Shown one piece after another: positions 1-64,000 of a DNA stretch of 64,000 bases (position 1 is its first letter; every line of letters starts with the position of its first letter). Below the pieces are notes generated by a model. The model had not been told where the DNA came from and ran no database searches. It saw only the letters and a list, made by a program, of their open reading frames with translations. Source of the stretch: Antedon mediterranea (lineage: Eukaryota > Echinodermata > Crinoidea > Comatulida > Antedonidae); NCBI RefSeq assembly GCF_964355755.1, contig NC_092676.1:30143871-30207870 (forward strand). Reading direction: 5' to 3'. A program made the translations under genes and the position numbers.

Positions 1-1032
1 TTGGTCTCGTTTCATTCGTTATTTCAAATTTATAATGGCAGATGATTTATTTAAAATAAACGAACAAATTATGAATTAATGTAGGCATATGTTATGACTA
101 AATTTTTACGGTTTTTAATTCTCTTCGAAATTCTGTGTAAAAATAAGTCACAATTATAATATAGCCTATAAGGGGCCTAGGTGATTTATTTATTTGGAAT
201 TACAACATTAGATCGGTGGCACACTTAGCACAAAGGTGCATCCTTCACAATAACAATATAAAATATAACAATTAATGAATTACATACAGAAAAGTATAAA
301 GGCAAAACAACTATCAACTCCTACCCTACATATTGTGTTTATACAATTAGTCGGTATAATGCATTCACACCTATCTCACACTTTATCCCCTTGAATCAAT
401 TAATAACATAAAATCGATTCAATATAGTGAAATAACATATTCAGTTACTCATGTTTTCGATTAGCATTGATATCCGATGCAAAATAGTTTGCGGAGTCAT
501 GTGTGCATGGTGTTGCAACATACTTAAAAATAAATTGTTTTCACTCCGCAAGAACGTCGAACATTCTATTGTCCGGAGTAGTATTACCCATCTGGCTCAC
601 CCTCTGACCATGAAGGTAAACCTCCATGCTCTAGCCAACCCTAAAACGAGGTGAACATTTAATGAGGGTGTGCAATTACCGCAGTAATTTCTGGATCCTG
701 TTATACAAGACAGTCGGGCATCGTCTCAGTTTTTTTGTTCTCAACATTCCAAAAGCATAAAAAGTTCGATAACATGAAAAACTAATATCGGTTGATCTTC
801 CGCTTTCGTGAATATGGCTTATATAAGGCACCTCGAAATTACTTTTAGTTGAGGTAAGGTAATCAATGTTGTGATAATATATCGATAAAATAAACAATAG
901 CGTAAGACAACCAGTGACAGGTTCGATTGAATATAACGATTATCATTATGCAATTTGCTTTCGAAGATACGACACTTGTTAGAGCTTCTTCTTCAGTCTT
1001 CGTGATGTTGTAGGCCAATGGAATAATTAAAA
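1..1032. other. Upstream flank of the SRCR/EGF gene
   Basis: No exon with both good splice sites and family similarity is visible here. The stretch is AT-rich. A TATA-like string lies about 210 bases before the first coding exon and is listed separately. Confidence 0.4.
820..827 (+). promoter_or_regulatory. Candidate TATA box of the SRCR/EGF gene
   Basis: TATATAAG followed by GC-containing sequence, about 206 bases upstream of the first ATG at 1033. That spacing would allow a start site near 850 and a 5' leader of about 180 bases. AT-rich DNA gives such strings by chance, so this is only a candidate. Confidence 0.3.
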
Positions 1033-4000
1033 ATGACCGATATATTAGGTTTTTGTATTTTAGTTCTCGTCTGTATCAGGTCTACTAACTCACGTAAGTT
1101 TTATATTATTTATATTGTATCCTGGGGTGTCCTGAACTATTCTTTATTTTGTCGTTTTATTAGTTGATGTCCGCGTATTTGTAAATAACATGTATTTTTA
1201 TATTAATTATGTTGAAGAGATATATTTTTTACCTATATTTTTATACGTACAATGTTTATATACGTACAATGTTTATATACGTACAATGTTTATATATTTT
1301 CATAATTATTTTTGTTAAGCTTCAATTTTTAAATGCTTTATTAGAGATTGCAATAAACTTTCCTCGTATCGTATCGTATCCTTAATCTTGACTATTATAT
1401 TAGACCTAACTAGTTGGACTAAGTTCTCTTTCAATGCCTCCTCACTGTGTTTTATTCTTGCACACATTATAACATTTTTGGTGTAATAATGCGAATGTAA
1501 TAGTGAATAAAATATGTATATTAAACATTAGTAAACCTTGACTGAAATGAAATGTTAATCTCTAATATCTAGAGAAATTGAGTTCTTGTTTGCTTTGGTA
1601 TTAAGCTCCGTCTACCGTCTGCACTATCAAATGTGATGCGCCCATATATGGACATGATGATGTCATATCACTACCTTGGGTATATCATTATCATATTTGG
1701 GCCGGAACATCACACCTTTTTTTTTCAAACTAGTTTGATAGTGTAGACAGAGCTTAAAAAGTTAAGCTGATCTGTAGATAACATAACAAACTTTCAACAT
1801 TATTTTCTCAAGTTTAAATTTTGAATTTTGTTGTCACATAAAGTTTGATAGTGTAGACAGAGCTTATTATTCTTGGGTTCTTCATTGATGGTTATTTTGA
1901 TTGTGTTATAGAGAGTATAACGATGTCGGGTGGCAATTACTATTATGAAGGACGGCTGGAGATATGGTGGTACTCAACTGGTTGCTGGCTTTTTTGTGAA
2001 ACTAGATGGGAATGGGGAACTGTATGCGACGATTATTTTGACATGAACGATGCGCACGTTGCGTGTCGCTCAATGGGTTACATTGGAGCTTCGCATGTGT
2101 GGGGTTCTGCACATTTTGGCCAAGGGGGTGGTCCTATTTGGTTAGATGATGTCAACTGTGGTGGTCATGAGAGCGCCCTCTGGTACTGCTCTACACCAGG
2201 ATGGGGGAATAATAACTGCGGTCATGGAGAGGATGTGGGAGTTACTTGTGGTAAGCTTGTTCCTACTTTTTTTATTTCAATATGATTATACTGTATATAA
2301 TTAATATAAACTAATTTAATCAAACATGGGTAATTTTATTATGTTGAAATTTAAACCGTTATTTTTAATAGTATAGTTAGTAAATATTGTCATCAACATT
2401 ATGTTGTAATTGTTATAACTGTACTGACAGACATCAGAAGAGAACATTGTAAAAGTTCATTATTTAAGAATTACTATTTATGTTTAATGTTACTTACCCA
2501 ACCTGCCACTCTCTTTGAAACGAAAAAGGTATAGAAGTTATACAATATACAACACTTTCCCTAACCTTGTCTTTAGTCTATTCACGGTTCTCCATGTCTA
2601 TTTTATAGCTTGATGTGGATTATTGTGGCATAATATTACTTAGATATAAGTCATAAAAATAAAATTGATTTACTTATTGTAAAAAACGTGTTATTAATGC
2701 ATGTGGCGAGGCGTTTATTCGAGGAAATGAATAAACGACCCGGAAACTCAATAAACAAGAAAACATTTCGTACAAAAAACGCCGCTCGCTTGTTGACGTA
2801 TAGTTTTACAAATTATCAAAAACTTCAGCCTCTAGAACTATAGCTACCGCTTGATATAGCTTCTGAATGAGTATGTCTTTTTGGGACATAGCTGGCTAAA
2901 GCCGCAGCGCGAAAACAGAATATAATAACTCTTTTTCTAAAAAGTACACTTAACTTTAAGATATTAAAAATGCAAAATGTGTGGCTTGTAAGCTTTTAAA
3001 TTCATTTATAATTATTATGCTTACATATTTGTGTTATTGTAATGTGAGTGCATATTAATAATTAAAATCATTCGTCTTTTTTTTTACCAATACTCAATAT
3101 ATGAAAATACGGTATTAAAAAAACTCTGTCATAACACTTTAACATTAAAAATGTCCAACTAATCAATCAATATACCGTTAATATCCCCATCAAATGTTCT
3201 TGTTTTTTGTGTACGTTTTAAACATTTAATTTAAACATTTTCAGATATTGACCACTGCAGTTATCTGTCACCATGCCAAAATGGCGGTGCGTGTACAGAT
3301 GGCGTAGGAACATACACTTGCTCTTGTGTAGCTGGCTACTCTGGCACCAACTGTGAAACTAGTAAGTATTTTACCAAACACTTTTATAAACCGTACATTC
3401 CTGTTTTTTTCTGTAGCAAACTAAATTAAATAAAGTAATTGTAGACGACCTGCCAATGCTGTACGTGTTTGCGTTCTTAAAAATAAGCCCACTTCGGACC
3501 TATTCAAAGGAGGGTGTTATACACATTCGTAGGTAACGTGAATGTCATACTGGGTATCGTAATTGGCGCGGGTTTGCAGACAATTATCATTTCTTTTTCA
3601 TTGTCTGCTGAGCGTACAGTATATCGACCGCGAATATGCCGATATGCATAGAAACCTGACGCTTATTGGCTAATTATAAAAGATCGTTCGCGAAAACGTC
3701 AAATATCTATTATTAGCAGAGAACCGCAATCCAGTCAATAATTTTTTTTTATAATCGAACATTATTACTATGATTATTATTGTGTATGATATCCAATACA
3801 GTAATTATATAATTCGGCATAAACAAATGTAGAAAAGCCGTAATTGCTTGCGTTTAAAAGCCGTTTCATTTATTGAGTGCGTCCGTTTAAAAGCCGTGTC
3901 ATTTATTGAGTGCGTGTGTTTAAAAGCCGTGTCATTTTGAACGCATGCGTACAAAAACCGTGTTATTTTGAACGCGTCCGTATAATATTCCCGCCATTTA

Positions 4001-6276
4001 TTGAACGCGTGCTTACAAAGGCGTGTAATTGATTGAACGCGTGCGTACAAAGGCGTGTCATTGATTGAACGCGTGCGTATAAAGGCGTGTCATTTATTGA
4101 ACGCGTGCGTATAAAGGCGTGTCATTTATTGAACGCATGCGGCTGTGCAATTTACGATCCAGTCAACTTTGTAATGTTTTTCCCCTATTTAATAAAATTA
4201 ATACCATCATCCATCACATTATTCACCAGATATAAACGAATGCGCATCGAGTCCTTGCCAACATGGAGGAGCTTGTAATGATGGAGTGAATAGATACACG
4301 TGTAGCTGTGTTGCAGGCTCAGTCGGAACACATTGTGAAACAAGTAATGATAGATTCAAATCTTTTGATATAAATTAAAATGAACCAGTGATTGCCCAAT
4401 AGGTAGCCTATATCTATGAATGTATTTTCATAATATTTGTAAATTCATTAATTGATCAACTTTTACAACCGATGAATTTCAGTTCTTTAACTACATATTT
4501 GTTTTCTTCAGATATTGATGAATGCGCGTCGGTTCCTTGTGTAAACGGAGCTACGTGCATAGATGACCTCAACCAGTACACATGCACATGCGTACAAGGG
4601 AACAGTGGAACACACTGCGAAATAGGTATTTCTAGTTCTTCTTATGTACTTTAATCGTGTCGATTATTAATAAATTATATTATCTCTTAGTGTACGTGAA
4701 TTCTGTAATCCGATTGGTCAATAAATGTATGAGATATTACGCCCATTTACTCAGTCAAGCGGATCAGAAAGGTAGTACAGGTATATCCCGTATTACCTTG
4801 TTTATTTATTGTATTTTTATCGTTTAGCGCATGCGTAGTTGTGATTTCAACCATCGAATATAAACCCGTTTCGACGGTCCGTAATCACTAAGAGATAAAA
4901 TTGTTGCACCCTGCTTGTTCTTACGGAATACGGGAAATATCTACGTTCTGGTTCCATATTCCATCGGCCTCATGGAATATGAAACCAGAACTTAGATATT
5001 CCGTGAACAAGCAGGGTGTAACTAATAGTATTGCATAGTATACTTTCAAAAGTACTATTGAACCACCGTTCAATAGTACGTACTATTACACGCCATGTGA
5101 CCCACAATCGTCCAATCAAATGACAGAAATTTATTTAGGACGTGTTATTTCATTTCATTTCATCTTTTATATCGGAAAAAATAATACAAAGGACAAATTT
5201 CTACATAGCTCAAGAACATATAATATATGCTTTTACCGGTTATAATGTCTGTGTAGGTGTTCTATTCTCACTTAGAATAGCTTGGTTTTTGTTCCTTTTT
5301 TCGATAGGGTCTTTAAATATGTAATTTAATCTTACAGATATCGACGAATGCGCTTCTAGTCCGTGTCTGAATGGTGGGACATGTACTGACCAGTTTAACG
5401 GTTACATTTGCACATGCGAACCATGGTATTATGAGTATAACTGCGCAACATTAGGTAAGCAAAGATTCAACAAAGACATAATTTATTTACGTTTATTGAA
5501 TTTTATATGATTGGTGGTATTTAAATTAGGGTATAAGGCGGATGGTTGAGTTTTGTCTTGGTCTGATAGCCATTTCTACACATCAACCTATTTCTAATTC
5601 ATATTAATTGATTGATAGAATGGTATATGCTACTTGTTATGCTTGTTGGTTCCATTCCCAATGACGCAACAAAAAGACGTAAGCGCAACGCAAGTGTGTG
5701 ACTATTAATGACAATCGACAATTTGAATAATCTATCAGGCTTGTGATTGGTTACATTTTTAGGTTGCGCTTACGACATCTTTGCGCAGCAGACTTTCTCA
5801 AAGTCTGTAGTTATTGTCTTTTTTATGTTAGTCCGCCAGTCGACGTTTCAATTTTGTTTGTTTCGAGTTGAAGTATTATACGCCAGAAGTCAAAATGCAG
5901 TCTAAACACTATACTAGTTCTTGCGTTGCGTCATAGTGGGAACCAAGCTTTAAATGTCATGCAATATGTTTTTGGATGGAAATAACTATATAACATCTAA
6001 TTTAAAATTAAAGATGCATCGTATAGTACATCAGATCTGACACCGTTTCCAGACAGCGCACTTCTAAACAAAGCGTATAAAATAAAACAAGTGCGCAGTA
6101 AGATAGAGTGTATAAAACAGTGTACGTCATCGACTGGATGCCAGTCTGTCAACTACGAAACATCGACGGGAAAATGTGAAATGAACAGCGAGACGAAGGC
6201 TAATAATGATTATGCATTTAGTACAAGTTATTATGGTTATTATTACTATGAGTACGTAGCAGGGGGTGGGGGTTAA
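1033..6276 (+). CDS. Secreted SRCR / four EGF / PAN-like protein
   Basis: Seven exons: 1033-1093, 1912-2250, 3245-3361, 4230-4343, 4512-4625, 5338-5454, 6014-6276. Every internal junction is phase 1 and the joined frame gives 374 residues. Exon 1 is a signal peptide ([14 protein letters not shown]...). Exon 2 is a scavenger-receptor cysteine-rich domain, with [14 protein letters not shown] and [10 protein letters not shown]. Exons 3-6 are one EGF domain each, with the DIDEC-type start and six cysteines of calcium-binding EGF repeats. The last exon is a cysteine-rich module (IECIKQC, CQSVNYE, GKCEMN) resembling PAN/apple domains and ends in a Gly/Tyr-rich tail. There is no membrane segment, so a secreted recognition or adhesion protein is likely. 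Each domain on a symmetric phase-1 exon is the classic exon-shuffling pattern. No named vertebrate orthologue is recognised. The domain calls are firm; the PAN call is less so. Confidence 0.85.
1242..1293. repeat. Three copies of a 17-bp tandem repeat
   Basis: The unit TATACGTACAATGTTTA is repeated three times in intron 1 of the SRCR/EGF gene. Confidence 0.7.
1601..1757. mobile_element. Hairpin MITE, family 1 (AGCTCTGTCTACAC ends)
   Basis: Short element with inverted ends around CTCCGTCTAC and GTGTAGACAGAGCTT and a core of GTGATGCGCCCATATATGG plus a second half in reverse. About a dozen relatives occur in this window. Part of a second copy end follows at 1838-1865. Confidence 0.7.
3835..4140. 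repeat. Degenerate tandem repeat of about 33-36 bp
   Basis: Units of the type GCGTGCGTATAAAGGCGTG followed by TCATTTATTGAAC are repeated about nine times in intron 3, becoming more alike toward the 3' end. The array stops about 90 bases before EGF exon 4. Confidence 0.75.
4903..5020. repeat. Fold-back inverted repeat
   Basis: Two arms of about 50 bases, starting GTTGCACCCTGCTTGTTC and ending with its complement, face each other around a short centre near 4965. A transcript would form a long hairpin. It sits in intron 5 and carries no coding sequence. Confidence 0.8.
5041..5150. repeat. Dispersed repeat, copy 1
   Basis: Contains CCATGTGACCCACAATCGTC and CAATCAAATGACAG. A close copy occurs at 17705-17800 in CHAF1B intron 2, and a related tail (CATAGCTCAAGAACA) recurs near 38087. 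Probably a short non-autonomous mobile element. Confidence 0.55.
5645..5955. mobile_element. Hairpin MITE, family 2 (GGTTCCCACTA ends)
   Basis: Inverted ends GTTCCATTCCCAATGACGCA and GCGTCATAGTGGGAACCAAG enclose arms of the type GACGTAAGCGCAACGCAAG. This copy is longer than the usual ~155 bases because of extra internal sequence. Seven more copies occur in the window. Confidence 0.65.
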
Positions 6277-6574
6277 TTAGTTGCAACATCACAAGACGGT
6301 GGATTTTTTAAATATCCAGACATTTTTAAAAGTAAATGCATTTTGTAGATTTTTGTTATTGAAAAAAGTCTTAAAGATTAATTTTATTACAGTATATAGC
6401 ACAATAACATAATTAGGTTGCCACTTGGTAAAGTGCTTTACCAAACTATAGTTTTAATATATATATATATATGTGCAGTAGGCTACAGTAAAACACAATC
6501 TTTTCTGGGACACCACTATTCTGGAGACTCGTTCACGAAATGAGAGGCAATATATGATTTAACACTACGGCCAT

Positions 6575-6795
6575 CCCTATCGAGGGGCCAACCACTATCG
6601 AGGGGCCAACCACTATCTAGGGGCCAACCACTATCAGGGGCCAACCACTACTATCGAGGGGCCAACCAGTATCGAGGGACCAACCAGTATCGAGGGGCTT
6701 GGCCACTATCGAGGGCCAACCACTATCTAGGGGCCAACCAGTATCGAGGAGGGGCCAACCACTACCGAGGGCGGGCCAACCAGTATCGAGGGGCC
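6575..6795. repeat. Degenerate array of a ~19-bp unit
   Basis: About eleven irregular copies of the type GGGGCCAACCACTATCGA, with small insertions and deletions between copies. Confidence 0.8.
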
Positions 6796-6825
6796 ATTCC
6801 TATAAAGGGATCACTTAGATCATAG

Positions 6826-7075
6826 AGGTATAACATTAGATTTTGTACCTCCGTGCTTGGATTGTGAGGTATAACATTAGATTTTGTACCTCCGTGCTTG
6901 GATTGTGAGGTATAACATTAGATTTTGTACCTCCGTGCTTGGATTGTGAGGTATAACATTAGATTTTGTACCTCCGTGCTTGGATTGTGAGGTATAACAT
7001 TGATTTTGTACCTCCGTTCTTGGATTGTGAGGTATAACATTAGATTTTGTACCTCCGTGCTTGGATTGTGAGTGT
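6826..7075. repeat. Six copies of a 41-bp tandem repeat
   Basis: The unit begins GAGGTATAACATTAGATTTT and ends GTGCTTGGATTGT. Copies are nearly identical, pointing to recent expansion. Confidence 0.9.
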
Positions 7076-7269
7076 CTCGTTAATAGAGGTTCTACAAAGA
7101 TAGATGATGATGCGGCTGTTTTTTACAAAACTATAATGTGTAAATTAAGTTATTATTTTTATACCATGATGTTATATATTACATTGATTATGGGACCTTA
7201 AGTACGAAAATCTAATAGAAAGAGATAACATTATAGATTTTATTGAATCATTAAATGAGTTTGTAACTA

Positions 7270-7402
7270 AAGCTCTGTCTACACCATCAAACTTTATGTG
7301 ACAAAAAAATGTAATGTGCCCATATATGGACATGGTGATGTCATATCACTACCATATTTGTGTACATCACACTATATTTTGTGTAGTGTCGACAGAGCTT
7401 AA
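7270..7402. mobile_element. Hairpin MITE, family 1
   Basis: Starts AAAGCTCTGTCTACACCATC and ends GTGTCGACAGAGCTT, with the GTGCCCATATATGGACATG core. Confidence 0.75.
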
Positions 7403-7563
7403 GATATACAGTAATACAGTACATGATATTTATTAACAAATCAAAATATATACTTTTTAGAGACTATGTATATGTTAAGGAAATGTTTACTTTAAGTTAC
7501 AAACCAATGTATAAAATATTGTAATTTTTGTGTAGTATTGCATTGTTGTATTGAGCTGCACTA

Positions 7564-7569
7564 AATAAA
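7564..7569 (+). terminator. Candidate poly(A) signal of the SRCR/EGF gene
   Basis: AATAAA 1.3 kb past the stop codon and only ~25 bases from the minus-strand AATAAA of RARS2 at 7592-7597. If both are used, the two convergent transcripts meet or overlap here. Confidence 0.35.
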
Positions 7570-7591
7570 TCAATGGCTAATAATAATAATA

Positions 7592-7597
7592 TTTATT
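7592..7597 (-). terminator. Candidate poly(A) signal of RARS2
   Basis: TTTATT on the plus strand, i.e. AATAAA on the minus strand, about 170 bases after the RARS2 stop codon at 7769. Confidence 0.45.
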
Positions 7598-7768
7598 TGT
7601 TTATAAGCATATTTCAATAACTATTTCCATAATTACATAGTTAAGCACTAACATTGTGTAAGTAAAATAATGTTGGTTGTTAATGGAGTTATACCTCCAT
7701 GGTTGGTTGAATAAGAGATATATATTATCTATATACTGTATGTCTCTGGTTAGTTGTATGGTATATTG

Positions 7769-10700
7769 CTACATCTTGTTGAGTGGTTTTAGACCGAGTA
7801 CTTTCATACCGGTACTAAGAATGTCCTGAGAATGGTTGAAGAGGAGCAACCTAGCCTGTAAAAGAAAATTATAGAAAAATCATGTTTATGGAAACAATGA
7901 TCACGAATAATATAAGTAGTTCTTTGATAGTAAACCAATAAAACTTACGTTGGCAAGACAGTTTCGTCTAGCTGTCAGCTTGACTTCTTCAGTTGCTATG
8001 ATGCGTTATGGCGCCGATTGGTCTCCTTTCCAGCCACTAGATGATTTTGTTGTGTAGCCTAGGGGACCAGTCGTCGTCAGAAGCTGATCGTAAATGTGAG
8101 ATAGTTGGTGCGCGCCTTCGTCTCTATTCATCTTTGTATTTTTATTTTGCTTTCTTATGCTGATGCTTTCTTTAATTTTACGTTTAAGCCAAACTTGTTC
8201 TTTGTGTAGTACCTCTATCTTATCCCAGTTAGGTATGTGGTTGGTGTGGTCATATGGTCCGTGATTGCTGATTTATGTAAAATGGAGGACGAAACTTTCC
8301 GTGATGCACGCGTCTGCATGTTCTGTGTGTTTTCCTCAACATCTTTCTTGTGCTCTTTAATTCTGGTTTTGAGTGCCCTACCCGTTTCCCCAATGTACAC
8401 CATCTCACAGTTGGTGCACCCCACTTTGTAGACGACACCACAGGAATCCTCTTTGCATGCTTTATCTTTCGGTCGGACGATTAAGTTTTTAATTTTGTTA
8501 GATGGTTTAAAGTATGTTCGTATGTTATATTTTTTAAATGTTCTCTTGATTTTCTCTGACAGGCCTTGAATATATGGGATGGATATCGACCCTCTTATAT
8601 CTTCTGTTTCGGGTTGTTTGTCCGTTTTTTGTTTTTCTAGGTTACGTTGTACCTTTCTAATCGTCCATGTAGGGTAGTTGCATTGTTTAAGTGAAGTATG
8701 TATCATCTCAGTTTCGTTCTGTTTGTCTGGATTATTTGTGATTATCGTGTTACATCTGTGTAGAAGTGTGCGGATAACGGATAACTTGTGTTGTAGAGGA
8801 TGATGTGAGTTAAAGTCCAAGTATTGATTTGTGTGGGTGGCTTTCCTAAAAACTTTAGTGTTGATGTTGCCTTCCCCATCAACTAAAATTAGCGTATCCA
8901 AGAATGGGATAGAGTTGTCTGTTAAGGACATTTCTTCGCAAGTGAAATTAATGTCATCATCGATTTTGTTTAAGTGTTGTAATAATGGTTGTGTCGCATC
9001 CTTGGGAATTATTGTTATAATGTCATCTACATACCTTTTCCACATCCTCGGTTTTATGTCGGTGTGAGCTGTAGTTATTGCCTCATTTTCCAGCCATTCC
9101 ATAAATAAATTCGCAACAATCGGAGAACATGGACTACCCATGGCCATACCTGAATTTTGCTGGTAGATATCCCCTCTGAAGCTGAAATATGTGGTGGTGA
9201 GGACCAATTGAAGCAATTCCATAATGTCGTTGATATGTAACCACGTTCTCTCTGATAGTTGTTTATCACAGTGTAAGCGTTCTTCAATTATTTTGAGGGA
9301 CTTGTTGACTGGTGTTTTGGTAAATAATGACACTACATCATAAGAGACCAATGTTTCATTTGGCTGTAACTTAATGTCCTTTATGTCATTGACAAATTCA
9401 AGCGAATTGGTAACATGATGGATGCTGTTTCCAACTAGTGGTACGAGAATGTCGGCTAAGCTTCGTGACAAATTGTACATAATGGATCCCGTATAATCGA
9501 CTATGGGACGTAACGGATTATTCATTTTATGGATTTTTGGTGTGCAGTAAATTCTTGGTGTGATGTCCGACGTGGGGTACAAGTAGTGTTTTTGTTTGAC
9601 AGTGATTTTCTTTTCTTTGAGGAGTCTCGTGATTACAGTGATAAGTTTTTTCTTGTAGGATGAGGTAGGATTTTTCTTTAATAGCGTGTATGTATCAGTA
9701 TCTGAAAGCATGTTTCTCACTTTCTCATCATATTCTTTAGTGTTCAGAATTACTGTGGCCCTACCTTTATCGGCCGGTAATACCATAATGGTTTTATCTT
9801 TCGCGATGTTGTTCAAAGCCTGCATCTCTTCCTTGGTTACATTCGGAGTCGGAGGTTTAGTAGATTTAATTAGGCTTACCATCTTCCCTCGAAGTTGATC
9901 TTTTTCTATTTCCGGTAAAAGATTGCATGCTGATTCCGTGGCAACGATCAGTTCTTCAGTAGGGTGGTTAGGTTTCGTAATCGCGTAGTTTAAACCTTTG
10001 GTAAGTACATAGTTCTCAGTATGTGTTAGCCGTCTGTTGGATAAGTTAATAACCCACTTTTTTCGTTGTGATCCTGTAGATTGCAAACCATCTGTATTCT
10101 TTTTGTCCCTTATGTTCAATTGTATATCTAACTTATTGATGTGAATGTCTTTAGTTTTCTTAAATTCCGATTCGCGTATGTTTGCAAAATGGTGTGTTAT
10201 AGTTGCTTTATCATCTAGGTCAACAATGTTGCAAATCTTTTCTTCAATACGTTTGAATTCTTCATTTAAGTTTTTAATCTTGTTGGTCGTATTTCTAATC
10301 CTTTCCCCTACTAATCCTTTTTGTGCTTTCTTAATTATGTCATATCCTTTCTTCGTTTTTAGCGGGAAGTTCAGTCGTAGACTTCGCGGAGTGATATCTT
10401 CTTGTTTACACCTTAATGTGAATGTTCTATGGTTACGAAAACGCGCGATCTTTTTTCCAACAATTTCTCCCTTTCTGAGTAATCGGACCAAATCTTGTCC
10501 ATATTTCTCTCTCAATAATGAAAACATTTCTTCTGGTTTCGATTCGTATAATAATATAAGTAGTTCTTTGATAGTAAACCAATAAAACTTACGTTGGCAA
10601 GACAGTTTCGTCTAGCTGTCAGCTTGACTTCTTCAGTTGCTATGATGCGTTATGGCGCCGATTGGTCTCCTTTCCAGCCACTAGATGATTTTGTTGTGTA

Positions 10701-13700
10701 GCCTAGGGGACCAGTCGTCGTCAGAAGCTGATCGTAAATGTGAGAAAAGAAAGAAAAGAAAATCACTGTCAAACAAAAACACTACTTGTACCCCACGTCG
10801 GACATCACACCAAGAATTTACTGCACACCAAAAATCCATAAAATGAATAATCCGTTACGTCCCATAGTCGATTATACGGGATCCATTATGTACAATTTGT
10901 CACGAAGCTTAGCCGACATTCTCGTACCACTAGTTGGAAACAGCATCCATCATGTTACCAATTCGCTTGAATTTGTCAATGACATAAAGGACATTAAGTT
11001 ACAGCCAAATGAAACATTGGTCTCTTATGATGTAGTGTCATTATTTACCAAAACACCAGTCAACAAGTCCCTCAAAATAATTGAAGAACGCTTACACTGT
11101 GATAAACAACTATCAGAGAGAACGTGGTTACATATCAACGACATTATGGAATTGCTTCAATTGGTCCTCACCACCACATATTTCAGCTTCAGAGGGGATA
11201 TCTACCAGCAAAATTCAGGTATGGCCATGGGTAGTCCATGTTCTCCGATTGTTGCGAATTTATTTATGGAATGGCTGGAAAATGAGGCAATAACTACAGC
11301 TCACACCGACATAAAACCGAGGATGTGGAAAAGGTATGTAGATGACATTATAACAATAATTCCCAAGGATGCGACACAACCATTATTACAACACTTAAAC
11401 AAAATCGATGATGACATTAATTTCACTTGCGAAGAAATGTCCTTAACAGACAACTCTATCCCATTCTTGGATACGCTAATTTTAGTTGATGGGGAAGGCA
11501 ACATCAACACTAAAGTTTTTAGGAAAGCCACCCACACAAATCAATACTTGGACTTTAACTCACATCATCCTCTACAACACAAGTTATCCGTTATCCGCAC
11601 ACTTCTACACAGATGTAACACGATAATCACAAATAATCCAGACAAACAGAACGAAACTGAGATGATACATACTTCACTTAAACAATGCAACTACCCTACA
11701 TGGACGATTAGAAAGGTACAACGTAACCTAGAAAAACAAAAAACGGACAAACAACCCGAAACAGAAGATATAAGAGGGTCGATATCCATCCCATATATTC
11801 AAGGCCTGTCAGAGAAAATCAAGAGAACATTTAAAAAATATAACATACGAACATACTTTAAACCATCTAACAAAATTAAAAACTTAATCGTCCGACCGAA
11901 AGATAAAGCATGCAAAGAGGATTCCTGTGGTGTCGTCTACAAAGTGGGGTGCACCAACTGTGAGATGGTGTACATTGGGGAAACGGGTAGGGCACTCAAA
12001 ACCAGAATTAAAGAGCACAAGAAAGATGTTGAGGAAAACACACAGAACATGCAGACGCGTGCATCACGGAAAGTTTCGTCCTCCATTTTACATAAATCAG
12101 CAATCACGGACCATATGACCACACACAACCACATACCTAACTGGGATAAGATAGAGGTACTACACAAAGAACAAGTTTGGCTTAAACGTAAAATTAAAGA
12201 AAGCATCAGCATAAGAAAGCAAAATAAAAATACAAAGATGAATAGAGACGAAGGCGCGCACCAACTATCTCACATTTACGATCAGCTTCTGACGACGACT
12301 GGTCCCCTAGGCTACACAACAAAATCATCTAGTGGCTGGAAAGGAGACCAATCGGCGCCATAACGCATCATAGCAACTGAAGAAGTCAAGCTGACAGCTA
12401 GACGAAACTGTCTTGCCAACGTAAGTTTTATTGGTTTACTATCAAAGAACTACTTATATTATTATACGAATCGAAACCAGAAGAAATGTTTTCATTAATG
12501 ATCACGAAGTCTTTAATTTCAAAATCGTAAATATTTATTTAGGTTATTTCATAATAGAAAACATATGCTGCTGTAACACAGTGTTTGCACTGTATTGTCC
12601 CTTACCTCTGCAAGGTCTGTGGGAGTTCCTTTAACTTGTAATACTTTGTTAGCTATTGAGATCAGGCGGCTGAAACATTGAACAGAAAAAGGAAAATTCA
12701 CATTTGAGTCATCAAAAAGGGTAAGTAACAAAACAAACGTCTAAAGATAAATCAAATTTAATCAAATTGTAATTGGCAACTTACCAAAGTTTAAAAAGGT
12801 AATTAACAATACGACTTGCTTCATTTTCAGTGTATGCAGTTTGGATTGCTCCCTCAAACAGGGCAAGATGATGTACAAGTTGAATAGCCTCTTCTTCCAG
12901 GAGTAAATTAGTATCCGCATCTAGATTTAAAGACACACCACTCTTTCTACAAATACTAAAGAAGTAAGATATTGTAAATCAAAACGAACATTTGTAAAAA
13001 ATACACAGTAGAAATGAAATGATAAATTTGTTTAGAACCTCTTTGATTTTCTGTTAGAAGGTCTGATCATGTGTCATAGTTACTGATCATGTGACATACC
13101 TACTGATCATTAGACATAGTTACTGATCATGAGACATACATACTGATCATGAGACATACATACTGATCATGTGACATACCTGCTTAGTCTAGCATGAGTA
13201 TACTGCAGAAACACACCAGTGTCTCCTTTGGCTTGTAAGGCTCTATCCCATTCAAACCTGTAATCTGACATCAATTTAGATTTCAAATCTTGAACTATAA
13301 TAGCAGAAACGCCGAGTGTTTCAGCAACGTGTTCCTCATCAACTTCACTTTCAAATTTCTTTGTGGCTAAAATATTAAATAAATTGTTTACTAATCGTAC
13401 TGTTGAGAATGATTACATGTTCAGAAAGAAAGTTCAGTACAAATTATAAACTTTTTTGTTTTGAGTAAACATTGAAAATTAATATACGGCTTTACCACGT
13501 TGAAACACCGGTTCTCGTCAGATCACCGAAGTTAAGCAACGTTGGGCCTGGTTAGAGCTTGGATGGGAGACCATCTGGGAATAGCGGGTGCTGTATACGG
13601 AGCTGGGGTCCCATTAGGCATTTGAAATCAGCACTGCTGACTCATATGGCAGCCCCTGCATCTAGTATCTGCCTCAGACCTCTGGTCAAGGTGGGCACTG

Positions 13701-16559
13701 GACGAGAGAAGCCCTTGATCAATATCAGGACCATTCAAGGTGCTTTAAACAGTCCTGGCTTTGTTTGTATCAAACCTGTTAGTGGCGGTAATTATCGCTG
13801 TTGGTTTCAATTGAATAAAAAAAAAAAAAAAAAAAAAAAAAAATTTATAAAATGTTTCATTTCTTACTTTTAGAGGCTCTCATGTTTTGCAGCATATGTA
13901 ACTTAGCCTCTTCTATAATATCTTCCAAAAAAACCACATTGCCTTTCCGAGTGCTCATGCCGAGGACGCGTCCAAATGATACATGATGACACCTTCCAAA
14001 AAAAAAAAAAATTCTTATTGTTGTTACAGTTACTGTTCTTGTAGTCGTCTTCTACTGAAGTCACATGACCGTCATTGACGGATACTTCTCTGCTGGTGTA
14101 CTCGAGATCTACCATGCTATACATATAATTTACAATTGATTTTATTGCAAATATTAAATCAGTGCTGTATTAAATACTTCAATTGGGGAGCATCTTAGAA
14201 CACATGTTCAGCTTTTGTGATTACATTTTATTATATACCCTGACCAAAATCTGATATGTTACCATACCTATCTGACCAATCATGGCCAATCTTACTAAGC
14301 GTCTGGAACAACCCAGAAAAATGATCTGCCTGGCTTTTATCTACAACATAATACATGTTGTCAAACTCGTAACGCTTGAATCGCTCAATGGCTGCAGCTA
14401 GGTCACGAGTAATGTACAGAGATGTGCCATCACTACGAGCAAGGGTCACGAACTTTGACATGGATCCATCAGGTGAAAGGTCAATTATGTCGGTTCCATT
14501 TCTGTTATTAAAAGAAAGATAACTATTTGTAATTTCTTGCATTCATTTTGCAAATAAACCAACCAAACTCTGTGCTGTACTTACATAGCTTTTTGAAGTA
14601 TATTTGTTTCTTTGAGTTGATTCGTAAGATCTTGAGCTGCCTGGCTTTTATCTACAACATAATACATGTTGTCAAACTCGTAACGCTTGAATCGCTCAAT
14701 GGCTGCAGCTAGGTCACGAGTAATGTACAGAGATGTGCCATCACTACGAGCAAGGGTCACGAACTTTGACATGGATCCATCAGGTGAAAGGTCAATTATG
14801 TCGGTTCCATTTCTGTTATTAAAAGAAAGATAACTATTTGTAATTTCTTGCATTCATTTTGCAAATAAACCAACCAAACTCTGTGCTGTACAGATCTTAG
14901 ATTCCCCAGAATATTCATCAAATTTTATTCCTAAATGCTTTAAAAGAAAAAAACAAAAACAATTTTTTAATTTAAAATTTATAGAAAAAAGGTATTATAC
15001 GGTAGTTATAAAATATTCATCATTTGTTTTCATTTTTACCTTGTATGTGTGTGAGTAATCAGAAACACTTTGATCACGAATTTCACGCCACAAACTTAAT
15101 ATTTCTTCATCGCCATCTTCCATTTTTCTAAAGATTTCTCTTGCTTTTATTTTGAACTCTGCGTTCACTTCAGCTTCGCTGTTAGCTGCTACATAAACGT
15201 CAAATAAAGATCTTGTTGAAAAGACAGTTTGGTTTTGTTTCTTCAATCCTGCTGCTAAAATACCAAACTGGGTTCCCCAGTCACCTAGGTAATTGATACT
15301 GGTCACCTGGTGTCCAAGCAATTTATGCAAATTTGTTAAAAATTGACCTATAACTGTTGACCGCAGATGACCAGCATGAAAAGGTTTTGCAATATTTGGA
15401 GAACTGAAAGGAATAACAAATTTCACTTAAAAATGATGTTTAATAATAAATTACTAAATTAGTATTCAATTGAAAAAAATTAATAAAAGAAACGCACCAA
15501 CCTGTATTCAATTATAACTTTTTTCTTTGGCTCATTTGATCTTGGAACGCCATACTGTTGGCCAGCTGAGTTTATTTTTCCTAAAACATACTAACAACAA
15601 ATAAAAAAAAAAAAGTAAATCATGGAATTTGTCCATTTATAAATTTCCCCGGAGTTTGCTGGGGATAATAAAGTTTTATTGAATTGAATTTATAAGTTGA
15701 GTAGTTAGAAGATGAGAAGCAAAATATAAGCTCTTTTTTTCTTACCTCAACAAATCTGGATGGTTTTATCTTAAAACTAATGTGAGTTGAGTCTATAGCA
15801 ATATTCTCAATGTACTTTCCGGGATGCGTTATCTAAAAAATAAATTACAATTATTTTATCTGATTTGTTTTGGTCTTTGAAATAAAAGCAAATTCAAATT
15901 TAAGTTGTTACCTTAGCAGCAACCTTTCCAGCATATTTTATGAGTTCAGAGTCTGAGAGTACTTGACCCGGATTCTGAATATCATTTAGGGACTTGACAG
16001 ACACACTTAATTCACCTCCACACCTAACAACAAAATTAAGTAAACCAAAAATGAAATTATTAATTATTTAGTATTAAAGTTACATTATGCACAGTAGAAC
16101 TACTATTTAGGGGATCAAGTGTCCCCTTAAATGAAAAGGATTTGATATTTAATTTTCAACTGATTAATGCTATTTTGTAACATTACCTTTTCTTTAACAT
16201 AAGTTGAGGAAAATTAATCAGTGGTAGAATTTGCTCTTCTGTCAAACCTATTGCCATGGAAACCTGCAAATACAATTTCAACATAAACAATTTAATATAA
16301 AATGTTACCATTTAATCCAAATTACATATACAACATGTATCGCAAATTAGGTACCGGTAGAATCAATTCTCCTAGGCTACCACTGGATATCCTCGCAGAG
16401 ATGGTTGTAAACCGCGGAAAATATGCCTTGTACTGTGGTCAAAATATTATCACGCTTCATTGATCTTGTAAATGCATGGGCCTAGCCTTTAACTTGCTTG
16501 AAAACGACTGTGTTCTTACCTGCTTTGCTACAATTTCTCGTAATTTTTTAGTCGCCATA
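7769..16559 (-). CDS. RARS2: Mitochondrial arginyl-tRNA synthetase
   Basis: Fourteen exons, in gene order: 16521-16559, 16187-16263, 15912-16023, 15746-15832, 15502-15590, 15040-15403, 14892-14937, 14585-14636, 14268-14501, 13868-13992, 13180-13366, 12785-12946, 12606-12669, 7769-7855. All phases agree and give 574 residues, close to the family length as I recall it. The enzyme charges mitochondrial tRNA-Arg. The class I signatures are HAGH at 144-147 and MSTRK at 379-383 (KMSKS equivalent), with [11 protein letters not shown] between and an anticodon-binding C-terminus ending [13 protein letters not shown]. The sequence resembles RARS2 rather than cytosolic RARS1. The last intron (7856-12605) holds a Penelope-like composite, intron 10 a 5S-headed SINE, and intron 7 is a copy of neighbouring sequence. 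The open, in-phase frame indicates a functional gene. Confidence 0.92.
7896..7907. repeat. Target-site duplication, left copy
   Basis: AATGATCACGAA, matched exactly at 12496-12507. The 12-bp direct repeat brackets the whole Penelope-like composite, with one base of ambiguity at the right edge. Confidence 0.85.
7962..7992 (-). ncRNA. Hammerhead-ribozyme-like core, left terminal repeat
   Basis: On the minus strand: CTGAAGA (7992-7986), then a potential stem GTC...GAC with an inner AGCT/AGCT pairing, then GAAA (7965-7962). Order and spacing are those of a hammerhead CUGANGA / stem II / GAAA core. Helix I pairing is weak and there is one extra A. Such ribozymes are known in Penelope-like elements; activity here is inference. 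Confidence 0.4.
8215..10527 (-). CDS. Penelope-like RT / GIY-YIG polyprotein, frameshifted near its end
   Basis: A 770-codon reading frame starting [10 protein letters not shown]. The reverse transcriptase region (about 245-640) has [13 protein letters not shown] (motif A), [16 protein letters not shown] (motif B) and YVDD at 499-502 (motif C). Next comes a cysteine-containing linker ([17 protein letters not shown]) that leads into the GIY-YIG endonuclease signature [17 protein letters not shown] around 711. Compared with the plus-strand copy, one base is missing near 8240. The frame therefore ends in an unrelated tail and loses the last ~80 residues, including the Glu-bearing KIKESI helix expected to complete the nuclease site. 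The element copies its RNA at nicked target DNA. This copy is probably not autonomous. Confidence 0.85.
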   Translation of the reverse strand: MFSLLREKYGQDLVRLLRKGEIVGKKIARFRNHRTFTLRCKQEDITPRSLRLNFPLKTKKGYDIIKKAQKGLVGERIRNTTNKIKNLNEEFKRIEEKICNIVDLDDKATITHHFANIRESEFKKTKDIHINKLDIQLNIRDKKNTDGLQSTGSQRKKWVINLSNRRLTHTENYVLTKGLNYAITKPNHPTEELIVATESACNLLPEIEKDQLRGKMVSLIKSTKPPTPNVTKEEMQALNNIAKDKTIMVLPADKGRATVILNTKEYDEKVRNMLSDTDTYTLLKKNPTSSYKKKLITVITRLLKEKKITVKQKHYLYPTSDITPRIYCTPKIHKMNNPLRPIVDYTGSIMYNLSRSLADILVPLVGNSIHHVTNSLEFVNDIKDIKLQPNETLVSYDVVSLFTKTPVNKSLKIIEERLHCDKQLSERTWLHINDIMELLQLVLTTTYFSFRGDIYQQNSGMAMGSPCSPIVANLFMEWLENEAITTAHTDIKPRMWKRYVDDIITIIPKDATQPLLQHLNKIDDDINFTCEEMSLTDNSIPFLDTLILVDGEGNINTKVFRKATHTNQYLDFNSHHPLQHKLSVIRTLLHRCNTIITNNPDKQNETEMIHTSLKQCNYPTWTIRKVQRNLEKQKTDKQPETEDIRGSISIPYIQGLSEKIKRTFKKYNIRTYFKPSNKIKNLIVRPKDKACKEDSCGVVYKVGCTNCEMVYIGETGRALKTRIKEHKKDVEENTQNMQTRASRKVSSSILHKSAITDHMTTPTTYLTGIR
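10606..10636 (-). ncRNA. Hammerhead-ribozyme-like core, internal terminal repeat
   Basis: Same core as at 7962-7992: CTGAAGA at 10636-10630 and GAAA at 10609-10606 on the minus strand. It lies upstream of the minus-strand ORF, where a self-cleaving motif would define the 5' end of the element RNA. Confidence 0.4.
10786..12363 (+). pseudogene. Penelope-like RT / GIY-YIG, 5'-truncated inverted copy
   Basis: A 525-codon frame colinear with residues 317 onward of the minus-strand ORF. It contains YVDD at 184-187, [20 protein letters not shown] (381-400) and the complete C-terminus with [12 protein letters not shown], which the minus-strand copy has lost. It lacks the N-terminal ~315 residues and part of the RT fingers, so it cannot make a whole enzyme. 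The ORF runs into the terminal repeat and stops at 12363. Confidence 0.85.
12377..12407 (+). ncRNA. Hammerhead-ribozyme-like core, right terminal repeat
   Basis: CTGAAGA at 12377-12383 and GAAA at 12404-12407, with the same stem II as the other two copies. Downstream, AAACT (12405-12409) could pair with AGTTT a short way on to form helix III. Confidence 0.4.
12496..12507. repeat. Target-site duplication, right copy
   Basis: Exact partner of 7896-7907. Confidence 0.85.
13060..13180. repeat. ~20-bp tandem repeat overlapping a RARS2 splice donor
   Basis: About six copies of the type TACTGATCATGTGACATACC. On the minus strand each reads GGTATGTCACATGATCAGTA, so the real donor of RARS2 exon 11 (GT at 13179-13178) is the first of a run of similar GTATGTC strings. 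Confidence 0.8.
13482..13843 (+). mobile_element. 5S rRNA-headed SINE with long A tail
   Basis: Positions 13482-13599 match the 5S rRNA pattern (TACCACGTTGAAACACCGGT, TCACCGAAGTTAAGCAACG, CTTGGATGGGAGACC, GGGTGCTGTA). They carry changes from the animal consensus, so this is not a working rRNA gene. About 220 bases of non-rRNA body follow, then a run of about 26 A. This is the layout of SINE3-type elements, transcribed from the internal 5S promoter and mobilised by a LINE. It lies in RARS2 intron 10, antisense to the gene. Confidence 0.85.
14326..14580 (-). repeat. Donor segment of the RARS2 local duplication
   Basis: These 255 bases (most of intron 8 and the 5' part of exon 9) reappear, apparently identical, at 14637-14891. 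The match starts and stops abruptly at both ends. Confidence 0.85.
14637..14891 (-). repeat. RARS2 intron 7: exact copy of intron 8 / exon 9 sequence
   Basis: The copied block begins with GT and ends with AG in gene orientation and fits exactly between exon 7 (...AAGATCT) and exon 8 (CTCAAGATCT...). The copied exon fragment inside cannot be used as an alternative exon: exon 7 ends in phase 1 whereas this exon needs phase 2. Joining exon 7 to exon 8 keeps the frame and family alignment (GESKISQDLTNQL). Confidence 0.8.
15600..15700. repeat. Possible LINE 3' tail fragment
   Basis: CCCCGGAGTTTGCTGGGGAT then AATAAAGTTTTATTGAATTG and a short repeated tail, in RARS2 intron 4. The hairpin plus simple-repeat end resembles truncated non-LTR retrotransposon ends. 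Weak call. Confidence 0.3.
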
Positions 16560-17231
16560 CTATAATATTTAACAATATATCGATTACTTCAAAATCAACA
16601 ACAAATTATAATTTCTATCGTCATTTTATCGGATAACGAAGAGGATGATTCAATCCGAGATTTCTATGTTTTTGTTGACATGTGCGTTTTGTTTTGTGAG
16701 GGCGCTGTGTTGTAAATATCTGAAAAACCCCGCGAAATAATTTTTACAACACCATCACATCTGACTTTACTTGCCAGGAACGACTACATATTAATAGTAA
16801 ATATGCTACTTTATTGACACCTAATTAATATATAACTCTTTATATGATATTTATACCGATTTCTTCAATACAAATATATATCTGTAGTTTATGTAATCCT
16901 AGTGTGCATCATAAAAATGGTAACATTTTAACAACATGTTCCGTTAGGCCTGCATGATGGTGATCAATAAATGACAATCCAGAATCATGCCTGCCTGCTG
17001 GATGTGCTCGTGCTTGGTTGGTGTGAATGAGATGGTATTCGAGAAACCAGCCTAGAGAGAAACCACTACAGTTCATATATTATTATTACCTTAACTTCCG
17101 ACTAGACTAGATGATATGTTAAAAAGAATAGAAAGTCTATTAAATAAAATATTATTAATAATAATAATTAATATTATATGATTGTCACTTTATTTTAAAT
17201 TTTGGATTTTTTTATTTTTTCATTAGAAAAA
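16560..17231. promoter_or_regulatory. Shared divergent promoter region of RARS2 and CHAF1B
   Basis: The two ATGs are only 672 bases apart and point away from each other, so the start sites must lie in this interval. CCCCGCGAAA at 16728-16737 resembles an E2F site (TTTCGCGGGG on the other strand), which would suit an S-phase gene such as CHAF1B. No TATA box stands out. Confidence 0.5.
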
Positions 17232-20200
17232 ATGAAGTTGGATACACCAGAGATATCATGGCATGGACGTGACCCCGTTTACAGCATTGATGTGCAGAAA
17301 ACCAAAAAGCGCACACGCCTAGCAACAGGGGGTGCAGACAACAAAATACGTGTAAGCAATTCAATACTTATTTATCTGTACGTTTCTGTAAATTTAGTAG
17401 CATTTTTTTTCAATTTGTGCTTTTATCATTTATTTATTTAGTCCTTTAACTTAAAATCTTTATACTTCTGTATTTATAATTGTTGTCTTGAATATAGATA
17501 TGGTATTTGACAGTTGATAATGATGGTAAGCCTTGGGTTGAGTTTGCTTCTAACTTATCAAGACACACTAAAGCAGTGAACGTTGTAAGGTTCTCAACAA
17601 CTCAAAATCTACTAGCATCTGCTGGTGATGGTTAGTATTCAAATAATGAATGTTTATGAGTGTAATAGTACAAATAATGGCATTAGGACATTTTTTCTGT
17701 ACCCTAAAAAAGTACTATTGAATGACCATTCAATAGTGCGTACGATTGCATGCCATGTGACCCACAATCGTCCAATCAAATGACAGGAATGTATTCAACC
17801 AATAATTCCACTTCTGTAAGCATGTTTATACATACAATTGGTACTAATTGTACTGTAAATATGTTATATATTCAGTGTTTCAACTGTAAAATTACTACGG
17901 AAGTTGGAAAAGACTTACATAATGATTTATTCTATCTTTATATTTGTTATATTTAGAGAGTGTAATCTATTTATGGAAACTTCAAGAAGGTCAGGTCGGG
18001 TCATCATTTATGGACAAAGAGGAAGAAATAGAAAACAAAGAAAGTTGGACTGTTCACAAGATGTTACGGTAAATAAATAAATATAAACTAGTTCTTCAAG
18101 TTGTATTTATATTTCCTATTATTATTTATAAACTGTATCTTAAATTACTTAATTAATTTTCTTTTTAGAGGTCACTTAGAAGATGTATATGACCTCTGTT
18201 GGTCTAAAGACTGCAACCAGCTTGTATCTGGGTCTGTAGATAACAGTGCAATTGTCTGGGATATAAACAAAGGTATTAACATCATGTTCAACATCTTATA
18301 TTTTACAAAATAACCTTCCATGTATATGCATTTATATCAATTATATAACTTAATATGTATTTGGATAATTTGTAATTAGATATTATTGCACTTCTACTGA
18401 TAATTCTCTTTTGCAGGTGAAAAATTATTTTTATTGAAAGACCACAAGAATTATGTTCAAGGAGTGGCCTTTGACCCTCTAAGTCAGTATGTTGCAACAT
18501 TCAGCTGTGACAGGTATGTTATACATTAATGTTGGAATCAAAAGACAACTGCCCATTAAAGATATTATAATGAGATATCCCGGACCTTGGCATTGGAAAG
18601 CAAGTACGTTAACACTAAGCTACAGCTCCACTATTTCATGTATTTATTGTATTACAGATCTTGTAGGGTATACAGTCTTCAATCTAAACGATGTGTTAAT
18701 CACCTGACAAGGATGTCAGTCACCTCAACAAACAGTGTTGGAGAGGTAAATGTTTCCGTATTTTAAACATTTATTGAACATGCTTTATTAAAAAGCCTAT
18801 TCAACTGGTAGCTCATGAGCTGCTCTCAGTGTTTGGATAGAAACAGCAAGGATTTAAAAAACTAGATCTCCTCAAAACATACCAGTTGAATTTGAAAGCA
18901 TATATTACAATGGTATAATGTCAACTCTCCCATTCATTTTATTTTATAGCCACAGCAAAAACAGGTTCGCATGTTTCACGATGATGACAGCTTAAAATCG
19001 TTCTTCCGTCGACTGTCCTTCAGCCCTGATGGGGAGTTGTTGATTGTACCATGTGGTGTGTATGATGCTGGGGAAAGTAGTACATTAAATACTACATTTG
19101 TTTTCTCAAGAACATCGTTAAGCAAGTATGTTCAATCAAAGTGTTTTGTAAATTTATTAGGTTTTACAAAGAAGCATACTAACATCTCTTTAAACGCTTT
19201 TTTTTGTACTAAAATTATGATGGATTCTTCTAGGCCTGTGCTTCACTATCCTGGACCCACCAAACCCACTGTTGCTGTGCGCTGTTGCCCTGTGCTCTTT
19301 GAGTTGAAAAACAAACAAACAGAGGAAGAAGCTGGACAAACAAACAAACAAACAAATGGAGAGCAGATATTGAAAAATAGAGAGAGGGTTGAAGGAACTG
19401 AAGAAGAAATGAATGGAAAGAAAGATGATTCAGATGTTAACAATACTAAAAATAAACCAAAATCATTATTTAAGTAAGTCACTATTTGTGTAGCCTTATA
19501 ATTATATCCTATACATAGTCCTTTTGTTTGTGTAGCCTTCCATACTTATACAATCATTTGTTTTGTGTAACCTCCTATATGTAGTAATTATTTTGTGTAG
19601 CCTTTCATACTTAGGCAGTAATTCTGTATTGCAGAGCCTCCTATATGCAGTAATTTTGTTTGTGTAGCCTTCCATACTTAGGCAGTAATTTTGTTTTGTG
19701 TAGCCTCCCATACTAATACTGTCACTTTTGTATAGTCTTCCATATCGGATGATTTTTGCAGTTGCATCAGAGGATTCCATTATTTTGTATGACACTGAGC
19801 AAACAACACCATTTGGACTCATATCCAAGATACACTATCAACAGATTAATGATATATCATGGTATGTAATGCATAATTTAATTTTATTGCCCTCGGTATA
19901 TCCTCCGGTATAATCCCACTTCGGGTCTAATCCCACTTCGGGTCTAATCCCACTCCCTACTTTATCTCTGATTTCACAAACAGGCATATCCCTGTTCATA
20001 GTCCCAGTATTTACTTTTGGTCTGGATGTAGGCCTCTAGCCAGTTCAGATGAGTTTTTACAAGAAATGCTTACCAAAATATTTTTTTTTTCTGAGCCAGG
20101 GTTTTCTCGGGTATAGTCCCACCCCCAAAGTTGGCCCAATTTAGTGTTCTAAGGGGATGGGATTATACAAGAGGATATTTTGCTTTTAACTATTGTATAT

Positions 20201-21777
20201 AATATTTTCCAAGGACATTATGATTTATAAGTACAATAACAATTTTGTTATTTAAAATGTAGGTCTGCAGATGGAAAGTTCTTAGTGGTGTGTTCAACTG
20301 ATGGTTACTGTACTATTATTCTGTTTGAAAATGAAGAACTTGGAGTTCCATACAAAAAGATAGAAGCCACAACATCATTGGATAAAAATATTAATTGTAA
20401 TGATCTCAGTGCAGCAATATCCAATAAGAATCCTTCACCTGTGGATGTACCAAAGTCTGTAGATGTAAAGAAACAAGAATCAACCAATCAAAAAACCTCA
20501 ACTTGTGAGCCTAGACGAGTTGCCTTGACGACTGTGACAACTGCTTCTAATGACTCTAAATGGTAATTCTATGTGAAATGATGATATCACAAATGAGCAA
20601 AATGTCAATTCAAACAAACGAGACATAATCAATGTAGCTCTCTGGAAACAATCCCAATCTATCTTTGAAATTTGAACCTATGTCAATAACATAACAATAA
20701 TATAATGCTAATAAAATCAAAAGTTAAAGCAAATCAGAGTTAATAATCATCATCCTTTTCTAAATAAAAATATTATTATATTATTTTCTTTTTTAGTCAA
20801 AATCAGCATGCAGAGAAAAGGAGAATTCCACTCACAAGTATTTCATCGCCTCCAACAACAACAACAGACTTAGATAGGGGTAAGTTAACAATGATGTGTT
20901 TACATGTGTATACACACCCAATAGATGCATAGGGGTAAGTTAACAATGATGTGTTGTGTACACACACCCAATAGATGCATAGTTCTTGCTATAGTCAATT
21001 TGAATATAGTAGTGATATGACATCATCATGTCCATTTATGGGCACATATTCACATAAAGTTTGATGGTGTAGATAGAGCTTTAAATGTGTATTATTTTAA
21101 AGCTTCAAGTAAGTGTGAAAAGCCACAGCCAAGGAGGATCCAGTTAACATCAGTTCCAAGTTCATCGTCATCATCAACCCTGGAAACCAGGACCAGTGAA
21201 CCTAATATCAATGGAAGTGTTTCAACTCAAGGTAAAGTATAAACAATTTATCTTTGTGTGAAAACAAATTAATGATGTTCAACTTTAGTTTTGTAGTTTT
21301 TTCATGATTCTTGTTTTTTAGTTGAAATTACTCAACCACGAAGAATCCAGTTAACGTCTGTTCCAAATTCATCTTCTTTAGAGACGAACAGTAAAAGCAA
21401 TGACAACTCTTTTAAAGGTAAGTTACAAATCACACACTATATTGCAATCCCACATTACTATGAAAATACACTATTGAATTGTGATTTTATGTCTTTTTAA
21501 TCTATTGCTCTAAACAACATGACCATATGTAAAACAGGTGCAATATCTATACCTGATATGCTTTTAAATAAATAAATAAATTGTGAAAGTATACATTTCT
21601 TTTTTAGCTTTAAGTAACGCCGCCGGAAATCCACAACCAAGAAGGATCCAGCTAACAACATTACCATCTTCCTTAGCAACAGGCAATAGTGGTATCAGCA
21701 ACGTGCCAGCTCAAGCTAACACTCAACCAAGTGTTTCCAAGGACAAAACAGAAATTGCTGACTCTATGGCAGAGTAA
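17232..21777 (+). CDS. CHAF1B: Chromatin assembly factor 1 subunit B (p60)
   Basis: Fourteen coding exons: 17232-17351, 17498-17630, 17957-18068, 18169-18272, 18417-18513, 18658-18745, 18950-19125, 19234-19473, 19736-19861, 20263-20562, 20797-20879, 21103-21231, 21322-21417, 21608-21777. Phases agree and give 657 residues. The N-terminal two thirds form the seven-bladed WD40 propeller of the CAF-1 p60 family ([46 protein letters not shown]). CAF-1 deposits H3-H4 on newly replicated DNA. The C-terminal tail is disordered and holds five B-domain-like motifs of the type PRRIQLT at 482, 506, 536, 575 and 612. In vertebrate p60 I recall one clear motif and one weaker one; the motif binds ASF1. Intron 8 ends in a degenerate array of acceptor copies and exon 11 has a duplicated donor. 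Confidence 0.92.
17705..17800. repeat. Dispersed repeat, copy 2
   Basis: Same element as 5041-5150 (CCATGTGACCCACAATCGTC...), in CHAF1B intron 2. Confidence 0.55.
19485..19740 (+). repeat. Degenerate ~34-bp array ending at the CHAF1B exon 9 acceptor
   Basis: About eight copies of the type TTTTGTGTAGCCTTCCATACT followed by a short spacer. The last copy is the genuine acceptor TTTTGTATAG followed by the exon start TCTTCCATAT. Earlier copies therefore repeat both the acceptor and the first exon bases, with many substitutions. Confidence 0.7.
20876..20982 (+). repeat. Duplicated CHAF1B exon 11 donor region
   Basis: AGGGGTAAGTTAACAATGAT occurs at the exon 11 donor and again about 53 bases later, each followed by an ACACACCCAATAGATGCATAG string. 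This is a two-copy tandem repeat starting at the last exon bases. Confidence 0.75.
20990..21083. mobile_element. Hairpin MITE, family 1 (partial)
   Basis: Contains GATATGACATCATCATGTCC and the end GTGTAGATAGAGCTTTA in CHAF1B intron 11. Confidence 0.55.
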
Positions 21778-22024
21778 AATTTGTGGCCTAGGCATACCAT
21801 ACCAGTACAGTAGTATCTTTGATATTAACAATAAATTGAACATAGACAAGCCACATATTGTAAATAGCCTTGATTTATTGCCATGTCAGAATTAAGTATG
21901 GTACTTAAATATCTCATTTTTAATAAGCTATTGGAAGACATGCTTTTGTAGGTTTGGGTTAAAAAAGATCATGTATTGTATTTTAGCACTTATAATAACT
22001 GGATAGTTTTATATTGATAGATTT

Positions 22025-22030
22025 AAATAA
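22025..22030 (+). terminator. Candidate poly(A) signal of CHAF1B
   Basis: AATAAA about 250 bases past the stop. Another AATAAA lies at 21830-21835, nearer the stop. The convergent neighbour ends at 22099, so the two 3' ends nearly touch. Confidence 0.3.
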
Positions 22031-22098
22031 ACTACCAAGACAAAAACACATTATTTACATTTAATTAAAAAAAAATATAATTTTAAAATTCATTGATG

Positions 22099-24503
22099 TT
22101 ATAAGGAAGCAAGATGGCGGATATCATCCGGCGCTACCAATGGCGGAGCAGGCTTCCATGAACTTAAGTCTGCTACCACACTAACATCGTCTTGAAACCT
22201 TCGTCGTCTTTCCTTAACTGTATATGGTTCACTGTGAAGAAAGTCAGTACAAGAATGCGTATTACTAAAGCTCTGTCTACACTATCAAACTAGTATGACA
22301 AAAAAGGGTGATGTGCCCAAATATGGTGGTGATATGCTTAAATATGGTAGTGATATGACATCATATCCATATATGGGCATTTATGAATGTGAATGAAAAA
22401 TAAGTGGTACCTTGAAATATCTGGAAGCTTCTGTAGTGGTACAAAGGTGTCTGGCTTTTTCAAAGGAGGGCCACTGTAAGAGAATTTAATCAATATTAGT
22501 GTCAATTTCTAATACGAGTTTTGAAAATGATATTCACAAAGAAGAAGTTTACAGTATAGGGCTGTGTAGTTTTGTGTAAAAAAGTAAAATCGAAAACATT
22601 ACCCAAAATTGACAACAGGTCTGGAAGAGCCCCCGTTGTGAAAGTTAGGGGAGTATTCCACCACCTGATAGGTTTTATCTCCCGGTGAAGCGTATGGAAA
22701 TTCTCTTTTCTCCCATATTGAATTGTCTAAATAAAAAAATATATACTGTACATTTATTAGGCAATTTAATTGCAGGTGAATTGTTGAAAGCTATTTGTAC
22801 AAGTCATTCAAACTGTCCCCCGGCAACTCAATCAAATACTTACATTTGCGTCGTCTACCATACAAAGTTGAATGCTTTATTTCTTGAGTTGATGCTAAGT
22901 TACTTGTATGCTGTAATTCTCCATTTTCGTTACCAAAGAAGCATTTTTTTCCAGTTGTAAAGTTTTGGTAGAATTGCCATTCATTGTATGTCCGCCTTGT
23001 TTGACCTGCAAAATTTCACACATCAACTAATTATAGCTTTCTTTTTTTTTTTTTTTTATAAAAAATCATCATTGGAGTACATTATTACTGGACATATATC
23101 CAATTTTAAGACAAGACAAGATGCATTTAGCTTACCAGGGAATGACCTTTGACCTGCTGGAAGGCCCTCTGGATGTTTAGCATCTCTGTCAGCTGGTGAT
23201 GGTATATACCTCACCATTGACTCCCAGTCAGGACCATTACTAAAAGAAACAAAAAAAGTATTTTAATAATCTGCACAGTGAAATTAGTTTATAAATTGCT
23301 GGTGAGAATAAGAAAAAGCTGCTCCAACGGAAATTCGAAACCTGGAATCTTCTGCTTAAAATATGAAAGTGACATTGTCATTAGACCACTGTGTGGTTGG
23401 TTATTTAAAATCCAATCAGTTGGATAGCGATTATCTTATCTTGGCCGTGGCGTGGTATATTGATTTATTTCTGTTTTTATTGTGAAGACACCTTCATTAT
23501 CGTAGGCCTAATACTGATATCACTGGTGGATCACAGACACCTTCATTATCGTAGGCCTAATACTGATATCACTGGTGGATCACAGACACCTTCATTATTG
23601 TAGGCCTAATACTGATATCACTGGTGGATCACAAACACCTTCATTATCGTAGGCCTAATACTGATATCACTGGTGGATCACAAACACCTTCATTATCGTA
23701 GGCCTAATACTGATATCACTGGTGGATCACAAACACCTTCATTATCGTAGGCCTAATACTGATATCACTGGTGGATCACAGACACCTTCATTATCGTAGG
23801 CCTAATACTGATATCACTGGTGGATCACAAACACCTTCATTATCGTAGGCCTAATACTGATATCACTGGTGGATCACAGACACCTTCATTATCGTAGGCC
23901 TAATACTGATATCACTGGTGGATCACAAACACCTTCATTATCGTAGGCCTAATACTGATATCACTGGTGGATCACATAAACAAAATAAAATGTACAAAGT
24001 AAAAACAATATAAGTAAGGTAAAATATAACAAAGAGAAAGTTAATATAAAATATGTGGCGTGGTATTTATAATATTATACCTGGTGTATTTAACATCTAT
24101 AGCTTTTACATGCGGCTTCCACTCTGGTTGGCTTCCATGACCGGGATGAATGTAAACTCGTCCACTCGGTTTGCTACCAAGTTCTGTCTTGCATTTTTCT
24201 AATTGAAAATGCCGTCTTTCTCGTTCTGAAAATTAAAACAAGGTAAGGATTATTTTGTTCAAAAAATATTTTTACAATTAGCCCATGTATCCATAATTAT
24301 ATCATACTTAATCTGACACTACTGGATCTACCAATATGTAATACACTAAGGCGCAGTACAAACAACTAATTAAAGAAATAATCAGTTAAGTAAACAGGTA
24401 ACTTTATTGTAGTAGATTATTTTAACAAACTCATGCTAATATCATGAATATATATACCTTTCCTTCCTGGTACCCCAATTTCTGTTACGATATGTTGAGC
24501 CAT
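22099..24503 (-). CDS. Conserved-looking 258-residue protein, function unknown; possible axonemal protein
   Basis: Seven exons in gene order: 24458-24503, 24081-24225, 23136-23239, 22844-23005, 22603-22726, 22411-22473, 22099-22231. All phases agree and give 258 residues from MAQHIVTEIGVPGRKG to DDIRHLASL. The protein is soluble, without signal peptide, membrane segment or recognisable enzyme motif. It is rich in Arg, Pro, Trp and aromatic residues in short stretches (EWQFYQNFTTGKKCFFG, WEKREFPYASPGDKTY, SSWKPAPPLVAPDDIR). This extended, repeat-poor style is common in sperm and ciliary microtubule-inner proteins. It shares a divergent promoter with the ciliary gene CFAP298, which supports that guess. 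I do not recognise a named orthologue. The exon structure is firm; the role is inference. Confidence 0.75.
22266..22392. mobile_element. Hairpin MITE, family 1 (rearranged)
   Basis: Starts AAAGCTCTGTCTACACTATC. The core is partly duplicated (AAATATGGTGGTGATATG then AAATATGGTAGTGATATG) and the right end is eroded. It lies in the last intron of the 258-residue gene. Confidence 0.6.
23487..23976. repeat. Ten copies of a 49-bp tandem repeat
   Basis: The unit begins ACACCTTCATTATCGTAGGC and ends GGTGGATCACAG. Copies are almost identical, differing mainly at one A/G near the end. The array lies in intron 2 of the minus-strand gene and does not touch an exon. Confidence 0.92.
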
Positions 24504-25298
24504 GTCCCTTCTGTACGATTCATAATCATACAGTGTTAATTGTTATTAAGCCTAGCCTAGTTTGTTTACTTAAAGTTAGTTTAAGTTCCAGAAACAATCA
24601 CTGTGTACTTATTATTTCCCTCTTGTGCGCGTTACATTGCTAGGCAACAACGTCTGGCTCGTTCATAAATATTTACTATTATGATACTTTTAAATATTAT
24701 CATTATGTTCAATAAATATAAAGATATTGATAATATATTATTTTTAATTAATTGTATTTATTAATAACCAAAATTAGTAAGAATTAATGCAAATATTTAT
24801 TTTAAATCTTAGACCTAGTATGTATGTTTATCACTTCTGTGGTCTGCAAATTTTTTTTTGTCGAATCGAAAACAAACACAATATTTTTAGTGTTCGTACT
24901 TTGTTAGTAATAATTACATTTTGTGTATGTATATAGGCATAAATTAATAACCGTTAATGTATATACAATAAATATTCATCTTATTGTGTTTATACTTGGG
25001 TGTCTACTGTATCTAGGGCTAGACTAGCTAGGCCTAGGTATGGAATAAAAAATCGTGCGTCGACAATTGATTTGGACGGTGGCGTAGACCTACGCTTTCT
25101 AGGCCTAGGCTTTTATAGGTGGTGGGACTTGGCCTAGTTAAATGTTTGAATGATTAATGGGCTAGTGAATTAATTTCGATTTTGTTTAGGCCTATGTTTT
25201 CTAAATTTACTGAACATAATTGTGAATTAGGATACCTATAAGTAGGCATAATTATTAAATTGATTAGGAAGGCCTAGTTATTATTTCATTCAGACACC
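24504..25298. promoter_or_regulatory. Divergent promoter region of the 258-residue gene and CFAP298
   Basis: About 795 bases separate the two ATGs. No other coding sequence is seen. A candidate X-box lies at 24636-24648, about 135 bases from the minus-strand ATG. Confidence 0.5.
24636..24648. promoter_or_regulatory. Candidate RFX X-box
   Basis: ATTGCTAGGCAAC has two inverted half sites (TTGC / GGCAAC), as in the RFX-bound X-box that drives ciliary genes. One half site is perfect and the other is imperfect with short spacing. It lies between two divergent genes, one of them the ciliary gene CFAP298. Confidence 0.45.
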
Positions 25299-28200
25299 AT
25301 GGTACGCTTGTTGATTAAGAGGGCAGATGAAACGCAGTTCCTGTTTGATACGACTGTAATGATACTTGTACAAGACCTTCTTAACGAATTGATAGCAATT
25401 CATAATGCTAGACTTAAAGTTGACCGAATTTGCACAGGTAAACCAAAAGATACGACAAATAAATATTCCATTCGGGATTATGCCTTCCTCCATAGCCAAT
25501 TTTCTTTAATTCACTTTTCTTTTGTATATCCAACAATCATCTTTTTCATTTTTAATATACCTTACCATTTCTGTTTATTATTTTGTATTGTATTGCTATG
25601 GAGGAAAATAAATGTCTTTTGAAATGAAATGAAATGAAATTTAAATCTATTACTTTATTATTAGTATGTTTTTTGTAATTACTTTTGTTAAATATGCTTT
25701 CCCGTCGTCTTTGTTAAGGCTCTATCTATTTATTCATAATTTATCATAGTTTTATTTGTTGCATTCCTAAATTATATATATTTTTTTTCCCCAAGAACTT
25801 GGAGAACTATCAAAACATGGCATATCGTTGCCACCAAACATGCAAGGATTGGCTGATGAACAGATTGCTGACCTGAAACTGAAAGATGAATGGGCTGATA
25901 AATGTATGCCAAGTGGGGGCGCTGTGGTAAATCAAGATCCAATTGGAAGACGAAATGGTCAAGGTAAAATTCTACCATTATTTTGTAGAAGTACTTTACT
26001 TTAACTGTACTATTTGTGCGTACTGCCTTAATTTCTTTATGAGAATCGAGAATTTGTTAACCAAGTAATTAAACTATAAATTGTCTTTATTATTTATTTA
26101 TTGTATTTTTATTTATTTAAAAAACATCCAGAAGGAGACCCATAACATACAAAAATTTGAAATACAAGAATAAAAAGTAAAAAAGGCAATAAAAGTATAC
26201 AATAGTAAATAGTATATACTGTCTGAAGCAGGTTAACTACTGTAGAAGACTAGAAATTACAGGGGCATAGGGTAACAATTTAACACTAATGGATAACTAC
26301 AGTATACAAACACAAGGTTGTGTTTAAACCACTATCTACAAATGTTTTTCATTTCTTAGCACCGACTGAAAAAATGGCCGATGTTATCAACAGAACTGTA
26401 AGTGAGGCCAAGAAAATAATCTCAAATGTAAGTGTCAAATTGGAATCTAATATTTAAAAATTTAAAACCAACATCTCTCATAAAGTACCGTCTTTTTTTC
26501 AAAATTCAAAGCCCGGTCTACACTATCACACTTTATGTGACAACAAAATGTGATGTGCCCATATATGGAAAAAATGACATTAAATCACTAACATATTTGG
26601 GCACATCACACTTTTTTGTCAAACTTTTTTTGAAAGTGTAGACAGATCCTTAATATACCATCTTATTTATTTTCAAAACTCTTAAGCAGTGTCCACACTA
26701 TCAAAGTTTATGTGACAAAAGAATGTGATGTGCCCATATATGGACATGATGATGTCATATCACTACCATATTTGGGTACATCACACTAGTTTGATAGTGT
26801 AGACAAAGCTCTACTGCATCCATATATATTCCCATTGTTTTGTTTGATTGTATAGAAGCAAGCTGCTGCGAATGTTTGCATGACAAAGCAGATGGTACAA
26901 GAAGCATTAGATCAGCTGAGAGGTGCTGTGATGATTGTTTACCCAATGGGCCTACCTCCTCATGATCCGATACAGATGGAACTTGAAAACAATGAAGATC
27001 TTGAAGGACAACAGGTAAATATTGTCTACCCAATGGGCCTACCTCCTCATGATCCGATACAGATTGAGTTTGAAAACAACGAAGATCTTGAAGGACAACA
27101 GGTAAATATTATGATTGTCTATCCAATGGGCCTACCTCCTCATGATCCGATACAGATGGAGTTAGAAAACAACGAAGATCTTGAAGGACAACAGGTAAAT
27201 AGTATGATTGTCTACCCAATGGGCCTACCTCTTCATGATCCGATACAGATGGAGTTTGAAAACAACGAAGATCTTGAAGGACAACAGGTAAATATTATGA
27301 TTGTCTACCCAATGGGCCTACCTCCTCATGATCCGATACAGATGGAGTTTGAAAACAACGAAGATCTTGAAGGACAACAGGTAAATATTATGATTGTCTA
27401 CATTGTGTGATGTGCCCAAATATGGTAATTATATGACATCATCTTGTCCATATATGGGCACATCACATCTCAAACTAGTGTGATGTGCCCAAATATGGTA
27501 GTTATATGACATCATCTTGTCCATATATGGGCACATCACATCTCAAACTAGTGTGATGTGCCCAAATATGGTAGTTATATGACATCATCTTGTCCATATA
27601 TGGGCACATCACATCTCAAACTAGTATGATATGCCCAAATATGGTAGTTATATGACATCATCTTGTCTATATATGGGCACATCACATCTCTAACTAGTGT
27701 GATATGCCCAAATATGGTAGTTATAATTATAAATATTATATTATCATCTTGTCCATAAATATCTATTATTGATCGGTCAGAACTTGATCGGTCAGAACTT
27801 GATCGGTCAGAACTTGAGTGGTCAGAACTTGCTCGGTCAGAACTTGATCAGCCAGAACTTGATCGGCCAGAACTTGATCGGCCAGAACTTGATCGGTCAG
27901 AACTTGATCGGTCAGAACTTGATCGGTCAGAACTTGATTGGTCAGAACTTGATTTGTTTGTTGAATTTCTTTCAGGCGTCCTTGCAAGTTCTTGACACGA
28001 CAAACACATCTCTCTGGTTTTCTGCCAAAGAAATGAAACCTGATAAAAAATTACAAGATTTTGTAGGAAAGAATGAGAAAACAAAAATAATCGCAAAGTT
28101 ACAAAAGGTAAAAAACATATAAAATAAATTTATTTGTAAATGTTTGGCTGCCAATATTCACCCGGTCTATTGTAAAAACTTGAGTGAGTTTGTTTTTTTT

Positions 28201-28649
28201 GTTTTACAGAAGGGTCAGGGACCACCAGGAAGGGAACGTGTGTTTTCAGAAGCAGAGCAAAAAGCCATGATGGCCCATGCCTACCAAAAACAAGAAGAAT
28301 TTAAGGTAAGAAGTTTAGATGTCTAAGTTCTATATGTGGTATAAATGAGCATGTTCTTAGCTGAATTATGGCATGTGCAGCCACGGATGGTATATATATA
28401 ATGCTTAAAGTCTACTTCTAGATTAGACGAGATACATTTATAAATATTTGATGATTTATTAAGAAAATTGTACTATTACTATTATAAAAGGATGAAAAAA
28501 AGAAATGATATGAAATTTATATTAGTAATATTTTCCTTTTTTTGTAGAAACTTGAACAAGATTCCGAAGACTCTTTTATGAATTCTGATTGGGCGGATTC
28601 AAATTCACTAAAAAGACAATTCCATGGTTTAAAGAACATTAAGTGGTGA
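25299..28649 (+). CDS. CFAP298: Cilia- and flagella-associated protein 298 (Kurly)
   Basis: Seven exons: 25299-25437, 25796-25963, 26360-26427, 26856-27014, 27976-28107, 28210-28305, 28548-28649. They give 287 residues if the first donor of exon 4 is used, close to the ~290 of vertebrate proteins. Recognisable stretches include LPPNMQGLADEQI, KDEWADKCMPSGGAV, LDQLRGAVMIVYPMGLPPHD and VGKNEKTKIIAKLQK. The protein is a cytoplasmic factor for assembling outer dynein arms and for cilia polarity. Exon 4 is followed by four more in-frame copies of its second half, each with its own GTAAAT donor (27102, 27195, 27288, 27381), before a stop at about 27408. Use of the last donor would give a 409-residue form. 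Intron 4 also contains two other tandem arrays. Conservation of the remaining exons indicates a working gene. Confidence 0.93.
25500..25645. repeat. Possible LINE 3' tail fragment
   Basis: TATGGAGGAAAATAAATGTC followed by repeated GAAAT units, in CFAP298 intron 1. It resembles the simple-repeat end of a non-LTR retrotransposon. Confidence 0.35.
26511..26653. mobile_element. Hairpin MITE, family 1
   Basis: AAAGCCCGGTCTACACTATC to GTGTAGACAGATCCTTA, in CFAP298 intron 3. Confidence 0.7.
26683..26813. mobile_element. Hairpin MITE, family 1
   Basis: AAGCAGTGTCCACACTATC to GTGTAGACAAAGCTC. It lies only 43 bases upstream of CFAP298 exon 4, so it separates the exon from most of its intron. Confidence 0.75.
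26931..27386 (+). repeat. Five in-frame copies of half of CFAP298 exon 4 with its donor
   Basis: The unit is 87 bases once and 93 bases afterwards. It encodes MIVYPMGLPPHDPIQ and FENNEDLEGQQ and includes the GTAAAT donor. Donor spacing is 87, 93, 93 and 93, all multiples of three, and no stop occurs until after the fifth copy. Copies differ by only a few substitutions. Confidence 0.93.
27399..27735. repeat. Tandem array of family 1 MITE cores
   Basis: About five head-to-tail copies of a ~73-bp unit (GTGTGATGTGCCCAAATATG ... CATATATGGGCACATCACAT). The array begins where the CFAP298 exon array stops, so a MITE core has itself become a satellite. Confidence 0.85.
27768..27955. repeat. Twelve copies of a 15-bp tandem repeat
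   Basis: The unit TGATCGGTCAGAACT has minor variants. It ends about 20 bases before the CFAP298 exon 5 acceptor at 27974-27975. Long open frames across it are an effect of the 15-base period. Confidence 0.92.
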
Positions 28650-29030
28650 CAGTGTCTTGTCATTCAAGTCAAATTATTTACAGCAATTCCACCAACTATT
28701 ATCAGTGCCGTAGCCAGCATAAATCAGACAAGGCGCTCGCCCCATCTGAAATTTTTAATTTTCACAACCTACTCCAATTTCCCAGCACAGATTGGAGTTC
28801 TCTAGTTATCTTCATGGTTTTAAAATTCACTGTGTCATATTTTAGCAAACAGAAAATATTAGGTTATTAAAAGTATAGTATTGTTGGGAATGTATAATAC
28901 AGTAAGCTTACTTGTTTGAGCATTATCATATTTTTATTTGTACAGTATTTTGTTTTCCTAATTTAGTCATTTTCATATTAATAAACATCCAATACAATAA
29001 TAACAAGGTCTATTAAATTATTTAGGATTT

Positions 29031-29515
29031 GCAAATGTCAAACGTAGAAAAAAAAAAGGCGAAAAACGACTCTTCGTGCTGTATTTTTAAAGAAATATTT
29101 GCTGAAAAAAAACCAAACAAACAAGAGCCACTAGTAAGAAAGAATCAATGTAGTTCGAAATATCAATTTGTGTGGTTTGGTTTTTGCAAATGTCAAACAT
29201 AAAACAACAAGAAAATCATGAATGAGAATTAAACAAACAAACAAGAGCCAACAATGTAGTTCAAAATATCAATCTTTATTGTTTGGTTTTTGCAAATGTC
29301 AAACATAAAACAACAAGAAAATCATGAATGAGAATTAAACAAACCAACAAGAGCCAACAATGTAGTTCAAAATATCAATTTGTATTGTTTGGTTTTTGCA
29401 AATGTCAAACATAAAACAACAAGAAAATCATGAATGAGAATTAAACAAACCAACAAGAGCCAACAATGTAGTTCAAAATATCAATCTTTATTGTTTGGTT
29501 TTTTGCAAATGTCAA
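29031..29515. repeat. Tandem repeat of about 106 bp
   Basis: About four copies of a unit starting TTTTTGCAAATGTCAAACAT and containing ATGAATGAGAATTAAACAAA. The first copy is the most diverged. Confidence 0.85.
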
Positions 29516-29879
29516 GCACTCTTTATGTTCAAACGTCATGAAACAATTATGTAACATTGTGCCAAATTAAAAAAGCGTGACTATGTTCTAGCTAGGAGAG
29601 ATAACACTTTCACCATACAGCCATTCTGAAAAAATTTTATAAATATGATATGGACTTGAAATGTTTTATTTTAAACATGAAAAATGAAGATTAAGAAAAA
29701 AGGGTGACTTTGATTTGAATAGGCCTTTTAACTAATCACTACGTAGAAAAAAAAATAAAAAAATAAACAGTTAAATTCAACCAAAAACCTATTGACGTGA
29801 AGTAAATACTGTTTTTTTTCTCTTACTTCTTGTGATATTGTAGTCTTAAAAACATTTTCATAATTTTCCATTTTTATTG

Positions 29880-29985
29880 TTTATATTTGTAATTTGTAAG
29901 TCAAGGAAGAGCAATGTACAAATATTGAATGAATATCCAGAATAAAGAAAGATTTCTATTCTATCTATCTATCTATAACTATTAT
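29880..29985. repeat. Possible LINE 3' tail with (TCTA)n end
   Basis: TGTACAAATATTGAATGAAT then AATAAAGAAAGATTTCTATT and CTATCTATCTATCTATA. It resembles the 3' end of a short retrotransposon fragment. Confidence 0.35.
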
Positions 29986-31176
29986 AAATGTGCATTAAAA
30001 TGACATATTCAACAAAAACAATTTAATTATATGTAAATCAATAATGCGGCTTGCTGCGTCCCTGACAGATATTTTTGCATACATATAAAATTTTCAACAA
30101 AAACTTATTTCACCATAAATCTCTGATCAGACTGATAATGACGTATGCGTGGGAAAATAAGTCAAGCGTGTCTGTCAATCAACGACCTCCAAGACGCTCA
30201 CAGACAAAACGTGTGATGGGATTCTAGACGGACAGAACACCGTGTCTACACTTTTCATCTTTTATCATAGTAAGAATAAATTGTATTAGTTTAGTGTAAT
30301 TTGAAGTAGTTGTATAAGTGTTTTGTTTGTCATTGTCGTTTGTTTCTTCATTTATATAAAACTCATTACCACAGGATCTTCTACTCTAGCTAGGCCTATG
30401 CAATCACTGCTCGCGAGGCCTGATTCACGACGGTCAGACAAGGAGATGAGATATCATTGAGTCCGCTCTGTTGAGAGGTGCTTTTATCGGGCTTTTGTTC
30501 TTAAGTCCAAAATAAATGTACTGTCTTTTTGTTCTCCCATTAAACAAAAGGCACCATTTTGATTGATACACTGTGAGTCTTCCCCTTTTTAAGGCATAAT
30601 TTGTAGTAAAAAAATTATATTAAAATAAATTTTTTTTAAAGAAAATCATTACCAATGAATAGTACCGTATATATATATATTAATAATATAATATTATTAA
30701 AGTATTTCATTAAAAAAATCACAATCTTTATTGCATATACTTGATTTTACTTTTTTAAACATTGATTTGAACTTTTATGATTTTAGATAATTTAAATAGA
30801 GTTGATATATTTTAAACATGTACATCAATTCATTCATCTTTTTAATAATTGCCAAATATATATATATTTAAATATTCTAATAATTAAACATTATTATAAT
30901 GTTTATATAGAATGTGTTAACTAGAATGCCGATTGATAAAACATGTTTTCCAAAGCTTGAATGAACATTATAAGTCTGTAAAATCAAACTTTGGACCATC
31001 TTCTAATTTCTAGTTTTAAAAAAAACCGTAATTTATGATTTTACATAAAAAATCCACACAAAATAAATGATATGCAATATATTCTTAATATTAAAAATTT
31101 TAATTGCAAAAAATTACAGATTTTTTCTGTTTTGAATATTTAATATTTTATACAGTATGTTTATATTTGTATATCA

Positions 31177-31279
31177 AGGGCCCTTAATGATCAATTCCTC
31201 CAAGGGCCCTTAATGATCAATTCCTCCAAGGGCCCTTAATGATCAATTCCTCCAAGGGCCCTTAATGATCAATTCCTCC
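31177..31279. repeat. Four copies of a 26-bp tandem repeat
   Basis: The unit is GGGCCCTTAATGATCAATTC followed by CTCCAA. Copies are identical. Confidence 0.95.
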
Positions 31280-31554
31280 ACTGGAACTGGATAGGCCACC
31301 CTCAGTAAAAATGGTATTAAATAAATAGATTAATAAAACTAAATGTTCTACCAGATAAACAGCTTTCTGGTTGATTGTTGTTAGTTACTCTAAATTTAAC
31401 AATTTCATACAATACATAGGTACATATATATTTTTTTCGATTCAATATTTTTCAGGGGTAAATTTATTTTAAAATAATTATATACCTGGGATAGATGAAC
31501 TTTTCTTGCTTTTTTTACTTTATCGTTTTGATTTAGCTTTTCGCGCTTTTTTTT

Positions 31555-32012
31555 GTAAATTCATTGAGATCCAGCCACTGATACTCACAGCATTGTCATT
31601 TTTTCAGTGCTTATTTTTTTTGTATCTCCATTGAGATCCAGCCACTGATACCCACAGCATTGTCATTTTTTCAGTACTTTTTTTTGTATCTCCATTGAGA
31701 TCCAGCCACTGATACTCACAGCATTGTCATTTTTTCAGTGCTTTTTTTTTTTGTATCTCCGTTGAGATCCAGCCACTGATACTCACAGCATTGTCATTTT
31801 TTCAGTGCTTTTTTTTTTTGTATCTCCATTGAGATCCAGCCACTGATACCCACAGCATTGTCATTTTTTCAGTGCTTTTTTTTTTGTATCTCCATTGAGA
31901 TCCAGCCACTGATACCCACAGCATTGTCATTTTTTCAGTGCTTTTTTTTGGTATAAAACTCCATTGAGATCCAGCCACTGATACCCACAGCATTGTTATT
32001 TTTTCAGTGGTT
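31555..32012. repeat. Seven or eight copies of a ~63-bp tandem repeat
   Basis: The unit contains CCATTGAGATCCAGCCACTG and ends CATTGTCATTTTTTCAGTGC followed by a T run of variable length. Each copy carries a good polypyrimidine-AG string, so it could act as a decoy acceptor for any transcript passing through. Confidence 0.9.
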
Positions 32013-32552
32013 TGTCTTTGGATTTGTAATAGATAAACTAATATATTATTTTTTTTTTAACAAATGATAAAATAGGATAGCCATGTAATATTAATAATAA
32101 GACAGCCACCAGTAGTATTGCATATAAAAGATGCAATCAAACCCAATGTACATGGCTTCTGAAATAAACTCATTAGTATAATATGGCAAACACATTTGCT
32201 AAATTATGCCATTGTTGTCAATAATACAGTCTTATCAGTGTTGGATATTATTACAGTACTGTACTTAGTTTCTATGGTTACCTAATACTCCAGAAATATT
32301 ATTTTGAATATAGGCTTTAGTACTGTAGATGTTCTTGATTAAAAATAATATTACTGTACATTTATTGTGGAAAGCGTAATTTCTGAATGATGGAAAGAAG
32401 AAGACATTAAAAATTGCAATTTGTTTATTATTTTAGCTTGGAAAGTACAGGACAGACAATTAAGAAATTAAAACCATGTCCTGTATTTTCGAGAGGCTTG
32501 TTTTACCAGCAAGATTTACTGTAAATAAAATTGCTTCAAGTCGGTATAGTGT

Positions 32553-32713
32553 AAAGCTCTGTCTACACTATCAAACTAGTTTGACCAAAAGAAGTGTGAT
32601 GCGCCCAAATATGCTATGCCCAAATATGGTAGTGATGTGACATCATCATGTCCATATATGGGCACATCACATTTTTTGTCACAAAGTTTGATAGTGCAAT
32701 GACAGAGCTTAAG
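32553..32713. mobile_element. Hairpin MITE, family 1
   Basis: AAAGCTCTGTCTACACTATC to AATGACAGAGCTTA, with a duplicated AAATATG core segment, upstream of the receptor gene. Confidence 0.75.
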
Positions 32714-33269
32714 AAAAATAGAAAATTGTCTATGTAAAGTAGTACAATAGTATTATTTAGGTTAGATAGTATAATAATAACAGTTTAGTAAAACATATTA
32801 TAAATATTCTGGTTCTAATTATTATACAGATATTGTAAGTACAATACTAATTATTACAATTGTTTACTTAGCATAATTTATTTATTTACAGAGATGCGGT
32901 TTGACAATTAAATTTGCTTACGGACGCACAATTAGAAATCAGCAGATGGCAAACCAGTGTTGGTGATTATGTCATTCTTAAAGGTCACACTCAAAGGTCA
33001 CACTACTACATCGTTTTAGAACTGGATAATCATTCAAGAATAACCATTAGAACTCTCACCATGAAATCGTGATGCGGTCCATGTTGTAGATAGGATGACC
33101 ATGAAGCCTGTATATTAAAATACATTTTTAGAGACAATACAATGCAACGGACGCCATTTTGTGCCCATTTGGATGATTGCTAGCAGGATGATTTACTAAA
33201 ATTTTGCACCAAATAATTATAAACAATAATATAAAATGCTATTGATTTAAGAAGGTACTTAACTGTAAG

Positions 33270-34361
33270 ATGGAAGATGATGCTGAGAACTTGACCTTAA
33301 ATGTAACACATGAGCCAGAAGATGATAGCTATCATCTAAATGTAATCATTCCAGTTTCAGTCATCATGATTATAATCATGATGATCTGTCTCCTAGGCAA
33401 CAGTATTGTGTGTTTGATTGTTTATCAAAAACCAGCAATGCGATCTGCAATTAACCTTCTGTTGGCAAATCTCGCTCTTGCAAATATCGTAATTTCCGTC
33501 GTGTGTACGCCATTTTTTGTTTTATCTTTATGCATGGTGGACATCGTAAGAACGTCACCCATCGCGTGTAATATTCATGCGTTTATGTATTATGCGTTTA
33601 GCATGGAGGCAACATTTATTCTTGCTGCCATAAGTGTTGATCGCTATTTTATTATCGTACATCGTAGAGACAAACTGAACCCACGTTTAGCAAAAATTGT
33701 TATTTGTGTAACATGGGCAATAAGCGTCGTTGTGTGCTTTCCTCCTGTCCTGAATGGTTTATCCAGCTACCAATTTGGACATGTACATTGTTACCCTCCT
33801 GAATCAGAGACAACTGCCGACAAAATTTATCTAGCAATCCTCGCTTTGACTCTGTTTATTGTTCCTATATTTATAATGCTCTGTTCATACTTGTGTATAT
33901 TAGATACTGTTCGTAGAAATATGTGCCGTGTGCAAAACTTTCCAGAATCTTTAAGCGTTAGTCAGGCCGGCAAGCTGGGCTTAAGACGAATAATTTCACC
34001 AAAACCATCTGTTGATATGAGATTTAAGACTAGAGCTTTCACAACTATACTCTTAATATTTTTTGTTTATCTTATTTGTTGGTTACCTTACTGTATTGCA
34101 GCAACAATTTTGACTTTCGGCGGAAATGAGCCGTTTTCATCGACGCAAGAAATCGTTCTTGTCGGCTTCACTTATTTTAATCCTGCAATTAATCCAATAA
34201 TCTACTGTTGGCGAATTAAGAAATTCCGAGAAGCGTGCGTAGAGATTGCGCCACGGTTATGCAGCCTGCTACCGAGAGTTCCGCATCGAACAAAACGAAG
34301 AGTAAAACCAAGTGCAATATACGAGTGCAATGACAAGTCATTATCTTCAACTGTTCTTTAA
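33270..34361 (+). CDS. GPR63: Class A GPCR, GPR45/GPR63-type
   Basis: Single-exon receptor of 363 residues. Seven membrane segments lie at roughly 25-51, 61-86, 103-122, 141-162, 186-210, 257-280 and 292-314. N-glycosylation sites are N7 and N11, and the likely extracellular disulfide is C100-C174. Class A landmarks are GN at 43-44, DRY at 124-126, CWLP at 270-273 and NPIIY at 308-312. Family-specific strings close to vertebrate GPR63/GPR45 are YQKPAMRSAIN, RRDKLNPRLAK, SQAGKLGL, FKTRAFTTIL and YCWRIKKFREAC. TKRRVKPSAIYEC lies near the C-terminus. Position 2.50, almost always Asp, is Asn72 here (ANLALAN). The ligand is unknown; a lipid-like ligand has been proposed for the vertebrate relatives. 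The start is the first ATG, just before the glycosylated N-terminus. Confidence 0.85.
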   Translation: MEDDAENLTLNVTHEPEDDSYHLNVIIPVSVIMIIIMMICLLGNSIVCLIVYQKPAMRSAINLLLANLALANIVISVVCTPFFVLSLCMVDIVRTSPIACNIHAFMYYAFSMEATFILAAISVDRYFIIVHRRDKLNPRLAKIVICVTWAISVVVCFPPVLNGLSSYQFGHVHCYPPESETTADKIYLAILALTLFIVPIFIMLCSYLCILDTVRRNMCRVQNFPESLSVSQAGKLGLRRIISPKPSVDMRFKTRAFTTILLIFFVYLICWLPYCIAATILTFGGNEPFSSTQEIVLVGFTYFNPAINPIIYCWRIKKFREACVEIAPRLCSLLPRVPHRTKRRVKPSAIYECNDKSLSSTVL

Positions 34362-36259
34362 TTTTAATGTTTTGTAAAAAATTGATATTATGAACAAAAC
34401 CTTGTGTAGAACGAACAATTGTACACATTTTTAATAATACAAATTCATTTATTTTCAACAAAATGGAAATATGTTTATATAATATTCTTCCATCCTGACT
34501 GAGTACTTACCTAATGTCCTCATTCTACCACTCCAAATAACATCAGTCAAAGCTATTAAATGTTTCACACTTTATCATTAAATTATTTAACTTTTTAAAA
34601 AAAAGATTCAATTCCAAATTTCATTTGTATCTTGTTGTAAAAATAACAATAAATACTATTGTATTGTATCGCATTCCATCTACCAAATCTGAACAAAACA
34701 GTGGTAACCCACTACTAGTTAATAATGTATGTACTTAGTAAAATAAAAGGTCCAAATTTTAGGTTTAGTATCTGACATTGTAGGATTCCTACATGATTCC
34801 ATTACATTATGTAAAATGATTTAAATCGTAATATAAATTAAACTATTGGTGCACTAAGTAAATTGTTTGGACATTAATGTTTAGACAGTACAAATATTGA
34901 GGAACTGAATGTGAACATTATGTAAATTATTATTGTATTATTTTGCAAAGCCTCTATCAAAATCTGCTCACAGGCGGTTCAAAAGAATTTTTAAATTGGT
35001 GACCTATAAAATGTTAACAATATTTTGTTACAAGTAAATAATTTCATTTATCTGTCAAAGAGGGTGTGGGTGCTGTTATTGGTGCTACAGAAATGTTATA
35101 AAATGCAGTTTACAAAATTAATACAATACTAACTGTAGGCCTACAGTAGGTGTAGGTATGTCGTACAATTGATGGTATTATTATTATTACTCATTAAGTG
35201 CAATGCTTAGTACAACTCCCATAATGTTGTTTTATTTTTAAGTGTTTTTAAATACAGTATCAGTATTTTAGTGTTATATCCTTGTATTCTGCCTAGGGCT
35301 GGCACTATAGGCTTACGTCTTTCATTTTGATTTACATTCAAACACAAGCTATAAACTCAGGTTTTCCTGTAGGAAGGAAAGTGATGAGAAAGGCAAGTTA
35401 AAATTCTGCTTAAAGTATTTTAGCAGAATTTTAGTCTTGTTAGCCGATTTTTGTTCATCATTTAGCATTTTTGCTAGTCTCATTGGGTGGATGTGATATC
35501 AATATATTCATGATTTGTGCTAGTACCAGAGTGGATCTGCAGAAGCATGGATTTTATGTCATGAATGGTAATTTCAAATCATGTTTCAAAACCATAGGTT
35601 AAGCAATATAAAACAAATGATAATAAATTATAAATTGAAAATGTTAGATTTGTTAGAATTAATAGTTTGTACACTGAAAGACTATTTAAATAATTATATA
35701 GAAGTCTAGAGAGATTTTGTATTTATGTGATGTTATTATTAAGTATGTTTTATGTTAATCAGTGACTTTACCACTGTATACATCTCATTACAAATGAAGG
35801 TTGGTAATGGTTACCATAGCATTGTTTACACAGAGCTCAAACAGTAAAAACACAAACCTTCTATTGTGTCAACTGATAACCTTTCAGATCCAAACACGCA
35901 CACTGTGTAATAAATACTCTATTTATGGAAGAGCATTCAATTTTATTTATTGATAAATGGTAATGTCAAATAAACTATGTATAAATAAAATAATCAATTT
36001 TTTTAATCAAAAGTACATGTTTATGAGGTGATTTTAAATTAATGATTGATTGACTAAAAATGACAGGGACAGTACATTTTTACATTTATTGTTTGCTATT
36101 TGTAATGCATATTATTTATATAAATGTCATGGAAAATGTTTTGTTTATGAATTTCCATATTATAATAAATAGACTATTGTATTGTATATATCATTTTATT
36201 ACTACTACTAAAATCTACTATCTCATGAGTATAATAATATTTATACAGTAAGCTATAAT
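34362..36259. other. 3' flank of the receptor gene and intergenic AT-rich DNA
   Basis: No coding exon is seen. AATAAA strings near 34650 could end the receptor transcript. Short open frames here match nothing recognised. Confidence 0.4.
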
Positions 36260-37021
36260 ACCAATCAAGATTGGCTTACCGCAAGAGGGCGCAACTTAAA
36301 ATCAGTGAAGCATGATGTGAGAGAGACTAATTCTTCATTCCTCGAAAAACGCGCGAAATACGTATTGATTGAGGTCTGTTTATGATTTTCAGTAGCAGTA
36401 GTTTCCTGTATTATTGGTAGTATTTTACTTACAAAATGATTGGTATTGCAAACGTAAAACGTAGTCGATTAGAAGAAGATGATATTGCAAATGAATAAAA
36501 AAAGAGGAAGGTAATGATTTAATTAACAGTTTGTATAATGATAGGATTTACTACTAAAACAATAACATGATACAATAATACTACTAGCTAGGCTAGATAC
36601 TAGCTCTAAGCCTAGCCTAGGGCTAGGGTAGGCCTAGGCCTAGCCCTCCTAGACTAGTAGTAGTAGTAGAAGAAGGCCTAATATAGGCCTCCTAGGCCTC
36701 GCTACCTATATAAATAATAAGCAGGAGAAAGCATGCAGGGCAGGCTCGCCTAGAGGCTATAAAGTATATATATATCTACTGCTGTCTACCCTCCCTAGCT
36801 AGCTAGTAGGCTAGCCTGCAGGCACAATTTATGTTTTAAAAATTAAGAAAAAGAATAGGCCTACCTAGGAAAAGATAAATGAACACAAATTATGATGAAA
36901 GATAGGCCTAGGTTGAAGAGTGCATAATGAATGTTGGTATTCCATACACAGCAGCCGAAATGACCATTAATTAAATGAAATCTTTTTAATACGTGACATT
37001 GTTTCATCATTGTATAAATAG
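36260..37021. other. WDR76 5' region with uncertain first exon
   Basis: The ATG at 36436 opens MIGIANVKRSRLEEDDIANE and then meets TAA at 36496-36498. After the stop the same frame reads KKRK and ends at the GTAATG donor at 36511, in the phase needed for exon 37022. The first exon is either broken, wrongly read at this base, or not the coding start. 36590-36700 is rich in AGGCCTA palindromes. Confidence 0.45.
36351..36358 (-). promoter_or_regulatory. Candidate E2F site of WDR76
   Basis: GCGCGAAA, i.e. TTTCGCGC on the other strand, the full E2F consensus. It is about 80 bases upstream of the probable first exon of a cell-cycle-associated gene. Confidence 0.45.
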
Positions 37022-40000
37022 GTGGTTGATGTTTGTCGAAGGTCAGCAAGATTAAAAGCTGTTGAAAAGATTGAAAATATTATTAAAGAAGAAATTAGTG
37101 AAACTGAAGAAGAAGATTTTGTTGTACTTAAGTCTGAACCTACCACTGTAAATGACGTAAGTAGATATTTTATCTAATTATAATAATAAATTATAAACAC
37201 AAACGTTGAAATAAATGAATGAAAGTACCTACTCACAGTTATTACTTGCATATTGAATTTCTTTTGTTTCTTGCAACAAAGGTAAAAAACTCAGATCTAT
37301 CAGAATATGAAAAAATGAGGCAAAGAAATATTGAGGAAAACAAAAAGTTTTTTGCCTCACTGGAAATCTTCCAGACTAAGAAAGACATGCTGATGTTCAC
37401 TCCGAATGGAACTAAGAAATCAACAACTCGAGGCTTAAAAAGGTAAACAGGAACAAAACACAAACTTGTTTGACAAAAAAGTGTTATGTGCCCAAATATG
37501 GTAGTGATATGAAATCATAAACTTTTATGGTATAGACAGAGCTTTACATAAAATATTCGGATCAAGTTTGGAAGAGGTCGTAAAACACATTTATTCTTTT
37601 TTTAAATCATTTTTATTATATATTTAGTGAAAAAAAGAAAGCAGAGCAAATTGTTCTTCGTCCTCGTTCACTAAGGCTTCAAAATATTTCTCCGAGTGGC
37701 GAATACATGCCTGTAGAAATGGTTGAACCTGAGAAACGACAAGTAAGTTGTATGATGTTGTTTACCGTATATTTACTTTTTGTTTTAATTTATTATTTAT
37801 TGATTAATTTTGTTGTTTTTTGTAATTTCTAGACAAGAAAACTAGCTGGGCCAATCCCTATGGTACCAACTAATATCAAGAATGAAGGCAAAGAAAATTT
37901 GACAACAGGTTTCAGTGACTGCGTGCAATGTTTGCATAATAGATCAACAGAAACACATTCTCCACGCCACAACAAGTAAGTAATGTTACCAGTTAATAAC
38001 TACTGAATACTTTGATGTTTATACTTCGAAACCCTGTTTCATTTTTTATTTCGGAAAAAGAATATAGAGTACAAAATTCTCCATAGCTCAAGAACAAACT
38101 ATTTCATTTTTAGATTTGTAGAAGCACTAAAAAATCTGAAACTCACAGAAGAAAAAGTTGCTAAAGTTGTTCCTAATAGAATATGTTCAGTTATTGCTCA
38201 TCCATCATCGTCTAAGCTTCTTGTAGGAGTTGGTGACAAATGGGGACACGTTGGATTGTGGGATGTGGTAAGTATGAAACTTAAAATAAGTAGTAGACAC
38301 AACAAATTGTTATTATAATTCAATTTAAATTGTTTTGAACACACTCTGTATAATATGAAAACTATAAATATGTAATTTGATTTATTTTAGCATATACAGA
38401 TAAAAAAAATGAAAATATACAGGAAATAGATCAAAACATCAACAACATTATAAAAATATAGAGTTGTAATAACTTAAAAAATTCATCCCATATGCAGTAC
38501 ACATGCAGACACAACAAATGTTTTGAAATACACTGTGTGCAATACGTAAAATGTAAGCTCATTTCTTGCAAATAATACACTACAATCTCAACAAATTTGT
38601 TTTGAACTTAACTTTATCAACTTGTTTCCATGTGTAGGATTCTAAAGAAGACAATGATGGGGTTTATCTATTTGAGCCACATTGTAAACAAGTACCCAGC
38701 CTTAAATTTGCACCGGCAAATTCTGAAAAGTTGTTTACTTGTAGTTACGATGGAACCGTAAAGTGTGGTGACTTAAACAACATGGTATTTAATGATGTAA
38801 GTTATAAAGTGAGAGTTATAAACATATATACAAACTTTCCAAACACTGTAAATCCTTATAATTATAATAGATGGGTACAGATTCTGTCCGACACGAAGGT
38901 CAAAATGGATCTTTTAATCGAGGTCATAGCTTACAGTCTTTAGCTACATCTTTTATTATATATTACCATTTTATTGTTGTGTTGTATTGTTTACCATTGA
39001 ATTGATAGAAATTAATAAATGTTGAATTTTTAATCACTCAATGCTTTAATTAACTGTAACAATGTTTCTAACACATAAAATATAATTATTGCTGTACTTT
39101 TTTTTAGATATATTCAACTGACCCTGAGGAAGACCTGTGGATAAGTTACATGGACCTGCTATCACCAGATGGATCTCAACTGCTCGTTAGTCAGAATAGG
39201 AAGAATGCATATGTTGCTCTCGTTGATCAAAGAAAATCCAGGTACAGTAGTCTTACTTAACTTAAATCAATTATCTTAAAAATCATGTAAACTATTTAGT
39301 TTTATTTGGTTCTTTCATATTAAAGTTTGATTTTTGTCTTGCTTACTATAGAAGTATGTACATTTAGATGGTGATAAGCTTTGATTAGCTAAATAGCTAT
39401 ACCTTAATATCACCATTTGGCAATTAAATTGTTCTTTTTGTTGACAATAAAGATTATTATGAGTAGTACTGCACTCTCAAATTTCATTTCATAAATGCGA
39501 TAATAAAGTTTATCTTATATATTAGTAGGAGTAGGGAGTACTAGTCTTTCTACTACTCTTACTAATATCAGTAAGAGCAGTACTCACTAACCTTACTATT
39601 GAATTGCTTAAAAACACAATTTGATATTGTTATGTTTTATTACTTATCTTTATTACAGTTCTTCAGTCCCGTCGTACATGTTACATTTATTACTTATCTT
39701 TATTACAGTTCTTCAGTCCCGTCGTCGTACATGTTACATTTATTACTTATCTTTATTACAGTTCTTCAGTCCCGTCGTCGTACATGTTACATTTATTACT
39801 TATCTTTATTACAGTTCTTCAGTCCCGTCGTCGTACATGTTACATTTATTACTTATCTTTATTACAGTTCTTCAATCCCGTCGTCGTACATGTTACATTT
39901 ATTACTTATCTTTATTACAGTTCTTCAGTCCCGTTGTACATGTTACATTTATTACTTATCTTTATTACAGTTCTTCAGTCCCGTCGTCGTACATGTTACA

Positions 40001-43000
40001 TTTATTACTTATCTTTATTACAGTTCTTCAGTCCCGTCGTCGTACATGTTACATTTATTACTTATCTTTATTACAGTTCTTCAGTCCCGTCGTACATGTT
40101 ACATTTATTACTTATCTTTATTACAGTTCTTCAGTCCCGTTGTACATGTTACATTTATTACTTATCTTTATTACAGTTCTTCAGTCCCGTCGTACATGTT
40201 ACATTTATTACTTATCTTTATTACAGTTCTTCAGTCCCGTCGTCGTACATGTTACATTTATTACTTATCTTTATTACAGTTCTTCAGTCCCGTCGTACAT
40301 GTTACATTTATTACTTATCTTTATTACAGTTCTTCAGTCCCGTCGTACATGTTACATTTATTACTTATCTTTATTACAGTTCTTCAGTCCCGTTGTACAT
40401 GTTACATTTATTACTTATCTTTATTACAGTTCATCAGTCCTGTCGTCGTACATGTTACATTTATTACTTATCTTTATTACAGTTCTTCAATCCCGTCGTC
40501 GTACATGTTACATTTATTACTTATCTTTATTACAGTTCTTCAGTCCCGTCGTCGTACATGTTACATTTATTACTTATCTTTATTACAGTTCTTCAATCCC
40601 GTCGTCGTACATGTTACATTTATTACTTATCTTTATTACAGTTCTTCAGTCCCGTCGTACATGTTACATTTATTTCTTATCTTTATTACAGTTCTTCAGT
40701 CCCGTCGTACATGTTACATTTATTACTTATCTTTATTACAGTTCTTCAGTCCCGTCGTCGTACATGTTACATTTATTACTTATCTTTATTACAGTTCTTC
40801 AGTCCCGTCGTCGTACATGTTACATTTATTACTTATCTTTATTACAGTTCTTCAGTCCCGTCGTACATGTTACATTTATTACTTATCTTTATTACAGTTC
40901 TTCAGTCCCGTCGTACATGTTACATTTATTACTTATCTTTATTACAGTTCTTCAGTCCCGTCGTCGTACATGTTACATTTATTACTTATCTTTATTACAG
41001 TTCTTCAGTCCCGTCGTACATGTTACATTTATTACTTATCTTTATTACAGTTCTTCAGTCCCGTCGTTGTACATGTTACATTTATTACTTATCTTTATTA
41101 CAGTTCTTCAGTCCCGTCGTCGTACATGTTACATTTATTACTTATCTTTATTACAGTTCTTCAGTCCCGTCGTCGTACATGTTACATTTATTACTTATCT
41201 TTATTACAGTTCTTCAGTCCCGTCGTCGTACATGTTACATTTATTACTTATCTTTATTACAGTTCTTCAGTCCCGTCGTCGTACATGTTACATTTATTAC
41301 TTATCTTTATTACAGTTCTTCAGTCCCGTCGTCGTACATGTTACATTTATTACTTATCTTTATTACAGTTCTTCAGTCCCGTCATACATGTTACATTTAT
41401 TACTTATCTTTATTACAGTTCTTCAGTCCCGTCGTACATGTTACATGATCGCAAGATAAAAACCTTATCCATCCACCCGCAGAAGAGGAATCATTTTATT
41501 ACGGCTTCAAATGATAGGTATGTATCTTAGTTTAATGTTTTACATTATTATAGTAATTAATGAAAACGTTATTTTTTAGAAGCATTGTTGAATCTAAATC
41601 TCTCTTTTAGAACTGTTGCATTATGGGATCTACGCATGTTAAAAGAACAAGGTACAAACAAGCCACTAGAAGTCATACGGCATACGAGGGCCGTTTCAAG
41701 TGCGTTCTTCTCGCCAATCACTGGTAGAAAAGTACTATCTACTTCTTTTGATGACCACATAAGGTAATGCTTAACTACAATCTCAATGAATGCTCACTGT
41801 ACTACAAGCATGGAGCCATGGATTTATTAAAGTTTAAATTTTAAATATAATAAAATAAGCAGCTGCAGGTAATCTAAGTGATAATTTACATATTCCAACC
41901 TAATTGAAGCGATTGTATTAAACTTAAAATGTGTGCTAGCTCAAATTTTTAGTTTAATCTCTATAAACATTATACTCTTACAGAATAGCAGAATTTAATG
42001 AAAGTGGTTCAACTGCAGGGTTTGAATTGAAGTTGAAACTCAGGTAAAAAAAAAATTATACAATTAACATGTTTGGCAATGTTAACAACAATAATGCTGC
42101 ATAATATTTATTATACAATGTAGTCGTTTAGAATTTAAAATAGATAAAGGGTAACAGTATTTTTAGACTATGTTAATGCGTATGACGTAAGGCTGGCGTG
42201 GCTTACACCAGTCCAGGGATTAGAATTAAGCTAATCCATGGATTAAATGCCACGGTATTCACAGGAACTACATTGCGTTTGTTTTATGTTTTAAAGCTTT
42301 AAAAAAAGTCTGGAGTCCCTTTAATTTAGTTTGTACATTAATTTATTTATGAATTAAGCTTTTATATAATGATGCCTACCAAGAACAGAGCGCCTAACAA
42401 TATTTAAACTACTGGTTAAAAAATAACTTAAGGTGAAGTTTAAATGGAAGTGCTGAATTTGTTTCTCTCAATTCATATTCTTTTTAATGGGGTCAGCAGG
42501 TGTCCTAGGCAACGGCAACAAAGTGCATGGTGTTATCACCACCGCCTTGTTCAGCTTCATACCAGGTTTACGCCATACATGTGAACATACCTTTAGAATA
42601 AAATGTAAATTCTTTCTAAGCAGTTTTGATTAACCGCGCATAAATTTAACATCAAATACCCACACCATTTGTTTGACAGACATAACAATCAAACTGGTAG
42701 ATGGGTTTCAAACTTTCGTGCTCAGTGGCACCCACAGTTGGAAGATATATTTGTAGTTGGTTGCATGGATCGACCAAGGAGGGTAAGTACAGGTTATTTT
42801 TTCACAATTTGTTAATCCAATCTTTTAGACCGTTTAAACCTTCTCTTAGAGCAGTACAGTAGTTATTTTCATTGAATCTTATCAGGTTTTGAATTTTTTT
42901 GAGTTTTTTTATATTTAGAAGTATCACACTATTTCTACGTGTTAAGGAATTCTTTTGGCGTATATTTCCTACTCTATGTGGTGTTTTTTGTTTGTTTTGT

Positions 43001-43436
43001 GCACAATATGGTTAAATCTCAATCTAGTCTTTTAGACTGTTTAAACCTCCTTAAACAATAGTTATTATCCCACTGTATTTCTAGATGTTGGGAAACACAT
43101 TGTCTGTTTTTTTTTGCTGTATGTAGCCAATATTGTAACCAATTACAAATTGTAAATATGTGCCCCAATTCGATTTTTTTTGGTTGCCATGGCACTTATA
43201 TATTTGATATTGTATAATCATTTTATGTTTTCTGGAAATAAAGATACCTGTACCGATATATATGTGGTATTGTTTTTTCAATACAGATTGAGATATATTC
43301 TACTGATGGCAACGTCTTGCACAATTGTATGGATGACGAGTATCTTGCTTCTATTTGTTCAATCAATGAATTTCATCCATCACGAGACATCCTGATTGGT
43401 GGGAACTCAAGTGGGCGTGTCCATGTGTTTATGTAA
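37022..43436 (+). CDS. WDR76: WD repeat-containing protein 76
   Basis: Twelve exons: 37022-37156, 37282-37442, 37628-37742, 37833-37975, 38114-38267, 38638-38796, 39108-39241, 41419-41517, 41611-41763, 41984-42043, 42680-42782, 43287-43436. Phases agree and give 521 residues without the first exon, whose start is uncertain (see 36260-37021). The basic N-terminal part has RRSARLK, LSEYEKMRQRNIEENKKFFASL and LRPRSLRL, and a C-terminal WD40 propeller follows (AHPSSSKLLVGVGDKWGHVG, FTCSYDGTVKCGD, ending GGNSSGRVHVFM), as in WDR76. The family is nuclear and linked to DNA damage and CUL4 complexes. The intron before 41419 consists largely of ~35 copies of this exon's own acceptor. If an upstream in-frame acceptor is used, the propeller gains a long hydrophobic insert. 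Confidence 0.9.
37461..37543. mobile_element. Hairpin MITE, family 1 (partial)
   Basis: Core TTATGTGCCCAAATATGGTA and end ATAGACAGAGCTTTA in a WDR76 intron; the left end is missing. Confidence 0.55.
39653..41445 (+). repeat. ~35-copy array of the WDR76 exon acceptor (50/53-bp unit)
   Basis: Each unit holds ATTACTTATCTTTATTACAG (polypyrimidine-like tract plus AG) followed by TTCTTCAGTCCCGTCGTACA, the first bases of the next exon. Units are 50 bases with one CGT and 53 with two, both 2 modulo 3. The array is stop-free in all three forward frames, so long open frames of 550-640 codons across it are by-products. The last copy is the acceptor that restores the WDR76 frame. Confidence 0.95.
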
Positions 43437-43526
43437 ATACACATCCTTTAAATATAAAAGTCATTTTTACTCAAATTGTTTCTGCTTAGTAAACATTTAA
43501 ACTATATAAAGTATGTTTTTGTTTAA

Positions 43527-43687
43527 AGCTCTGTCTATCAAACTTTATGTGACAACAAAAATGTGATGGGCCCATATATGGACATGATGATGTCATATCA
43601 CTAGCATATATAAGAATATCACTATCATATTTGGGCACATCACATTTTTTTATCAAGCTACTTTTATAGTGTAGATTGAGTTTAAGA
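43527..43687. mobile_element. Hairpin MITE, family 1
   Basis: AAAGCTCTGTCTATCAAAC to ATAGTGTAGATTGAGTTTAA, just after the WDR76 stop codon and so probably in its 3' untranslated region. Confidence 0.7.
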
Positions 43688-44479
43688 AAAGTGGCCAAGT
43701 TTGAAGGTTTTAACAAATACATTGGAAGAAACTATGTACAGAGTAAGCAAAATGTATATTATCTTTTATCTGGAAAATACATGCATGGGTTTGTAGATTG
43801 AGGACATTGATTGGTGGAGTGATATTATTTATGAAGTGAACAAGACAGGAATGAGATGAATGAATGAAAGATGAAGAAAAAGAACGTACATGGTATTTTA
43901 AAAAGATTATTTTGAAATTAGGATGAATAGTTATAATGTTAATGTTATTAAAGGATATTTATACACTTAAATCAAGATACTTATAGAGTAATATTTTTAT
44001 GATGTTATTTAAAATAGTTTTTATAATGTACACTTGAATTAAGAGACAAAATAAATAATAAAGTGTTAAGATATACATTGTTAAACCTACATGTCCACCT
44101 TTTTTTGCCAAATTATTTTACCCCAGTTTGTATGTATATAATTCATCGAAGGTGTTAAGTGCATGCTTAAAACCCAGTTTTAAAAATATTTAAATAAAGT
44201 TTAACTGTTGGTGTTTAAATGTTCGTTTCTTTTGCTTCATTTCTTTTGCTTCATTTCTTGAATTGATTTCTCAATTACAGTATGATGTTTAAGTATGTAC
44301 TTAAGAAAGTGTAAGTATAAAGATGTTTACATGGTTGGTATCTCGTCATTGTCAATTTAATAGTGGACGTGCCAACATTATTTGAACGAGTGTTTGATTT
44401 CTTGTAGACCAGTTTCGTGGAGGAATGTTTTTGTCCGTAACTTTCACCCTACTTTATAGAAATTAATTACAGTAGGCCT

Positions 44480-44607
44480 AACTCAATTTGAAGCGTTTAA
44501 TATATATTTTTACATGTAATGTTTTTATGTCGCTTGTATTGTTGAGGCCCCCTTCCGCTGGCTGGGTCACCCTCTTGAAATATTGTTGAATAAATAAATA
44601 AATACGT
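44480..44607. repeat. Possible LINE 3' tail with (AATA)n end
   Basis: GGCCCCCTTCCGCTGGCTGG then GTCACCCTCTTGAAATATTG and AATAAATAAATAAATA. The shape fits the 3' end of a truncated non-LTR retrotransposon. Confidence 0.35.
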
Positions 44608-45196
44608 TTAATATTTTTTTTATTTGACAAAAGGAGTTGCGGTTGCGTCGTCAGCAATACGCGTCAGCAAAACGAATGCCATACATGTGTCTGCAACGTA
44701 CCTCTGTACATAATACAATATTTCATTTCAGAACAATATTTCAATTCTATTTTATATTATACTGTAGTATGAAGTCATTGCCCTTAATTACCTATCCGGT
44801 CTTGCTGACTTATACATTTTCAGTAAAAGGGTCTTACGACTAAACAAAGAAAAAACACTTCTGTGCAGAAAGTTGATTAAATAAAATGTTTATTTAAATG
44901 AATTGATCATTTTAAAGCTAACCTAATACTTCATATTGTAATTTTTATAATTCATTCTTCAATTCTAATTTTATTCTATATTTGTCATACCTAGTTCGGC
45001 GCCTCAATGTGTACGTTGCATAAATACATAAAAATAATAAAACTTCCCTTCATTAAAATGGATTCTTCCAAAATACCTTAAATCTGAATGTTTTTGTATT
45101 GAAATTATTGAATGATGTGTATAATACTCTAAAAGTATAAGTGCTGTATATTAAAAGGTGCTTACATGACCCGTAACGTACTTAAGTTTATTTCAG

Positions 45197-45434
45197 AACA
45201 CTCAGTCAACCGAGACGACGGACTTAAATCTACAAGTTGGCCACCAGATCTACCACCAGCAACAATTGTAAGTAAATACACCAAATCGAATATTTTTGGA
45301 ATATCTAGCTTCTAAACGGAATATTGTATAATTATCTCTGGTATATTATATTTAATTATTTGGTTAATTGCCTTTGATTTACATAGGGTATTTCAAACAA
45401 GTCGTTTATGCAAGAAGTAACGACACCTCGTTAG
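45197..45434 (+). other. Two possible small exons of an unrecognised transcript
   Basis: 45197-45267 has a TTTCAG acceptor and GTAAGT donor; 45387-45434 has an ACATAG acceptor and ends at a GTAAGT donor. In one frame they read ...STSWPPDLPPATI then GISNKSFMQEVTTPR and a stop at the very end. No upstream partner exon was found. They could be untranslated exons, a non-coding RNA or the end of an unseen small gene. Confidence 0.25.
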
Positions 45435-46328
45435 GTAAGTAGGAATACCGTGTATGATTTTATTTGGCCGATAGTTATCTTTAAACATTATTTGTATAGG
45501 CCTCGATCCTACATGTAAAATACGATCAATAGACCTACCTGTCGAGATTTATGATTTTTACGATCATTTTTTTTGATAACTATTTATACTAATACGTTCG
45601 ATTTCAAAATCTAACGTATTGTAGTCTAATTCAGTTTAACGTGTATATGTCGTACCTACTTGTGTTTTAGCATTGACAAGTACCGTACAAGTGTATATAC
45701 AATGGTAAGGCCCGCCAAGTACGGTATAATACAGCTGTATAAATCTGACTTCAACTGAAGTAGACATGTTTTACTATTATCCGTTTTGTTGATTTAATTT
45801 GAATATGGAAGAGGTTTTTATTGTATCCTTTAAAAGAAGCAGGCCTAATAATGTGTAACAGACATTCCAATACTAGGCCATTACATTGGTCACGTGCGAG
45901 AACATCGAATATCGAACATTCAAAATGTCAGTTCGACAACACATATCTCACATTCAAAATATCAGATTTATTTCAATTACTGAGGTTTGTTTAGTTCGTC
46001 TTTAGGAGTCTGTATATCATTTGTCGTAACTGTAATAAACATTCAAGGAAAGACTTCATTAAGTGCGTATTGTGACGCGCTCGTTCGTTAATGTCAAATG
46101 ATCCTGCATCATTGTTGTATGATTGTTTATTATGAAATTACCATAATTTGGTTGTACGGCTATGAAGATTAAATTACTATACTGTATATAGTCGAAGTGT
46201 CTACTATTTGAATTATTGAATGTCAATTTCATGTGATTCTCATTTCAATTTGTTATTGCGGCCTTATTTCCATCCATCTTATAAAATTATATTTTTTTGT
46301 TCACCGTCAAAACGCAGTACAAACCCCT

Positions 46329-46405
46329 TAAGCGTGGTTCACACTACAGACGCAACGCAGTGACGTACGCGCAACATAAGCGAGTTGACCAATGACAAGC
46401 CACTT
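46329..46405. mobile_element. Hairpin MITE, family 2 (left half only)
   Basis: AAGCGTGGTTCACACTACAG followed by ACGCAACGCAGTGACGTACG; the mirror half is absent. Confidence 0.55.
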
Positions 46406-46714
46406 TTATTATGCCATTATGAGAATAATATTTATACTGGTAACATATGTTTTTATGCATCCGCAAAAAATATCGGTATACGTTTTTGGGGAATCCACCC
46501 ACTGACTTATTTTACCCAGAATTTCCATCAGATATGCAATTTAACTGTTTGATTGAATATTGATAGGAAAATTATTCATATAAAATTTGCCGCTATTTGC
46601 ATTAATAATTACAACAAGTAACATATGGTGCTATATCGATTTAAATCTAAAGTCAAGAAGTGGTCGGCATAGGTTACGTTGCGAATTTGTTTTATTAGGC
46701 CTATGAAGGTAATA

Positions 46715-47475
46715 GCAGGGTAACTTAGCACTTTTTTTGTGCACTTTGTGACAAAAGCACCAAATTTGGCACAAACCTTCTTTAGGGTATATCTAACAAT
46801 CCTAGAAGGGGTGCCCAAAAATCGGAACAATTTAACGACGTCATTTGGACCACGCCCTTTTTTTAGTATTACGTAATTAGGTGAAAACTTAAATCTTCGT
46901 ATATACATACCAAGTTTGGTATCAAATTAAAACTCATGACATGTACATTGCAATACACACATAAAAAATATATGATTTCTCTTCAGACGTGACGGAATAT
47001 ATAGGTCAAATAATGTAATTTTCTGTCATATTGAAGGTTATTTCAATCAAAACGTGCCAATATTGTGCTATGTTATGAACATTGTAGTTATAAGAACAAC
47101 AACATTCATTTTTGTAATAGTACGAATATATATTTATCCTGTACCAGTTACTTTCCTTTAAAATAATATTAGGAACCACTGAAAAAAAGTATATAAAACA
47201 TATACTGTATCAAACTTGGGCTCAATAACCACTGGACTATTAGTAAACCGACAAAAGACCATTTGACTGACAATTATGGCGTTAGCATCCATAACAATAC
47301 ATGGAGGTGATTATCAACTTTACTTTTATGAAATTATTTATCTGGAAACAAACACTTATAATGGTACAGAGTTGCTAGATGACGAACAAGTTCCACGGCA
47401 TGGGTAACAAGACCAGTGCACTGCTGAACGGCACTTGCAGTTCCCTGAGCAAAAAGGCAACTTTTTGCAGCCACA
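46715..47475. repeat. Long inverted repeat, left arm
   Basis: About 760 bases that reappear inverted at 49462-50215 with scattered differences. The arm holds the 3' coding end of the nuclease-like gene (cysteine-rich tail) and outward non-coding sequence. Short frames starting MYIRRFKFSPNYVILK in both arms are identical only because of the repeat. Confidence 0.85.
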
Positions 47476-49480
47476 CTTTAGCAATTCCCTACATGCCTTG
47501 GATGCTTCAGGTAGTATTGTCCAGACTGGTGTCCATGTACTGCCGGTTTTAGTAATAATAATAATAATAAACAGTATTTATATAGCGCCTAATGAATCAC
47601 TGACCCCTCTAGGTGCTTTACATAGGACCTTAACTAATGGTAATAAACTATCCCCCGCCGGACACCATTCCGGTATTTCTTAGTCGAGGTTTCGGTCCAA
47701 CCAAAGTCTTCTGGTGATGGAGCATTCTGCTGTGGCTGTAGACTGGTGGTCCAAATGCTTGCTTGGTATATGGATCTGTTGGAATGCTGTAAAAGTGCAT
47801 CCTGCAATAAACAATTTAAAGATTGGTGTTACCTTTTAATGAAAGAAAAACATGAACCTTATAATAAATTATTAAACGACAATTGACAATTATATGGAAG
47901 CTCCCCTTACCTGTGTAGGAGGAATGTTGTCCATTGTCCGTGTCTTTCTTGAAAAAAGATCTTGTCTTAGCTTAGTAACACTTCTTAAAGTACTTGTCTT
48001 GTCGTATAGATGACATGTAAACTCCTCTAGCAACTGGAATTGAGATGAGTTGACTCCTAGAGATTTGAAAGGGTGATGTGCCATGAAAAGAAAGGCTTCT
48101 GTAACTGCTGGAAATGAGTTCCACGTCTCCCATGCGGAGTGTTTTGCTTTTCCGAAGAACTGGGATGTAGTATCGGACCCAGTAAATGCATGAAAAACTG
48201 GCAGCCCTCTTGACTTATCCTCTCCTAGGTTATGGCAGATGGTATTTATATTAAAATATTGGAAGTGCTTACCCATGCCAAATGCGACCCAGATACACAT
48301 ACCAGGATAACAGGCTATTAGATTGCAGAAAATACCAACCAGGATAACAATGACATCAGTATCAACTGTACGCACCAAAATAACCCTGCTACCTTTCTTT
48401 AAGGCATCATCAATGTGAATGCACATCTTGGAGTCGGCCTCTTCATGGTCGCAGATTGACATAGGTTGAGTAGATGTCAACATACAAAAGACTCGCCTAC
48501 AGGACATATATCAAGAATTACTTACTATTTAATATGCCTTTTTAATTAATTATTGGTATGAAACTGTATAAGTAAATTAATCGTTTGGTTACAAACAAAA
48601 TAAATTAGTATGTATCATAATAAAACTTACCTGATGCAGTCAGAGTAATCATGGGTAGACACCTTTGTAGTTAAAAAGTTAAATAACTCCTCTTTATTTA
48701 CTGGATCTTTCAGAAAGTCTGGAAAATTCCCTGGAATCTTTGTTTGTCCCCCAACTTTCCTCCTGACCCCTTTTCCTCTTTTTTCTCCTGTAGACTGCTT
48801 AAGACTATCTGTTCTGTAAGTGTCCCACACTATATCAATTCTGTTACTATTCTGCAGCTGCTGTCTGGTCCACGGTAGAAAGACCTGTCATACAAATGAT
48901 ACAAGAATAACGATCCGCATATAGAAGTGACCAATTATATGGTGGTTAAACAATAGATACAATCCTGAATGCAAAGAAATGTACTCACCTTATCACCGTA
49001 GTCATCAAATGTAAATGCATGGTTGCTGGAAAGAGCATGGACAATAGCAGCTCCGTCAAACACCTTTACATCAAAATATGTAGGAGGTTCAGGCTGGCCT
49101 TCAGTCTCCAAATGCTGTAGCAACTCAGACTTCTTAGTTGGTAGTCGAAGCTTTCCATTTACTGCCAAAGAGGGTGGCCATGGCTGGTTTTCGTGCATGA
49201 AGAAGTCTTCCAAATCTCCATCACGAGATTGACTTGCAATATACTCTTAACTTGTTGCTTTGTTTTGGACACTGATTTTGACCATGGTGTTTGATGGCTT
49301 GTTGAATAATTGCAACACTTCTGTCGAGAATAACTTCCTTGAAGTATTTTTGGTACTGGGTAGTACCTACATCCTGAATTGTACGAACTGTCACTACTGC
49401 ACTTTCATTGGCACAATCTCGAGCATCCAAGACCAGAAGTTCTGAACAATTATCGAGGAATTGGTTGCCTGCATTGCTCA
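47356..49480 (-). pseudogene. Decayed gene for a FEN/XPG-like nuclease with CXC tail
   Basis: Segments in gene order: about 49480-48989, 48884-48631, 48496-47911, 47801-47356, with GT-AG junctions between them. Strings recall an unnamed metazoan protein family: LVLDARDCANESAVVTV, then FDVKVFDGAAIVHAL, DIVWDTYRTDSLK with EKRGKGVRR, CDHEEADSK, VRTVDTDVIVI, LPVFHAFTGSDTTSQFFGKA. Their order matches the FEN-1 layout: N-terminal Asp, Asp plus basic helix, EEAD, DTD, then GSD with a helix-turn-helix. The C-terminus (ILPEASKACRELLKCGCKK, then CKCRSAVHWSCYPCRGTC) looks like a tesmin-type CXC domain. Lesions: a frameshift near 49235 and a repeat inserted at about 47546-47665 before the cysteine tail. 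The N-terminus is not found. The nuclease assignment is inference from motif order. Confidence 0.7.
47540..47665. repeat. Dispersed repeat inserted in the nuclease-like gene
   Basis: A (TAA)n run then CAGTATTTATATAGCGCCTA and CTCTAGGTGCTTTAC. This type of short repeat is common in marine invertebrates. It interrupts the frame between YRNGV and the WTPVWTILPEAS segment. Confidence 0.55.
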
Positions 49481-50215
49481 GGGAACTGCAAGTACCGTTC
49501 AGCAGGTCTTTCTTGCACTGGTCTTTGTTATCCATGCCGTGGAACCTGTTCGTCATCTAGCAACTCTGTACCATTATAAGTGTTTGTTTCCAGATAAATA
49601 ATTTCATAAAAGTAAAGTTGATAATCACCTCCATGTATTGCTATGGATGCTAACGCCATAATTGTCAGTCAAATGGTCTTTTGTCTGTTTACTTAGTCCA
49701 ATGATTATTGAGCCAAGTTTGATACAGTATATGTTTTATATACTTTTTTGCAGTGGTTCCTAATATTATGTTAAAGGAAAGTAACTGATACAGGATAAAT
49801 ATATATTAGTAGTTGTATTACAAAAATGAATGTTGTTGTTCTTATAACTACAATGTTCATAACATAGCCCAATATTGGCGCGTTTTGATTGAAATCCCTT
49901 TCAATATGACAGAAAATGACGTTATTTGACCTATATATCCCGTCTGAAGAGAAATCATATGTTTTTTATGTGTGTATTGCAATGTACATGTCATGAGTTT
50001 TAATTTGATACCAAACTTGGTATGTATATACGAAGATTTAAGTTTTCACCTAATTACGTAATACTAAAAAAAGGGCGTGGTCCAAATGACGTCGTTAAAT
50101 TGTTCCGATTTTTGGGCACCCCTTCTAGGATTGTTAGATATACCCTAAAGAAGGTTTGTGCCAAATTTGGTGCTTTTGTCACAAAATGCACAATCTTCAT
50201 AAAAAATGGAAGTTA
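49462..50215. repeat. Long inverted repeat, right arm
   Basis: Inverted partner of 46715-47475. On the plus strand it carries a second, diverged copy of the cysteine-rich tail (CSGNCKYRSAG ... CYPCRGTC, stop at about 49580), placed tail-in toward the gene's own N-terminal end. Confidence 0.85.
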
Positions 50216-50249
50216 GCAACCTAGCTATAAAGCAATGTCATTTGGTTGC

Positions 50250-50380
50250 CACTTGAACGCAAAACGCAAGGACGTTAGCGCTGCGCGCAAGTCATTTGAC
50301 CAATCATGACGCGAGGATTATCCGAACTTGGGATTGGTTAACTCACTTGCGTTGCGCGTACGTCGTTACGTTGGGAACTA
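50250..50380. mobile_element. Hairpin MITE, family 2 (degraded)
   Basis: GGTTGCCACTTGAACGCAAA to CGTACGTCGTTACGTTGGGA, with TTTGACCAATCATGACGCGA inside, just right of the inverted-repeat element. Confidence 0.6.
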
Positions 50381-51973
50381 TCTGCTGCAGAAACTGCGGT
50401 GTCATTTACGCGGTCATGGTTCAATGCACTGCAATACATTTAATGAAACAAATAATGATGCTTTTAATGATTTTTTTCTTCAATTTGTTAATGAAAGTGT
50501 TCTTATTAGTAATTTTGTGTAATGCTCACCATTGAGCTGCCATGAGCCATCTTTATTCTTTCAACAAAATTTTATTTACATTTAATCATGGCCTAGGGTG
50601 CGTTGATAGATCAAAACTGATTTAATGTTTCTACACACAGTTATACAATTACATTAAACACATAAGACACGTTCATGGTAAACGTGATTTTAACTATTAA
50701 TGTATCGTCACGTGAGACAATCAACAGAATACATATGATGAGACAGTTAGGTATTTAAATTTAAAATACAAATATGGCGACAAAAATATGTGGTAACCCA
50801 ACATTCACTCAATTTTGCAGCAGCAACAGATGGATTGATATCCTTCCATTATAATGATTGATTCAAAGATCTACTAAGTGAACCACCATCATTATGTTTA
50901 ATTGAAATTGAAACATGCCATGCCATAAAGCATAGAGATAATTATTATAGTGATATTATAGAGATATTATAGAGATATTATAGTGATATCATATAGTTCA
51001 ATATTATAATATCTCTATGCATAAAGTTTCCAAGATTAAATTTCCCGGAATGACTCCAGTATCGCGTTTAACCATGGTTATACTCGATCGACAAAAAAAA
51101 AGTATAGATTTCCATTTTCCCTCAAACAAACATGGGCAATTGGCTATCTGTGACACTTTCTCATCTTCAATTTAAATATTAAAGCCTGTGTTAATTTTTA
51201 TTGTATTTTAGGCCTACAGAAATGTGTTAATATTTGTCACAAACCAGAATAAATGTGATTGTGTTGGCCTATGAGGCGCGCCTACGTACTTTTAAAATCT
51301 AAAAAAAAATCATCTAAAATTTGAAAAAATACAGATACAATTTTGCATCATGTTAGCGTGACATTACGGCAGTTAAATTTGTTGAATATAATGCTAATTT
51401 ATTGACATCGTTAATTAATCCAGCATATGGCATTTTAAATCAGAACATAAAAATTTAGAGGTCAAAACTCGTACTATTGTATGGTTTCGGTCCAAGTACA
51501 GTGACACGGATCCATTGTATTGAACTTGTGTTTTGTACTTCAGTTCTTCTAATTCTAATATATGTTTATGTACTGCGAATTATATATCTGTATACATAAC
51601 CAGAAAAGAGCTATTTATCAAAGAACAAACTAATGAATAATTTTTTAATTTGAACAAATTCCCATGTTAAACATAAATTGTTATTTTCATCAATCTAACA
51701 CTATACACATCGATGTTACATAAACATATTCTCATTATAAAAGGTATAAAAGCTTTACGTGCTATTCAACAGGTAGATTGGTTAATTAATAGCTATGACG
51801 CGTTTGACGTCATCGTCTGACGCACTCATAACCATACCTGACTTAAGTCCGTGTTATGTTGCATGTAATTTGCGTTGGTCAATGTCTATTTGAAATCTAA
51901 AGAAAAAGCATTTATTTAAATGGAATACGATGAGCAATTGATTGTGATAAAGATATGATACCGACCTAAAGCC

Positions 51974-52250
51974 ACGATTATTATTATTATCATCATCATT
52001 AACGTTATCATCACTCATCATCAACATCGTCATCATCATCATCATTTTCATCAACGTTATCATCATCATCATCGTCATCATCATCATTTTCATTAACATT
52101 TACATCAACGTTATCATCATCATCGTCATCATCATCATCATTTTCATTAACGTTATCATCATCATCATCATCACTCATTTTCATTAACGTTATCATCATC
52201 ATCATCATCATCATCATTTTCATTAACGTTATCATCATCATCGCTCATTT
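51974..52250. repeat. ATC/TCA trinucleotide array with TTTTCATTAACG interruptions
   Basis: Runs of ATCATCATC are broken about every 40-50 bases by ATTTTCATTAACGTT, giving a higher-order repeat. Asp/Asn/Met-rich open frames across it are by-products. Confidence 0.9.
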
Positions 52251-52696
52251 TTATTGTTTATATCACTAATATATAAAGTAATAAATGTGTATTTTTTTAC
52301 AGGATGGATCATGACATTTGGTACGGTTTATAATAATACATTTTGAATATTATAATGCTTGCTATAGGCTTTATCATAACGGATTAATAACACGCTAGCA
52401 ATTATATAACCACACAATAATATCCAATTATTAATAAGTATTATATAACATACATATATCGTATACTAGACCGCCGCTCTGAAGATAATATAGGTATATG
52501 GATATATGCTTAATTCTAAAGTAAAGATTTTTCACATCATCAATTTTAAAATAATTAGATTGTATAAATAATATTGTTGAGCTAAAAATGTGTAATAATA
52601 TAAACTAGGAGCTACTTCAGTTTACTACTAAAATCATCTATATCGGCATTGCAAGCTAACTACATAACAAACATCATCAATATAGCCATAACAATA

Positions 52697-52853
52697 ATTG
52701 GTTCCCACTAGCGACGCAACGCAAGAACGTAACGCAACGTAAGTGATTTGACCAATCACAAGCCATGGATTATTTAAACAGTTGTCATTGGTCAACTCGC
52801 TTGCGTTGCGCGTACGTCCTTGCGTTGCGTCGCTAGTGGGAACCACGCTTTAA
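52697..52853. mobile_element. Hairpin MITE, family 2 (near full length)
   Basis: GGTTCCCACTAGCGACGCAA to TTGCGTCGCTAGTGGGAACC. The ends are nearly perfect inverted complements, with arms of the type GACCAATCACAAGCC. This is the best reference copy in the window. Confidence 0.85.
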
Positions 52854-53648
52854 TGTGATATTACAATTACTGTACATGCAAATCGTAAACATTTAAACAA
52901 AAATCGGTAATATAACTATCCATGTGTATGATACGACGGCTCTAGCACTTTAGCATTTCACATCATTTGCATGCGGCCGCCTGGTGTAGGTATAAACTCG
53001 TTAGATGCACGTTTAAAAATCACGAAAATTCGATTAGACTCTGAAGTAAATTCAAGACAACGTAACAAATGACGTGTAATTATTTCTGAAGTACCTTTAT
53101 AGTTATCTACGTTGGGCACGTGTATTCGTGATATCTATTTTACATCCTGTGAAGTAGCCAGATGTATTTACTTAGCTTAGCAACTTCTATCTATATTCTC
53201 TCACATACATTACCTTATCTTTCTATTTGTAGCTGTAATAATAACGTAACCGTCATTTTCGACTGTTTATTTTGGTTCGTATCGCTATAATTAGTAATTA
53301 GCCACAATGCGATTTATTATTAAATAGAATATATTCATTATTTTTGTCAAACATTCTCGAGGCATGAACATGTTACTAAATTGGGCTTACAAATGACTTG
53401 AGTACTAAGTGCGTTCTAAGTCTACACATTGTGTTAAGTTGGATGTTGAACTGTTTCTTTTTCATTGAAACAATAGCTGTTTGTTGGATTGCATTAAAGC
53501 CTCGCGTTGTTTGTTGAATATTTGAATTCTATTAAACCCTGGGTGAACCTTTGTAATCATAAATGATCCTCTTATTTTAACTATAGATTTAATTTTTATG
53601 GAATTAATTAGCCGTGACTTATTTTTCTTGTGAAGGGCTGGTTGTGCT

Positions 53649-54430
53649 ATGGCAATCATTAACCCTAGTCCGGAGTCTATTCAGCAATTGTTTGCGGCTT
53701 GTGATCTGGATGGCAGTGGCTTTATTGAGAAAGCTGAACTCTCAAGTGTCTGCAGTGAACTCAGCCAGGACGAACTGCAGAAAGTCTTCCACGAACTGGA
53801 CAGAGATCAGGTGAGAAACAATGATCAGCAAACTCGTGTTCTATGGATGGTTCATTATTTGATGCCGCATAGAGTCGAGTTCATGTTCTCCATCCTAGTT
53901 ACCATGTCTGTACCACATTTTGTTGGCTTATAAAGCTTGGTTTCCAAGCAACGACGTACGCTCAACGTAAGTGAATTAACTAATAACAAGAGAGAGTTGG
54001 ATGCTCCATCGCGTCGTCATTGGTTAAAGTGCGCTTTTGTGTGTGTGATTTAATTTGTAAGGAAAATCATTAGAAAAAATACATACAAGTTGATAACATA
54101 AATCATTGATTACAAATACATTTATAAAAGATTTTCCAGGATAGCCCCAACAAGCTTAGCTTATTTCCGAGTCCTTCGTCGTTCCATTGCGTAGACCAAG
54201 TGGGAAGCACTATGTTCTCCAACTGATTTCCAAACTTATTTTCATATATTTTAATTTTGTTAGGATGGTCGAATCAGCATCACAGACTTTTCCGAAGGCT
54301 TCCAGAGCGTCAGTGACACGTTGCTAGCCGTCAGCAGACGACGCCGACGCAAGCTAACCAACCAGTTTAGTAGTGAAGAGTTCGATGAAATGATTGGTAA
54401 ACTCTCCAGTGACTTTGAACTCCTCAGTTG
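53649..54430 (+). CDS. RASEF: RASEF, alternative N-terminus A (two-exon EF-hand pair)
   Basis: Exons 53649-53810 and 54264-54430. They encode MAIINPSPESIQQLF, EF-hand 1 with loop DLDGSGFIEKAE, and EF-hand 2 with loop DRDQDGRISITD, split by the intron after DRDQ. Then come SRRRRRKLTNQF and FDEMIGKLSSDFELLS. It ends in phase 2, which fits directly to the common exon at 61602 and lines up with the EF-hand/coiled-coil junction of vertebrate RASEF as I recall it. Joining to the 61467 exon instead creates TGA at the junction. EF-hand 2 has Asp rather than Glu at loop position 12. A family 2 MITE fills most of the intron. Confidence 0.75.
53928..54215. mobile_element. Hairpin MITE, family 2 (with internal insert)
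   Basis: AAGCTTGGTTTCCAAGCAAC to CGTAGACCAAGTGGGAAGCA, inside the intron of RASEF N-terminus A. Confidence 0.55.
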
Positions 54431-54583
54431 GTGAGTCCAAATTATTATTCATTTGAAAACTTTCTACAGGACTCTCTCTCTCTCCTTCCTATTATGAACA
54501 AGGCAATTTAAACAGGATGCTGAGCTCCGGAGATCTAAGGATTTACCTGTGACTGCGATACATCAGTTCCACACCCCTTAAAG

Positions 54584-54738
54584 CGTGGTCCCACCTAGAG
54601 ACGCAACGCAAGGACGTCGTACGCGCAACAACGCAAGCGAGTTGACCAATGACAAGCCACTGTTCGAATAACCCATCGCCTGTGATTGGTCAAATCACTT
54701 ACGTTGCGTTACTTCGCTAGTGGTAACCGAGATTTAAC
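54584..54738. mobile_element. Hairpin MITE, family 2
   Basis: AAGCGTGGTCCCACCTAGAG to CGCTAGTGGTAACCGAGATT, with GAGTTGACCAATGACAAGCC inside. Confidence 0.75.
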
Positions 54739-55518
54739 AGATACCGCGCGCCACAAAGAAATGTACATTGTACAGTACTGTTGGTATTTGTCGCAACCAG
54801 ACATAAGGTCAAGAGATTGTTATGAGTTCCTATCTTAAGGCGAGCTCAGTGTCCTGTTAGATTTTCTTGGTATGACTGGGAAGAATGTAATACATTGATC
54901 TGTGTCTGGAGGAATTAGTATCTGATGCACTTTACAGTGATCTAGCAAGGAAGCCCTTGATTGCCGAATCCTTATTTATTTATTCTACATTGTTGTTCAC
55001 ATTTGTCATTAGTATATTTCTTTTTTTACTGGTATGACAAAGAGTAATGCAACAGTTAAATATCCGCGTTGGCATAAATTAGGTAAAGGCCATACATTAA
55101 ATATTTGCTTCACCTTTCTGCATTATGTTGTGGAATCCAGTTAGTTACGCAACTACATGTTTATGGGTAACATGTCTTATCAGCAACATCAAACAATGAC
55201 AGTATCTACATGTTGTATAACATTGTGAGAGTTCGTGTGACAATTGATAGAACTTGTCGTCGTATATGGCGAGCATAACACCATTTGGTGATTGTGTACA
55301 AGAATCTCTACTGACTGAGAGTCAAATTGTGTTTAAATGTAAACGAGACAGTGAATGGTGAGTTTTAGAACGCAACATAGACTGAAACTAAAGAGCCTAT
55401 CTGTAGGCCTAGAGGACTTCGGATCGAACCATTTTAACCCTATTTTATTTGTGTCAAAGCGTGGGTGTAAAACATAGTAACCACTGTGTATGTTAACATA
55501 CCGGTACTGGCTTTTGTT

Positions 55519-55678
55519 TTAAGCTCTGTCTACACTATAAAACTAGTTCGACAAAAAAAAGTGATATTCTCAAATGTGGTATTAAAATGACATCAGCCTC
55601 AGCATGTCCATATAAATTATTATGAGCACATCACATTTTTGTGGTCACATACAGTTTGATAGTGTAGACAGATCTTTA
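55519..55678. mobile_element. Hairpin MITE, family 1
   Basis: TTAAGCTCTGTCTACACTAT to GTGTAGACAGATCTTTA, somewhat diverged core. Confidence 0.7.
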
Positions 55679-56472
55679 TATTTCATAACGTATGCATACT
55701 GTATTTTTTTTTACTTTTTTCTATAAGCTTAGGGCGAAATTATTCAGGAACAATGGCTGAATGTTTGGGAACATCTATTTAGAATAAGATATTTAAAATT
55801 GTATATGCCATTTTCAGTATGGCCTATATTAGTCAATTTTGAGGATTCCGTTTGTAGTTATCATCGTAGACCTATTGTTTAGATGTATGTGCGCCGCCTA
55901 CGCCACAAATCACAAATCATTCCTATAATATTTAATAATTATTGACGTGACCTATAACTTCCATTGTCTGCTAATATAATATTTACAGGTGTTAGGATTT
56001 CAATGTATTGCGACGTTTGAGAACCGTGATGTAATGGACAACTTCATTGTCTTTGGCCTCATTTTATAAATCCACATTATATTTTCTTCCAGTTCATGGT
56101 TCGCGCTTAAAGCCCTAGATATTAAGTTATTAGTTTATTAGCTTTTTTTTTTTCTTTTGTGGCGCAAACACCACTTTTATTCACATTCATATTATTTCAT
56201 ATTACATAAAATCGTATTATTTAACTTGTAAATGTCGTTACAGTTCATAAGTAACATTTTTACATATATGAATTCTGTATTACTCCTTTTTTCATTAATT
56301 TATTAGCTTTTGCTGTTTGTACGTAAACACGACGTAGTTTTTGTATTTAGTATTTGTCTACTTTACTTTATTAATGACTTAGCCTGATCCGTCTGCGGAT
56401 CGATTGAGTACGCCTACAAATAAGGCCGGATACAAAACTAACCGATATGTACTCACATCTGTCTGCCCCACT

Positions 56473-56628
56473 AAAGCGTGGTTCCCACTAGAAACGCAAT
56501 TCAAGGACGTACGCGCAACGCAAGCGAGTTGACCAATGACTATTAGCCACTGTTCGAATCATCCATCGCTTGTGATTGTCAATTGCGTTACGTTCTTGCG
56601 TTGTGTCGCTAGTGGGAACCAAGCTTTA
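56473..56628. mobile_element. Hairpin MITE, family 2
   Basis: AAGCGTGGTTCCCACTAGAA to GTCGCTAGTGGGAACCAAGC, close to the reference copy at 52697. Confidence 0.8.
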
Positions 56629-57367
56629 GTAATAATAATAAATACATAATGATGATAATAACACTCCCACACCACCAACATAAATCACAACCCATTATTA
56701 AAATGTATATTCGTCAGTGTTTGAGTAGATGGAAGAATTAAATGTCTATTTAATATACAAATTTCTATGACGGTATAGATATTTTATAAACTGTGGCATT
56801 CGTGTACACGTAAATAGTGATGGTATGATGTTGTAATGAAATTAATACCGTCACTCGTATAACCACCTGTTGACTATACTATTGTTATGATAACGAGACG
56901 AAAAGGCCCCCTAGATGTATTTCATATCGAGTGACACATAGGTCTATCTGTACGTAGGACCATCGCTGACCTCGACATTATTGATTTTTGTCAGTGAAGC
57001 TAGGGAGTACGAACGAACTTAGCAATCTATTGTGTTATTATCTGGCAGACTGACTCTGAATAGGAATCTGGATAGGCAGTACGGATTATATTGCTGTTAT
57101 ATTGGCACAGCTCGTCTTTAATGCGACATATGGATATTAATATCATTGTTGAAAACATTTAGTATCGTTCACGTAAATTGACTAGCGGACGGATATGTGT
57201 TGTGTTCGTTGAAATTCATTTATACAGAGTACCATATTCACATTATGATTTACTGTGGATCGTTCAGACCTATCACGTGATGTTCTTACTTTTCCTAAGT
57301 TAACGTATTGTGGTAATATTTTGTTTTGTATGAGAATTATAAGCATCCCTTATGGCTGTGTTCGATT

Positions 57368-60300
57368 ATGGATGAGGAGAAATTAAACCATTTATTTACC
57401 GCGTGTGACTTAAACGGTAGCGGATTCATTGAGTTAGAGGATTTACAGGAATTATGTGGAGACTTAGCAATAACACATCAAGAATTAAATGAAGTTTTTA
57501 CAGAACTGGACAAAAATAACGATGGAAAAATTAGCCTTATTGAATTTCGTGACGGTTTTCAAAGAGTTGAATCCCTTTTTTCTCGAAAAAGGACTACAAA
57601 CAATAATGAATACATCGCACCGGTTTTTACCGAGCTTAAGGGTTCGGCTAAGGGATCATGGGAAGGATTTATAGCAACTTTAGGATCACATGTCCATCTT
57701 ATTCCAAGGTAAACATTCATATTCATACCATTTAAGACATTTTACTAGAAACTAACTTTAAAATATTAATAGAATTGCCTAATTAAATTCTGAAACAAAA
57801 GGTATTGGTAGTAAATTCTTCAGATTCATCGCAAAGGGACAATCTTTAAAGCGTCGCGCGTTTAAATGTTGTTAATCAACGCGCCGCGCGCGTAAACTTT
57901 GTGTCTATTCGCGAATGATGAACATGCTTATTTAAAGTAAGCAAAAACAGCAAACAATCGTCCACTTATCAATTCAGAGTGAATCTGTCAATAAGACGCT
58001 TTGCAATGTTAGCTCACGAATCTCAAATATTGTTTACATAAACGATTTTGAAATTACAAAAGATTTTTATAACGATTTACATTTTGAAACGGATAGACCT
58101 ATTTCATTGTTTGAACTACCCGATTGTTAAGCCAATATGTTATATTTTGTGTTGTCCCTTGTGTTATGAGTTCAAAAGTCTAAGTTATAATTTTTGCATT
58201 ATGCAATCTCTAGATCTATTTTCTCTGTATTTGTGAATAATAACTGCATTTTAAAAGGTATAATAATTGTACATCAGCACATTCTTGCATTCCATAATGC
58301 ATATCCAACCATCTTACTTCAACATGGTGTCAGTCTAGTTTATTATTTATTAATAACTGTCATCGCTATGCTATAAACTATTATCACTGCTAAATGTTTA
58401 CAATCATTAACCAAAGAAACACAAAATCTACGCGTGCGTAATATTATTATCAGCGTTTTAACGCGCGCGTCAAACTTGTATATCCACGTGACGTCATGAC
58501 AATATCTACGAATTATAACCAGAGTGTAGTTTATTCATAGTTCAGTACTGCTGTAATATTACGTTTTATTTATGATGACAATTATGTATTCATTTTGTGA
58601 GTGAATTGAGGTACAACTCGTCCTGAATGTTTAGCACTTACATTAGCCAATGTTATGGTTATTTTATGATTTATATATCGTTATGCGTATTACTGAACGA
58701 AGTCAACAGTCAACATGGAATGTATTAAGTATGTACATGATGTTTGAATGGGCTCTCGGCCACCAAAATGGGCAGTAGCAAACAGATAGTAGTGTTTGTC
58801 TAAATCAAAACTTTAGCAAACAGCATGTATAAATTGGGGTTTGTTAAAACTAGATGTAAACATTATTTATGTCAATAATTCTCAGATATAGCAAAATACA
58901 AAGTTACTTTACTGATAGCCTTCATCGTTTGAAGTCCTTTATCGTCCTTGTATGAATATCCAAGTTTTGTGCTTTTTTTTACGCGGCCTCATGAGTACTA
59001 CTAACTATTTGACGCTGGGCCAGCTACACCACCCTTTTATTTCGAAATACATTGTTACAATCGTGACAAAGTCATTCAGAAATGAATCAATAAAATAATC
59101 AATTTTGTTTGCCGCGATCCATACAATCACTGCCAGTATGGCCGTCTGTTTTCAAGTTTAATCGGGGAAAATCATTTTTAATTATTTACTTTTTATGACG
59201 AAAATGTCACAAAATCAGACCAGGGATGAGTGAAATTACTCTTAATTTCACTCTTCCCTGATCAGGCCTTAAATGTCAACCGTTTTAAATCCAGATCATA
59301 TCTACTACTACTAATTATTTGAGCAGGATAAACCAGGACAGACTGTAGTCATTATTTTGATACAAATTATTAATAATTTCTGTTAGATAATTGCCACCCT
59401 CTGATAGGATTACGTTGTAATACCATGATGAATTATAATATAGTGTGAAATGCTCGTTTCAAATCATGAATCACTAGAAATGTTCAGTTTGTGAACTAAT
59501 TATATACTCCTTATTGTATAATATCTTTACGTAATTTTCAATTGAATCTATGTACTTCATTGTTTTTGTCGAAGCACTGTACGAGGTATCCATACAAAAC
59601 ATCTAATAATATGATGTTAACAACATAGCTGGTGGACGGATTGCCCTTCTATGTCAATAGCAACTAATTGACCTTTCACCTGCACTTATAATTCAGAATA
59701 ATATTTAGTTTCTTATCGCTGATTGGTTGGACAAGTTCTCCTTATTTGCATTTCTTCTATACGTCGCTTTATGCGGATTTAATTTTATTAGAGTAAAGTT
59801 ATATACTGTACAAGATTGTCCTTCACTAAACCTTTGTTTGTTGTGTCTGTTTTCTATGTGATATCGATTAAATCAGACTTGACATTTCATAGGCCTAATT
59901 AATATCTAGATACGATACACAAATTTATAATCATAATCTTGTAATCATTGGAGTACCCGCGCGGAAGTATTCATGTTTATTTCCAATTGTTATGCTCATT
60001 TTTGTGAATGTTTTAAATGTCATTTGCTCATGTAGTTTAATGTTACTAACTGAATTTAAAGGTATATTAGTAGTTTTTTTTCTTCACGAAACTCGTTATT
60101 TGTGCTTTCATACGTGGCTATATAAAATTTAAGCTGACGCGTTTCATAATAGAGTTGAACGGTTCCAAAACATTAAAGTAGATCCGTATAATAGCATTGA
60201 CGTATCTAGTATACAAGAGTGATGCTGACTGTATTTCATTTGTTTATAATAAAGCTTTTGTAATGCTTGTTATTATAAACAAAAGCTCACTTATTTTATT

Positions 60301-63300
60301 GATTTTGAAAACATTGCGTCTATATTAAAAGTGTACAGCAGAGAAAATTATGTATGATGCGGGTATTTCATTTTTTGTACTGGGGCTTCTATAGGATATC
60401 AACAACAACAATTAGAAACAGTGAACGTTTAGTGTTATGGTTTGGTTTTGGTAGTATTGCATTGATTAAGTACAAACTTATATGGACAAGTAAAACCTTC
60501 TCAGTCCTCTGTCTCGCTCTCTCCATAAAGTTTGTAATACTGTAGGCCTACATTCCATCGGTTCACGTAAAAATACACCCGTTTTATTCGGTCATTGTTC
60601 TCAAATCCCTAGATAAATATCATTTACGCTAAATTAATTTTTTACAAAGCAAGCTATTATGAAATCATCTGTCCTGTATTGATCGGATGTATTCTTCGAT
60701 TTGCCGGCAAATTTGCCAAAAACAGTAAATTGTGGTCATCGTGACCCTGTTTCATGGTAACATTGTGGCTTTAGTAGGTCTAGTTACAGATAAGATCTAA
60801 TGATGATGATGATATCTTTATGATACTTGTGAAATAGCATACGAATGTGTATTACAGCACTGTATCACGGAATAACAACCATGACAAACAGAAGTTGACA
60901 CGTGACATTGTATCGCTATAGCCTTATCCAAATTGATTTAAAATTTAAATTCAATAAACATCCATCTTTCATTAAAGTTATAATATTATTTTAAATCACT
61001 AAGCTTATTTTAAAGCATAAATTCTGAATGTCTGCTCAGATTGACGTGATCAGGCCAACGTACTATTTCCAAATATGGATATTATTTTCCGAATATGAAT
61101 ATTATTTTCTCCACGTAAGGTTATTAATAGAATACTTTACTTAACTGTTGACATTTGTAATAATTAGCAAGTTAAATTATTTTGCAATTAAATCATTATT
61201 AATCATTACTTTGTATACCAGCACTTGAATACAAACGATAGAGCTGAAAAACGCTGAATTCTTTGACAGTATTATTACGTAATGGAAAGAGTAGATATTT
61301 CTGAGTTTTCCGTTTGTGATAATAATAATTTACCAAGAGATATCGCGTCTGATGTATAACTTAGGCTATCGAGTACTGGGTAAGTTTCTACTATAAACTA
61401 AGTAACTTGGGCTACTAACTAAGTAATTATAAAGATTTTTGTATATTTTTGAAAAAACTTCTTCAGATGCACCATAAACGAGGAGAAACCGGTGTTAAGT
61501 CAGTCTCGGCCACTTTACTGGTATGTGTAGGAGGAATTTATGCTAAATCTAGAGAGTTTGGACTTTTTTTAAATGAATAAATCTATTTTTGTTTCTTGCA
61601 GTCAAGAGCAAGTGTGCGAACTGTATCAGCAACTCCATTCCTCTGAAACACCACAACTGCTAACCCAATTTGAAACAATTATTTTTGAAGTTGTGAAAGA
61701 CATAAAGCAACAGAATTATGAAATCGAACGCCTTGAAGGGTCCCTTAAAAGGTAAGAACAATATAATACGTAATATGTAAATAGGGGTAGGCTGAGTGCA
61801 CACAGGTGTGGGCGAAACATACCACTACTTTCTCTCAAGCTTTGTCTACACTATCGAACTAGTTTGACAAAAAAATGTGATGTGCCCAAATATGGAAATG
61901 ATGATGTCTAACTAATTTGATAGTGTAGATAGAGCTTTAGGGTTCCTTCGTGTCGAGTGCTGCCACCAAACGGCGCCCATTCGTCTCTCCACAACGACAG
62001 GGGCTGAATATGTAAATAATGCAAATAATATAATTGACATAATGAAGCATTTGAAGAGCAAACATATATCAAGAACAAACAAAACATAGATGACCGTGTT
62101 CTTATATAGTATAAGGTCGTTAGTGATCAATTATTACCGATTGATGATGCATACTGTTATATATTTTCTTTTTGCAGGGCCAATGACTCCCATAGTGAAT
62201 ACTTAAACAAAATGGAGTACGACATAGAATCACAATTATCAAAAGTAGAGCAACGTGTTAGAAAAGAGGTCAATAATTGTTATTATGATTTTAATTAGCA
62301 TTATGAATTATTATTAAATTATTTATTTATTCTTTATACTGGGAAGCCTGTTCAGTAGTAAACTACTGCAAACGTATTCTTAAATTGTTACTCAATATTT
62401 CAATTTCTTACCTCCATTCCCCCACTTCTTCCTTCTCATTCAAGAATTTCATAAATGTTATAAATTATAATAATATAATAAAGAATAAAGAAGAGTCTAT
62501 TACATTACCCATATCATCAAATTAAATTACCTAAACTACATTTATAACGAATTATACATTCGTAACATGTTTTTTCGTCATCATGTTTATTGATTTTTAT
62601 TTAATTCAGGAAAGGGAAAGATCAGAATTAGAAAAAATGGAGACTAGACGACAGTTAGAGGCGGAAATAATGGAATTGCAAGCTAACCTAACAAGGTTTC
62701 AAAAGGTATAAACATATATCTTCGTCGTTTTGTTCAATTCGTTCTGTATAATAGTATGAAATAGGCCTAAATTTTAAAAAACATTAAAAAAGTAGATTCT
62801 GTATCTGCTGTTGAAGAAAGTGTAAATTGTTATCAGTTACTGTTAATATTTCATATTATTTTTACCTAAATTTAGTTTTCACTATATATTTTTACACCCA
62901 TAGTTTGAAGCAAGGATGTACAGTCGTGACAAGCCAAGGGATGAGATGGTTCAGGAACTTAAGCGTCAGGTTGAAGAACTTATGGTTGAAAATAGGACGC
63001 TGAGATCAAACTTAACAGAAGCACAAACTAACCTAGCCCTCACCAGATCTGATCTTGCAACCGTTCATTCAGAATACGATGAACAGATGGACTTTATCAC
63101 TAGGTTAATATTCTTTATTGTGTTTTTGCTAGATCCGATATAAAGTAGGCCTATTTAAAATATTTGAAACTGATCGACAATGACAACTACATTTATCACA
63201 TGTTTTCATTATTCCAATTAAATTGTTTTTTTCATTTAAATTACAGCGATCGTGATCAACTAAAAGAAATTGAGCGAGAAAATGATAATCTCCATCGACA

Positions 63301-63498
63301 GGTTCAATTATTACAGTAAGGAAAATAATGTTTTACTTAAGTAAACGAGTTGACATTGACTTCTGACGCAATACACCCTTGATACAGACGCATTGGCACA
63401 TCATAACTCTAACATTCTCAATTTATTTTAGGGATGCCAACAAGAAATTACAAGACACAAATGATGATTTGCGGTCAGCGTTGGACACGAGAGCGAAG
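57368..63498 (+). CDS. RASEF: RASEF, N-terminus B and shared coiled-coil exons (3' end outside window)
   Basis: First exon B 57368-57708: MDEEKLNHLFTACDLNGSGF, EF-hand loops DLNGSGFIELED and DKNNDGKISLIE (both in one exon), then SWEGFIATLGSHVHLIP. Shared exons: 61602-61751, 62178-62268, 62610-62705, 62904-63103, 63247-63315, 63432-63498, all in phase. These encode EQVCELYQQLH, then long heptad-rich coiled coils (ERERSELEKMETRRQLEAEI, MVQELKRQVEELMVENRTLR, EAQTNLALTRSDLATV, QLLQDANKKLQDTNDDL). They match RASEF, an EF-hand / coiled-coil protein that ends in a Rab GTPase domain; that domain lies beyond 64000. The donor after 62268 is the weak GTCAAT. The first ATG after an in-frame alternative was chosen because it precedes EF-hand 1 at the family-typical distance. 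Confidence 0.85.
57709..61466. other. RASEF intron
   Basis: About 3.8 kb without a recognised exon, MITE or long array. AT-rich. Short open frames show no family resemblance. Confidence 0.5.
61467..61520 (+). other. Possible 54-nt cassette exon of RASEF
   Basis: Flanked by CTTCTTCAG and a GTATGT donor. It is phase 2 at both ends, so it can be skipped. After N-terminus B it adds an 18-residue insert (CTINEEKPVLSQSRPLYW). After N-terminus A it forms TGA at the junction. Confidence 0.4.
61836..61939. mobile_element. Hairpin MITE, family 1 (deleted centre)
   Basis: TCAAGCTTTGTCTACACTAT to GTGTAGATAGAGCTTTA, shortened between ATGATGATGTC and the right arm. Confidence 0.7.
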
Positions 63499-63512
63499 GT
63501 AAATAAACTGAA

Positions 63513-63611
63513 CGACGCGCAACTCTGATGATTTGTCGAAATTCAGTTGCGATGAACGTACGTGCGCGTACGTCATGTGATGCCCATACGTCATATGTGA
63601 ACCAAGCTTAA
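63513..63611. mobile_element. Hairpin MITE, family 2 (shortened)
   Basis: Contains GAACGTACGTGCGCGTACGT and ends ATGTGAACCAAGCTTAAG. Confidence 0.5.
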
Positions 63612-63854
63612 GCATAATAGTAAAAAAAACTAAAATATAAAAATATGGCATTAAAATAATCTATTTATACTTTCGGAGAATCGTATTTGATTAAATGTAG
63701 GTTATATTAACAATAATTTCTTTAGAGTGTGAGTCATTGCCATCTGTGTAACCATATGTTCTGTTGTTGGCATTATACATTTTCCCTTTTATCTTTGCGT
63801 AGAAAATGAATTAATCAACAAAAACGTAATATCTCAAAAATAAAAGGATAGAGT

Positions 63855-63976
63855 ACACTACCTTGTCATCTGACAGTCTTCTTTCTCTTTCTTGATACAG
63901 TAGTACACACAAAACACTACCTTGTCATCTGACAGTCTTCTTTCTCTTTCTTGATACAGTAGTACACACAAAACAC
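63855..63976. repeat. Two copies of a ~60-bp tandem repeat
   Basis: Each copy holds ACTACCTTGTCATCTGACAG, TCTTCTTTCTCTTTCTTGAT and ACAGTAGTACACAC. Each also contains a polypyrimidine-ACAG string. Confidence 0.85.
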
Positions 63977-64000
63977 CATATTGATTTTATCGTACACAGT

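What the first reader, a model, noticed from the sequence alone, without database searches (positions are those of the whole stretch)
47356..49480. Mobile gene with complete FEN/XPG-type motif order and a CXC tail
The decayed gene belongs to a widespread but unnamed metazoan family. Read against FEN-1, its motifs fall in the same order: FDGA (first metal Asp), VWD with a following basic RGKG helix (like FEN-1 VFDG-PP-LK-R), EEAD, DTD, and GSD followed by a glycine/lysine helix-turn-helix-like FFGKAK. With a tesmin-like cysteine tail for DNA binding, it could be a structure-specific nuclease used by its own element, a candidate undescribed transposition or host-derived system.
Basis: inference. 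Interest (0 to 1): 0.75.

Follow-up and report, generated by a model that had tools for sequence, protein, structure and literature searches.

The report
Crippled transposon keeping its FEN-like nuclease
This is a stripped-down copy of a jumping gene whose full-length relatives carry both a cut-and-paste enzyme and a DNA-repair-like nuclease; it most likely belongs to an already named transposon group, AcademX, so the nuclease idea is right but the system is probably not a new kind.

The parts
46713..50227 (.). whole mobile element, 3,515 bp, termini TAGCAGGGT.. at the left and ..ACCTAGCTA at the right (..ACCCTGCTA in the 13 other copies read)
   Evidence: boundaries shared with other copies while flanks differ
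46710..46712 (.). 3-bp target-site duplication TAA, left
50228..50230 (.). 3-bp target-site duplication TAA, right
46737..47461 (.). left inverted-repeat arm; its inner end encodes the CXC tail, so it is read as the ancestral 3' end of the gene
   Evidence: local alignment of the arms, 694 of 717 aligned columns identical; translations
49464..50193 (.). right inverted-repeat arm, read as an inverted copy of the left arm; it still encodes a CXC-tail fragment on the + strand
48989..49556 (-). exon 1: the first ~27 codons lie in the repeat arm (antisense of CXC-tail codons), then the start of the nuclease with FDGA; frame broken near 49221-49246
   Evidence: splice sites by inspection
48631..48884 (-). 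exon 2: VWD and basic RGKGVRRK stretch
   Evidence: splice sites by inspection
47911..48496 (-). exon 3: EEAD, DTD, GSD..FFGKAK core of the nuclease
   Evidence: splice sites by inspection
47356..47801 (-). exon 4 with cysteine-rich CXC-like tail, interrupted by an insertion
   Evidence: splice site by inspection
47554..47688 (.). 135-bp insertion in exon 4, shared only with L014 among the 15 other copies compared

Best explanation
The element is a non-autonomous deletion derivative of a DNA transposon whose intact relatives encode one protein of about 1,525 residues: an N-terminal cysteine/histidine region, a DDE-type transposase core with a helical insertion, a FEN/EXO1-type 5' nuclease, and a cysteine-rich CXC-like tail. 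Architecture and 3-bp target duplications place it most likely in the AcademX lineage of the Academ superfamily. Shown: termini, duplications, many copies, the nuclease fold (by model), conserved catalytic-type residues in both enzyme cores of homologues, and copies that keep part of the transposase. Shown: the window copy and copy L014 share the same insertion and broken exon 1 at two unrelated sites; inferred: they moved with transposase supplied in trans. Inferred: the derivative arose when the 5' part of the gene was lost and the 3' end (CXC codons plus terminus) was copied in inverted orientation onto the 5' side, giving the long repeats. Inferred: in the full protein the DDE core cuts and joins the ends, while the FEN-like nuclease trims or cleaves 5' flap-like strands at the excised ends or the insertion gap, and the zinc-binding ends hold the DNA.
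Against: No match to P0003 residues 1-220 lies near any of the 35 exact left termini (only the best candidates are scored there), so the helper is unknown. The RNase H-like fold of the transposase part was read from secondary structure and conserved residues only; structure searches with that model gave nuclease relatives and low-probability rows. The motif DQ[AG]HEQ was found literally in only 28 of 44 long proteins. No Pfam or NCBIfam nuclease model of the FEN/XPG type matched. No Academ sequence was available for comparison. Two of 14 copies lack matching duplications. Nuclease activity and its place in transposition are untested.
Confidence: 0.8

Rival explanations
1. The nuclease-CXC gene is the element's own sufficient transposition enzyme: an undescribed nuclease-only transposon system.
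For: 33 of 35 exact left termini in the genome have a nuclease exon-3 match within 6 kb on the inner side, using 42 rows that I picked at 73% identity or more. One of the 14 copies read has open frames over all four exons, splice sites not checked.
Against: Copies L040 and L041 retain transposase codons upstream, with stops or frame breaks. Full-length homologues are fusions. Copies with a broken gene still moved. Changes inside copy groups are close to neutral: 90 nonsynonymous, 31 synonymous, 3 stops, p 0.17.
Confidence: 0.05
2. The nuclease is a host FEN/XPG-type gene captured by the element, or the family is a domesticated host gene (host-derived system).
For: The fold is the same as that of host FEN1/EXO1/XPG.
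Against: Identity to the solved structures listed is only 9-15%. The fusion is seen in proteins from coral (P0163), limpet (P0207), pipefish (P0004) and sea spider (P0063). Three divergent frames in this genome (L024, L025, L030) align to such fusions at 26-28% identity over 1,109-1,600 columns. A host orthologue was not searched for.
Confidence: 0.04
3. It is a DDE transposase-FEN nuclease fusion transposon, but of a separate superfamily rather than AcademX.
For: No Academ sequence was compared. The transposase region is related to Pfam DUF6589 (P0047 27.1 and L030 28.3 against a cut-off of 27), which carries no Academ label.
Against: A nuclease-encoding lineage with 3-4 bp duplications is already described as AcademX (passage), and both features are met here.
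Confidence: 0.15

Closest known systems
AcademX lineage of Academ DNA transposons (Kojima 2020, not held; known here from one passage of PMC10045372)
   Same: DDE-type transposase plus a nuclease; 3-4 bp target-site duplications (3 bp here)
   Different: the window copy lacks the transposase part, has long inverted repeats that look made from its own 3' end, and was not compared in sequence with Repbase entries
AcademH (passages of PMC10045372, and PMC10799480)
   Same: same superfamily as AcademX
   Different: encodes a helicase and makes 9-10 bp duplications; 3 bp here and no helicase family among the Pfam matches of the longer proteins scanned
Kolobok lineages with accessory nucleases: KolobokP, KolobokD, KolobokE (PMC9587614 passages)
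   Same: transposons pairing a DDE transposase with a nuclease
   Different: their nucleases are His-Me finger, DEDDh or PD-(D/E)xK types, not FEN-like; KolobokP has long direct terminal repeats
FEN1 / EXO1 / XPG / GEN1 / XRN 5'-nuclease superfamily
   Same: predicted fold and, from recalled FEN1 motifs, the order of acidic motifs
   Different: 8-16% identity in the rows shown, no Pfam/NCBIfam match to FEN/XPG models, fused to a transposase and a CXC-like tail

Membership tests
FEN/EXO1/XPG 5'-nuclease superfamily | FEN-type fold of the catalytic domain | tested here: met
FEN/EXO1/XPG 5'-nuclease superfamily | metal-binding acidic residues conserved in order | tested here: met
   D789, D828, D832, E924, D926, D950, D952, D1010 in 44 of 44 rows; E923 in 43 of 43 with a letter; all kept in the window copy. 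Residue-by-residue superposition on FEN1 was not done; the FEN1 motif order is recalled
FEN/EXO1/XPG 5'-nuclease superfamily | sequence-profile match to XPG_N/XPG_I or FEN models | tested here: not met
   none in 9 + 3 longer proteins, none among the 25 families listed for 50 members of A1, no NCBIfam match in 4 proteins
FEN/EXO1/XPG 5'-nuclease superfamily | 5'-flap or 5' exonuclease activity | not testable with these tools
   needs purified protein
Academ superfamily, AcademX lineage | 3-4 bp target-site duplications | tested here: met
   3 bp in 12 of 14 copies, in L040, and in both copies of a full-length relative; lineage value from PMC10045372
Academ superfamily, AcademX lineage | encodes a DDE transposase and a nuclease | tested here: met
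   nuclease by fold, DDE core by conserved residues and secondary structure only, in full-length homologues and in the relative L024; the window copy keeps only the nuclease half
Academ superfamily, AcademX lineage | sequence homology to Academ transposases | not testable with these tools
   no Repbase sequences at hand; Kojima 2020 not held
Tesmin/TSO1-like CXC domain | cysteine pattern of the tail | tested here: inconclusive
   weak Pfam TCR matches: 4 of 50 members of A1, best E 0.0076; L030 E 0.009 and L024 E 0.59; none in three isolated tails; two source names say CXC domain

The most novel reading that the evidence does not exclude
The FEN-like nuclease is an obligate second catalyst of the transposition reaction, cleaving the strand that the DDE core leaves uncut and setting the 3-bp staggers. 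A nuclease-CXC product made by amplified derivatives with an open gene could modulate the parent's transposition in trans.
Probability: 0.12. Interest if true: 0.65.

Novelty: new member of a known kind. Interest (0 to 1): 0.38.

Why it matters
It turns a widespread metazoan protein family that databases mostly leave unnamed into a readable one: a DDE-type transposase fused to a FEN/EXO1-type nuclease. That makes the role of a flap-type nuclease in transposition directly testable. It also shows, copy by copy, how a transposon can lose its transposase, cap itself with what looks like an inverted copy of its own end, and still spread.

Tried and rejected
Rejected: a nuclease-only system (transposase codons in L040 and L041); a host-derived gene (low identity, fusion in distant animals), though no host orthologue was searched for. 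Weak sequence hits taken as chance: GTPase HflX, de novo TIM barrels and VioD, DUF7736, assorted Pfam and NCBIfam matches. Structure searches with the 1,187-residue model listed nuclease relatives and low-probability rows, so the transposase domain's fold was not tested by comparison. Selection: mean nonsynonymous/synonymous ratio 0.61 over 91 pairs of 14 copies; 0.28 between two group consensuses on only 8 differences, p 0.07; near-neutral inside groups, 90 N, 31 S, 3 stops, p 0.17. Family B (L028/L029): the 5' end was not found. Literature: seven searches, of which I saw listings, and passages from nine papers, showed no held paper that describes this fusion in detail; the single hit for DUF6589/PF20231 is an optics paper; PMC3627910 mentions a RecQ helicase in Academ. 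Kojima 2020 and three further papers are not held. That AcademX's nuclease is XPG-like, and that Academ proteins carry a Cys8 zinc finger, is my recall and rests on no call.

Full report
What is there. The minus-strand gene at 49556-47356 carries the reported motifs in order. It lies in a 3,515-bp element at 46713-50227, which is wider than the stated span. Blast against copies from the same genome puts the edges at these positions while flanks differ. Fifteen copies were fetched; 13 were read at both ends, L020 and L023 were not. With the window that makes 14, of which 12 have matching 3-bp duplications; L012 and L011 do not. The termini are TAGCAGGGT and its complement, with changes in single copies (the window's right end, L012's left end, L022's left end just inside). 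The genome (354 Mb, 18 contigs) has 153 matches to exon 3 of the gene, 15 of them, the window's included, covering at least 204 of 206 residues at 95% identity or more.

State of the gene. By inspection it has four GT-AG exons. In the window exon 1 has a frame break and exon 4 a 135-bp insertion. Of the 15 other copies, only L014 has the insertion. The window copy and L014 share the insertion and the broken exon 1, have no detectable flank similarity and each is flanked by TAA/TAA, so they most simply moved with help in trans. One of the 14 copies has open frames over all four exons, splice sites not checked. Changes inside the copy groups are near neutral.

The missing part. A search with a longer homologue returned 706 proteins (only 7,994 candidates were scored; 120 listed), many of 1,520-1,545 residues. 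All 44 proteins over 1,450 residues among the 232 were scanned for literal motifs: DN[ILV]DH in 39, D[QA]PLY/F in 43, GGLH[IV]E in 37, DQ[AG]HEQ in 28, [ED]GA in 42, WDxY in 41, EEAD in 42, TVD[TS]D in 40, G[CS]DT in 43. In the 1,187-residue model (pLDDT 81.7) D155 lies in a strand, D333 just after one, and E552 in a helix that follows a large helical insertion. They are conserved in 37 of 37, 42 of 43 and 43 of 43 rows with a letter. That this is a DDE transposase core is an inference from order, conservation and secondary structure, because structure search with this model was filled by the nuclease. The region is weakly related to Pfam DUF6589; two proteins scanned reach the cut-off, P0047 and L030 of this genome.

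Relatives in the same genome. L024 and L026 share an element of about 7.16 kb, with a 1,547-codon frame in L024 (interrupted in L026), terminal repeats TAGACAGGTTCC/TAGACAAGTTCT and 3-bp duplications TCT/TCT and TAC/TAC. Frames from L024, L025 and L030 align to P0146 and P0163 at 26-28% identity over 1,109-1,600 columns.

How the window element arose. The left arm's inner end encodes the CXC tail, so I read it as the natural 3' end of the gene. The right arm is then an inverted copy; it still encodes a CXC-tail fragment on the other strand. The first ~27 codons of the truncated gene are thus antisense to CXC codons. Copy L040 has the same arm joined to transposase codons (P0003 residues 284-423, 59% identity, one stop) that continue into the nuclease. 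By coordinates, six of 35 exact left termini have a match to P0003 residues 282-369 on the inner side, L040 among them; only L040 was read as DNA. L041, which has no exact left terminus, keeps codons from about residue 221, with frame breaks, and a right arm of only ~265 bp, consistent with shorter ancestral repeats. Of 35 exact left termini, 33 have an exon-3 nuclease match on the inner side (42 rows picked at 73% identity or more); the other two are L040 and an arm-only remnant, L039. None has a match to P0003 residues 1-220 nearby among the 112 matches listed, so the helper is unknown.

Known or new. [quoted passage not shown] The element and its relatives meet the nuclease and duplication features. 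Sequence comparison with Academ was not possible. I file it as a probable AcademX derivative: a new member of a known kind, with a tidy record of how a nuclease-only derivative formed.

Mechanism. Shown: many copies with shared termini and target duplications, the modelled nuclease fold, and conserved residues. Inferred: the DDE core performs strand transfer; the FEN-like domain removes or cuts 5' strands at ends or gaps; zinc-binding ends bind DNA; derivatives are mobilised in trans.

Noticed in passing
window 46330-46398, 50263-50373, 52699-52850, 56493-56518: Copies of a short palindromic repeat family lie on both sides of the element; its core pattern, up to 3 mismatches, has 3 matches in the window with none expected by chance.
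   Followed up: partly
L040 (G000:C6:17923100-17926700): The internal part is inverted relative to the outer termini when compared with the window copy, suggesting a flip by recombination between the repeat arms.
   Followed up: partly
L025 (frame at 3809-8380, minus) and L030 (frame at 1264-5004, plus): Divergent relatives of the same transposon family with an acidic extension after the cysteine tail.
   Followed up: partly
G000:C10:9695325-9697897: A related copy with a 743-codon open frame over the transposase region (59% to P0003) and 50% identity to the window in the nuclease; a candidate intact relative whose termini were not read.
   Followed up: no
window 39636-41446: A 53-bp minisatellite of about 35 copies, 95% matches.
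   Followed up: no
window 14322-14891: A 311-bp unit in 1.8 nearly identical (99%) tandem copies.
   Followed up: no
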